Assembly: GCA_947650365.1 (NCBI GenBank)
Contig: OX393555.1
Span: 13,843,550-13,907,549 of the forward strand
Direction: 5' to 3'
Length of the DNA: 64,000 nucleotides
Source: Chamaelirium japonicum
Lineage: Eukaryota > Streptophyta > Magnoliopsida > Liliales > Melanthiaceae
Made by a program: the position numbers and the translations under genes. The first letter of the stretch is position 1. Every line of letters starts with the position of its first letter. Below the pieces are notes generated by a model. That model was given only the letters and a program-made list of their open reading frames with translations. It was not told where the DNA came from and ran no database searches. Of the stretch, positions 1 to 64,000 are shown in pieces.

Positions 1-1469
1 AGATCTTTCGCGATTGTCAACTCGGTTTCAGGGAAACAGGTTAACAGTCCACGGTCACTCCCTCGATATTTAAATCCACGAGTAAAGCATGACGAAACAA
101 GACAAGTATTCACCTATGCAACAGTTCCGTCAGTTAGTGTGCATATTTAAGAAACAGTGAGAGATTGGGAAGGTTAAACTTGAAGTATAAATAGAAAATA
201 CAAGGAAATGTGTGATACATATGGCCAGAGAGAGTACAAAAAACAATTAGGATACTAAACCAAAACATGGAAAGAAAATAAAAATACAATAACAACAAAT
301 TTTGACAAATTATGTAAATGAATGTCAGGGTCTAGCAGATAAGATAGATGCTAGGAGGTAAGCAATATTATTTTGTTCGTTCTCGCAACAAATTACTAAG
401 TTGCTTGTGAATAATTGCAGGTTCAAGAATGTGGGGGGTGGACCATTTCAGCTACTACATATATAATATGTATAGACAATACCAGGATAGTGAATTTGTT
501 AAATTACAGCGAGCTTAAATGGTTATATTTTTCAGGTTGGATTGTATTCTTCGTATCAGATAGATTAGACCGCCAAAAGCCTAAAAATTTTCATGCAATG
601 ATAAATAGGAAGAGAAAGACTTAGAAAAGACCTAGAAGGAAATTTACGAAATAATATAAAGAGAATATCTAGGAGTTAATATAAGGAACTATTGCCACTC
701 ATATATTCATATGATCAAAGTCGTATTACAAATCGATTCAAATTGTGATTTCGTATAATTTGCTACTCATCGCCACATGCAAACTATGTAAATAAGGACC
801 AAACCAAGACCCATAAACAATGATTATAAGAGGGCCAGGAAGCTGAATTCGAGTTCACGATTAGGTTGGTGAACTTGAGTTTTCCAGGCGTCACATGTAC
901 GCGTTTTCTTTTACTTTTTGCTTTGTATGTTCAGTGCTCATCCCTCTTAAATGTTTGTTCCCTCTTACTTGTTTTATGTCTTTTCCGTGGACACATGGCG
1001 CAATATAAACCCTATTTCACCATTCAATTGTGAACTCAAGTTCAAGGTGTTCACCAACCCCTTTCCTTGATTATAAATTATAACATATTATAAAGGCCAT
1101 GAACTACTGATTAATGGGGCAATAATGTTTCCAACAAGCCTATAAATCACGACTCTGAGAAAATACATCATGTGCTACTCTGCATGCTTGTCTACTATTT
1201 ATGTGAATGCCATTACATAACAATGATCATAACATGTGTAACAAAATAATTTCTTAGTGTGTACTATTCAGAGGGATCAAACAATCATTTTACATGATCA
1301 CCTAAACCTGCATGGCAAGAAAACTATCTGAAATTACATACATCCACAACCAGAGAATGATTCATATGGAAAAGATAATCCTTAATAGGAGTCATTGGAG
1401 AAAAAATCTACATAAAGCCAACTGCAAATAGACAGGGTAAGGTTTGAAGGTCATGGTTATTGTACATAC
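1..1469. other. 3' intron of the CLC gene, no exon recognised
   Basis: AT-rich sequence after the donor site at 1469. I see no reading frame resembling the second CBS domain on the minus strand. It holds one MITE-like insertion at 830-1067 and is otherwise featureless. Confidence 0.5.
830..1067. mobile_element. Small MITE-like element with 9-bp target duplication
   Basis: The 9-bp direct repeat TGATTATAA lies at 821-829 and 1068-1076. The 238 bp between them contain inverted segments (GGTTGGTGAACTTGAG near 865 and its counterpart near 1033-1058). A 9-bp duplication is typical of Mutator-like elements, but the extreme termini match poorly, so the class is uncertain. It lies in the CLC intron. 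Confidence 0.45.
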
Positions 1470-4400
1470 ATCAAAGATCGTTGAATCCCCTTTAGGAGTA
1501 CATGGAGTCTCTGCACCGTTCTCTAATCTTCTCCGCCGAATGTCACCCAGTGTAAGAATTCCCTCAAGAAAATCTTCACTATCAACAACAAGAGCACAAC
1601 TTTGCTGGTTATCATGCATAAGCTTCATAGCCTCCTTCAACATGACTGTAGGTAAAACTTTAACATAGTTATTACACATGGCCTGAGAGACCTGAAGAAT
1701 AACAACCAAAAATAAAGATGTCAATGACATAACAAGTATTACTTGAGTCAACTGAAATAAATGGACATGGTATAGCATTAAATTATATAGCAAGCTATCA
1801 CTCAAATTAAGCAAAGTAGCAAACTACAAGCAAAGAAATGTTCAAACCTTAAGGTCATCCAGAAGTCGGGTCTCATTGATAGTTCCATAATGGTGAATAC
1901 CTATTTCTAAAACAGAAAGTTCTAAACCATCTCCCCGCCCGTTATGTCTCCGAACAAGCTCATTTTTGTCTTCAACCGATGAAAGAGAAGAATAACCGCG
2001 CCTAGGGGTCTTTGTCTCCAATGAATCACTCTCCTTCGACTGGTTCACTACAGAAGGCACCCATATCGCTAACCCAACAGCCCCCTGTTAGCAGAAATCA
2101 AGAAATGTGAATAAAATGATATGTCTTGCTCACTTTTCAGTTATATCAATTAGAATGGAGTTGATTTATCATATTTTAGCATAATGAGGAAGAACCAAAT
2201 GAACAAAAGGAACAACTTTTCATCATCGAGGCTTTGTTCTTCTTGGAATTAACAAAATATGCAAAATGAATATGGACTTCAATAGTGGATGGCATGGACC
2301 CGTAGTCATGTTATCAGGTTCAACCCATTACATCATCAAATCACTTAATAAAATGGTTCATTCTTCTTGGGCTTTATGATATTAGGAATTAAAACGAGAT
2401 GGATTCCTAGTGGATACTAGCAGTAGGACCTAGAGGGGGAGTATAGGTATATGGTCATTTTGCTTTGAATGTCTTACTCTACGTCTTATTGTAAAGATGG
2501 AGAAGATGAACCTCAAGGCTCATTAGAAGGCGATAACGAATCACCACATGTATACCAGCCTAGGAAGCATGGACACTTCCCCAGGCCTCCTGTACCCGTG
2601 TCGGACAAGTGTCGGACACCGACACTCGTCGAACACTCGCCGGACACGCATGTGCCGTGTCCTACGTGCTTCCGGAAGCCGGACACTGTCGAACACTCCT
2701 CGGACACTCGGGACACTGCGGGTTGACGGACTGTTCGATATAGGATCGAGTTACAAGCTGTGGTGATTCAGTTTTGGCTTCAACCTATCTGATCCTCTGA
2801 GATTATAACCTCAGAGAATCAGATAGGTTGAAGCCAAAACTGAATCGTAGCCGTTCTTTTGCATGCCATTTGGGCCTGAGTGTGATTCACTTGTCAGGAT
2901 GGTTATGATGGACGGTTATGATGGACGGTTATGATTCAGGTTTGGTTTTAACTTATCTTATCCTCTGAGGTTTCAGATATGTTGAAATCAAAACTGAAAC
3001 AAAACAGTTATTTTCCATACCATTTAGAGCTGTTTTCGATTCACCGATCGAGCTGGATGTAACTAACGATAGCGATTCAGTATGCATTAAAATTTTATTT
3101 TAGTTGTTTTCTATAAGGTTTTTTCGGTTATTGAAATATATATGAATTGCATACATAAAATATAAATTTAAAAATATTAATTTATTTTGCTGTGTCCCCG
3201 TCGTACATGTGTCCTCCTTTTTTAGGATTTGCCGTGTCGGCGAACCCGTGTCGTGTCGTACCCGTGTCCCCGTACCAGTGTCAGTGCTTCTTAGATACCA
3301 GCTTATCGAGCACTACACACGAAATTATAAGATAGAAAATTGCTTCCATTCTATAGAGTGAGGTTTGAGAATTCGGGTAGGATTCAGACTGGGCAAAAAT
3401 GAACCGGTTCTGTTCGGGTTTGGGCTTAGTCAAAAATATTTAAAAAACAGAAAAGGAAATAAAAAAAACTAGGGTCTGATTAGCCCGATTCAGGCTCGAA
3501 TTCGTCATTTTGGATCCAAGCCTTGTGCTATATGAATCATGGAATAAATTGTAACTACTTCTTTCTTTCAAACTAATAGAACGATGATATGAACCAAATA
3601 TGAATTAGACCTGATTCGGGTGCCTAAATTGGTTCGTTGGTTCGGATTGTAGCCAAAATCCGAACCGATTCGGACGAACCCTCAAACCATGCTTTAGAGA
3701 AAGTCATTGCAATGCCTTAAAAAACAAGAATGAAAAACATGTACAAATATAACAATGTTTATAAATGATCTGCTATTGACTAATGGAAGATTGTGTAAAG
3801 TGACAAGGTTACTTGTATGCAGAAAATAACGAAAAAGTGTATATAAGCTGAACATTTCCCCTGACGTGAAGTTAATGTATACTGCAAATATCATTGAAAT
3901 ATGCGTAAACTGAATATTTACCATAAGCGGAAGCAAAATTCTGTAATCCTTTGTAAGCTCAAAAAGGAGTAATACTGATGTCAATGGAACTGAACAAACT
4001 GAAGCTAGCGTAGCAGCCATCCCAACCTGTATGAAGGGGAAACTCAACAACATTCATGGAACCAAGGTTCGAAATTTTGATTTCAATCATCGTTTCGATC
4101 CCTCCAAAAACGGCATATTTCACGAAATATTGTGAAATATCACAATATTTTGTGAAATAGCCAATTCAGTGTATGGAAAAAAAAAACAAAATATTTTGCA
4201 ATTTTTCGCAAAATATTTCAATTTTTTGTACCTTGCATGGAACAGAACTTTTCTAAAACTTTAAGCTTACTGGTCACAGGAACTTACTAGTGCATAGGCC
4301 TGCGGCTGCGCGACGGCAGCATTTCCTGGAATTGCTGAGTTTATAAGCTCTGCAGCTGAACCCCCAAAAACAGCACCGACTGCAGCACCAATCATTAAGC

Positions 4401-6416
4401 TTGGAGCATAAAGACCACCTACAAGCCCAGAACCCTTGCAAAGAGCGGTGGCTACTACTTTCGCCCCGGCTAGCTGAGCTAACAGCCAGATTCCAGGGGC
4501 TGAAGCACTCTTCCCTGTATGTAGGATCTCTTCCACGTTGGTAAAACCCCAGTACAATATTCCCGGATACTTCAAAGCTATCAAACCTGCTCCTAAACCA
4601 CCTAAAGCAGGGCACACAACAACAGGAAGACCGAATCTTTCTTTTATATAATCAAAGGACTTTGTGAACCAATCTACCAATCGGGTGAAAGCCACGCTTA
4701 CTGCTCCACACAACATGCCAAGGATGAGGTACAGAGGAAGTTCTGCAAGGAAAAGGAAATCATCAAACGAAAACATCTGGAATAAAATATGACAAAAACA
4801 AAAGCATCCCAGAGTTCAGAAGCCTTCAGAATCTTTCTTCTACAACAAATTCACCACTATACTCTTATACCGCATTTCGGACTATGTGTTAATACAGTAC
4901 CTAATTGTAGTTGTCTGAATAATGGAAACATACATTTTTCATCAATAGATATAATTTTAGGTCAAGAGGGGCTCAATATAGCCATTAGAGTTAAAAGGTT
5001 ATCAGTTAAGAACATCTATTGTAGCTTTTTAGATCCAAAAATACTACCACAAATATATGCTACCCCACATGATGCAAAAGTAATGTCACCTCCCAGCATG
5101 GTTTCACAATATTTACTAACTAGTACTAATCATGTGCAATGCACGGTCGGTTACAATGCTGAGGGTGGGGGGGTTAATCCCGAACGAAATTTAAAAGGGG
5201 AGCGGAAGAAAGAGAGATGGAGAGGAGAGGAGTCTATTGGGAGGCTGCCATGTGGCACCAAAAGATTCAGCTTTATAAGTATTTATAGATTTCCACCTCT
5301 AATTACGTCCATCTGAGTTAGAATAAGATAAAATACCAGCAGCAGATTTGAGTTCATACGTCGGCACTATAAAAGCTGGCCTCTCTCCAAGTAAAACATT
5401 TGATACTGTGGACGATATAACAGATGCTAAGATTATCATAGCAGTTGTAAAAGGAGGTGAGTTTTCTGCTCGAAGTGGTCTCAAAACAGTTTCAATGGCA
5501 AAGAAACACCCAGCAACTGCAGCGTTAAACCCTGAAAAACCATAGGAAATTAGAACCAATTAATTTTGGTAATTTATGAGACTGGCAAGCATTACAATAA
5601 ATACGAAAATTGTGACAAGTTAAACACAAATATTAATTTAATGTGATTCCTAGTAATTTTGAAGTGTAACTACATACATAACGAATCATTGGGATGTACT
5701 CAGGTAAACAGACCATATCAAAAACTTCAAACTTTTGATTGAATACACTAACAAAATAGCAGATAGTGGAAAAAATCCAATAGAACATTATAGCATAAAT
5801 CCAAGTATGCAAGTTGTAGGATGTGTTCAAAATTTCTTAGTATCAAGCATGAACTACAGGAGAAGTCAGATTATTCGCATGATCGGAGGTCATCAATCAG
5901 CATATATTGTTCAGCTTAGCCATCGGGACAATATATACCAAAGGACAATGTGAACAGAGAATCTTCCATTCAGGCTCAAGGGTCAGCAAGAAGAGACTTA
6001 GACCAAACAAGACATATAGAAATCTCAATTAAAACAATCAGAAGGTAGTTTCAAATTTCAACTAGTTTGGATCCCAAGCTGGCCAGAGCTGGCAGCAAAC
6101 TCTGCACTCAAAATATTAAGCGTTGATTTTTATTGAATAGAAATATCATACATCCCAAAGACCGAACCCTTGATTGTTAATGTTCTGTGAACGATAGCAA
6201 CAACTATCATATGTAACACACTGACCATGATGGTATCTTCTCATCTATCCAACTTTATTTCTCATGCTTATTTCAGTCTTTCTTACAATTATTTCCTGCC
6301 ATTACAGATTGTATGTGACTCACAATCTCCTTGCTGTCTAAACACCAGTTTGCAGCAATTTACTGTAAACTATGTTTCTCTGCTGGAAAATGTCACTTTC
6401 AATGCACTAGAAATTG

Positions 6417-6447
<31 letters not shown>

Positions 6448-9319
6448 CCTGGACATAGAGGTGCTTTCACTCCCTTCTTAGCCAAACCTAGCTCTGAACT
6501 TTGCAAAATCCAACAGAATATCCGAAATAAATCTGCAGTGTACAGATTTCTAGTAATCAAGCTGTCTTTTATGATCACCAATCAAAGGCCTCGATACCCC
6601 CCTACCCAACCCTAGGCAACAATGTAATATGACTCAGACTTCATCCTAATCCCGCTCTCAGACTCTATCTTGAATTTTGACCATGATAATAAGTAAACCA
6701 ACCAAAATTCAATGACATTACACCTGTATATATCAAAGTTAGCTTTGAAACCAAAGATATGTATACTTCGGAATATGCCTTTGAGAATGAAGCTGATTCA
6801 ATCTACCTGAATATTAACTTGTACAATCATGAATCTCACCATGAAACTAATTCGCACCAATATTTTAAAAAGGAGAATACCATCAGCATATCGAATTTGG
6901 CAATTCTTTTGCTTGTATATCGACAAAACTTAGGTAATGTACATCTAAAAATAAACTTTTCCCTACACCAATTTAAGTTTTCAAGCTTTCCTGATATTTC
7001 ATTAACTCGTGTAGGGGATTGTTTATTCATGATTTCATTTACATGTGGTTATAGGCCCATATACACAATGACATGGTTGCAGGCTTGGAGCACATCAAAA
7101 GTGTCTTCAGATATATAAACTTTCAAGTTTCAAGAACTAATAATCCAAGATTGTTCACCTTTAGTAACTGCTTTGAATACTGGAATACTACAATTACCAA
7201 AAGTAAAGCATGCCACAAAATAGTAGCCAAAAATGCCCAATTAGTATCTAAAGCACCTAAATGTAGACATGAAATAATAACATACGTTTAAGTCGTGAAA
7301 AATGAGTCTAAAACATATGCAACATCCCAGAAATAAAAGGGGTATAGATATCATTATAGAGCCATCGATGATTTATTGTTACACAGTTTGATTTTACATG
7401 GACAAAAAAATTGAAAGTGAATGAATTCCTACAAGGTATGTTAGAAAAAGAAATGATTGTTCATAGAGGATGCTTTTCGTCACAATTCTCTACTTCCGAC
7501 ACCTTTTTTCTTTTTGCACACTACCTTTTCTACTAGATCCCATGAGTTTACACAACAGGCAACAGGGGGTATACATTCAAAACTATACCTGAAGCAATCC
7601 CTGCAGCAGCACCAGCCGCAACAAGAGCTATCCTTCTCTCTCTATTGTTCTCCATCATTTCTGAACACCCATTTGCACATGATTTTCCGATATCAACACT
7701 GGGGCCCTCAGGACCCAATGAACAACCTGTACCCAAGGTCACAGCAGCCTGGATGGCCTTTATCATGGGGAAGATTCCTGCCAAAAAATCAATGCCCGGC
7801 CTTTGTGAAGATCTTAATTGCTTTATCTGTTCAAATATCTCAAGCAACCCATGCATCATGCCCACGACAACTCCTCCAGTCACCGGAATTAGTAGTATCC
7901 TGTGCCAGGTGTCTGCCAGCCTTTGTAAGCGGAGCCAAGCAGCACCCTCATTAGGGGTTCCCGCCCACGCCCATTCATGTATTACATGCACCTAGAATTG
8001 AAGATGCTCACATTTTAGCACCATGATATATATTACAGAATCATGCAAAAACATCATAACTACCACGTGACTCGCTGTTAATTTGGAAGTATAGACTTCT
8101 CTAATACAGGATTTAGAAAGTGTTGGTAAAAGAGAAATAAAGCTATAATAAATAAGAAAAATCGAAAGAAAGACATAGTAAAAAAGCAGAGTACAGTCAA
8201 AAAAGGGATTCATGAAAATTATGTGAACAAGATGAAGTGACAAGCTCTAAACAGCAGTGATTTAGTTCATGACATTTTGAGAGGCAAAATGTTTGTTTGA
8301 CAAAGCCAATAAGCATGCCAATGGCAATCAAGTATGTCTCGATCAAACATATTACATAATGATGGACAAGTGACAACTTAAAAGACACATGAGCATTAAC
8401 TGGCCCAGCATCATCATCATCGACTATGAAGTATGAACCACTATCCCTAATTAAGAAGGTTCCACCAAAGATTGACAAGAATTTTTCAACCGCCAGCCAA
8501 CCTAACTTCGACCCCCTAAGGTTGGTGCCAAAAACCTGACCATAGAAACCTAGAAGGCCATTTGGTGGACAGGAAAACCTACCTTGTTGGTTATGCAATT
8601 TAAGCTCATGCAACCATGGATCAATGAACATTAATTACAAAATGCATCGCTCTAATTAGGCAGACTTAAATTACAAAACAACTAAAAAAAACCCAGCAGG
8701 TTAGCAATAATATTTTCTGCTTCCATCGGGCAATCGGAGTTTCAACAATCTCAAGAAATGGGGATCAAATTATTTTAAAATTAACTAAAAATGATTTGAC
8801 CTAACGGAGATAGACTACATTGACCCAGCCTGATAATTCCTAGTCAAGAATTCAAGATTACCACTAAAGAAATTCACAGAAGGTATCCAATTCAGTATTA
8901 TACATGCATGAATTAAAATCAGTAAGCTTATTTTATTGAATTATTAAGAAATGGGATGGGGAAAGGGGTCGGGGAAAGGGAATCCTCACCCCGCGGTTGA
9001 AGGCCGCGACGCAGAGTCCGGTGGCCAGGCCGAGGAGGCACCCGATGAGCAGCAGCGCCCACTCCGGAGGGGCGCCGTCACCGAGCGCATCGTGCGATCT
9101 CTCATCGGCCGGCACCGGCGGCAAGCTCCCGTGGTCCGGAAGCCGCCGGCTGGCCCGCCGGCCCGATAGGCTCCGGTCGAGGTGCCGCAGCAGGTCTCCG
9201 ATGCCGCTCCTCCTCGCCGACGCCGATCCCGGCGGCGCCTCCGGATCGGCCTCAGATCCAGGGAGATTGGATCTCAGGAGGGCCTTGTGGTCGTCAAACT
9301 CGAACACTCCCCCCGACAT
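1470..9319 (-). CDS. CLC-F: CLC-f type chloride channel/transporter, 3' end off window
   Basis: Membrane anion transporter of the CLC family, most like plant CLC-f, which is placed in Golgi-type membranes. Exons on the minus strand: 9319-8990, 7991-7589, 5531-5337, 4742-4288, 4026-3922, 2084-1848 and 1691-1470. All have GT-AG borders and compatible phases (1947 bp, about 649 codons). The N-terminus is hydrophilic, followed by the first membrane helix (WALLLIGCLLGLATGLCVAA). Exon 2 carries GPEGPSVDIG with the gating glutamate. Exon 3 carries GCFFAIETVLRP with the internal glutamate. Exon 4 carries GSGLVGGLYAPSLMIGA. Exons 6 and 7 hold a Ser-rich linker and the first CBS domain, ending near LGDIRR. 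Plant CLC-f is about 780 residues, so roughly 130 residues (second CBS domain) are expected left of base 1; no coding exon was recognised in 1-1469. The start is the ATG at 9319, the first in the family-like N-terminus. Assignment is from recalled family sequence. Confidence 0.93.
2560..3294. mobile_element. Non-autonomous hAT-type element in CLC intron
   Basis: A 735-bp element flanked by the 8-bp duplication ATACCAGC at 2552-2559 and 3295-3302. The termini are imperfect inverted repeats: CTAGGAAGCATGGACAC on the left and CTAAGAAGCACTGACAC read inward from the right, 14 of 17 matching. Both subterminal regions are dense in GTGTCGGACAC-like motifs on opposite strands, as expected for transposase binding sites. 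It has no coding capacity and sits between CLC exons 5 and 6. The 8-bp duplication points to the hAT superfamily. Confidence 0.82.
2765..2846. repeat. Near-perfect hairpin inside the hAT element
   Basis: Two arms of about 36 bp, starting GATTCAGTTTTGGCTTCAAC and ending with its complement, are separated by a few bases. A decayed version of the same arm pair follows at about 2935-3000, after short tandem GGTTATGATGGAC-like units. Confidence 0.8.
4063..4235. mobile_element. 173-bp hAT-type MITE filling CLC intron 4
   Basis: Flanked by the 8-bp duplication CATGGAAC at 4055-4062 and 4236-4243. The ends CAAGGTTCGAAATTTTGA and, inward from the right, CAAGGTACAAAAAATTGA are inverted repeats. The interior is AT-rich with AAATATTTTGTGAAATA-like palindromes. 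It occupies most of the 261-bp intron between CLC exons 4 and 5. Confidence 0.82.
6416..6443. repeat. (CA)n microsatellite
   Basis: About 13 CA units in the CLC intron between exons 2 and 3. The rest of that 2.06-kb intron (7588-5532) holds nothing else I recognise. Confidence 0.95.
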
Positions 9320-9418
9320 CGCCGCCGCCTCTCCCCCGATGATGAGGGATCATGAAAATGAAACCCTAGAATTCCATGCGGCTAGGGATCTCAAGAAAAC
9401 CTCATGCGATCTGTGAAG

Positions 9419-9466
9419 ATCTCTCCCTCTCTCTCTCTCTCGTCTCTCTCCTCTCTCTCTCTCCTC
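9419..9466 (-). repeat. CT/GA microsatellite in the CLC 5' leader
   Basis: An interrupted CT run about 100 bp upstream of the CLC start codon; it reads as GA repeats on the coding strand. GA-rich leaders are common in plant genes. It could be transcribed 5' UTR or core-promoter sequence; no clear TATA box was found. Confidence 0.7.
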
Positions 9467-10013
9467 CTTTTACCGGTCAATAGATGTGAAGCGGGGAAGA
9501 AACAGGAGCCGGCGGATGCAGCAACGATGCTAGTTGTGGGACCCACAAGTACAAACTTCGTGGGCGAACAGTTGTGCCCATATAGGTTCGGACAGTGTTC
9601 TTAGGGCCATTGTCCACCTCATTTAATCAGTGAAGTCTTCAAAACAGTTTATCTTTAAAAACGGAATATAATATAATAATATTACAATAAACTGTATAAT
9701 TCCTTTTTATTTATCTTATGCGATCGGACTGACTTTTCAGTGTCGAAATTATCCTTCCATTTAAGCCATTTCAACTGACGATTTGGATTTGTTAGAGTCA
9801 GGCCTCTGAAACGCCACCAATTTCTCGGTACAATATATACGACATTTCATCTGGCGTAAACTATTCCCTATATATTCTATGCATCAATTGCTATTATGCC
9901 ACTTCATATAATTTTATTATTTTTAAAAGAAAATAAATGGAGGCCGACAATAGGTGTTTTTCTGTGGATCCAACTACACTTGGTGGTTCGACTTGCTCGA
10001 GCACAGCCTTACT

Positions 10014-10440
10014 CAGCATGTTAGGAGCCCATCCCTCTATCGTGTCATATTCCCTGGGGTGCTTTTCAGCATGTTGGGAGCCCGGTCCTCTATCCGTCAT
10101 ATTTTCAGTATGCTCAGCATGTCGAGAGCCCAATCCTCTCTCGCACCATATTCCTCGGGTGTGTTCAGCATTCCAGGAGCCCGACCCTCTCCATGATGTA
10201 TTCCCCGAGGGCGTTCAGCACGCTAGGAGTTCGACCCTCTATCCATCGTATTGCCCGGTGCGCTCAGTATACTGGGAGCCCGTCCCTCTCTCGTGTCGTA
10301 TTCCCCAGGTGCTTTCAGCATGCCGGGGAGCTCGACCCTCTCTTGTGTCTTATTCCCTAGGTGCACTCAACATGCCAGGAACTCGACCCTTTATCCATCG
10401 TTTTCCCTAGATGCATTCAACACACCGGGAGCACGACCAT
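10014..10440. repeat. Degenerate ~50-bp minisatellite, about nine units
   Basis: Units start with CAGCATG-like motifs at about 10014, 10067, 10115, 10166, 10216, 10265, 10316, 10368 and 10418, a spacing of 48-53 bp. Each contains a GGAGCCCGACCCTCT-like core and a TATTCCC-like tail. No gene association is evident; it lies between genes A and B. Confidence 0.85.
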
Positions 10441-10559
10441 TGTCTTCTCCTCTCTATCAGACTATGCCAATCAGCCCTCCTCTTCTTTCTCTTTATCGAA
10501 CTGTGACGATCTGCCCTTCTCCCACTCCCCGATCCATATCTCTTCTTTAGTTGTGATGA

Positions 10560-11069
10560 TAGAGATCTCCTAAGAGGTGTCGAGCCCTTGCTTAGGCCGA
10601 GTGTTTGCCTCCTATGGGATCTCACATGGTCATATCTCTCTTTCCTTTGCTCTCTTCTCCATCCTAACCCGGTCTTTTCTACGTCAGCTTCTACCACTGT
10701 CGGCTACCTTCGTCATCGCTCTACCTGTTTGGCATCGGACCTCAGTGACCCTTGCATGTTTCATGGTTGGCCTGCTTGCAGGTTGGCCAGGCCCCCCAAT
10801 TGTCTTGCTTAGAGGTCAATCAAGTTCCCAGGATGACTTGCTTGCAGGTCGACCTAGCACTATCTTTTACTTTACAAAAAAAGGAGATATGGAATGTATT
10901 TTTCATTTCTTTTGTTAGGCAAATCGATGTTGGTTTATATCCTACATCAGTTTGAGGAGAGAGTTAGATGTAGTCATAGTTTAGTCCCACATGGTCTGTG
11001 GTATTGTAAGGTTGCATTTACTCCCTATATAAGGAGAGAAATGTCAAGTAATATGATATCAATACAAGG
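10560..11069 (+). other. LTR-like or promoter-like fragment
   Basis: A CT-rich stretch with a TATA-like CTATATAAGG at about 11026, followed by a long TC microsatellite. TAGTCCCACAT-type sequence and the TATA box resemble retroelement LTR promoters. I could not find paired ends or a target duplication, so this is a weak call. Confidence 0.3.
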
Positions 11070-11174
<105 letters not shown>

Positions 11175-11384
11175 CATGAACATTCTTGATTTAGGATGGA
11201 GATGCAGTGGTGGTGATGGCGATAGATGCATTGTGGAGCGGCGAAGCATGGGACAGGGGAGAGGCATTGGCATATGGGATAATGGAAAGCTCGTTGGGTC
11301 GATATCCTTGAGCACATATGCGTCATCGGAAGCCCTGGCATGTCCCCCATCCCCCCCCCCCCCACACACACACCTTTTTTTTTA

Positions 11385-11748
11385 GGGGGGGGGGGCAAAT
11401 TACAAAAACTTTCCATGAACTATACACATCATTTCATATTGGTCCCCCAACTTTTTTTTTTGAACAATTTGAACCCTGAACTATGATTCGTCTGCATTAC
11501 TCCCTTCTGTTAACTTTTTCATCCCAAAAATATCATTATCGATTTCCAATAAGACTCGAATGATTTTTGAAATATTTAACTTTTGCTTACTAGAACAAGG
11601 GTATTTTCGAAATAAAAGTTGGTGTATGGGGCTAAATGCAGACGGAGGTTTGTTGAAGGTTCAAATTGATAAAAAAAAAAAAAAAAAGTGAGGGAGCAAT
11701 ATGAAATGAGATTTATAATTCAATAGAGGTTTTTTTTAATTTTTGTGT
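11385..11748. mobile_element. Long-TIR element (MULE-like)
   Basis: The left part (CAAATTACAAAAACTTTCC, CATTTCATATTGGTCCC, then a T-run and GAACCCTGAACTATG) recurs in inverted form at the right end with about 130 bp of imperfect arm. The interior is short and non-coding. A G-run at the left edge hides the exact end and any target duplication. Confidence 0.6.
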
Positions 11749-12059
11749 GCATGTTGTGAGTAGATTATTGTTGAGCTTCTTCGATCACCTACCCCCATGT
11801 GCAAGTATATGCACGTGCTAGTTACCGCAGGCTGCAGTGCATAAAGGAAATGTACCATGCCCGATGAACTATTTTCATAACCCCTCCTCCCCAGAATATA
11901 GGGAGGACAAAGGATCCAACAATCTTGATCCGATCACCAGGTCATACCAAAAGGGTAACGCGAGGTTCGATATCAGAGTTTCTAGATATCACACACCAGA
12001 AAAGATGATAAACAACCACAGACAATGAGAATGCCGACAATCAAGGATTAGGATTTGCA

Positions 12060-12470
12060 TTAACATATATTACAATAAACCAGGTAGTGGGTCACCATTT
12101 GTCGGACCCCTGCACTCTATATCTTTACCCTCTCTTACACAACAATCACACAACGAAGAAAAAACATCAGGGAGTACACCAGAGACATACCAAGCAATGC
12201 CAAGAAATGAACCACCGAAAAAGATGCCGAAGGGAACGCATCAAGGAACCCGGAGAAGACCCGAGAATCTAATGGGATATTACCGAAGACAAGCTCTCCA
12301 ATCTGTCTCAATTCTTCCTTCTTCCTTCTTCCTTCTTCCTTCTTCCTTCTTCTTTCCTCCTTCTTTCTTTCTCTCTTTTTCTTCTTTCCATTCTCTCTTC
12401 CTTGCCCTTTCTCTAACCGATCTTACGGCGTCGTAGACAATGATCGATCTCTCCACTTCAATTCTCTACA

Positions 12471-12559
<89 letters not shown>

Positions 12560-12972
12560 TAGTCTAAGGTTAGGATTGACCGTCATACACCAATGGGAGA
12601 CTCCAAACGAAGTCCTCTTACCCAAAAATCGGAGGAGACCTGACTTGAACCCATCGGCTAGGTTCCTGGGCACCTGGGCGAAATCCTTGTGAACCTGAAG
12701 GTTCTGTCAGTACCCTGGATGCCCGACGAACCAGTCAGGCGCTCGCATAAAATTCCTGCTACCAGTGCTCCCGGATTAGGTTTTTGCAATTCATAACCCA
12801 ACAGAGGACTCGACTCTACTCTAGAAAAGAAAAGGCCAGTAATGGGCCTACAGCGCCCATTCCCGTTCGATGTGGAATCAACAATCGCGACACATGAGGG
12901 TACTTTCGTCACTAGCGGCAATTGCATGCATCACAGTAGTTGCTTTCACATTGGACAAGCTTGGGTGTTACA
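12060..12972 (-). mobile_element. Possible LTR fragment
   Basis: The right end reads GGGTGTTACA at 12963-12972. This is the reverse of TGTAACACCC, a common start for plant Ty3/gypsy LTRs, and suggests a minus-strand LTR. It includes a TC microsatellite at 12472-12554. The other end and the target duplication are not certain, so this may be a fragment or a solo LTR. Confidence 0.35.
12472..12554. repeat. (CT)n microsatellite
   Basis: A continuous CT tract of about 80 bp inside the LTR-like region. Confidence 0.95.
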
Positions 12973-13296
12973 GGTCACTTTCATTACGGGTGCAAAGTCA
13001 GGCCCTCCTCCCCTCCGAGGAAAAAAAAATACTTACATGGGGAAGGTTTTACCGTAAAACGCCATGGGGATGCCGACTCGCCATACTTTAGGCCCTTGAT
13101 CAATGCCTTGTGTGTGTGTGTGTGTAAGCGTGATAGGCATCCCCACACTGACCATAGAAGTTGCTCCACAACCCCTCTCATCTCCACTCGCCCAAGCTAA
13201 ATGTTCCTTAATCCATACTTAAATCAGCAAAATAGGAAGAGAGATAAAATATAAAAAACTAATAGTTGGTATTGAAGAGGACATCATGAAACCTTT

Positions 13297-13512
13297 GTTA
13301 GGGGTATATATGCAAAAAAATCCCTAAAATATTCTCAAAGTTACTGATAAAACACTTAAAGAAAACAAGAGGCTATAACAAATAGGAGCTCAAATGAAAC
13401 AAAGAGAATAAGATGGACAATAAATACTTACATGGAATTACTACCATATTAGCTTGAAATCTGCTTAACATCCACTAAAACTTGTGATTGTCAACTAAGG
13501 GAAAGAAATATC
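13297..13512. repeat. Segment duplicated downstream of gene B, copy 1
   Basis: About 216 bp sharing TTGTTAGG, TATATATGCAAAAA, ACAAATAGGAGCTCAAATGA and TTGTGATTGTCAACTAA with 14073-14300 in direct orientation, with many small differences. Copy 2 lies just past the gene B stop codon, so this may be duplicated gene B 3'-UTR or downstream DNA. Confidence 0.8.
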
Positions 13513-13734
13513 CATCTTATATAACATGGGAAAGTGGATGTATAGTTTGAAAAGATAAGTGAAGGTTGAGATTTATAATGGGAAAGAAAGTGACGGCCAT
13601 GATCTAATAGCTTGATTAGGATGAGCACAAACACACATGGGAAAGAGAAGAAATAATAGATCTTGAAAAAGGGGTCTGGTAAGAAAGGAATTTGAATAGA
13701 GATTTACAATTGGGCTAAATTATAAAAGGTGAGG

Positions 13735-14070
13735 GGGGCACACAAACTCTCCTTTCTGTCCCCGGACAGCCCCTATAGTTTACAAAATTATTTTTTCACC
13801 TTTTTTTTTTGCAAAAAATAACATTCTAGCTAATTTTTCTCCCATTTTACCCTTGAATTACTTGGGGGTGCATCTGATCACTGGTGACCGTCAAGGGTAA
13901 GATGATCAACTTTATGACCATTTTACCCTTGATCGTCATCTATGCTCAGATGCACAAACACGGAGTAATTCATGAGCAAAATGGTCAAATTATTGGCGAC
14001 AAGGGTTGTTTTGCAGAAATCGGGATATATAATGGCATTTTGTAAAACTTAGGGGGTTTTCTGCAACATT
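13735..14070. mobile_element. Long-TIR element between the two direct copies
   Basis: The left arm contains CCCCTATAGTTTACAAAAT. The right arm, read inward, contains CCCCCTAAGTTTTACAAAAT and further matching sequence for about 60 bp. The interior has GGGTAAGATGATCA-like inverted segments and no coding sequence. It resembles small Mutator-like elements. The exact ends and target duplication are unresolved. Confidence 0.55.
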
Positions 14071-14072
14071 AA

Positions 14073-14300
14073 ACTTTGTTAGGAGTATATATGCAAAAAT
14101 ATCTACAATATCCTCAAAGTTTCTCATAAAATACTAAAAAAAGAAGCTAAAACAAATAGGAGCTCAAATGAAACAAGAGAATAAGATGGACAATTATACT
14201 CACATGGAATTACTATCATATTAGCTTGAATAAATCTGCATTAACATCCCTCACAATAAATTGTGATTGTCAACTAAATAATTTAAAAGGGAAAGAAAGA
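14073..14300. repeat. Segment duplicated downstream of gene B, copy 2
   Basis: Direct partner of 13297-13512; it starts right at the end of the long-TIR element and ends about 120 bp downstream of the gene B stop codon. Confidence 0.8.
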
Positions 14301-14419
14301 TCCATTAATAACATGAGAGGGCTTAACCCCCATACATTTGTTCTAAATCTAGGGAAGAACATTACAAGAAGCCCATACATATACACCCTCAAAAGTAAAG
14401 AAACCCAATTATTCAAGCC

Positions 14420-14710
14420 CTAAGTTCTTCCACATAGTATTAAGCCACCCGAGTCTATTCTCTGCCTCTGCCTCAGCCTCTCGAAGAGGAGATCTTCGAT
14501 GTGTTGAAGGTGCGCATAGTCATCCATGTCGAAAGAAGATCCTTTCGGCATGCCAACAGAGCAACTACTGATGTGGCTTCCTACTTCTCCAACTCTGCTG
14601 CCGAAGATGACTCGAGAAACATCACAACGGCCACCACTGAGTTCTTCAGGGCTCCAACTTCCGCGGCTGCTCGTGAAACAGTTACTGTTCTCATATGCAG
14701 CACTAGCTTC
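14420..14710 (-). CDS. Gene B terminal exon
   Basis: Ninety-six codons plus stop, phase 0, starting [10 protein letters not shown] after a TTTCAG acceptor. It carries [10 protein letters not shown] and the C-terminal [19 protein letters not shown] segment expected at the end of this family. It lies 15.5 kb downstream of the preceding exon. Confidence 0.87.
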   Translation of the reverse strand, partial: EASAAYENSNCFTSSRGSWSPEELSGGRCDVSRVIFGSRVGEVGSHISSCSVGMPKGSSFDMDDYAHLQHIEDLLFERLRQRQRIDSGGLILCGRT

Positions 14711-16452
14711 CTGAAATATCGAGAACATAACGATGTTAGGTTGATGTTCAAACATGAAACACATCCAAAGTTGAAGACTATACCCGCTGGTGGATCAGAT
14801 CTTTCAAAGGTGATTAAATCCACTTGGTAGATTAAACAAAAACAACAACAAAGTTCATAGAAGGTTCAAAGCCTCAAGAAAGAGTGAGGATGTGATTGGG
14901 CGGCAAACTACATACTTGCTTCATAACCAAAATAGTGACAGGATGCAAAGATGGTCGTGTGAAGAATCTAGGTTCGATCTTGAGATTGACTAAACAAGAG
15001 ATGCAACAACATGCATTACCTAGGAACATCGATTTGGCTAGTATTGTAAGGAAGAAACAAAAAATAAAAATTATGCAGCTTTGAGGCACGTAGATTGACA
15101 CTTTCAAGGCGAAATCTGCCCCCATTCATCAGTGTGCTGGCGGTTTTCTGGCAAATCGCCTCCAGGGTACAGCGAAGCCTTGAAAATCTCCATATAGGAA
15201 TCCAGAAGATTGTCCTCCAAACTTTTTATAAAATTGTTAAAACTGACTTTTGAGAGAAGGTGAAGAGGAAGGTCGTAAAACACCTTTTTGTCTACACAAG
15301 TTGTAAGACCATTTAATTCACAATGTTCATAACATATTAATTCTAAAGGTTGAGACCTTTTTTCAGTCCTAGGAAAAGGTTCCTCGGCCATTAGCCTCCA
15401 TACAAATTTCACACTTTGCTATTATAAGAAATCAAATCATGCTTGACATATATTTGAAAGATTTAAAACTCTAAGCGACCATGCTATAAAGAAGAGGTCT
15501 ATACAATATAAGAAGAAATTAACATTCCATCACATGTATATATATAGAGAGAGGTATGTTTGGTTGCGCTGTGCGCTGCCGGACCCCAAATGCACTGTGC
15601 GCTGTGGCCGTTGGATCTGAAACGATCCAACGGCAGCGCACAGATCTCGCTCCCGCTCCCGCACCGCACCAGAAGCCGCACCGCACCGTTAACCCGATCC
15701 CGCACAGGCCAGTGGTAATCGTCCGATCAAAAGGTGGATTTCAGATCGAGCGGCTTATACAGTTTTCGTTGATACTGTAGCGGCTACAGTAACAGCGAAA
15801 ACTGTTTCAAGCCGCTCGATTTGATTTCCATCAATACTTTTCGATCGAACGGCTTGAAACAGTTTTCGCTGTTACTGTAGCCGCTACAGTAACAGCGAAA
15901 ACTGTATAAGCCGCTCGATCTGAAATCCACCTTTTGATCGGACGGTTACCACTGGCCGGTGCGGGATCGGGTTAACGGTGCGGTGCGGCTTCTGGTGCGG
16001 TGCGGGAGCGGGATCTGTGCGCTGCCGTTGGATCGTTTCAGATCCAACGGCCACAGCGCACAGCGCAACCAAGCATATCAAAGCAGCATTTTTTGCTGCT
16101 TTGAAACATTGTTTGACCATCCTAAAAGTTTTGGAATTTGATGAAATTTGGTGAGGGTGTTGTCTAGGGTAAGATGATCATCCTCACAAATTTTCATCAA
16201 ATTCCAAAACTTCTAGGGGGTTCAAATGGTCGAAGCAAAATCAGTCGTTTGCAGTCACCGTTAAAATCTGCAGCATTTTGCTTCGACCATTTGACCCTAT
16301 TAGAAGTTTTGGAATTTGATGAAAATTTTTGAGGATGATCATCTTACCCTAGACAACACCCTCACCAAATTTCATCAAATTCCAAAACTTCTAGGTGGTC
16401 AAACAATGTCTCAAAGCAGCAAAAACGCTGCTTTGATAGGCAGCATCTCGTT

Positions 16453-16531
<79 letters not shown>

Positions 16532-16662
16532 ATACGGGGTATGAGCTGACAGCCTGTTTCTCCATTTGGGCTGTCAGCTCATAGCCCTCCGATCAAGATC
16601 ATGGACCATTCATTTAAAAAAATAAAAAAAAACCCAAACGCTGTAACCCACCCACCCTTCCC

Positions 16663-16709
<47 letters not shown>

Positions 16710-17442
16710 CAGCCCCCCTCCGGACCACATCCCCCTCCAGCCCCCTCACTACCCGGCAGGCCTCCGGCGACCACCGAACCCTCCGGCGACCCCCGTCCCC
16801 ACCCGGCAGGACCCCGGCGGACACTCCGGCGACCCCCGTCCCCACCCGGCAGCACCCCGGCGGACACTCCGGCGACCCCCGTCCCCACCCGGCAGCACCC
16901 CGGCGGACCCAGCCGGCGACCGGCGCGACCCCGTACCCCCTCCGGCGACCCCTGTCTCTCTCCCTCTCCCTCCCTCGCAAGCGGCAGCAGCACCAGCCCG
17001 GCACCGGCGCGCGGGGCGCAGGCGCAGGCGCAGGCGGCGCGTTGGCCGGGGCGCGGGGCGCGGGCAGCGTTGGCTGGGGCGCGGGCGCAGTGGCGGTGGT
17101 CGGCAGCCGCGGGGTGCAGCGCCGGAGGAGGGACGGCAAGCGAGAGGGGGCGGGTTTGAGGGCCGCCGGAGCCGGAGGGGGCGGGTTTGAGGGCCGCCGG
17201 CGCCGGAGGAGGGCCGGCGCGCGACGGGAGCAGGAGGGGGGGTGGTCGGTGGACGGAGCAGGAGGGGGGGTGGTCGGAGGCAGCGACGGAGCAGGAGAGG
17301 GGGCCGTGGATGACAGTGAGAGAGAGAGAGAGGGAGGATTGAGGGTTTATTTGGTTTTTGATCGGACGGACACGATCGATTGAATCGAATGGCTGTAAGC
17401 TGACAGCCCAAAATGAAAATGGGCTGTCAGCTCATACCCCGT

Positions 17443-17510
<68 letters not shown>

Positions 17511-20500
17511 GCTACTACCCTAACGACATGAGGTTCACTTCCTCCACATGTTTCATGGTATTAGCTTTTGTTCATAGTCTAATATGCTCGGACATTGATG
17601 CAGACGAGCCTACTACGTGCAGATTTTCTACAGCTGATGGCGTATTTCCATTCCCTACGGAGATCCAGGAAGCCGATCGTCGATCCGTCTGCATCAGTGG
17701 AAATCTCATTCGAAGATCTAAAACTTTGCTTTTTATTTTATTTCGATCCGACTGACGGATCTTTAGTTATTTGTCTTTTTATTTCTGGTTTGGGTAGGTG
17801 CGAGCCATGTTCGCATCCGATTCGAGCCACAGATGCCGAACTGACTCGTTTCTGTGTTAGGTTTTAGGCCGTAGGATGTTAGGTCAACTCAAATCTCAAT
17901 GGATGAGATTCAGAAGGAGCCCAAAACCCCAACCGAACCCCCTGTTACCCGGCCGGCCTCCCTTTCCCGCGGACACACCCGCGCGGGCACGCCTTGGGAA
18001 GCGTGCCCGCGTCTTCCTCTCTCCCTACCCGCGCGGACCTCTCTCCCCTTCTTTCCTTTTTTGTGTTTCTTTGATTGTTTCCCCTATAAATCCTAAAACC
18101 CTAATTGCAAAAGAGGAGGATGATATGAATTGAAACCCTAAAACGGAGAAGCGTGTGCGCTTGTTCGATGTATCTCCCGACAAATCTTCCTTGCTTCTAG
18201 TCTTTTCTTCCTTCGCACGCTTCTACCTCGTCGCCACGCCATTCGTCTACGACTTTGCGGAAGATCGACGCGGAGTTCCTCCATCTTCAAAGATCAATCG
18301 TCTCGGCTTCTTCAACCTTTCTTCTGGATCACGCCTCCCCCTCCGCCCCTTTCATCTGCAACAACGAAATTCCTGTCAGCAACCGGCATTGACCAGAGCA
18401 CGGTTTGAAGTCGATCCTCGATACTTTCATGTGATATCTTTCTTTTTCCCCAACCGGCCTTATTGCTGAATTTACATTAGGGTTTCCAAAATCCTTGGTT
18501 TTCCAAGAATCTCATCCATTAGGGTTTATCGATTAGATCTACGGTTGTTCTTTGAAACATTGGCTTTGTCATTTGAGATTGAGATCGTTATTATTGCTGG
18601 AATTTGGTTATTTAAATCTGAAATTAATTCTTATCTTGTCAGTTTTATTATTTCGTTGAATTAAATCTGATTGGGAATGAATGAATGATGAATCGTGATT
18701 ATAAGCTGTGCTGAAATTTGATTATAATATGCTGAAATCTGTATTTAGTTGTTTAAATTCAGCACTTGGGTTTGTTTAAGCATACGCATCCCATCAGACA
18801 TTATGTTCCTCTACACGCCATAGTTACCAAGTCGGAAGTTGGGAAAAATTCATCTAGAGAAGTCCGAAAAATCAGGGAAAAAAGTCAAAAAGTTGGGAGA
18901 GTTGGGAAACAAATGGTAGAATTTCAAAATATATTTAAATCGAGATGTTCCAAGAAGTTTTTTGAGCACTACATGATGGGGTTAAAACGTGATTAATCGG
19001 GATTAAAACATGTAAATATGGGTTAAAATATGAAAACGTGATTTTTTTTTTTCACAAAATCGTGACTTTTTCAAAAAATCAAGAACGAATTGTGTAGCAA
19101 ACATTTACCTAATAAGTCGCACTTTAATTGGGACTTATTCAAAAAATTAGAGTTTTTGGTAACATAGTACACGCCACAATTCCACTACAGGCAGAGCTTC
19201 GGCCCGTCCTCATCACTGGTGTGAAATTAGACATATTTCCGGTTGCTCGTATTGTCATTAAAGGGGATATGATTGATGTCTGCTGGAGAATCTAGGAGAG
19301 AAACCGTCGTCGTCCTCGCTCATCACCTGATGTTGCTGCCCTGACACTTGGTCCCTTGTTCTCTCAGCTCAATGAACAGATTCAACAACCTTTTCAGACA
19401 TATTAATACGTCTACATCTTCAGTGTGTCTTCCACTTTCGGCCTCACACCAAATGACTTCTGATGGCTTTTCCTTGTAAATTACTCTCACAACTGACAGC
19501 TCTCCTCTTCCTATCTCACGGTGTGGATTTATTACCCCACCTCTCACTCATCTGGTAGACTCAGACTCTATTTTCTCTGTTTTTTGGGCCATTAACATGT
19601 AGCAAAGTAAGCTCTTTCCAGAAGTGAATTGAAGTTTCACAAGTCCTTTTTCAAGAACTTTAGCAGAATTATTATTTTTCGCCAGAACTTCTTGGCCATT
19701 TGTTGCTTCTTCATAAATCTTCAATTGTGCTCTATTGTTGCACACATAAACTGTAGCACCGGAATAGAACCACCAGTCAGAAGTTTTTATTCGGTCACCA
19801 TGTCAATGTGCAGTTCAATAATCATGCCAAATAACATCTCAATCACCATGGCAACCAGTTTTTTTATATCACTTTCCACAATTTTTAGCGTGTTTGAATT
19901 ATTACCTCTCTTTTGATTTTTCCAGTATCTATGTTCCCGAATGTAGTGACCCTTTTTCCCAGAGATTCTAAATTAAATCAAAAAATATCAGTGCCTAACT
20001 TTTTTATATTGTGCTTAAATTCCAGAGATTCTAAATTACCCAAGGTGATTCTATAGGAGTGGAGAGAACGGAGAGACGATCGAAAATGGTGTTTAGGTTG
20101 TTTCATCTGCAAACTAGTTCATCTTCCTCTCCTATTTTCCTGTATGCCTAGAATTGCTCAGTGTCTTTTCGAGTTCGTTCTGGAAGCGGTTGCAGGTTTG
20201 GATCAAGAACATAAGAGACCTTCAATGCAGTAAGCAAAAAAGATCATTTTATCATGCCAACGAGCAAAATTTTCTTACTCAAATCCATCCAACTTCATGA
20301 AATCTTGATTCATGACTTCAAACGCCACCATGTTTGATCTTGCTTCCATTGAGAATATCGTCTTAAATTGTCTATTTTGCTAGTACTATAGAATGGAGAA
20401 GAATAAAGTTAAGGAGACTTATGCGACATTGAGATGCACAGATTGATACTTTCTTTAAGGCGATATCTGTCCCCCACTCGATCTGAGTTTGCTACTAGGC

Positions 20501-23500
20501 TTTCTAGCAAATCACCACCAGCATACAACGAAGCCTTGAAAATCTGCAGATAGAAACTATGAAGATTTACCTCCAAAATTTCTATGAAACTGTTAGAACT
20601 GATTTCTAAAGAGAGGAGAGAAGATGAAGAGGATGCATTTTCTAGATTGAAGATGCTTTATTTATAAACTATACAGGGTTGCACTTTGTCTGAAAGGTTG
20701 CACCTTTTCATTAACCAACGTGCTTCTCTGAAGTTTTGATATTACAAGCTAACTTACATATATGTATATGAATATTCAATGTTTAAAAAAACGTTTGAGG
20801 CTTACACCTCGAGGCCCGCCTCAAGGCGAGGCGGTCCTGTGCTACCTCGAGGCGCACGCCTCAGCAGCCACATATAAAAAGTATACGCCTCTGCATTAAC
20901 AGTCGTACACGTTCATCCGAGGCGCGCCTCAAGGCGTACGCCTCTTGTACTAGACGTGAAACATAGGACAGGGAGGGGTTAAAACCAATGTTTGGTGTGG
21001 GAGGGCACTAAGGGTTTTATATGTAAATCGTCCACATGGACCCTTTTTTCACCCATTGAAACCTCATAAACCCTTTTAGATTTCTTTAGGTTTTGAAACC
21101 CCCTTGTCTCCAAAAACCCAAAATCAAGATCTAGTGCTTATTTATTTTCCGATTTTGATTCCGAAGTTGTATTCTTCTTCTTTGTGGATCGTCTACCAAC
21201 TACAAGTGAAACTGTGAGAGATAAAGATTTTTTTCATGTTTAGAGGGATGAATCATGATCTTGTATCTTCTACTATGTTTTTCTATGTTTTTTTCTTTGT
21301 ATTTTACCATTCTCTCATGTATTTGTATCATGTATTTGTTTTTTTTTAATCTTGACAATGTTAGTTTTATATTCGTATTTTATTGTTTGTTATTAATTGT
21401 TAGTTGCTACTTTAATTATTATCTTGAATATTAAAGAATTAAGTGTGTTTGAGCAATTTGACTTTCTATTTTGTTGTTAGATTGCTCGATGGAGTCCTCA
21501 ATCGTGTCATATAAGATATTTTCTAACACATTGTGATTTATTATGCATATCTAGTTCAATTATTATTACACATTCAATAATAGTATTTATTATGATTTTT
21601 TTCTTTTTTAACTTTTTTTTTACCAAAACGCCTTGAAAAAATTCGAGGCTTACGCCTCGGTGCGCCTTAAGGCTTAGCCTCGCCTCTCCATAGGCAAAAC
21701 GCCTCGGTACGCCTTTCGCCTTTTTAAACATTGTGAATATTTATTATTTACCATCAACAACCAGAACAAGAACAGATACAAGAGGCTCAAGATAGCGCTC
21801 CTAATAGGGATTAGCACAATGCAGCACAGGTTCAGCACAAACCTGAAAGAAGTGATATCTGCATTTGTGCAAGTCAAAATCAAAGTTATATCTTGATGTT
21901 ATATTTTCTTTGCAGTAGTGACAACATTCATTGATTTTATGCATTAACACAAGATCCATATACAACAGGACTAGCTGAGTCAACATATAAAACAGTAAAC
22001 ATAACCAATATAATAAATTCGCCCATATTACTGCCAAACACGACCGCCTGTATGACCACTCAATATTAATGATCTATGCATATGTACATGAAATTAGGAT
22101 ACAGACAACTATGAAAGCAAGACCATATCAGGAGCATAAAAGTGATAGAACTGCAATTTTCATGCAACTATACACTGAGCTCATGACAATCTATGAAACC
22201 AAGTGAAGAAAAAGAATACTCTACCTGATTATTCACAGAGAGACTGATGCAATACGATGCAATGACGAAAATGTTTATTAATTAATTGAGCAGGCAGGGC
22301 TGATTACTAATTAGGATGCCGTACGAGAAATCAAGTCAAACAAATAACACGGGCAGATATGATGAGAACTACTGTATTAGTGCCCGTCGCTTTCAGTTTC
22401 AGGCGATAAAGCAATCCAAATAGTCCTATTGCAATGTCTAGATTAATAGCACTACCGGCAGGTGAACACTCAGTCTCACAATGGGGGTAGCAGTTGGCAA
22501 CGATAATAAACTAGATAACCGATTTGGTGAAACACGATAATACCTGGTCGAGGAGGGAACTCCGTAATCTGAGTTGCACGTATGCCTCCACGCTTCCTCT
22601 TCCGAATCGCGGGAGGGGAAGTTGATGTCGAGGCCCTTTCGTCGATTCCTCCACGCTCTCTCCTTCCGGGTCGGGAGGGGAGAGTTGTTTGTCGAGGCAC
22701 CCGTCGTCGTCTATGATCACACCGTGATCCCCAGCAAATCCGGCCCTGCACGCAGGACGAGGGCGCCGGAGATGCGATACCGAGCGGGCAGCAGTAGGGG
22801 GAGGAGGGAACGGCCGGTCGGTAGGGTGGAGGGGAGGGTTCGGGGCAGCAAGGGCAGGAGGGGAAGGGATCGGGTAAGGGGTTGGGGTCGGGTGGAGGTG
22901 GGCAGCAGCGGCAGGGAGGGAGGAAGGGGAGATCGGGTGGGGTTGAGGTCGGGTGGGGCAGGGTGTGGGACCGGCTGCAGCAGCAGCAGCCCAGGGAGAG
23001 GAGGGGAATCGGGTAGGGGCTGGGGGTAGGTAGCAGCAGCGGCAAGGAGAAGGAGGGGCGGACGGGTTGGGGTTGGTCGGGTGTGCAGCGGCAGCGGCAG
23101 CAGCAAGGGGAGAAGAGGGAAGAGGGGGGGGATCGGGTGGGGCTTGGGCAGGTAGGCAGCGGCAGCAGCACGGAGAGGGGGGGGATCGGGTGATGCTTGG
23201 GCGGGTAGGCAGCGGCAGCTAGGGGAAAGGGGAGGCCGGCGGCTAGGTGAGGGAGAGGGATAGGAGAGGGATAATTAAGGTTTCCAGTTTTAGGGTTTCA
23301 CACGCCTAATACTGGACCTAGGGTTTCACACACCTAGGCTTGGGTTCGGGGTTTCACACGCCTCACCCTGGTTCTCTCAACACGCATGTAGAGGAAATAG
23401 AAAATTTTATTAATCATCAGTTGCCATTACATGTCCATGGGCAGGCCTATATAAAGGCTGCGATAAACAAACGAAAATCCCTGCCAACTGAGGTGGGACT

Positions 23501-26500
23501 AAATGACATAATGCAAAACAAATAAATAACGCATAGCATAAGCGATCTCCATCAAGGTGCTGGCTGTCTGATCACAGCCACAAGCTCAGGTGGCGCCTCC
23601 TGCGCTGGTACACGCGCCAGGGGCGCTGCTCGATGTCCTCATCATTCTCCCGGGGTGGGAGAGAGCTCGACTCCGTCGAGTAAGGCTCAGTGCGGCTTTC
23701 GTATAGCTCCAGCAGGTCCGGGTCAAGCCGTTGCAGTTCTTCTCGTTCCATCCACGTATCCTCAGATGGGGGTTTTCCGTTCCAGCGAATCAGGTACCTC
23801 CGAGTTCCACCGTCTCTACCAGAGACGATCTCGTCATCTAGAATTTTATCGATGCCGTCTGCTGTGGAATATGGGATATTTTGGGGAAGTGGAGGTAAAG
23901 GGTTGCTCTCAGAAACAGGATCCAGGGCAGGCTCTACCATAGGATTACTAGGGTTGAAATCTGGGCCTTTGTAGGCCACTAGATCTTCGACATTGAAGGT
24001 CGGACTAATGCCAAAACCCTCAGGGAGGTCAATGACATAGGCATTGTCATTTATCTTCCTTAGTATCCGAAAGGGGCCGGCACTGCGTGCATGTAGTTTC
24101 TTAACGGTCCCTGATGGGAACCGTTCCGGCGGAGCCGGACCATCACATAATCCCCGATGTTAAAAGTTTGAGCTCGTTTTCGGGCATCGGCTCGTAATTT
24201 GTAGTCAGCATTGCTCTGCTCAATTTTGTTACTGATTTCTTTGTGTAATTCATGCATATGTGATGCAAATGCAGATGCAGACTCAGAGACTCTATGATGA
24301 CTAGCCATGGGAATGAGATCTATGGGTTGCCTAGGTTTAAAACCATGGACAATTTCATGTGGACTCATGCCAGTAGTTCTATTAACAGATGAATTATATG
24401 CAAACTCAGCTATTGACAGTTTCAGATCCCAACTCCCAACGTGTTCACCCACTAACGTTCGCAGAAGGTTCCCCAAGCTCCTATTGACTACCTCGGTTTG
24501 ACCGTCGGTCTGGGGGTGGAAGGCCGTGGAAAATTGGAGCTTTGTTCCTAACTTATGCCAGAGAGTCTTCCAGAAAAAACTGGTAAACTTGACATCTCGA
24601 TCCGACACGATGGTCTTGGGCAACCCATGTAACCTCACGATGCCCTCAAAGAAGATTTTCGCGACGTGGGACGCATCGGAAGTTTTGGAGCACGGGAGGA
24701 AGTGAGCCATCTTAGAGAATCGGTCTACCACTACCAAGACCGAGTCATGTTTACGCAGGGTTTTCAGGAGGCCAAGTACGAAATCCATACTGATGTCCTG
24801 CCAAGGACAGTTAGGAACTGGGAGAGGGGTGTACAAGCCAGTGTTTTGCTTTCGCTGTTTGGCCAGTTGGCAAGTATGACACCTACCCACATGTCTGGCG
24901 ACATCACGTTTCAGACTCGGCCAATAAAATCGGCATTCGATGGCTTCGATGGTCTTGTTAACGCCAAAATGGCCAGCAAGACCACCCGCATGTAGCTCCC
25001 AAATAAGGAATTCGCGGAGGGATGTTCGGGGAATGCACAGTCGACGACCACGGAAGAGGTACCCATTTTGCATGAGGTATCCATCTATTTCTTGAACTGT
25101 GGCGTCGATTAGTGCCGCATGGACTTCGCCGAAATCGGGACAAGATTCGTATTCGGCTCTCACTCTTTCAAAACCCTCGACCGAAGCGGTCAACTTAGAC
25201 AGAACGAACATGCGACGACTAAGGGCATCGGCCGCTTTGTTTTCTACTCCAGCTTTATGGCGCAGGGTGAAGGTGTAGTCCTGGAGGAACTCGACCCAGC
25301 GACCATGCCGTGCGTTAAGCTTCTTCTGGGAGTAGATGTACCGCAGGGCTTCATGATCAGAATAGATAACAAATTCTTGTGGCAGTAGGTAGTGTCGCCA
25401 GTGGCGAAGCGATTGGATCACCGCATAGAATTCTTTATCGTAAGTGGAGTATCGCTGTCACGCTTCATTCAGCTTCTCGCTAAAATATGCGACAGGATGA
25501 CCTTCTTGGGAGAGGACGCCCCCAATGCCGATTCCGGAGGCGTCGCAAGCGACTTCGAAGACTTTGGTGAAATCTAGGAGGCGCATCACAGGGGCCTCAA
25601 CCATTCTTCTTTTGATTTCCAGAAATGCCCTAGTGGCCGCACTCGTCCACTCAAACTCGCCTTTCTTCAGACAGTCGGTGATTGGGGCCGTGATGGTACT
25701 GAACCCCTTAATGAATCTCCTATAAAAGGTGGCAAGACCGTGAAAACTTCGGACATCCCGGATGTTTTTGGGTTCAGGCCATTCTTCAATTGCACGGACC
25801 TTCTCGGGGTCGGCGGAAACCCCGTTGACCGACACGACAAAACCAAGGAAGTGGACTTCAGTGGTGAGGAAGGTGCACTTTTTGGGATTGGCGAACAGCT
25901 CTTCCTTTCTTAGCACAGTACAGACTTGCCGAAGGTGGTCTAAGTGCTGCGCTTGGGACTGGCTATAAATGAGTATGTCATCAAAGTACACCACCAAGAA
26001 TTTTCCCATAAAAGGGCGAAGTACTTGTGTCATGACTCTCATGAATGTGCTCGGTGCATTGGTCAGTCCGAACGGCATAACCATCCATTCGTACAGTCCG
26101 TCCTTAGTCTTAAATGCCGTCTTCCACTCATCTCCCGGGCGAATGCGAATTTGGTGGTAACCACTCTTCAAGTCAACTTTGGAGAAGACTGTGGCTCCAG
26201 ACATCAGGTCTAAAAGATCATCTAGGCGAGGGATAGGAAAACGGTATTTGACCGTGATTTTGTTGATGGCGCGGCTGTCTACGCACATGCGCCAAGTTCC
26301 ATCTTTCTTGGGCGTAAGCAGAGCTGGAACCGCGCAGGGACTCATACTTTCTTTGATGAAACCCCTTTTCAGTAGATCATCGACCTGCCGTTTCAACTCG
26401 GTATGTTCTGTAGGGTTCATTCGGTAGTGGGGCAGGTTGGGGAGGCTAGCTCCCGGAACCAAATCGATGGCGTGTTGTATGTCACGCATCGGAGGTAATT

Positions 26501-29500
26501 GGTCTAGGAGGTCCTCAGGGAAGACATCGGCAAACTCTCTCAACACTGGGGCAACCTCTAGGGGAACAACTTGGGTGGACTCTTTAGGAACCTCCCGGGC
26601 GGCAAGGATCATGATCGGGGCCCCTTTTTCCAGCTCGAGGCTCAATTCTTTGGCCCCGATAAGACTGACATTGCTGGTTTTCTTCTTGGAGGTGGGCTGT
26701 TGCGCAGGCTGACCACTCTTGGGTTGAGAGGGTAGCAACTTAATCTTCTTGCCTTCATGTTCAAACATGCACATGTTGGATCGGCCATAGATGAGAACAT
26801 CGTTGTCGAAGAGCCAGGGCCGTCCTAGTATAACTTGACCCACATCCATGGTCAACACATCACACCAGATCTTCTCCTGGTAGGCATTGAAGTTTATGGG
26901 GACCAAACATCTCTGTTTGACCTCCATTGCCGTAGAATTGATCCAGGAGACTTGGTATGGTCGGGGATGGGGAACTACCTTCAATCCAGTCTTGGAGATC
27001 ACGGCAGACGAAACTGCGTTAACGCAACTTCCACTGTCGATGATCACCTTGCAGTTCTTTTCTCCGATCCGAGTAAAGGTGTGAAAGATGTTGGTACGCC
27101 TCCAATCATCTTGTTCTTTAGGTTGGGACAATGCGCACCGAACAACGGCCAGCTCAGTGGGGGCCGTGCGCCTAAGGCAACCTAGGGTAACGTCATCACC
27201 TTCTTCATCAAAGTCTCCTTCATCGTCATCAGCTTGGTAAACGAACCCATCTACGTCTGTCTCCAAAATTTCAACAGGTGTGCCGTCAATGATGTTGATT
27301 TTGACGGGGCTAGGGCAGTTCGCAGCCACGTGCCCATAACCCTGGCACTTGTAGCATTTAGTGAGGGGGCTGATTTTGGAAAAGTCCCTTTCAGGGCCTT
27401 TACCACGGCTGTCCCTTTCGTTGTTCCGACTCGTGGAGTCTGTCCTGGGTTGGGATTGGGTGGGATTAGGCCGACTTGGATAATTGCTCGAGGAAGGTCG
27501 TGGGGCGTGACTTCGGGAATCTTGGCCCCGATGAGACTGGGTGGACCTAAAGCTATCGAGATCTTGCACTAACGCGTAGGCCCTTTCTAACTCCGTAACA
27601 TCACGAGCGAGAAGCTCGTTCCTCAGGTCCTCTCTTAGACCTGACCGAAAGCGGGATAAAATCTGGACAGGGGTCTCAGTCCCTAGAACGTTGCAGCGGG
27701 TCAAGAACTCGTCAAACTTGGCGACGTAGTCTCTTGCTGACTTGTTGCCTTGAGTGAACTGATGCCACTGATCTAAGAGACGCGCTTGATAGGACGGTGG
27801 CACGTATTTACCCTTCAGTTCGTTTTTCATGGCCACCCAGGTGTCGATGGGATCTTGGGTTCGGGCCACCCTCAGGGCTTCAACGTTAGTCCAGTACTGA
27901 CTGGCGGGGCCACTGAGTTTCATTGCAGCGAAACGGACCTTCCGTGGCTCCGTTAATGGGTACCAGGCGAAATACCGGTCCATGGACTGGAGCCAGTCTA
28001 GGAAGAATTGGGGATCATGCCGACCATCAAAAGCGGGCACTTCTAGCCTAATGCTCCGGAGATATTGCTCATCCGGATCTTGATGGTTCTGCCAAGGTGG
28101 CCGAAAATCTTGAGGGTCCACGGGTGGGGGAGTTTGCGGTGGGACTTGATCCAGACGGTCAAAGCGGGCATTGGTATCGCGCTGGTAAGCTGCGAAGTTT
28201 AGGTTCATTGTGGCAATACCTTGAGCTAACTCAGCGAGTGTTCTAGCTAGGGCGTCGGGATCCATGGTGCAACTATCAGACTCACTAGACTCTCTTAGCA
28301 GATATGGCCTACCGTTACGGGTTGGCATGCACACACAACTAATGCAGAAAAATGAAATATGAGAACTGTAGGATGTTTAACTACTAACCATGCTCTGATA
28401 CCAAAATGATGCAATACGATGCAATGACGAAAATGTTTATTAATTAATTGAGCAGGCAGGGCTGATTACTAATTAGGATGCCGTACGAGAAATCAAGTCA
28501 AACAAATAACACGGGCAGATATGATGAGAACTACTGTATTAGTGCCCGTCGCTTTCAGTTTCAGGCGATAAAGCAATCCAAATAGTCCTATTGCAATGTC
28601 TAGATTAATAGCACTACCGGCAGGTGAACACTCAGTCTCACAATGGGGGTAGCAGTTGGCAACGATAATAAACTAGATAACCGATTTGGTGAAACACGAT
28701 AATACCTGGTCGAGGAGGGAACTCCGTAATCTGAGTTGCACGTATGCCTCCACGCTTCCTCTTCCGAATCGCGGGAGGGGAAGTTGATGTCGAGGCCCTT
28801 TCGTCGATTCCTCCACGCTCTCTCCTTCCGGGTCGGGAGGGGAGAGTTGTTTGTCGAGGCACCCGTCGTCGTCTATGATCACACCGTGATCCCCAGCAAA
28901 TCCGGCCCTGCACGCAGGACGAGGGCGCCGGAGATGCGATACCGAGCGGGCAGCAGTAGGGGAAGGAGGGAACGGCCGGTCGGTAGGGTGGAGGGGAGGG
29001 TTCGGGGCAGCAAGGGCAGGAGGGGAAGGGATCGGGTAAGGGGTTGGGGTCGGGTGGAGGTGGGCAGCAGCGGCAGGGAGGGAGGAAGGGGAGATCGGGT
29101 GGGGTTGAGGTCGGGTGGGGCAGGGTGTGGGACCGGCTGCAGCAGCAGCAGCCCAGGGAGAGGAGGGGAATCGGGTAGGGGCTGGGGGTAGGTAGCAGCA
29201 GCGGCAAGGAGAAGGAGGGGCGGACGGGTTGGGGTTGGTCGGGTGTGCAGCGGCAGCGGCAGCAGCAAGGGGAGAAGAGGGAAGAGGGGGGGGATCGGGT
29301 GGGGCTTGGGCAGGTAGGCAGCGGCAGCAGCACGGAGAGGGGGGGGATCGGGTGATGCTTGGGCGGGTAGGCAGCGGCAGCTAGGGGAAAGGGGAGGCCG
29401 GCGGCTAGGTGAGGGAGAGGGATAGGAGAGGGATAATTAGGGTTTCCAGTTTTAGGGTTTCACACGCCTAATACTGGACCTAGGGTTTCACACACCTAGG

Positions 29501-32500
29501 CTTGGGTTCGGGGTTTCACACGCCTCACCCTGGTTCTCTCAACACGCATGTAGAGGAAACAGAAAATTTTATTAATCATCAGTTGCCATTACATGTCCAT
29601 GGGCAGGCCTATATAAAGGCTGCGATAAACAAACGAAAATCCCTGCCAACTGAGGTGGGACTAAATGACATAATGCAAAACAAATAAATAACGCATAGCA
29701 TAAGCGATCTCCATCAAGGTGCTGGCTGTCTGATCACAGCCACAAGCTCAGGTGGCGCCTCCTGCGCTGGTACACGCGCCAGGGGCGCTGCTCGATGTCC
29801 TCATCAGAGACCTTTTAGAATTTAGAGGAGATACAACAGAAAGAGAAAAGAAACTTGCAATGACAACCCGGACCTTGCAGCAAACACATGCAGACAAGAA
29901 ACAAAAAAGTGAAGCACTAGTGAAACATTAACCCTGTTAACATCCTGCAATAGGAGAAAAGTTTGAAAAGATACTAAACATCCATGTAATTGTTTTCTTG
30001 GAGGTCAAGTTATAGATAAAACTACGAAAAGTAGATGAAGGAGGGACTCGGCAGATCAACCTATCAGATTAGAACACAAGGCGGTACTAGCTAAAAGTAA
30101 AAATGCAGCTAATGAAGAACAAAGGGAAAAAATGTAAAAGAAGATATCCAAAAATAATTATTCGGATTGATGATTACCCTTGATGTATCAAAAATGTTAT
30201 TCCCAGAAGCCATCGATACCCCCATCTTACATTTGGATGGTGAAGGAAGGTTCCTTTCCCACTGTAACCAAGGAAGCACCACTCCATCTGTCTCAACAGG
30301 CACAGAAGCAGCATTGGTCAGATTTTTGTGTGTTTCTACCGTGTTATTATGTATCACCGAGTATCTCAAATTTGTGCTTCCTCCTTTAGTTGAACTTGTA
30401 TCACTTCTTTCTCCATCATAGGATGATAAATCTGTATCTCCAACACTTGAAAGAAAATCCTCAAAATATTTCTCTGCCTCTTCAGTCAAATGCTTGGACG
30501 AACTAGTCCTATCATTGCTCCTCTGGAATATGCAACACAACAGCAGGAAAAAAGAATAGATGAATCTGATAATAAGCAGATTAATTGTCTAGAATGAATA
30601 GCTGAGGGTTTCTCACCACCACCACCCCCCCCAAAAAAAAAAAACCTAGAACTAAAGTACAAGAGGAAACTTACCCTTGTAGGCCGTGATGGCCTTACAA
30701 GTGCAGCAGTTTGTTTTTGTGCAGGTAGCAACTCTCGAACAACCTTCATAAGCTCCTGACCACGTTGCTCTTCAACAGCTAAGTCAGCTAACAAGTCCTG
30801 CCTACGCTTTTCTGACTGAAACAAAGCAGTGCAAACTTATCTTTGACAATAGAAACTTACAGTGAAACAAGAAATAGCAATACCAATTACAAGTAAGCAA
30901 TACATATTTGAATTGATCAAGCACCAGGCACATGAGCACTTGAGAAGAGATCCGGTGTAATTGGGGAGTGAGGAAACCTGAAAATGATTCGATACTGCTA
31001 CATGACTATGGGCCCGGTACCACTTTACTATTTTATGTTAAAAAAATCGGGGTTTTAGGTACGGCATAGACAGTGCCAGACACAACCGCTTTCTTTCGTG
31101 TTATACATAGCGGACATATGTGATGCATTTATGGAAGGCTACAAGAGGAAAGAAATGGAAAGAGAGGAACTACAACTATGCTTACTGTTCTACATAAAGA
31201 TTGGACTTCTTACAAGCATTTGGGCCATCCCCCCCCCCCCCCCCCAAAATGTAGGAGTGAATCGAGTGATTACAACATGAGGAAAAGATTTAGAAAATTC
31301 AAATTGACTTAGAACATCTCCAACGATCTCCTAGTTGGGGGGAGCTACTAAGGATCGTGGGCCCCACTTGAGGAGCCACCTCATCCAAATTTGCTCCCAG
31401 TTAGGAGCTCCTCTCCAACGATCTCCCAACTAGTAGTTCCTAGCCAACTTCAATCTTTAAACCCTACAACTTTTCATATTACTTAAAGCCTCCCAAAGTG
31501 GCAGCAAACGTCTTCCCACCTTAATTTTTTTTTTTCCGAGCACCAATTTAAATGCTTAAAAAAAAATTTACTTAAAATTATGAATAATTTATTAAATATT
31601 AAATAATATTCCCAATGGATATATTATATCCGTTGGGAACGGTTCGCGACACGTCATGCATTTCCACGACCAACGATTATATTTCTATCTGTTGGGCATG
31701 GTCTGCGAGGTGACACACACTACTAGGACCCCCCACCAACAGATAGATTTATATCCGTTGGAGTTTTACCTATATAAAGATCTTTGGTTCTCTCTCTTCA
31801 CACTTTATACATTGTCAAAACCATTAACTCTTCAAGCACCATGTCAAGCTTGAGCAACACTAACAACACATCGAGCAATAGTGACGATAACTCCACCCTT
31901 ACAATGTTCTTCCTTCTGGGAGCATCCATGTGCCCAGGAAGAGCAACAAACTAAAAGCACATGTCGACGCATAAGATGCGGCTTTATACCAGACCATGTT
32001 GTACTTAAACGAAGACGACTAGAGGTCCACAATCGGCAATTCCAGAATTACTTTGTTGATCAGTCGACATACCTTCCTCACCAGTTTTGACTGAGATTCA
32101 AGATGAATTGTCCGCTCTTCCAGCTGATTCACGACACAGTCGTGGATCATGACAACTACTTCATCCAAAAGAAACGGTACTGAAAAATTGGGATTATCCA
32201 TCTTCAAAAGATTATCATCAATGTGTGAATGCTCGCATATGGAGGATCCGCCGATTCTGTGGACGACTACGATCGGATTGGAGAAAGTACATTGATTGAG
32301 AGCATAAAGATGTTCGATCGAGCGGTCATCGACGTCTTTGCGAAGGAGTATCTATGTTCACCTAACAACGAAGATATTGCATGACTCCTTGTAGAATGTG
32401 CAAAACGAGAATTTCCAGGCATACTCAGAAGCATTAATTGCATTAACTAGAAGTGGAAGAATTGCCTAACAGCCTAGCAAGGTATGCACATTGGCCATAT

Positions 32501-35500
32501 TCACAAGCCAACAATTATTTTAAAAGTTTTAGCTAGTAAAGATCTGTAGATCTGACACTTCTTCGGACTGTCAGGTTCACACAATGACATAAACATCCTC
32601 GATCGTTTACCGATCTTCAGTCAGCTTGCGGAGGGAAGAGCTGCCCCATGCAATTTTACCGTCAACGGTCACGACTATAATATGGGGTACTATTTTGCCG
32701 ATGGGTTTTACCCCTCATGGTCAACATTAGTGAAGACCATCCCAGCACCTCAAGGAAACAAGAACAAATACTCTGCTCAACAGCAGGAAAATGTAAGAAA
32801 CGATGTTGAGCGAGCTTTTGGAGTGTTGCAAACCCGATTTACAATAGTAGGAGGACCGGTGCGTTTTTAGCAGTCGAATATGTTTATAGAAATCATGACA
32901 GCCTGCATCATAATGCACAACATGATTGTCGAAGATAAACGGGATTTTCACTATGACCTCAACTTCGACTAAGCCGATGTAACGCCAACTATAGAAGTTT
33001 CTCACAAGCACACTGTGTCTCTGATGGCGTTCATCCACAACCACCATCGGATCAAGAACATGGAAACCCACGAACAACTACAGAACGACTTGATCGAGCA
33101 TTTGTGGCAACTCAAGAGATCTCTACTTGAAAACTATATTTTTATGGTTAATGTAATTGCCTTGAACTTTTTGAGTTATACGTGCGTTTTTTTTTAAAAC
33201 CAATTATACATGCTTTCAAGTTCAATAATAAAAGTTGTTTTATTGAATGTCAAAGAGTTCAACACCTAATACAATCTACTAAAAATTACATAATTAAAGG
33301 AACTCAAGGAAATCACAACCCTAATTAAAGCTACTAGAATTACAATTTAAGAAATTCATAACCCTTCCTAAGCTCTAATCTCAGTCTGGCGTAGATCGAA
33401 ATACTTTCGTTCTACCTACAAAAGCTCTGTGAGGTCTTCGCCATGATTACATCATCCAATTTTTGTTGCTTTTGTGCTTACTTTTTGTTAGGAGATGACG
33501 GCTAGGGTTTGGAGAGGAATAGAATGCATTCCATTGAGGGACTCAAGCCCAATATATGTACATGTATATTTATACAATCCGACCCGACTGTACAGTAAAC
33601 CCGACCCGACTGTATGTACATTAACACTCCCCCTCAAACTCACGGTGGATCATGAACCGAGAGTTTGCCTAGAAAATGTCGGAAGCGAGCAATCGTCAGG
33701 GGCTTCGTCAGAAAATCAGCAGTCTGCTCCGATGAGGAAATGAAAGGCAGGGAGATGGTGTGGTCGATAAACGCCTAGCGAACATAATGACATTCAACTT
33801 CAATATGCTTTGTTCGCTCATGGAAGACCGGATTGCTAGCAATCTGAATAGCACTCCGGTTGTCACAGAAGAGCGGGGTGGGCCCGGATATCACCACTCC
33901 CAAGTCGAGCAGAAGGCGGCGAAGCCAGACAATTTCGGCGGTGGTGGAAGCCATAGCCCTGTATTCGGCTTCGGTGCTGGAGCTAGCAACAGACTCCTGC
34001 TTCTTGCTGCGCCACGAAATCAGTGAATCACCCAGAAACACACAGTAGCCTGTAGTCGATCGACGAGTGGCTGCATCTCCTGCCCAATCTGCATCGGAGT
34101 AGGCACGCAGCACCAACGGAGAGGTGGAGGGAAACAGTAGTGAACGGGTGATGGTACCCCGGAGGTAGCGGATAATCCGAAGAACAGCTGCATAGTATAC
34201 TGACCGTGGAGCCTGAACAAACTGACTGACAATGCCAACAGCATGGGCAATGTCTGGCCGGGTCATGGTGAGATAGACGAGCATCCCAACCAGCCTCTGG
34301 TAGCGGGAGACATCCTGGAGCGGCTCACCGTCTGTAGCGAGAAGCTTCAAGTTGAGCTCCATGGGTGTATCAGCAGTGCACGTGTCAGTAAGAGCAGCAT
34401 CAGCAAGGATGTCGGAGATGTACTTCTGCTGGGAGACCAACAGACCACGAGCTAACCGGGCAATCTCAAGGCCCAAAAAGTAGCGAAGAGATCCCAGATC
34501 TTTCATCTCAAACTGACTCTGGAGGTGCCGCTGGAGACAGGCAATGGTGGCACTGTCATCCACAGTGATGATCATATCATCCACATAGAGGAGAAGAACT
34601 GCAATGCCCTGACTGGAGGAGCGAGTGAACAAGGCATAGTCGGAGTGACGCTCAACAAAACCGGCGGCCAGAACTACGCTGCGAAATCGCTCAAACCAGG
34701 CACGAAGGGCCTGCTTGAGCCCATAGATGGCTCGGCGCAACCGACACACGTGCCCTGGAGGAACTGAAGTGCCCGGAGGAGGAGCCATGTAGACTTCCTC
34801 GGAGAGATCACCGTGGAGAAACGCATTGGTGACATCCATCTGATGGAGAGGCCACCCTCGAGCAGCTGCCACAGCTAAGAGGGTGCGCACAGTAGTCATC
34901 CGAGCAACTGGAGCAAACGTTTCCTCGTAGTCAATCCCATACTCCTGGGAGAAGCCGCGAGCAACGAGGCGAGCCTTGTGCCGCTCAATGGATCCGTCAG
35001 GTCGAGTCTTGACCTTGAATATCCACTTGCAGCTAACAGGCACCACCCCAGAGGGACAGGGCACCAACTCCCAGGTCTGAGTCCGCTGAAAAGCCTCAAG
35101 CTCAACTGACATGGCCTGCCGCCACTCTGGATGTAACGCTGCTTCACGGTACGATTGGGGCTCCCGATGGGTATGTATAGCAGTAAGAAAGGCCTGAAAG
35201 GATGGTGAATAGGAGACACTGGCAGAGTAGCCAGAAGAGTCAGGAGAGTCAGAAGGAAAAGCAGAGTAGCCAAACCTGTCAGGAGAGTAGTCATATCTGT
35301 CAGGAGGGTGATGTTCGTGCGCTGGGTAGCGCCGAACAGGAGCAGGATCCACGACCGGGGAGGAGGGGGCAGCAACATCAGGCGAGGGAGTACCAGTGGG
35401 AACCGACTCTGGAGGGGGAGCTGCAGACCGACGTACATAGACACGAGTAATGGGTGGTGGTGGAGGTGGCGAGGGAGACTGAGGAGGTGGTGGTGGTGGT

Positions 35501-38500
35501 GGAGGTGGCGTGGATGGCGCAACAGAAACCGGGGGTAGAACAGGGATGTGGAGATGTGAGGAGGGCGAGGAGGATGACGCAGGAGGCAAGGAAAGATCCC
35601 GAGACTCAGGTGCAAAATACGGGACATCCTCAACAAAGGAGACGTGACGGGAGACACGAATCCGACGAGCTAAGGGATCATAGCAGCGATACCCCTTGTG
35701 CTCACGACTGAGCCCCAAGTGAACACACCTAACAGACCTCGCAGAAAGTTTGGTGCGCTCATGGGAAGGAAGAAGAACGAAGCACGTGCAGCCAAACGTG
35801 CGAAGAAGAGAGTAGTCAGGTGGACTGGAGTGAAGGCGCTCGTAAGGGGTGGCACCGGACAGAGCAGACGACGGAGTGATATTGATGAGGTGAACAGCCG
35901 TCATGACAGATTCAGCCCAGTAGGAGTGAGGAACAGACGCAGAGAGAAGCAAGGCTCGTGCAGTCTCAAGGACATGACGATGCTTGCGTTCGGCAACGTC
36001 GTTCTGCTCATGTGTGTGGGGACAGGACTGCTGGTGAAGAGTGCCGTGAGACTGAAGAATCTCACGCATCTCAGAGGAGAGATACTCCTTGGCACAATCA
36101 GACCGAAAGGTCTTGATGCGCCGACCAAACTGGGTGTCTATCATAGTGGTGAATCTCCTAAAGATGTGAGGTACTTCAGATCGATGACGCATAAGATAAA
36201 CCCAGGTGCACCTAGAATAGTCATCGATAAAGCACACATAATACATGTAACCCGATAGAGATGCAACAGGAGCAGGACCCCAAATGTCCGAATGGACTAA
36301 ATCAAATAAAGCATCAGACTGGGAAGCACTAGCAGAAAAAGGAAGAGCTAGATGCTTTGCCAGTCTACAACCCGTACAAACAGAGAGGGGAGAAAGACGC
36401 TCGACCCAAAGCGCCCGAACGGAATACGCTTTTGAGTCGATCACTCGATATATGACCTAACCTTCTGTGCCACAGGTCGGCATCAGAGGTGACAAACATG
36501 ACAAACGCAACTGAAGACACATGGAGATGGTCCAACTGGTAGAGTTCTCCTGCCCTACGGCCCAGCCCAATCCTCTGACCCGTCCGCAAATCCTGCACAA
36601 CACAAACAGAAGGGGTGAAGGTGACAATCAGGCCAGAGTCGCAAAGAGAACTGATAGAGATCAGATTAATATTAAGACGGGGGGCATGATGGACATGGGG
36701 TAGGGTCAGGCGACCAGAAGGGTCAGAGGTGGTAGTGATGGAGCCACATTGCGGAATAGGGACGAGAGTCCCATCCGCAGTGCGAACCTCCTGGTGGGTG
36801 GTAGTGGGAGAACAGTCCGTGAGGACAGTGGAGTCAAAGGCAAGGTGACAGGAGGCACCCGAATCGAAGATCCATGGAGCAGTAGTACCAGAGGTGGTAG
36901 ACAAGCCATGCGCAGTCGCAGAGCCGGTGGAGGCTAGGTGGCGAAGAAGGAGCTCCTCGAGGCGCTGAAGACGGTCCGGCTCAGGCGGAGAAGGTGCTGT
37001 GGTAGCAGTGGGGAGCGTCGAGGCCTCTACAGTAGCCGCTGTACCACCAAAGTGGCGGAAGGAAGACGAACCACGTCCACGGCCCCGTCCACCTCGACCG
37101 CCGCGTCGATCGTCGCGAGAGGTCGAAGCCCAGCGGGGGGCTCTCTCATCCGGACCCCAGCGGGGGTTGCGTGGAGGACGTGTAGGGCATTCGCGCTTTG
37201 TGTGACCGGGCTCCTTACAGTAGTGACAGAAGACAGCCTCATCGGAGAACCCGGCTGCCAGGACAGAGTCGGAGCTAGGAGCAAGTGGAGGAGGACGAGC
37301 GCCCTGAGTCTGAAGGCAGGCGGGTCTCCTCGTCGACCAAGGCGAGTAGAGCATCCTCGAGCCGAGGGAGTGGCTCACGGTGCAGGAGCTGGGCAGCTAT
37401 GAGAGCAAAGTCCGGTCGAAGCGCTGCCAGGAACTGGTGCAGGTGGCCCTCGTCGAGGTAGCGCTGGAAATCCCGGGAGCGGGGACAGGCACACCGCTCC
37501 GGGATCAGTAAGTCCAGCTCATGCCAGTAGGCACTCATCTGACTGAAGAAGTCCTGAATAGTGCGCTCCCCCTGACGGGCAGACTGCGAGTCACAGATGA
37601 GCTGATGCCGGCGTGCACCTCCGCGTGGGAGAAAACGGTCCCGGAGATACTCCCACATCGCGCGCGCTGTCGGAAGGCGGCCGATGGGAGCAAGGAGCGG
37701 ACGAGCAACCGAGTCCAGAAGATACGCCCGGATGGCCTGATCGTGGCGGCGCCACGTAAGAGCAGCAACGGTGATGGCCGTGGTAACAGTCGCTGCAGAA
37801 GACGCAGCACTGCTGGTGACAGAGGAGGAGCCGGAGTAGTCAGTGGGAGGAGGATCCTCGCCGGTGATGTGACCCCATAGACCACGACTGGAGAGGGCGG
37901 CCTCGACGGTGAGGGACCAGTCAGGCCAGTCGCTGGCCGATGACAACTGAAAAGCGACCGCCTTCAGCGGTGGAGAGATCGCAACGACGGACGGTACGGC
38001 TAGAGAAGCCATGGAGGAGGCTCAATAGAGGGGGGGGATGTAGGTGGTCGGGAGAGGCTGTAGGACGGAGGAGGGGGGGTCGGGGGGTGTCAGGGGGGCT
38101 GTAGGGTGTCGGGAGGGGATCGGGGGGGGCTGTAAGGTGGCGGGGGGTGTCGGGGGGGCTGTAGGGGGGTCGGGGAGGGGTCGGGGGGGGGGGCTTTAGG
38201 GGGGTCGGGGGGGGTCGGGGGGGCTGTAGGGGGGTCGGCGGGGTGCTGTAGGGCGGAGGAGGGGTGCCGAGGGTGAGGCTGGTGGAGAAGGGGGGGCCGG
38301 CGGGGGGCTGGAGGGCGGAGGCGGGGCCAGGGGGGGTGGCCGGGTGGAGAAGGAGGGGCCGGCGGGGAGCTGGAGAGTGGAGGAGGGGCCGGGGGGGTGG
38401 GCAGTTGGAGAAGGGGGGGCCGGCGGTGGCTGTAGGCCGGAAGGGGGGGCCGGGGGACTGCCGATCAGGTGAACGGAGGCCGGAGGAGATGACCGTCGTC

Positions 38501-41500
38501 GACGTCGCCGCGAGGGAGAACCCTAGTGCTCTGATACCATGTTAGGAGATAACGGCTAGGGTTTGGAGAGGAATATAATGCATTCCATTGAGGGACTCAA
38601 GCCCAATATATGTACATGTATATCTATACAATCCGACCCGACTGTACAGTAAACCCGACCCGACTGTATGTACATTAACACTTTTGAAACTTGGTTTGTT
38701 CCAGCATTTTTACGACTTCGACCATAAACGCGCTTTCGGCATTCTTATCCCTCCTCTCCTTCCTGGAGTTCTTATTATTCCTCTTGAGCCTTATGAATAC
38801 CTCTTTGAATAGGTCGGAGGCAGAGTCGTTGCTTCCTTCGTTGTACTTCCATGCCAACTTGTTGCCTTCTTCCCCTTCGGCCTTTGCATCTCAGTAAGGA
38901 CATCATCTAAGTCACCCTCAAGGCTCAGAACATCGGGGGTTATTGAAAAGGTGTTTTGGTCCAAGCCAAGACCGAAATTTCGACCGAAATTTGAAATTTA
39001 TATTCCCAGTTTTGAAATTGAAATTGATCGAAGTTTTGATCGAAATTGACCAAAATTTACAGTACCAGTTATGGTTCCGAAAGCAGAAACTGAAATTGAC
39101 CGAAGTTTGACCGAAATGACTGAAATTGGGTTTCACACATGTTTTCGTTTTGGTCTCGACCAAAACCAAAATATTTGACCGAAATTTCGGTTGAAATTTC
39201 AATCCATACTCTGAAGGCACATGTGGCAGGAGAAATGGGACCTACCCGGTCGGGAGCTCAGAATGCCTCATCATACACCGTAACACCAGAGCTCCTTTAG
39301 AGCTTCTCAAGGAGTGGACTCCATGGCCTTTAAGCAACCCTCCCTCCCCCCCCCCCCCCAATATACACACACGTACAAAACCCTTTTCTTTTTTTCTTTA
39401 TTGTTGTTGGTCCAACGGCTAGTTTTTTTATCGTTTGGGGCGTAACAATAAAAAATATAGTCGTTGCCCCAATTTGGATGTTTGTTAATTTTTTTAATTA
39501 AAAATAGGTTAAAAAATTCAAAAATAAAAAACAAAATCAGAATATATTTAAATACCTCATTTCACACTCTCAACCCAACTACAAAACAGTTTGTGACTTC
39601 TCCCACCCACTTACGAACTATATGAATTCGTATAAAAACTTCTACGCATAACTCTCCGGTGAAGAATCGGCCTTCAACATATACATGAGTTGCGGCGGAG
39701 TCCACGGAAACCTAATATTCTCGATCCCGGAGAAGGAACCAACAACACAATAGGAGACGTCGTCCGAACAAGCGTCAGCCACATGGAAGAAGTCTTACAA
39801 GCGCAGAAAAATTGGATATCGTCGAGAATAGGTTGTTGGTATCCGCATGCCTCAACACGAGCCAAAACGTGATCCAAGGTACTGGTAACTGATTAACGAC
39901 TTTATTTTTAGGAAAGAATTTTTTATTATTACACCAAGTACAATACCCAGTGTATGACCCAATAGACCCAAACCAAAATGATGAACTGGTAATCGATCAT
40001 TCAACTGTCGGTCATCAAATTTTGCGGTTGCGTGACCCAAATTGAAGGGCGACCGAGTTCAAGTACCGGACCGGACTTGTTGACCAGATAAATATTTAGC
40101 AAGTATTTTTTTTTAATTAATCACATCATCTACGCTTTTAAATTGTTTATGTACCTAACAAAAGCAAAACATCTTTACAACGATCTCTACCTGAGGCCTT
40201 CAAACTCGAGCATTACTGGGTGAAGTTGCAACATCAATAAAATGGGCACAGCAAACTCAATCCTTCTATTAAGTACGAACAGAGCAAAGGACATGGAGAG
40301 TGTCTGATTCCTCGTCAAACACCTCCTATCCGGCAACTCTCGATGTTCTAAACTTCGGGGGTGACTCAGATGACGACCCTACTGAGATACAAAGGCCGGA
40401 GGGGAGGAAGGCAGTAAAGTTGGCGAAGAAGCGCAAGGGTTAGGTGGTAATCGATAAAGGAAGTAGTGACTCCGCCTCCGACCTGTTTAATGAGACATTC
40501 GTATAGCTCAAAAGGGATAAGGAGAACTCCAGTAAGGAGATAAGGGATAAAAATACCGAAAGCACGTCTATGGTCAAAGTCGCAAAGATGCAAGCATAGG
40601 CCGAGCTTTAAACAGAAGCAACAAAAATTGGATGACGTGATCATAGTGAAGGACCTCATAGGGCTCTCGCAGGCAGAATGAGAGTACTTCGAACTATATA
40701 AGGCTGAGATTAGAGCTCGGAAAGGTTATGATTTCCTTGAGTTGTAATTTCTACTAGCTTTAATTAAGATTGTGATTTCCTTGGGTTTTTTATGTAATTT
40801 TCAGTTTTGTATTAGGTGTTGAACTCTTTGGCATTTAATAAAACTATTTTATTATTGAAATTGAAAATGTGTACAACTCGAAAAAGTTTGAGTCAATTAC
40901 ATTAAACATAAAAAAACATAATCTTCAAGTAAAGATCCCTTGAGTTACCACAAATGTTCGATCAAGTCGTTCTGACATTGGTCGTGGATTTCCATATTCC
41001 TGATCCGGTGGTGGTTGTGGATGAAGTTCATCAAAGGAATCATGTGTTCGTGGGGAGCTTTTACTGTTAGCGTCATATCGGCGAAGTCGAAGTTGAGATC
41101 GTGAAAATCTCGCTCATCTTCGACGATCACGTTGTAAATTATGATGCAGGTTGTTATGATGTCTAAAAGCGCATTCGGATATCAAAAACATGTCGACCTT
41201 TGTACTATCACAAATCGGGCTTGCAACACTCCAAAAGCTCACTCAACATCCTTCCTTACCCACTACTGTTGTTGGGCAAATGTAGGCACACAAATTGTGT
41301 CTAACCCTAACCCGACTCGCATGCGCCAATTCGGAGGCAAACCCGACACGCACTCCGACTCGGACCCGACTCGCATGCACCAAGTTGGAGGCGAACCCGA
41401 CACGCTCTCCGACCCGGACCCGACTCGCATGCACCAAGTCGGAGGCAAACCCGACACGCACTCCGACCCGGACCCGACACGCACTCGTACCCGGACCCGC

Positions 41501-44500
41501 ACCAAGCAAAGGCCAGGTGGGCCCATCCTCAAGTGGGGCCCACCCGGCCCTCCTTCTAGAAACCCGAGTCCCCTACCCGCGGGTAGGGGGTGCCCGGCCA
41601 TGCAAGGAAAAGAAAAGAAAAGAAAAGGAAAGAAAAGAAAGAAAGAAAAGGAAAGAAAAGAAAGGAAAGAAAAGAAGAAAAAGGAAAGAAAGACCGCCAT
41701 GCACGAGGGGAGGTTGCGTATGACGTCTACTTATACGTGGATTTGCGTCGATCCCTCGATCCGACGGACAATAAGAAGAGTCGGGTCGCCATCGATTTCA
41801 TGTGCAAGATTCAGCCATAATTACTCCGCCAGAAAAGAAAGCAAATAAAAGTTTATTCCTCTCTTCAATTGAAGAATAAATCTTGAGTAATTATGGGGGA
41901 GATATTAAAGGGATTCAAAATTAAACTTCCCATATCTCTCCCCTCCCCCCTTCGCCTATAAATAGAGGGGGAGGGGGAAGGCTCAAAGGGTCGAAGAGGT
42001 CGAAAGCTGAAGACGAAGCGAGGAAGCTCTGCAAAAGAGGAGACGCGCTCTTCATCGACCCAAGGCTTCACGAGGCACGGGCAAGCCTATCCCTTCGGGA
42101 CCGGCTTAGTCCATTGAAAGCCCTCATCAACGTAAGACCCTTGCACAAGAAGATCAAGCCTTCAACTCCGTGCACGAAGAAGAAAGCTCGGAGAAGAAGA
42201 ACCCTTCGACTCCGAAGACGCCAGAAGCAAAGGCCGGAGAAGAAAATCGGAGCAGTATCACCTCGTCGTCTCCAACAAGCCTTCGACTCCGATCAAGCCC
42301 AAAAGCCCGGAGAAGAAGACCAAAGCGTCATCACCCCGTCGCCTTCGACAAACGCCCGCTCCATCCACGAAGAAGAAATCTTGGAGAGGAACACCTAAAG
42401 CGTCGCTACACCCGTCGTCTTCAAAGCAAAGCCGACGCTGCAACCGTCGCACGGAGATCGGTGCTACCCCCGCCATCTTCAAAACAAGCCTTCGACTCTG
42501 ATCACGCCAAAGAAGCTCGGAAAAGAAGAAAAGCAAAGCCGGCGCTACACCCGTCGTCTTCGAAGTAAAGCCTTCAACTCCGATCAAGCCAAGGGAGCCC
42601 GGAGAAGAAGAGAAGTTAAGCCGACGCCATAACCGTTGAGGAAGCCAGAGGCCTTGAAGAAGTAGCCACCGTCGTTCGAGAAGAAGATCGAGTCGATGCC
42701 GAAGCAAAAGCCCACGCAAGAAGCCAAAGCAAAAGCCCTGGTAAAGCCCGCGCCAAAGCAACGCAAGTGCCAAAGCCAAGTGACTACACCGGTCACGAGC
42801 AAAAGCACCACATGTTCTAGCCGATACAACGCGAAGTCCGGAAGAACGAAAGCATCGCAAGTCTCCCTCCGTCTACGTCCAAACACAAGCGCCAAAGCAA
42901 AGCAAAAGCCAGAGCCACGCCAAAACTGAAATACAAAGCCAAAGCCGACGCCAAAAGCACGATCGACGCCGCGAACCGACGATCAAGGACGCCGAGGTGA
43001 AGCAAGGATCGAGGAAGACACGAAGCGCGAGGAACGAAGCCAAAAACCCCCTAGCCGAGAAAGCGCGAAGCACGGAAGGGACAAAAGCAACGGCGGATAC
43101 TCCTTAGCCTCTCAAAAACCCTCACCATGTAAAGACCTCTGTCCTGGGCAACCCCTTCAGAGCTCTCGCACGAATACCACGTGGAGACGCGGATCAAAGG
43201 GACCCTCCAGAGGATCTCTCCCACAATCTCCTGATCAATATTCACCGCACCCGGCTCACCACCCCCGAGTCCCCGGGTCCCGGCACTCTGTAATCTCGTG
43301 TGTTCGCAATAAAGACGATCCGAATCTTTTTCTGCGCATACAGCAAAGTACTTGTTTTTGTTTCCTCGAGTTACTAGGATGATCTTCACTAATGTTGACT
43401 ACAAGGGGCATATCTCATCGGCGAGATAGTACCTCATATTACAGTCATGGCCGTTGATAGTAAAATTGCATAGGGTAGTTCTTCCCTTCACAAACTAGTT
43501 GAAGGTCGATGAACGATCGAGGATTGATGTCGTTGTGCGACCATGGCATCCCGAAGGAGTGTCATATTAAAAGATCTTTATTAGCTACATCCTCTAAAAT
43601 AATTGTTGGCTCGTGAATATAACCAGTGTACATACCTTGTTGGCTCGTGAATATGACCAGTGTACATATCTTGTCAAGCAGTTGATTAGTCTTCTACTTC
43701 CAGTGCATACAATTGATGCTTACGAGCATGCCTAGAAACTCTCGTTGTGCACCTTTTGTGAGTAGTGCAACATCTTCGTTGTTGGGTGAACGAAAATACT
43801 CCTACCCAAAAACGGTGATGACTGCTCGAACGAACATGTTAATGCTCTCGATCGAAGTACTTTCTCTGATCCAAACGTAGTCGTTCACGGAATCGACGGA
43901 TGCTCCATATACGAGCATCCGCATAACATCGATAATCTTTTGAAGACTAGATAGTTCCAATTTTTAAGCATTGTCCCTCTTTTTTACGAAGCAGTCATGG
44001 TCCACGACTGTATCGTGGTTACGCAGGATGAGCGGACAACTCATCTTGAATCTCAGCCGAAACCGGTGAGGAAGGTATGTCGGCTGATCGGCGAAGTAAT
44101 CCTGAAATTGCCAAATATGACCTTCCAGTCGTTCCAGATCTTGTGGTCGGTATGAACTTTCAGCTCACTGTTTTTCCTGGCACGCGGTGGCTCCCAGAAA
44201 GAAGAATACTGTAAAAGTGGAGTTATCGTCGTTACTATTCAACATGTTGTCGGTGTGACTCGAGCTCAACATGGTGTCTGAAGAGTTGATGGTTTGGACA
44301 AGGTATGAAGGTGTGGAGGTGTGACGAGAGAGAATTGGAAATCTTTCTATAGGTAAAACTACAACATATAGAAATTTATCCATTAATGGTGGAAGTGTTT
44401 GACTGTCACTATACAGACCGTGTCCAACTGATAAAAATATAGTCGTCGGTGGTGGAAATGTGTCACGTCGCAGACCGTGCCCAACGGATAGAAATATCAC

Positions 44501-47500
44501 CATTAGGAATATTATTTAATTTTTAATAATTTTTCCATAATTTTCTGATAATTTTAAGTATTTTTTTAAGCATTTAAATTGGTGCTTGGAAAAAAACAAT
44601 TTAAGATGGGAAGGGGTTTGCCACAACTTTGGGGGGGTTTGGGTAACGTGAAAGGTTGTAGGGTTTAAAGGTTGAAATTGGTTGGAAACTCCTAGTTGGG
44701 AGATCATTGGAGAGGAGCTCTAAAGAAGAGCAAATTTGGATGAGGTGGCTTTGTGGCTTTTCAAGTGGGCCCATGATCCTTACAAGCTATTCTCAACTAG
44801 GAAATCGTTGGAGATGCTCTGAAGGAGCTCTAGCGTATGTGGAGGTACTCGGAGCTCCCGAGCAGGTGGGTCCTATTTCTCCTGCACATATGCCTTCAAA
44901 GGTGCGCTCGGAGACCGTTGGACAGGTGTTGTTTGGGCTCGGAGTGCCACATGTGCCTTCAGAGGTGCGCTCGAAGCCCGCTGGAGATGCTCTGAAGGAG
45001 CTCTAGCGTATGTGGAGGCACTCGGAGCTCCCGAGCAGGTGGGTCCTATTTCTCCTGCACATATGCCTTCAAAGGTGCGCTCGGAGACCGTTGGACAGGT
45101 GTTGTTTGGGCTCGGAGTGCCACATGTGCCTTCAGAGGTGCGCTCAAAGCCCGCTGGAGATGCTCTTAATACCATAGACTTAATCTAAAATTACACTATG
45201 AAAGTGATTTAAGGACCTACAAAGGGTTCTGGACTTCTAGTACATGTCAACTATTATAACGATCAAGGATCTACGAGGCTTTTAGGAGAAAACAAGAGAT
45301 AATAATGGAAAAAAGCAAGATAACATGCTTGCTACAGTTGAAATCAGGTGCAGTGGTTTGGGAAATTTGAAGGTATTGGATGGGTTTTCTAAGGATTCTA
45401 GGTAATTAGACGCATGTGTTAGGCTACTAAGGTAAGAAACAAAGTTCACTTATCTAAGTTGGAGATATTTAATGAAACTAAAAGAAAATTTAGGAAATCA
45501 GAATTTACGAGATAAAGAAACAAATGGGTAAATACAAGAAGAGTTAGCACCTTAGTTTTCATGGCACAACACCAATGTAGCGAGAGACTTTTTCCAGCAA
45601 TTTATGTGATGATGGTATCCATGAGCCTCTTTATATAGGTCTTTCCCATGTTTTTGCCTCTCAATTTCACTTAGATTTGTACCCCAATCCAAGTGGAATG
45701 GAATCACATAACTCTTCTAGAATGATTGGCATTCCTATGGACTCATTAAATGATGCATGTTGTCACATACAAAAAAATTAGAGTCCAAGTCAACGAGAAA
45801 TTGTATTCCTAATCAACTTGAAAATCCTGAATGAAGTAATACTTGAACTAAAGTAGTTACAATTGAATTGAGGTCCTAATGAGGAGAGACCTCCACTAAA
45901 AGACATAAAGGGTTCAATCTCCTTGTGAGCTCCATTGATGGCCAGCGTCTTCTCATGGTGAGCACGGCAAGCCTCTTTTCTCCCTCTGGTGCGGTTTCTT
46001 ATGTTTTTCTTCTTCTTCTTCTTCTTGTATATCTGTATATACGTTTTGGATGCATCGAAATCTATAGAGCGTCTGCATTTTAGGAGCCTATCCATATACA
46101 TCACCGTAATGTGTTGACTTACTCATTAGGTGTGACCGTGTGAGCCTTGTAAATGTACATATTGGCCACATGCCTTGAGGAAAAAAGCACATACTAGAAA
46201 AACCTAAGTTTCAATCACAACAAACTATGATTATTATGAAACGAGTATCTTTCCTTAATAAAAAATTATTCATCTAAAAACAAAATTTTAATAATATCAA
46301 CATGATGGAAGAAAATTAGTTTCAATTTCTGGGACCAAATGAGTTTAAATGGTTTATTATATCCGAAATGATTGTATCCTAATTAAAAATACTACATCTA
46401 AGTTAATTCCTAAGCATGGTAATTGATAAACAATAGAAGCTTGCATCGAGTAAAAGAAAACCCAAGTCATTTGAGCAACTAATGTTCTTAGGACTCAAAA
46501 GACCACACAAGTATACACAAAAAAAGGAATCTTTAACATAGAGTTTCATTGTCCAGTATAGAATTGGACTTTAGATACAATTAAAATTGTTCCAAAAATT
46601 TCTTTCACATTTCAACAAACGCCATGTTAAAGCCCAACCCAAGTTCTAGAACTCTCAATTTCTAACCCAACCCAACCTCCAACCCGAGATGCCCAACCCA
46701 AGCAAAAATTTCCGGACTCACTGGTTAGCCCGGGTTGGTGGGATCGATCGGGTTGTGCTGGTTTGGGTATACTTATTTTCAATCCTTGTTTAAAATTTTG
46801 ACCTTTCAAGATCAAAAACGGAAAAGAACTTATACTTGCTAACACTACTATACAACTTTTCTTGCATTTCTATCCATGCAATTTACTAGATCATCAAATA
46901 ATGTTTTTATTTGATAAGCAAGAAACAAATAAATAATATGGGACAGGTGAAACCGATGACTGTGATTGCAATCCCTCAACATATGAATACTCGGGATGAC
47001 TGTGATTATTACCTATATATCACACTATCACACACATAAATGAGTACTCGGGTTCGGGTTGGGCCGAGTTGCCCGAGCCCGACCCGAATTCAACTCAGCT
47101 ATATTTTTTCAACCCTCACCCAGCCCAATCTTCAAAAACATCAACCCAAACCCGCCCAAAACTCGGGTTAGGTCAGGTGCAACCCGCCCAAGTTGCAGCC
47201 CTAGTGACCACATAAAACAACTCTCTTAGATTCCCCTAGACTAGGAAAAGTCTAATTAAAGAGGGCTGGAGACGAGTTTTGATATAGGGAATTATATCCA
47301 TCTTTGTTGCACAAATTATAAGCCAAAGTGTCGAAGTGATAGAACATTCTCAAATCACGACAATCATGAATCATCAAAATCCTAGCACAAGGCTAAAAAG
47401 AGTTACATTACATGGTACAACAACAGATTATAAAAAGAAAAGTAAAAAAGGGTTGACTTTAGTTCACGTGTACCTGTTCTTTTTCCCTTTTTTTTGGTAA

Positions 47501-49850
47501 AAACTTGTACCTGTTCCAGTTTGGTGGTGTAATTCCTTCTGATCTCATCAATAGCTTGGATAACATTCGAGCTCCTACATTGGCTATCATCGCCGTTGCC
47601 TGTGACTGTAGGCTCCATTTTTACCTTGACCTGACATGAAGTGCAGTTAGCACTTTCTAAAGATAAGCAAGGCTGCATCATATGTAAGATGATGATAATG
47701 ACAAATAACATGATAATAAAAGCAACAACAATGGCAGAAATACATACCTGAAACCTTAACCTAAACAACATATCCAGTCTATTTGATAATTAAGACATCA
47801 ACAGTTAATGAATGACTGAACATTAATTTAATAGAGAAACACACCTTTTCAAACTCTGTCCTGATCTCTTCAACAGCATGATTTACTTTTGCATGCATGG
47901 TTTCATATAATCCAGTCCCCTCCCGTTCCTGAGAATTACAATAAGATATCAATCACATGAATCGCTTTCACAAGCACTTGAACTTCTAACTCTTTGAAGA
48001 ATGTTTGTACAAATATCAAAGGCAAACTCATCTTTATTGTCAGCCGTGACTTTGACCTACCGTTTTCTGGTCATAAACTGGCTCATAATCTTTCCCACTC
48101 CCACTTATATTAAGACGGCCATCCCACACTTTATCATCAGTTAGTGCATAGGAGTGGCTGGAAAAAATCAAACTAGTATTGAAAGTTGACATTTCAAGTT
48201 TGTCGCAGCTTTTGAGAGGAATTCTTCAAACCAAGAGCAAAAATGAAGTAAGAATTTAACCAGATAGAAAGAGAGATGAGCGTTTACTTTGGGCAAATGG
48301 ATCTTCTGATCAGGTCTTCACTTGGATAAATGGTAGGTGTCTGCCTAAAGCGATTGGGGGGCTAGATTTAAGGCGGTTTGAGCTAGTGCATAGGGCTTTC
48401 AGGGGCAAGAGAGTCCTCGATCTAATATCATATTTCTATCTTTTTCACTTCTCTCTAAATTGGTCTCTCGCTATGTTTTTCTTTCCTCTCTAATGATTAT
48501 TCTATTTTTCCTCTCATGCTCATGTTCGATCAATGTGTGCCATTCAAAATTATGGAGCATTCGTCGAAGATCCTCAACCTAATCCCGATTCTTCTGTTCA
48601 GGTGACATAAACTTATGCATGTATCTTGTTTTACATCTTTAAATATGTATAGGGATTTTAAGATTTATCTACGTAGCATCTACTTTCGTTTAGCACTGAG
48701 CGTTATATATGAGACTTGAATTCAGTGAATAAGACTATATTGTTATGTCTGAACAACCACCATCTTTTATGTAAAACAATTGGTTCATACAGTAATGATT
48801 GTATAGAACCTCTTATGAAAAGAGAAAATGTGAAGAGGTCTTTCTCTCTCTGTTTTTGTCTTCTACTTCTATTGTTCTTTACCTCCGCTCGCTCTAATAA
48901 TTACCTTGAAAAATTACTTGTTTAAATTAATTGTGCAATACATTAGTTATATACCATAATTATTGTTTATTTTTGTAACTATGAACTATGAAGATGTAGT
49001 ATTTACGCACATAAACCTACTAGACTTCATGCTTACTTTGTACACTAACCTCTAGAGCACCCTAACTACATATTAGACAACCTAACCTTGCATGCGGGTA
49101 GTGACGAACTCACTGCATGCAGTGGTTGAACCCGCCATCGTACCATGTTAACTTACCAACTCATCTAATAGCTTGAGCTATTAGAGAAGGGGCCAACAAT
49201 GTATATCGAGACCAACAGCTTCGCAAATTGACAAAGATTTCCGAGTCCATTGCAGATTAGACTTTTAAACTTAGGTTAGTTCATGAGAGAAGCTGAACTA
49301 CACAAAATGGCTACTTCAAGAAGATGAGTCAAGAACTGACGGAAGGTACCTCCGAGTCCCTATGACGAGATCGAGCGACCGAGACCGAGCGCTGCCTTCT
49401 TGGTCTACTAGCAGGAACTCCCTTACTCTCCCCGCTATTTTCCAAATTGCCCTTCTGCTCCCCTGCTGTACGGTCACAGTGCCTCGACACCGACCTCCCC
49501 CGCCTCCGAGACGAGTCCGTCTCCGCCCTATATCGTACATCAGAACCCCGGGGACCGGACCGGCCAACCACCGGTCTAACCTCCACCTCCTCTATCCTTC
49601 GGAAAAACTCATCAGCGAGATCATCCAGGCTAATCTCAGGCAAGCCCGAATCCCTCACCTCACTTAGTCTTCCCCTCGGAGCCTGGAGCTCGTCGTACTC
49701 CGGCGGAGGTGGTGGGAACCGTCCGGAGTAGCGGCTGAGGCTCTTGGACCGGCGGAGGGTCCCGCCGCCGCGGTTGGAGGACCCGGCGTCCTCGGTGGCG
49801 GCGCTGAACGTGGACCTCTTCGTGCTCGACTTGAAGGCCGCCGTAGCCAT
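14420..49850 (-). CDS. Gene B: plant-conserved Ser/Arg-rich coiled-coil protein, unknown function
   Basis: A host gene spread over 35.4 kb. Recognised exons: 49850-49350, 48157-48061, 47928-47845, 47630-47511, 30815-30675, 30522-30178 and 14710-14420 (stop), all with GT-AG borders. Phases agree from the second recognised exon onward. Exon 1 ends in phase 0 but the next recognised exon needs two carried bases, so at least one exon between 49349 and 48158 is unseen or lost. Domain order: basic Ser-rich N-terminus ([41 protein letters not shown]), then coiled-coil-like acidic/basic stretches ([52 protein letters not shown]), then a conserved [15 protein letters not shown] and [11 protein letters not shown] segment, then a C-terminus with [20 protein letters not shown] and [13 protein letters not shown] recall this order from an uncharacterised land-plant family. 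No function is claimed. Confidence 0.85.
15090..15290 (-). repeat. Dispersed repeat, copy 1
   Basis: About 200 bp sharing GAAGCCTTGAAAATCT and neighbouring sequence with 20430-20640, in the same orientation. The reverse strand is open from 15412 to 15104 (about 102 codons). I do not recognise the product. It is probably part of a dispersed element. Confidence 0.6.
15555..16077. mobile_element. Fold-back (long palindrome) element 1
   Basis: Two arms of about 230-260 bp face each other around 15836. Ends: TATGTTTGGTTGCGCTGTGC on the left and its near complement at 16058-16077. The arms are GC-rich outside and contain nested small hairpins (CTGTAGCGGCTACAG). It has no coding capacity, and I found no target duplication. 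Confidence 0.8.
16077..16437. mobile_element. Fold-back element 2, abutting element 1
   Basis: A second palindrome centred near 16256 with arms of about 175 bp, bounded by ATCAAAGCAGC and GCTGCTTTGAT. Each end is itself a small hairpin. The arms contain GTTTTGGAATTTGATGAAA-type sequence in both orientations. It is unrelated to element 1 in sequence. Confidence 0.8.
16458..16507. repeat. (TA)n microsatellite, left flank
   Basis: About 25 TA units, followed by a GA run, immediately left of the GC-rich long-TIR element. Confidence 0.93.
16530..17446. mobile_element. GC-rich long-TIR element (Pack-MULE-like)
   Basis: A 917-bp element with matching inverted ends (GAATACGGGGTATGAGCTGA at each end), each followed by a second inverted GGGCTGTCAGCT motif. 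It lies between two TA tracts, so it inserted into a microsatellite and the target duplication cannot be told apart. The interior 16660-17340 is very GC-rich, with a 43-bp tandem repeat (about three units from 16801) and GGCGCGGGCGCAGG-type tracts. The plus strand is open from 16601 to 17383, but composition alone can explain that. Captured host DNA is possible but not shown. Confidence 0.65.
17448..17508. repeat. (TA)n microsatellite, right flank
   Basis: About 30 TA units immediately right of the GC-rich element; probably the other half of the tract at 16458-16507. Confidence 0.93.
17900..18480 (+). promoter_or_regulatory. Promoter/leader-like sequence of an unknown transcript
   Basis: A GC-rich hairpin (GCGGGCACGC paired with GCGTGCCCGC, about 17979-18010) is followed by CCTATAAATCC near 18083, ACCCTAAT-type motifs and CT-rich leader sequence, like a plant promoter and 5' UTR on the plus strand. 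No gene follows that I can recognise. It could be a duplicated gene end or retroelement debris inside the gene B intron. Confidence 0.3.
18760..19296 (+). other. Unidentified coding-like relic split by a hAT element
   Basis: Short open stretches on the plus strand either side of the hAT insertion (about 18760-18819 and 19168-19296) use ordinary codon patterns. I do not recognise the family and cannot say whether it was a host gene or an element. Confidence 0.25.
18820..19167. mobile_element. 348-bp hAT-type element
   Basis: Flanked by the 8-bp duplication TACACGCC at 18812-18819 and 19168-19175. The ends are ATAGTTACCAA and, inward from the right, CTATGTTACCAA. The interior is AT-rich, with AAAACGTGATT-like direct and inverted motifs. 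Confidence 0.8.
19548..19745 (-). mobile_element. Ty1/Copia polyprotein fragment
   Basis: A minus-strand fragment resembling the gag-protease junction of Copia elements ([20 protein letters not shown], then [10 protein letters not shown]). It is a short relic with several breaks. The adjoining 19323-19547 may belong to the same element. No LTRs were found. Confidence 0.6.
20430..20640 (-). repeat. Dispersed repeat, copy 2
   Basis: Direct partner of 15090-15290, with the shared GAAGCCTTGAAAATCT segment and similar flanks. It lies in the same gene B intron. Confidence 0.6.
20777..21733. mobile_element. 957-bp hAT-type element with GAGGC-rich ends
   Basis: Flanked by the 8-bp duplication TGAATATT at 20769-20776 and 21734-21741. 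Terminal inverted repeat CAATGTTTAAAAA. Both subterminal zones are crowded with CTCGAGGC/GCCTCAAGGCG motifs in both orientations, likely transposase-binding repeats. The interior is AT-rich and non-coding. Confidence 0.85.
22245..23644 (-). repeat. 3' LTR of the chromovirus
   Basis: Begins TGATGCAATACG and ends CCTCATCA on the plus strand. The interior is G-rich on the plus strand, with GGGGAATCGGGT-type runs and GCAGCAGCGGCAG tracts. Confidence 0.95.
23572..28334 (-). pseudogene. Chromovirus gag-pol with chromodomain
   Basis: Order along the minus strand: Retrotrans_gag region, CCHC knuckle ([14 protein letters not shown]), protease ([13 protein letters not shown]), reverse transcriptase ([15 protein letters not shown] and [11 protein letters not shown]), RNase H ([10 protein letters not shown]), zinc-binding integrase head ([18 protein letters not shown]) with DDE core ([19 protein letters not shown]), and a C-terminal chromodomain ([19 protein letters not shown]). 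The integrase position after RNase H and the chromodomain place it in the Ty3/gypsy chromoviruses; I did not assign a lineage. The reading frame runs on past the LTR border for about two dozen codons. It carries about two breaks. Confidence 0.93.
28407..29806 (-). repeat. 5' LTR of the chromovirus
   Basis: Same length and ends as 22245-23644, offset by exactly 6162 bp. It adjoins the primer-binding site. Confidence 0.95.
30178..30815 (-). CDS. Gene B exons in the central island
   Basis: Exons 30815-30675 (47 codons, [19 protein letters not shown] onward) and 30522-30178 (115 codons, with [24 protein letters not shown] and [11 protein letters not shown]). They form a 640-bp coding island with a PIF/Harbinger-Copia cluster on one side and the chromovirus on the other. 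The phases join cleanly to 47511 upstream and 14710 downstream. Confidence 0.87.
31841..33150 (+). pseudogene. PIF/Harbinger transposase relic (HARBI1-like)
   Basis: Plus-strand DDE transposase of the DDE_Tnp_4 type. [12 protein letters not shown] near 32570 holds an acidic catalytic site. [20 protein letters not shown] followed by [18 protein letters not shown] (32682-32868) is the family-typical C-terminal block with the glutamate region. A weaker [18 protein letters not shown] stretch follows. The N-terminal part from an ATG at 31841 is Ser/Asn-rich. The frame is broken several times between about 31950 and 32680, so no active enzyme is expected. Confidence 0.8.
33486..33626 (-). repeat. 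3' LTR of the Copia element
   Basis: 141 bp, TGTTAGG to TTAACA, with CCGACCCGACTGTA-type direct repeats inside. Confidence 0.93.
33775..38012 (-). pseudogene. Copia gag-pol
   Basis: Gag starts with [15 protein letters not shown] at 38012. Then come a CCHC knuckle ([14 protein letters not shown]), protease ([11 protein letters not shown]), GAG-pre-integrase (LWHRRLGH), integrase core, reverse transcriptase ([23 protein letters not shown]) and RNase H ([19 protein letters not shown]). Integrase before reverse transcriptase defines Copia. A Pro/Ser-rich spacer near 35380-35560 separates integrase and RT. It carries about two or three breaks. Confidence 0.93.
38020..38500. repeat. G-rich tandem leader of the Copia element
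   Basis: Between the gag start and the primer site the plus strand is built of GTAGGGGGGTCGGGG-like units of about 15-40 bp, with many runs of four to nine G. The transcript strand is therefore C-rich and the complement is G-quadruplex prone. Confidence 0.85.
38540..38680 (-). repeat. 5' LTR of the Copia element
   Basis: 141 bp, nearly identical to 33486-33626 and followed inward by the Met-tRNA-type primer site. Confidence 0.93.
38956..39213. repeat. AT-rich CCGAAATTT repeat element, relic
   Basis: Dense GACCGAAATTTCG/CGAAATTTCGGTC motifs on both strands suggest the ends of a small hAT-type MITE. I could not pair the termini or find a target duplication. It interrupts Harbinger element 1's distal end. 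Confidence 0.4.
39214..39299 (+). repeat. Partial copy of the 173-bp unit
   Basis: Shares GAAGGCACATGTGGCAGGAG, a CGGGAGCTC segment and an AGAGCTCCTT end with the units at 44820-45165. It lies directly outside Harbinger element 2's left end. Confidence 0.7.
41281..43342 (+). mobile_element. Solo LTR inside Harbinger element 2
   Basis: A 2062-bp sequence with TG...CA ends (TGTAGGCACAC to GCGCATACA), flanked by the 5-bp duplication GCAAA at 41276-41280 and 43343-43347. It contains a 54-bp repeat (three units from about 41313), an A/G-rich tract (41600-41695), a TATA-like CCTATAAATAGAGG near 41957 and GCAATAAAG near 43308, a plausible U3-R-U5 order on the plus strand. It has no primer site or polyprotein, so it reads as a solo LTR left by recombination. 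The length and composition fit a Ty3/gypsy LTR. Confidence 0.78.
41313..41474. repeat. 54-bp tandem repeat, about three units
   Basis: Unit core ACTCGCATGCACCAAGTCGG followed by an ACCCGACACGCACTCCGACC-like part, within the upstream part of the solo LTR. Confidence 0.8.
44820..45165 (-). repeat. Two head-to-tail 173-bp units at the Harbinger end
   Basis: Units 45165-44993 and 44992-44820 are nearly identical. On the minus strand each starts GAGCATCTCCAGCGGGC and ends GAGCTCCTTCA. The start matches the terminal repeat of Harbinger element 2, which begins at the next base. TTA follows at 45166-45168. A partial copy of the same unit lies at about 39214-39299. Confidence 0.85.
46625..47215. repeat. 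Two GGGTT/AACCC-rich hAT-like remnants
   Basis: AACCCAACCC-rich sequence at 46625-46780 and at 47040-47215. The latter ends in GTTGCAGCCCTAG, the complement of a CTAGGGCTGCAAC hAT-type terminus. No paired end or duplication was found. The rest of 45169-47510 is AT-rich intron with nothing recognised. Confidence 0.4.
47511..48157 (-). CDS. Gene B middle exons (three)
   Basis: Exons 48157-48061 (SHSYALTDD to YDQKT), 47928-47845 (28 codons, [19 protein letters not shown]) and 47630-47511 (40 codons, ending in [10 protein letters not shown]). The introns between them are short (132 and 214 bp) and free of insertions. The donor after 47511 opens the 16.7-kb intron. Confidence 0.85.
48320..48420 (+). 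mobile_element. Short LINE (L1-type) fragment in gene B intron
   Basis: Plus-strand reading [20 protein letters not shown] is the motif found after the reverse transcriptase domain in plant L1 elements. It is about 100 bp, antisense to gene B, between exon 1 and the next recognised exon. Confidence 0.6.
48430..49349. other. Gene B first intron region, expected exon not found
   Basis: Phases require at least one exon (length 3n+2) here or in 48158-48320. I found none with the Ser-rich linker expected in relatives. A weak candidate lies near 48215-48240 (reverse strand SSQK), but it is not supported by a clear frame. Confidence 0.35.
49350..49850 (-). CDS. Gene B exon 1 with start codon
   Basis: The start is set at the ATG at 49850 ([13 protein letters not shown]), which matches how I recall relatives beginning. 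An in-frame ATG at 49997 would add 49 residues of Pro/Phe-rich sequence that look like 5' UTR. The exon is 167 codons and ends at GAG before a GTACCT donor. It encodes the RS-type basic region and an [17 protein letters not shown] segment. Confidence 0.85.
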
Positions 49851-50990
49851 TTCTGGCCCGAGAGGGAGAAGAAATTTAGGGTTTCTGAAGACAGCCGGGA
49901 AGAGAGGGGGGGGGGGGGGGCGGGGGGTTGGTGTTGTCCTGAGAGTTGAAACTGTACGGCAACTGTGTAGGGCGGAAAATGATAAAAGAAAAGGCAAAAT
50001 TTGAATTTAACGGTACAAATTATTCATTTTTAGAACATTATTAACTTTAGGGTTCATTGGATTATTTATATTTTATTTTTATTTTGAAGAATAAGATCAT
50101 TATAAAATTTAATTAAGCATCAAACAAGCATTTGTGTCATACACAATAACTCAGGACAGAAGAAATAAAATATTATTTGGCGTAAGTTTGTAGATTGCGA
50201 TAAACGAGAACGAAAAGTTTAAAAAGAGATGAAAATTTTTGTGAAAGTTTAGAGTATATATTTTGTTTTGTATAAATTTGAGTTTATTAATAAAAATGCA
50301 TCTTTTTGGGGGGAGGAAAATGAAAATTGATCTTTTTTTTTCTCCTCTTAAGAATAGGATCTATCGGGTGAGGCTATATAGAGCCCATGAAATATCTTAG
50401 GCAACTCACATCTAAACAACACCTCTTTTGCCAAAGGCAGCCCCTGTCTAAAAGCCACCCCCCCCCCCCCCCCTTTTGCTTTTGTGGTGCATGTGCAAAT
50501 CGTGACTCGTCGCCGCCAGTCAGCAACTCACCACCACCGGCATGATCCTTCCTCCTCCTCCTCCTCCTCTTCTTCCTTATTTTCTAGTTCCATGAGGAAG
50601 GGGGGTTGCTCATTCGGGACTTTTTGGTAGAACTAGAAAGTAATGGACTCCCACGAACTCCTTGTAGAGAGAATTTTGTAATGAGAAAATATTGTAGAGT
50701 GTTATAAAGTGGAAATATTATAGAAAGAGAAAATATCATAGAGAGAATGATATCGGAAGAAAACATTGTAGAAATAAAAAGTAAATAAAAAATAGAGTTA
50801 AATATTGTAGAGAGAAAATATTATAGAGCGAAATATTATAGAGGGAAGATTATCGTAAAGAGAGAATTAGTGGTGGAATTGATTGAAGCTCGGGTAGAAG
50901 ATGAAGCGATAGCCCAGCAGAAATCTCGAGCTACCTGAATCAAAATTCTAGGTTTTTCCACTCTAGATTCAAATCCAATTGTAATTCTAA
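49851..50990. other. Gene B upstream region
   Basis: A C/G homopolymer run at about 49905-49925 lies in the probable 5' leader. Further up are an AT-rich stretch, a 15-bp poly-C tract near 50459 and degenerate ~20-bp GAGAAAATATTGTAGA units at 50690-50870. No core promoter could be fixed. Confidence 0.4.
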
Positions 50991-50994
50991 TGGT

Positions 50995-51620
50995 ATTTTG
51001 TATTTAACAAATTACCAAGGTCTCTGTTTGACAAACCTAGCTGCAATCAAGAAGGATGTGGTTGAGTTCTTTGCAGATTTGTGTGTTCATCCTGAATCTA
51101 CAGCTGACTTTAAGTCTATCAATTTTAATCGGGTTATATCTGTTGAAGTTGATGTTTGGATTGGATCTCCAGTTACTAAAGAGGAACTGAAGTATGTGGT
51201 GTTTTATATCTGCTAATGACAAATATCCACGACCTGATGGCTATACCTGTCATTTCTTCAAATCTTGTTGGGCGGCTGTGGAAGATGACGTTTGGACTGC
51301 AGTAAATAATTTTTTTACTTCAGGCCAGCTTCTGAAGGAGATTAATCATACATTTATAGCCTTGATCCCTAAAGTTCCTAATGCCATCATATCAAGAAAT
51401 TTAGACCAATCTCACTTTGCAACAGCTTGTATAAATTTATTGCGAAGATCAAGGCTAATAAGCTGCAGATTTTTGTGGGAGAACTCATCTCTGCCAATCA
51501 ATCAGCCTTCATTTCGGGAAGACAGATTACTAATAATATTATTTTGGCCCAAGAGTTAGTAAGAGGTTTTGGGGTGAAGAGAAGCCCTAAGAGAGCTTGT
51601 GTGAAGGGGGTGAGTATTAC
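50995..51620 (+). mobile_element. LINE (L1-type) reverse transcriptase fragment
   Basis: Plus-strand stretches in several frames match the N-terminal half of plant L1 reverse transcriptase: AAIKKDVVEFFADLC, NDKYPRPDGYTCHFFKSCW, HTFIALIPKVPNA, YKFIAKIKANKL, ISANQSAFISGRQITNNIIL and KRACVK. It contains several frameshifts and a stop. The YADD catalytic block and the 3' part are missing here; similar 3'-type sequence occurs at 63727-64000. Confidence 0.85.
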
Positions 51621-51672
51621 AACACAAACTCAATAGGTCGGTGACACTAAACATTTTAACTGCACAAAACAT

Positions 51673-51830
51673 ACTTAGAAATGACTAAAGCATCGCTTAA
51701 TTATTCGTTGAGCAATTATCATGGTCAAGACCATTTACTAGGCTGGTCTCTACTTAGAAATGACTAAAGCATCACTTAATTATTCATTGAGCAATTGTCT
51801 TGGTTAAGATCATTTACTTGGCTGGTCTCC
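51673..51830. repeat. 79-bp direct repeat, two units
   Basis: Units start ACTTAGAAATGACTAAAGCA at 51673 and 51752, with a few differences. They lie in a 1.8-kb AT-rich stretch (51620-53418) that also has a 34-bp duplicated unit (CGAATTGGGTTAAACCCAAT) near 52880-52945. The stretch may be LTR debris, but I could not define ends. Confidence 0.8.
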
Positions 51831-53418
51831 CTACCTGGGGACGTTTTTAGGCACCAGTCAGGGCTAGCCTACCACCCAGGACGTTCCAAGCAAGCCCCAC
51901 ACCTAAGGACACTTTTAGCCGAAGCAGAACTAGCCTTACACTAAGGACGTTTACAGGAAAACTTCATACCTTTTACCAATCAACACACTCATGAATCAAC
52001 TAAGGTACGATAAGCATTTCCAATATATAATTTAAACAGTAAAAGACAATAGTTCCATTCCCCTACCTGATTTTAAAATACCATTGACTTTCCTTGAAGA
52101 TGGATCTTCAATTTGACTGCCCCGGGATACCAAATATAGTCATTAATATTTATTATGATATTTTATAATTTTCTGACAAAAAATATAGGGTTCAATGCAT
52201 TCCGAATCTGGGGTGTCGAGTTATGGCCAAAACAATCTTAGGGGTAAAATAGTTATTTCATATATAATTTTATGAAGTGTATAGTATATGTTACTTTCTT
52301 ATATACTTGTATAGAGTGTTTTGTCCAGAGCACGTAGGTGCAGACGAGACTCAAATCTGAGTTCGGTGTGATAAGTTAGGGGCTAAATAGTGTAAGGTAT
52401 GTTCATTATACCCCTAAGGGCAAAATGGTCATTTTATATCTTTTGTTAACTTTTCCAACTTAATATTATGGTATTATCGATAATGTTTCCACAAGGGGTT
52501 AGCCACAGACGGCACTCGATTCCATATAGTAAAGATATTGCAAACATAGCGTCTAGTTAGGGACCTAACTGTAATTATTCAAAAGGAGCTGAGATCAAGA
52601 GGTATTTTAATATATGGCCAAAAGCTTTTATTATATTTAATTTATGGGGTTGAACTATCGTTAGTAGATAATTTAGATTGTCTTTAGGTATAAAGTATTT
52701 CTTTAGCAAAGCTGGATTTGTTTTATACCCAGTTTGGTTGGGCATGCCTGATCTACTCCAATAGATTTGACCTAGCCTCAATCTAATTGGATTGAGCTCG
52801 GGTTAAGTTAATTTAGCCCATAAATTAATTTATTGAGTTGGCTTATACCCAACCCAAACCCGATAGTAAATGGGTTTAAGTCGAATTGGGTTAAACCCAA
52901 TTTAGTTGGTTAAGTCGAATTGGGTTAAACCCAATTTAGTTGGCTAAGTCCAATTTGGATTGGACATTAATTGGACTCCAAATGGGCTTTGACCCATCTA
53001 CAACAAATATCAAAAATGGGCCAATTAGCTTTTGTGCGAAGTAAATGGGCTTAATCCCATTTGGTCCAAATATTTTGGTGCACAGGAAATGATCTTTGGT
53101 CCTTTTAACCCGAATTATTCATTCAAAGATAAATGGGCTTTGTGCCTATAAGGCCCAATTGGGTCTGAGTCCAATGGTTTGGTTAATTTAATTGGACTCG
53201 GGCCTCGATGGCTCCTAAAATGAAACTACCTAACTAGAAGTGGTCTGGGCCCATGGGAGAAGAACTTACCTGGAGGTAAGTAAATGGAGGAGGTGGCGAT
53301 TGGCTATCGATGGTGGCCCAGCGATGGGCGATGGGCAACTGTGGCTGCCGTCGGCGGCCGGTGGTTCGGCAGATAGACGGCTGCGGCCGGCAATAACCGA
53401 CGGCAAGCGGTGGTAGCC

Positions 53419-53868
53419 TAGGGCTGGCAATTTTGGACCTGACACGAAGTTAGCAGGTCTGTGTGAGGGTTAAACGGGTTCGGGTCGTAAACGGGTAGAC
53501 ATGATAGACCTGTTTAATAAACGAGTCGGGTCCGGGTTTAGGGTTTGGACACAATATACCCGGGAAGACCTGTTTAAATTCAACGGGTCATGTCGAGTGG
53601 GGTCTACCCGCAATTCGATACTGTAATATATAGTACCAGTAGGTCTATCGGGTCAGGTTTGGTCGAGTCAAGTCGGATTGGGTTGGATCAGGTCAATTGA
53701 GTAGACCCGTGTGGTAAACGGGTCTTATCGGGTCTACCCGTTTATAAGCGGATCGGGTACGGGTTTAGGATCTAGACACGATTAGTTAAACGGGTCTGGT
53801 CGGGTCTGGGTCTAGGGGTTTTGGACACGACCCGAAACTAGACACGACACGACCCATTGCCACCCCTA
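53419..53868. mobile_element. 450-bp hAT-type element, CGGGT-rich
   Basis: Flanked by the 8-bp duplication TGGTAGCC at 53411-53418 and 53869-53876. Termini TAGGGCTGGCAA and, inward from the right, TAGGGGTGGCAA are canonical hAT-like ends. The interior is full of ACGGGTC/GACCCGT motifs in both orientations. Confidence 0.88.
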
Positions 53869-54286
53869 TGGTAGCCGGTGGTGGTCTGACGGTATAGACG
53901 ACGATGGTCCGGCAGGTGGCGCAATGCTTTAGGCAAGGTGGGGTCAGCTAGTGGTAGGGTGGGGTTGGTCTTTCTTGGGATTGATGAAAAGGGGAGGGAA
54001 AACCTTCTATTTATAGGCATTTTGGGAATGATAAAGGTCATAATAGTTACATGCAAAATGCTTTAAAATACTTAATTAATATATGGGTTTTATGGGAGAG
54101 AATCCCAATAGCTTTTTCGGTTTAAAATCCAAAGGTCATATGATTTAATTGTTATTATACCCTACTAACCTATTAACTTAATTACTATATTAACTTGATG
54201 GTCGAATCATAAGAGTTAACCGTTTTCAGCTACAAAACTGAAGGGTTGGGTTATTTCAAGCCATGCTTTAGGTTTAAATAAGGTTT

Positions 54287-55512
54287 TGTTGGGGGAAGCA
54301 GAAATCCGCCCTGGAGTTCGCCCCCCCCCCCCCTGCTCACCAAATCACCTTGATAGGGAGCGAGATCCACATTGGGCTGGAGGGGCCTAGGCCAAGGGCA
54401 CTCATAGGAGCTCGATTAAGCTCGCTGGAGCTCGCCTGATCTCGCCCAGGAGCCCGCCTAAGCTCGCTGGAGCTCGCCTGATCTCGCCCAGGAGCCCGCC
54501 TAAGCTCGCTCAGGAGCTCGCTAAGCTCGCCCAGGAGCTCGCCAAGCCCGCGCGAGAACTCGCTTGCAGTGGTAGCGGGAGTTAGACCGTCATGCATAAC
54601 AAAGACACCGGCATCGCAAACGCCCCTAGCTCATGCAGGAGCTCGCCCAAGATCGCGCAGGAGCACGCCCAAGTTCGCCCTTGCCTGTGGATCTCATAGA
54701 CCCCAGGATTCCGAGGGGTGGGGAACTCGCCCAGGAGCTCGCCCCCCCCCCCCCCCCCCCCCCCCCCCCATGCTAACCAAGTCACCTTGACAGGGAGCGA
54801 GCTCCACATTGGGCCGAAGGTGCTTTAGGCAAAGAGCTCGCTCAGGAGCTCGCCCAAGCTTGCTCAGGAGCTCGCCCAAGCTTGCTCAGGAGCTCGCCAA
54901 GCTCGCTCCGGAGCTCGCCTAAGCTCTCTCGGGAGTTCGCCAAGCTCGCTCAGGAGCTCGCTTAGCTCGCTCCGGAGCTCGCCCAAGCTCGCTCCGACCC
55001 CTGTTTATCGAAGAGGTTGCCCCCGCGAGGTCCGACTCTTGATAAATATGGACGAAAGGACGGAGCAGTGCTGGGCGAGCTTGCCTTTGCTTCCTCCCTG
55101 AGACCGCCCAGACTTGAACATTCCAGAATAGACACCTGGCCGTGACAAGAAAGATACTCTCCCCCACTCAAACCGCCTGGCAGGCTTAACGACAGAATGT
55201 CAGGGCGCGAGTACCAAGGACTGTCAGACCTACGCGAGCCAGAACGTGGGGGTCTAGAAGGCCCTGAAAGAATCTCCACGCGTCGGGCCACGGTAGGCCG
55301 CCGATTGCTATAAATGCTCACCCCCAGGCTCCATAGTACAGGTTCGAAATCCTTTTCCCTACCACTTTGGTATACAACAGCTCGCCGTTGTGCTACCGTG
55401 ACTGACTTGAGCGTCGGAGGGTCTGCGCTCCTAAGGGAGCCAGCCGTTCTCACGTTCTCTTTTCTTTGTCTTGCAGGCGGCCCGCACGGACCAGCGAAAA
55501 ATCCCCCGAACA
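54287..55512 (+). repeat. 5' LTR of the non-autonomous element
   Basis: TGTTGGGG to CCGAACA. The first half is made of GAGCTCGCC/AGCTCGC short repeats and C homopolymers (13 and 28 bases). A TATA-like GCTATAAATGC lies near 55307. Confidence 0.92.
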
Positions 55513-55561
55513 TTTGGCGCCGTCTGTGGGAACGTTTCGACTGGTTCCTGCGAGAACGCCC

Positions 55562-57040
55562 ATGACCACGCGGTTGAACGCCAGAGTTTCTCGTAACCCA
55601 AAGATGGCTCCGGCGGCAAAGGGACGCAGGCGACCGAGGACCCGTGCGAGATCTGCGCGCAGCGAGCCTCCTGTTGAGACCCCTCAGCCCCAGGTCCCGC
55701 TCAGTGACCAACTCTTGTTGGAGATGTTGGCCACCCAGCGGGCCATGATGGAGGAACTGACGCGATTGCGTCAGGCTCCGGCGGCCAGCCGACGGTCTGG
55801 GCCGGTGAATACGGCACCTCCGGTGCGACCACCAGCGTCAACATCGTATCCGCCCACGACCGTTCCGGCGCGGCAGGTTTCCCGCCAGGAGCCCCCGGTC
55901 GAGAGAGCGGCCGCGCGCAGGATGCCGGAAACCCCGCTGACGAGGTTGCAGAAGCTAGTAACCCAGCGGTCTAGCAACCAGGCTACCTCGCGCGCGACAA
56001 TCCCTTGCCGCCGTAGCCGGAGCGTCGATTCTGACGGGTCGGAGGCGAGGTCTCTAGAGCGGGATCGCGACCCGCGCCATCGGCGACAAGGGAAAGAGCC
56101 TGCGGTGGCTGTACTTTCCGAAGCTCGCGAGGCAACGGCCTCCCACAGACCAACTGACGCGCTGAAGGAATCCGCGGGCGAACAACAAGGAGGCCGCCGA
56201 GCGGTAGCCCCCGAGGGTCGCCGCGGGGTGGGTCCGACCTTACCACGAGGGAGCGTGCGAGACCGCCTAGGACCTGCGCAGCCGCCTCTAGGAGTTCTCC
56301 CCGGGCACTGGCAGCGATCTAGTGCGCCAGTAGATTTATTGGAAGACCTCGCCACCCACGGAGGTAGCTCGCCTTTCACCAGCGAGGTCCACCAAGGGGG
56401 TTTTCCGCACCACTGGACCCCCCCGAAGTTTGTATTGTTCGACGGGTCGCAGGATCCCGTTGACCATCTTTTGGCCTACAGAAAGCTTCTGTTTTTCCGG
56501 GACCAAGACCACGTCTTGTGCCGAGCATTCCCGAGCAGTTTGACCGGCTCGGCGTTGAACTGGTTCCACAAGTTGCCGTCGGGCGCCCTTCCAGACTTCC
56601 CAACTCTCTCCAGGTTGTTTCTGGAGCAGTACCGGTGCAACAGACAGTCCCCTAAGAGGATCGAGTCCCTCTTCACTTTGTCCATGGGAGCCCGCGAAAC
56701 TCTTCGAAGTTTCGTGACACGCTTCCAAAGCGCCTACCTCGCTCTGGAGGACGTTGTCGACCAAGATCTCACAACGGTGAGCGCATTCCGGAACGCCCTC
56801 CCCGAGGGAAGCAAGCTTCATGACGCCCTGGTAATCAAGGATCCCCGCACGATCGTGGAGCTATTCGCCCTTGTCCAGCAGCACATCAGGCTCGAGGATG
56901 CGGTGTTAGACCGGAAGGGAGAGGCAGTCGAGCAGCGACCCCCTCCGGCTCTACGACCTCTCTTCGTTAAAGCCGTGGAGAGGCGGGGGGTGCCACAGGT
57001 GGCACCTTCGCCCGGACCGCCCGCAGCTCCTGCCGTATAG
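55562..57040 (+). CDS. Gag-like protein of the non-autonomous element
   Basis: An open frame of about 490 codons from the ATG at 55562; an earlier in-frame ATG lies inside the LTR and is an unlikely start. The N-terminus is Arg/Pro-rich and probably disordered. The middle (GGFPHHWTPPKFVLFDGSQD, then LTGSALNWFHKLPSGALPDF and LSRLFLEQYRCNRQSPKRIE) matches the Retrotrans_gag domain of Ty3/gypsy elements. No zinc knuckle was seen. As a capsid-type protein it would package the element RNA. It may continue past 57040 through the 78-bp array in another form; I do not model that. Confidence 0.85.
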   Translation: MTTRLNARVSRNPKMAPAAKGRRRPRTRARSARSEPPVETPQPQVPLSDQLLLEMLATQRAMMEELTRLRQAPAASRRSGPVNTAPPVRPPASTSYPPTTVPARQVSRQEPPVERAAARRMPETPLTRLQKLVTQRSSNQATSRATIPCRRSRSVDSDGSEARSLERDRDPRHRRQGKEPAVAVLSEAREATASHRPTDALKESAGEQQGGRRAVAPEGRRGVGPTLPRGSVRDRLGPAQPPLGVLPGHWQRSSAPVDLLEDLATHGGSSPFTSEVHQGGFPHHWTPPKFVLFDGSQDPVDHLLAYRKLLFFRDQDHVLCRAFPSSLTGSALNWFHKLPSGALPDFPTLSRLFLEQYRCNRQSPKRIESLFTLSMGARETLRSFVTRFQSAYLALEDVVDQDLTTVSAFRNALPEGSKLHDALVIKDPRTIVELFALVQQHIRLEDAVLDRKGEAVEQRPPPALRPLFVKAVERRGVPQVAPSPGPPAAPAV

Positions 57041-57162
57041 CCCGTGGAAGCCCCCCCGGTGGTCGCTGGAAGGCCGGCGAACTGGCACCTGCCTCCGGGA
57101 CCCGGGGAGCGGGATTTCACCGAACGACGGAGGTTTCAACAAAGAAGTTAGCTCAGAAGCTC

Positions 57163-57755
57163 AGCGCAGACAGAGCCCGCATGATCTATAATGTGCAGTC
57201 CGCCGTTGTGCGGACTTAAAGCAAGACCGGGATCCTCAGAGGCAGCCAGTGGGCGACCTTGAGCTTCCCGGGATAGTCCGCCGTTGTGCGGACTTAAAGC
57301 AAGACCGGGATCCTCAGAGGCAGCCAGTGGGCGACCTTGAGCTTCTTGGGGTAGTCCGCCGTTGTGCGGACTTAAAGCTAGACCGGGATCCTCAAAGGCA
57401 GCCAGTGGGCGACCTTGAGCTTCCCGGGGTAGTCCGTCGTTGTGCGGACTTAAAGCAAGACCGGGATCCTCAGAGGCAGCCAGTGGGCGACCTTGAGCTT
57501 CCCGGGGTAGTCCGCCGTTGTGCGGACTTAAAGCAAGACCGGGATCCTCAGAGGCAGCCAGTGGGCGACCTTGAGCTTCCCGGGGCAGTCCACCGTCGTG
57601 CGGACTTAAAGCAAGACCGGAATCCTCAGAGGCAGCCAGTGGGCGACCTTGAGCTTCCCGGGGCAGTCCGCCGTTGTGCGGACTTAAAGCAAGACCGGGA
57701 TCCTCAGAGGCAGCCAGTGGGCGACCTTGAGATTCCCGGGGAAGTCCGCTGCCTA
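57163..57755 (+). repeat. 78-bp tandem array, about seven units
   Basis: Units with GGCAGCCAGTGGGCGACCTT spaced exactly 78 bp (57241, 57319, ...). Because 78 is a multiple of three, the plus strand stays open across the array and would encode 26-residue units (VGDLELPGVVRRCADLKQDR core). Units differ by only a few bases. Confidence 0.93.
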
Positions 57756-58149
57756 GTGGACTCTAAACCTAACCAGGATCCTTCGCGTTCACCTGCCATG
57801 AACGGAAGCATCCTGGCGTTGGCATACCCCTCGAAGGGCGAGCCCATCGAACAGGATCATCGAGGGAAATTAACCGGGCAGGGGGCAGCTAGCACTTATT
57901 AATTTTCTTTAAAAATAAAAATGGTTTAAGTCTCTGAGTGTAGGGAAGTTTTTGAAGTCTTTTGGTTCGCTTAAACGTTTTCCGGGCTCAGAGACTATTG
58001 AGTTTTTGTGAGCATGCCGAGTTTTTCGTTTGCATATACTTTAAAATAAAAAGGTTGAATCGAATTAGCTGCCTCGCCCGGGGTATCACTCTCGAGATCG
58101 TTGCGAACTCCTAGAGCGGACTCATAAGTGGCACAGAGAAAGAAAGAAA

Positions 58150-58260
58150 CGTATATGCGAACTCAGAAAGATTTCATTTCATTGATTAAACCAAAAATTA
58201 CAAAGGCAGTTACGAGGCTGTGAGCTCAAGGCTTGCTAGTCTCCGCCCCACTGTCGTCCC
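58150..58260 (-). terminator. 3' UTR/poly(A) region of the antisense gene
   Basis: Downstream of the antisense frame the minus strand turns AT-rich, with TTTGTAATTTTTGG and AATCAATGAAATGAAATC, resembling plant polyadenylation regions. No exact cleavage site is assigned. Confidence 0.4.
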
Positions 58261-58357
58261 CTCGGCGCCGCTTCTTCGACCTTACGGTCCTGTATTTCTC
58301 CACAGCGGTCAGGGCGCCTTTCTTGAGGAGATCGTCTAGCTGGGCTTGGAGGCGACC

Positions 58358-60789
58358 TTACTGAGCCCGGAGGCCATCGGCGTGCGTCTCCTTCAGGGCG
58401 GCGATCTCTGTCTTCAGAGCAGCGACCTCGCCTTGAAGTTGAGCCGCCTCCCGCTGCGCGACCTCCCTGGCGGACACAGCCTCGTCTCGCTCCGCCTTAG
58501 CTTTGAGGAGGGCGGTAGCGGACAGGCCTTTGGCTGCCTCGGCCATGGCAAGGCCTAACACCAGGGCTTTGACCCTGCGGTGCAGTGCCTCTGACTCCGC
58601 CCTCAGCTCCTCGGAGCCCTTAGCTCGTTGAAGCTCGTGGATGTGCTCATCCACCTTGCGCTCGGACCCCCGAAGGGAATCGTCGAACAAGGCAGGCAGC
58701 GCCTTCCCGGCCCCAGCGACCTTCACGGCCAGCGCCTGGCTCTGCTTCTCCGCCTGCATAAGGAAGGTGAAAAAGTTAGCAAAAAGCGAAAATTAGCATT
58801 CTTGGCGGAAGGGTCAGAGAGAGCAAGATGTACCTCGGCCAGGCGTTCGCTTATTGAAGCGAAGGGGGCTCGAGCGAAGACGTTGCGGCCCAGCAGCTGC
58901 CGCACGTAGTAGGGCGCCCTCCCCTCCTCCGCAGAGGAACCCGCGCTGGGACCCCCCGGAGCTTCAGTAGCAGGGGGCACGCCGGGAAGAGTGGAGGCTG
59001 GCACCTCCCCCGGGCGAGCTCCGGCTGCTGGCGGGCTTGGAGGGTCCGCCCCGACCCCCTTGGCCTCCGACTCCGAGCTGGAGGACTCGGAGTCGGAGCC
59101 AATATCCACGAAGGAGGGGGACCTGTAGATCAAGTCCCCCGTATCCTCCGGGAAGTCCACCCTCTCCTTACCCCGTCCAGATGACGAGGGCAGAGGAGCG
59201 GATATGGAAGCTGCAGGGGGCGTAGAGGTCGCAGCGGCGGTAGGGGTTTCTGGCCCACTGTCCTCGCGGGAAATTTCCCGAGGAGCAGAGGGTGGCACCC
59301 CGCCCTGCTGGACCTCCACCCCGGCGGGAGGAGGTGGAAGCTCCTGCCCGCTCGGTCCCGCCCCTGGTGCGGGAGCTGATGGAGCTGCGGGCTTCTCCAC
59401 TTGGGCAGGAGCGACGGGCTCCGCCCGAAGAGCTTGAGGGACGTGCCCCTCCTCCTCGGAGCCTGGCGCCTCCTCCTCGGAGTCCGTCCAACTGGGCTCC
59501 GAGTCCAAGCCCGCCTCCTCCAGCGCTTTTCGCCGCTGCTCCGTCTGGATGTTCGAAGGCGCGGGCCCCGCGCGTTTGGCCTTCTTCTTCCCGTGGGCCT
59601 CCATCTCCGGCGTCAGCACTGCTACACGAAGAGGGACGGTCAGATCGCCCGGGAAGTAGCCCATTAATATCTGGGCCATCCCGGATTCGACTTCCGCCAT
59701 GGTTAGCGGGAGGTCGATGTTCGGGTCGTCGGGCTCGACCATTTGGATCTTGCGGCGGACAATAGGAGTTGGGGCGGAAGGCTGACCTGGGCCGGCGTCC
59801 GGGCGAGGAGGTTGCGGAGGAGCGGAGGCTTCGCCCTGGCGGAGCATCTCCATGGTGTCGGGGTCGTTGAGGCGGATGGGCGAAGCCCGCCTCCGGACCG
59901 TCTTCTTGCGGGGGTTGCCCCCCGAGCTCCCTGCCCCCTTGCTGGCCCCTTTGGAGGGAGGAGCGTTCTGCATCAGCGGAATAGCGCCGACCTCCTCCTC
60001 CTTCTTCTTCCGGACGATCTTCTGCTTCAGCAGAATAGCGCCGGTCTTCCCGTCCTTCAGCTGGAAGGCAAAGTCGGGAGCGGTGATCTTCTCCGGAGTC
60101 CGCCCCCCGAGGTAGTGAAGGATCGCCTCGTCCAGAGATCGCTCCCGGTCAGGAGCGATGCACTTCTTCTTCCCCGCCTTATAGAAGGAGATCTCCCAGA
60201 AGACCGCTGTCGGGGGAGCCCCGGGGTGAGCCGGGACTCCGCTGAACCGCCCGCGCCAGTCGCCGACCACCACGAAAGGATAGTCCTTCCAGTGGCGGTC
60301 CTTGCTCTCGATAGTGGAGAAGGGGAGCACCTCGCCAGGTCGCCCGGCGAGGTAGAAGTAGCCGTAGCCCGTGGAGCTGAAGACCGGCGAGGGCTTGAGG
60401 AGCCACTTTTTGAGCAGATAGCTCAGTGGGATCCTCGCCTTCAGGGCGGTCTCCAGCTGGGACAGCCCGTAAAGTATCCCCCAGGAGTTTCCTGAGAGCT
60501 GAGCAGGGCAAAGCCCCGTCAACTCCAGGAGCTCCCCGGCGAGATGACTCAGGGGGAACCGCAGCCCGGACCACAGTAGCCCGATAGAAGCTACTGTGCC
60601 CTGGGGCGGCCTCCCCGAGAGTGGCATCTCGGTGACGAGGATCTCCTGAGGGAGATCGATCGCCGCCCGGATACTGTCCCCAACGGGCACCCCGATCGGG
60701 TTCTGCAGCCAGACCACTGCCCTCTCGGCGGCGGGCTCAGAGGCTTGGGAGGCGGCAGCAGCAGCAGCAACGTCGGAAGCGGAGGCCAT
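58358..60789 (-). CDS. Antisense extra gene of the element, spliced, ~783 codons
   Basis: On the minus strand: exon 1 60789-58834 (652 codons), an 80-bp intron 58833-58754 with GTACAT donor and ATGCAG acceptor, exon 2 58753-58358 (131 codons plus stop), phase 0 throughout. The N-terminal part (LWSGLRFPLSHLAGELLELT, LCPAQLSGNSWGILYGLSQL) resembles the plant 'putative gypsy type transposon' domain (Transposase_28-like). The middle is Pro/Ser/Glu-rich and low complexity. The C-terminus (RAESEALHRRVKALVLGLA to AAQLQGEVAALKTEIAALKE) is a predicted coiled coil. The start is MASASDVAAAAAAS. Its function is unknown; it could be an accessory protein of the element or a captured host gene. Confidence 0.78.
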
Positions 60790-60897
60790 TAGAGCAGAAG
60801 GGCTAAGGCGAGCTAGCAGAAAAAGTGATCAGGGCGGGCTGAAAGCAGAGAATGAAGGGAGAGCTGTTTTCACGCGACGGTAATTATCGCCCCCCAT

Positions 60898-60911
60898 CCC
60901 CTATTTATAGA
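60898..60911 (-). promoter_or_regulatory. TATA box of the antisense gene
   Basis: The minus strand reads CTATAAATAGGGG about 110 bp upstream of the ATG at 60789, a good plant TATA box at a typical leader distance. This suggests the antisense gene has its own promoter. Confidence 0.65.
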
Positions 60912-61189
60912 CGGGTGAGAGGCAGGTGAATCGAGCCGCAGTTAATGCCCGAGCGCGCGCGGCGAGGCGACGTGACGGCAATCGAAGCGACAACTCGCTT
61001 CTTTCTAATCGTCGAGCGCCACGTGGGCCACGCGTGGAAAAGGCTGCGCCGGCGCCGACATTATCATTTAATGACAAAAGAAGAGCGAATGAGGAGGAGA
61101 CACGTGTCTCGCGCCGATCGGGATCTCATGATGAGATTCGCTGTATCAGCATCGAGCCTCGCGCCGCATTTAAGATAAAGCGACCGTTG

Positions 61190-62140
61190 GAGATTTGTGA
61201 AATACTGGGAGTCAAAACTCTTGACGCAGATCTCCCACGGCTGGTGCCCAAGCTCGCCTGAAGCAGACCCTGGCCGCGTGTGACAAGCTCGCACCGGAAG
61301 GAGATCGCTCGTGGCTGATGCTCGTGGCCCGCCCAGCGTTTGTGAAATACTGAGAGTCAAAACTCTCGACGCAGACCGCTCGCGGCAGGTGCCCGCAGCT
61401 CGCTCGAGGCAGACCCTGACCGCATGTGACGAGCTCGCATCGGAAGGAGATCGCTCGTGGCTGATGCTCGCGGCCCGCCCGGCGTTTGTGGAATACTGGC
61501 AGTCAAAGCTCTCGGCGTAGACCGCACACGGCAGATGCCCGCAGCTCGCCTGAGGCAGACCCTGACCGCGTGTGACAAGCTCATACCGGAAGGAGATCGC
61601 TCGTGGCTGATGCTCGCGGCCCGCCCGGCGTTTGTGGAATACTGGCAGTCAAAGCTCTCGACGCAGACCGCTCGCGGCAGGTGCCCGCAGCTCGTTCGAG
61701 GCAGACCCTGACCGCGTGTGACAAGCTCGCACCGGAAGGAGATCGCTCGTGGCTGACGCTCGCGGCCCGCCCGGCGTTTGTGGAATACTGGCAGTCAAAG
61801 CTCTCGGCGCAGACCGCACACGGCAGATGCCCGCAGCTCGCCCGAGGCAGACCCTGACCGCGTGTGACAAGCTCGCACCGGAAGGAGATCGCTCGTGGCT
61901 GACGCTCCCAGCCCGCCCAGCGTTTGTGAAATACTGGGAGTCAAAACTCTCGGCGCAGACCGCTCGCGGCAGGTGCCCGCAGCTCGCCCGAGGTAGACCC
62001 TGACCGCGTGTGATGAGCTCGCACCGGAAGGAGATCGCTCGTGGCTGACGCTCCCGGCCCGCCCAGCGTTTGTGAAGTACTGACAGTCAAAGCTCTCGGC
62101 GCAGACCACCCGCGGTTGGTGCCCGTAGCCTACCGGGTGG
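61190..62140. repeat. 146-bp tandem array, about six to seven units
   Basis: Units recur at 146 bp (TTTGTGAAATACTG-like starts near 61193, 61338, 61484, 61630, 61776, 61922, 62068). Each contains GGAAGGAGATCGCTCGTGGC and CTCGCGGCAGGTGCCCGCAG. The array lies between the antisense gene's promoter and the 3' LTR. Confidence 0.93.
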
Positions 62141-62240
62141 AGGTCGCAAATGACTAGAACTCCCCATTCGACCGTCGTGTGCAATAAGACTCCTGAGCAA
62201 GCGCCAAAGACTCCTTAGTCGCTCACTCAGGAGGGGGTAA

Positions 62241-63464
62241 TATTGGGGGAAGCAGAAATCCGCCCTGGAGTTCGCCCCCCCCCCCCCCCCATGCTCACCA
62301 AATCACCTTGACAGGGAGCGAGATCCACATTGGGCTGGAGGGGCCTAGGCCAAGGGCACTCATAGGAGCTCGACTAAGCTCGCCTGATCTCGCCCAGGAG
62401 CTCGACTAAGCTCGCTGGAGCTCGCCTGATCTCGCCCAGGAGCCCGCCTAAGTTCGCTGGAGCTCGCCTGATCTCGCCCAGGAGCCCGCCTAAGCTCGCT
62501 CAGGAGCTCGCTAAGCTCGCCCCGGAGCTCGCCTAAGCTCGCCCAGGAGCTCGCCAAGCCCGCGCGAGAACTCGCTTGCAGTGGTAGCGGGAGTTAGACC
62601 GTCATGCATAACAAAGACACCGGCATCGCAAACGCCCCTAGCTCATGCAGGAGCTCGCCCAAGATCGCGCAGGAGCACGCCCAAGTTCGCCCTTGCCTGT
62701 GGATCTCATAGACCCCAGGATTCCGAGGGGTGGGGAACTCGCCCAGGAGCTCGCCCCCCCCCCCATGCTAACCAAGTCACCTTGACAGGGAGCGAGCTCC
62801 ACATTGGGCCGAAGGTGCTTTAGGCAAAGAGCTCACTCAGGAGCTCGCCCAAGCTTGCTCAGGAGCTCGCCAAGCTCGCTCCGGAGCTCGCCTAAGCTCT
62901 CTCGGGAGTTCGCCAAGCTCGCTCCGGAGCTCGCCCAAGCTCGCCCCGACCCCTGTTTATCGAAGAGGTTGCCCCCGTGAGGTCCGACTCTTGATAAATA
63001 TGGACGAAAGGACGGAGCAGTGCCGGGCGAGCTTGCCTTTGCTTCCTCCCTGAGACCGCCCAGACTTGAACATTCCAGAATAGACACCTGGCCGCGACAA
63101 GAAAGATACTCTCCCCCACTCAAACTGCCTGGCAGGCTTAACGACAGAATGTCAGGGCGCGAGTACCAAGGACTGTCAGACCCACGCGAGCCAGAACGTG
63201 GGGGTCTAGAAGGCCCTGGAAGAATCTCCACGCGTCGGGCCACGGTAGGCCGCCGATTGCTATAAATGCTCACCCCCAGGCTCCATAGTACAGGTTCGAA
63301 ATCCTTTTCCCTACCACTTTGGTATACAACAGCTCGCCGTTGTGCTACCGTGACTGACTTGAGCGTCGGAGGGTCTGCGCTCCTAAGGGAGCCAGCCGTT
63401 CTCACGTTCTCTTTTCTTTGTCTTGCAGGCGGCCCGCACGGACCAGTGAAAAATCCCCCGAACA
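62241..63464 (+). repeat. 3' LTR of the non-autonomous element
   Basis: Partner of 54287-55512, with C tracts of 16 and 11 bases and different AGCTCGC repeat counts. It ends CCGAACA before the GGTTT duplication. Confidence 0.92.
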
Positions 63465-63726
63465 GGTTTCTTTAGGAATCATAACAAAAGGATTGAGTTA
63501 GTTTGATGGTTGGGGTTTAGATGATTTTGGGTAGGTCATAGGTTTGAATCCACGCATTACCATTTTTTAGTTTTTACTTTTTAATATATTTTACAAGTGA
63601 TCAAATGATTAAAGTTTGTATACGGGTTTTTTATCGTTTCGTCAAGTTGGACTAGGTTTGATCAACTTATGGTTTGGTTTTTTTTGAACATGCATTTTCC
63701 TCGATTGAAAAAATATGTTAAAGATT

Positions 63727-64000
63727 TTCAGGGTATTACAAGTACCTTGGTCTATCGCTGTTTAATGCTCGAAAAAAGCTAAGCTTCTTCTATCTTTTGG
63801 TGGAGAAAGTTAGATTGAAACTTACCACCTGGGAAACTCAAAGCCTTTCCTTCGGAGGTAGATTAACTTTGGTTAAATTTGTATTATCGTCCTACCTGTA
63901 CTATTGGGCGGCTGTGTTCTCGATTTCGACTTGTATGAGGTTTGTAAGCCAATAAATGAAGGAGGGCTTGACGTCCGGACTATTGCTGATATAGGTAAAG
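63727..64000 (+). mobile_element. LINE (L1-type) 3' fragment, runs off the right edge
   Basis: The plus strand reads YYKYLGLSLFNARKKLSFFY and LTTWETQSLSFGGRLTLVKF, then EGGLDVRTIADIGK with a frame change between. This is the conserved block following the reverse transcriptase in plant L1 elements. Same strand as the LINE piece at 50995-51620. The stretch 63470-63726 before it is AT-rich with nothing recognised. Confidence 0.8.

Follow-up and report, generated by a model that had tools for sequence, protein, structure and literature searches.

Within a 64,000-nucleotide stretch of the Chamaelirium japonicum genome (contig OX393555.1; hereafter the window, from whose first letter all positions are counted) we identify a gag-bearing, pol-less retrotransposon of the Tat/Retand type that very likely carries, on its minus strand, a gene with a TATA box, two exons, an intron and its own 3' end, predicted to encode a TRP28-type protein. 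A type of additional reading frame already known would thus probably be a genuine spliced gene. The intron-split structure is what appears to be new here; antisense TRP28 frames (PMC11963269) and the own promoter of gene23 in the Grande element (PMC7264820) had already been described, so that the "undescribed system" proposed in the initial annotation of this DNA is in these respects a familiar one.

Antisense TRP28 frames are characteristic of Retand elements, being reported in 97% of clusters in a survey that, in its accessible text, predicts TRP28 to bind DNA and gives no similarity to it outside elements (PMC11963269); elsewhere TRP28 is put at 23% of Retand elements (PMC6317226). Grande gene23 has an upstream promoter of its own and a product reported as nuclear, and the 2020 review that presents it calls for a search for spliced antisense transcripts (PMC7264820). 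Elements with gag only are known as TR-GAG (PMC6022998, PMC9784723). We found no report of splicing of such antisense genes in the available literature, and an earlier description is possible.

The element that hosts the gene has the following parts:

54287-63464, plus strand: the whole non-autonomous LTR retrotransposon, with a 5-bp TSD, GGTTT, at 54282-54286 and 63465-63469
54287-55512, plus strand: 5' LTR, 1226 bp, delimited from LTR ends and flanks
55515-55534, plus strand: primer-binding-site-like sequence directly 3' of the 5' LTR, from the sequence
55562-57040, plus strand: gag, 492 codons, with a Retrotrans_gag domain (Pfam PF03732, E 1.1e-9)
57197-57749, no strand assigned: 78-bp tandem array of 7.1 copies, separating gag from the antisense gene (repeat analysis)
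61194-62129, no strand assigned: 146-bp tandem array of 6.4 copies (repeat analysis)
62229-62237, plus strand: polypurine-tract-like stretch ahead of the 3' LTR, judged by eye
62241-63464, plus strand: 3' LTR, 1224 bp, from the LTR comparison

The two LTRs are 98.9% identical over aligned bases, with 13 mismatches, all of them transitions, in 1166 columns, and with gaps that take up 118 columns in 6 runs. At a substitution rate of 1.3e-8 these 13/1166 differences correspond to an insertion age of ~0.43 My, a rough figure because the changes are all transitions, and the retrotransposon appears to be young. Runs of C, one of 28 (54742-54769) and one of 16 (62275-62290), sit in the LTRs among 22-bp GAGCTCGC-type tandem repeats and are G-rich on the opposite strand. 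The sense strand holds a single gag frame, in which a pattern scan found no CCHC knuckle. We found no pol domain in the element, as the initial annotation of a pol-less element with gag had it: the interval from gag to the 3' LTR has 14 plus-strand frames of at least 80 aa, none of the two scanned against Pfam contains a pol domain, and the only ones of at least 150 aa are one that falls within the 78-bp array and two that lie across from exon 1 of the antisense gene. The LTRs, the gag domain and the lack of a pol domain are the defining features of TR-GAG elements. Elsewhere in the window we observed a minus-strand Ty3/gypsy element with gag, RT, RNase H and integrase domains (22476-29459), flanked by near-identical frames at 22476-23297 and 28638-29459 that are presumably its LTRs; a minus-strand Ty1/copia element with several frames (33775-38021; Retrotran_gag_2, gag_pre-integrs, rve and RVT_2); and, also on the minus strand, part of a gene for a voltage-gated chloride channel (4267-4815; Voltage_CLC, E 1.4e-24).

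The predicted antisense gene occupies the minus strand between gag and the 3' LTR, flanked on each side by one tandem array, and is composed as follows:

60902-60909, minus strand: TATA box (TATAAATA), from sequence and conservation in copies
58834-60789, minus strand: exon 1, 652 codons, with a TRP28-like domain at residues 71-109 and a long low-complexity middle
58754-58833, minus strand: intron, 80 bp, GT-AG, with a CTAAC branch-like site and 57.5% A+T, from sequence and copies
58358-58753, minus strand: exon 2 as readable in the window copy, 131 codons and TAA, from sequence and codon test
58226-58357, minus strand: tail of the exon 2 frame, the last 43 codons and TGA, past a stop confined to the window copy, with a basic KKRRR stretch
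58163-58225, minus strand: A/T-rich 3' end with an AATGAA-like signal, by eye

The coordinates and reading frame of the 652-codon exon and of the canonical 80-bp intron that joins it in phase to exon 2 were borne out on reanalysis, as was a TATA box upstream of the ATG (at 60789), TATAAATA beginning 120 nt before it. The intron is laid out as GT...CTAAC...CAG and has a G+C content of 42.5%, against 66% in exon 1 and 65% in exon 2. The spliced product of the window copy would be 783 aa long and end at the TAA at 58358-58360, past which the same frame runs on for 43 more codons to a TGA at 58226-58228.

We then considered the coding signal. Among 1000 dinucleotide shuffles of 58226-60911 none had an open frame of at least 652 codons in any of the six frames, the longest being 464. 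When GT-AG pairs of 60-400 bp in the later part of the frame were tested, 117 of 431 reached the same stop, so in-phase joining is by itself not rare; only the pair at 58754-58833 yields at least 783 aa. With codon usage learnt solely from exon 1, exon 2 read in its spliced phase scored higher than 1000 of 1000 shuffles, and the tail at 58226-58357 reached a level matched by 1 in 1000. In sliding windows the best coding phase changes at the intron, which is itself negative in all six frames, and 3-base periodicity is 21.5 in exon 1 and 10.1 in exon 2, compared with 8.4 in gag, 1.4 in the 5' LTR and at most 3.9 and 4.1 in shuffles. Codon usage, phase switch and periodicity thus support the gene model independently, ahead of any relatives. 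The designation of exon 2 as a coiled-coil exon fared less well: its Pfam matches are all below cut-off, and a heptad test gave no signal above shuffles (337/1000 as high).

A search of the assembly containing the window (1.52 Gb) gave 2494 first-look candidates, of which 40 were scored and all 40 used, namely the window copy and 39 others with 94-96% identity across almost the entire query. As the initial annotation had anticipated, the intron and frame are retained among them: the intron measures 80 bp in all 40, with the donor GT in 39 and the acceptor AG in 40, the ATG is present in 39/40 and the final TGA in 40/40, and a whole-codon length is preserved by exon 1 in 38/40 and by exon 2 with its tail in 37/40. 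Exon 1 ranges from 1950 to 1977 bp, and 9 of the 13 distinct length changes relative to the window copy are multiples of three. The region with TATAAATA is present in 39 copies, and 38 of these have the box intact (mean identity 0.997), a degree of conservation seen in 6 of 384 upstream 8-mers, TATAAATA itself included. The stop at 58358-58360, given originally as the end of exon 2, does exist in the window copy; the other 39 copies have a sense codon there and read through to the TGA at 58226-58228. Together with the codon analysis, the comparison establishes, at the level of sequence, a predicted gene model with a coding signal whose splice sites and frame are kept among copies.

The reading frame is uninterrupted from start to final stop in 12 copies and interrupted in 28. 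Singleton variants comprise 387 nonsynonymous (N), 216 synonymous (S) and 17 stop changes (N/S 1.79), and those present in at least three copies 124, 104 and 2 (N/S 1.19; Fisher p 0.011), the expected N/S being 2.00 when derived from the singleton spectrum with sequence context ignored. This pattern fits decay after insertion together with moderate constraint in the source elements. The first stop falls at codon 425 in four copies (L030, L033, L036, L038) and at codon 260 in three (L018, L021, L029), indicating that broken versions also multiply or get duplicated; these copies either arose by segmental duplication or represent subfamilies that spread while their gene was broken. Diversity (pi) is 0.028 in the intron versus 0.042 and 0.040 in the exons, and the low G+C of the intron may be a factor in this.

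To the Pfam model Transposase_28 (PF04195, TRP28) the window protein shows a match at residues 71-109 that scores 13.0, 15.0 and 17.1 bits (E 0.12, 0.03 and 0.0064) with the whole exon, 240 aa and 100 aa respectively, under the gathering score of 26.2 bits. In the same genome PF04195 is found over cut-off in at least 137 places (150 scored of 5978 candidates), and in a tblastn search with window exon 1 each of 30 over-cut-off loci fetched from the 137 listed matched at 1e-3 or better, the best E-values being 1e-17 to 2e-17 and the matches covering mainly residues 63-229 at ~30% identity. An alignment of 14 sequences has 10 invariant columns. The Transposase_28-like domain of the initial annotation is thereby upheld as homology to all 30 loci and qualified in that the window protein itself falls below the Pfam cut-off, and we regard this predicted protein as a divergent TRP28 homologue below the curated score. 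PF04195 was found in 0 of 14 control genomes, a result of little weight as the set may contain no plant; scans of viral, bacterial and archaeal contigs confirmed no relatives outside the genome, and a PDB sequence search with 240 aa of the window protein gave no match. Structure predictions were poor, with a mean pLDDT of 36.3 for residues 1-266 alone and 39.6 for 230 residues with 13 aligned relatives. One locus, L067, has a TRP28 domain spanning positions 1-68 of the 69 in the Pfam model and after it looks by eye nearer to the window protein than the main group does; the domain alone was recognized there, the other exons not being found. A clustering put 22 of the 30 loci together and cannot be relied on at L062, L064 and L069 at the least, where a non-TRP28 frame had been taken, and we used identities to the first exon of L041 in its place.

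Eight of the 30 fetched loci, picked mainly for long open frames and hence non-random, were extended by 2 kb, and six of them fit a three-exon antisense gene, in which the TRP28 exon is followed by a phase 1 intron of 83-95 bp, a 46-aa exon, a phase 0 intron of 72-75 bp and a helix-rich last exon of 182 aa. The two that do not fit have an earlier stop (L047) or lack the first acceptor AG (L050). To place the second intron, the 81-119 GT-AG candidates of each locus were ranked by an ad hoc score and the best one taken, a choice supported by an out-of-phase control and by homologous exons in 4 of 5 further loci. For the six spliced frames (L047 and L050 left out) dN/dS is 0.14-0.29 in 15 of 15 pairs, at dS 0.05-1.33, whereas shifting the phase by one or two bases gives 0.79-1.59 and 0.70-1.97. 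By part, in five pairs, the values are 0.05-0.09 for the TRP28 half, where one dS of 2.6 is saturated, 0.20-0.24 for the middle and 0.12-0.20 for the last exon. These figures establish purifying selection on the predicted spliced frame of the distant relatives. As to selection on the antisense frame, which the initial annotation had singled out for examination, the signal is therefore strong in these relatives and modest in the window's own family.

Five further loci were extended as well, and in four of them homology brings out all three exons, separated by intron-size gaps, with only the second gap open to judgement in L062; the identity of these four to the first exon of L041 is 46-66%. The fifth, L067, gave the domain only. 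Thirteen relatives were examined for a TATA-like box; a start was recognized in 10, and 7 of these have such a box 97-125 bp upstream of it, the distance in the window being 120. The window intron and the second intron of the relatives are both in phase 0 and both ahead of a helix-rich last exon. Homology of the two introns by way of the flanking protein is unsupported, as the end of window exon 1 does not align with the 46-aa exon of the relatives (rank 534 of 613 windows; 690/1000 shuffles as high), and window exon 2 has no significant similarity to their last exon (best E 0.089); a single ancestral intron shared by the window gene and its relatives is possible.

Turning to the family of the window element, we sampled nine sister copies, all from the top of the match list. 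Next to the antisense gene, towards gag, seven of the nine have integrase or RT, two of these as fragments only, and gag is collinear with the window in the other form, seen in two of the nine. Both sister copies examined for domains proved to have RT, RNase H, a second RNase H and integrase; in one of them, L071, a single frame contains RVT_1 (49-210), RT_RNaseH (305-402), RVT_3 (470-587) and Integrase_H2C2 (679-735). The second, archaeal-type RNase H of this copy thus lies between RH and integrase, the position given for Ogre and Retand (PMC6317226), and the Retand-type arrangement of an antisense frame between the pol region and the 3' LTR is seen in the window and in seven of the nine sisters. 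Uninterrupted antisense frames occur in pol-bearing and gag-only forms alike. Since seven of nine sisters keep pol or fragments of it, the family as such bears pol, and the form with gag only, seen three times (the window element and two sampled sisters), is a non-autonomous subfamily of the TR-GAG kind; the window element is best explained as a gag-bearing, pol-less member of a Tat/Retand-type Ty3/gypsy family. What had been called a striking minimal form is on this count a type already known (PMC6022998, PMC9784723).

We propose that the antisense gene would be transcribed and spliced, the full protein being obtainable from the antisense mRNA only. By analogy, the product most likely works in trans in the nucleus as an accessory protein, such a site of action being suggested by the reported nuclear location of the gene23 product (PMC7264820) and the predicted DNA binding of TRP28 (PMC11963269); the last 43 codons of the window protein include a basic tail, KKRRR. 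It may act in trans as an accessory regulator by binding nucleic acid and may self-associate through its last exon, a design that would be comparable to deltaretrovirus antisense accessory proteins such as HBZ, and the pol-less copy would be mobilised by enzymes of its pol-bearing sisters. The intron exists on the antisense strand only, and reverse transcription of the sense genomic RNA would copy it unchanged, which would explain its persistence.

Alternatively, the antisense transcript might work as RNA, forming dsRNA with the sense RNA in silencing or self-limitation, with the frame a leftover. Such a role has been discussed for antisense transcripts of LTR elements (PMC7264820, PMC12786077) and is in keeping with the interruption of 28 of the 40 copies, but an RNA function needs no frame, whereas splice sites are kept and length changes come in whole codons among the copies, and the dN/dS of the relatives is 0.14-0.29 over three exons as against 0.70-1.97 out of phase. 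Because selection at the codon level makes an RNA role alone insufficient, we judge this unlikely; RNA and protein roles could coexist. Less likely still is the uptake in antisense orientation of a cellular, intron-containing gene. A captured genomic gene would be expected to bring introns and a promoter of its own, yet PF04195 at no fewer than 137 genomic places and an adjoining, oppositely oriented integrase matching that of a sister copy at 10 of 13 loci (6 of 8 and 4 of 5) mark it as an old resident of the lineage, and TRP28 is without similarity outside elements in the available account (PMC11963269); an ancient capture of a host gene is possible. A chance long frame with a fortuitous GT-AG pair, for which the 66% G+C of exon 1, the other frames of 150-326 codons overlapping it and the 117 of 431 pairs reaching the same stop might be invoked, is exceedingly improbable given the 0/1000 shuffles, the codon test, the conservation in 40 copies and the homologous protein in 30 of 30 TRP28 loci.

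Beyond the protein-coding spliced gene favored here, we entertain a wider reading as a serious possibility that falls somewhat short of probable: an ancient, multi-exon, separately promoted antisense gene that joins a TRP28 domain and a low-complexity middle to a helix-rich last exon could be a core selected component of the lineage, its product made solely from spliced antisense mRNA and serving as a nuclear regulator in trans for pol-bearing and pol-less elements. If true, this would give plant retroelements a counterpart in design to the antisense regulators that complex retroviruses make by splicing; introns in such a plant gene would be safe, since the replicating RNA is the opposite strand. 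Retroelements are expected to lose introns, their life cycle passing through an RNA that can be spliced. The antisense gene would escape this loss, its intron being kept copy after copy and distant relatives keeping theirs at dS >1. Were these genes expressed as modelled, unexplained antisense frames of an abundant plant lineage would be exons of spliced genes and surveys of continuous frames would have recorded shortened products; the complete proteins would then be open to cloning, localisation and testing.

Among known systems, HBZ of HTLV-1 is the product of a spliced gene and has a leucine zipper. It is antisense and nuclear (PMC11963269), and we suggest that the window product may resemble it as a nuclear regulator with a self-associating helix; this is an analogy of design for which we claim no sequence relation, and the HTLV antisense promoter is in the 3' LTR (PMC7264820), whereas the window TATA box is internal. 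A close parallel is with Retand elements, which share the antisense position between pol and the 3' LTR, the TRP28 domain and tandem arrays in that region, with some clusters being without gag or pol domains; their LTRs are given as 315-1,194 bp (PMC11963269), against 1,226 and 1,224 in the window element. That survey used continuous frames and found elements by RT, placing pol-less ones outside its scope, and in its accessible text "intron" is absent and "splic" occurs in the references only (PMC11963269), whereas in our model the window frame makes up just one exon of a gene divided by an intron. It also lists antisense frames with Smc domains (PMC11963269), some of which may be last exons of intron-split genes. 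Grande gene23, which we liken by description, is also an antisense accessory gene; it lies in the 3' part of the internal region and has an upstream promoter, and the word "intron" is absent from the available text of the review (PMC7264820). With TR-GAG the window element has in common two LTRs, gag as the sole gag-pol domain and a non-autonomous nature (PMC6022998, PMC9784723); it differs in its length of 9.2 kb, in its antisense gene and in two tandem arrays that it has in common with its pol-bearing relatives.
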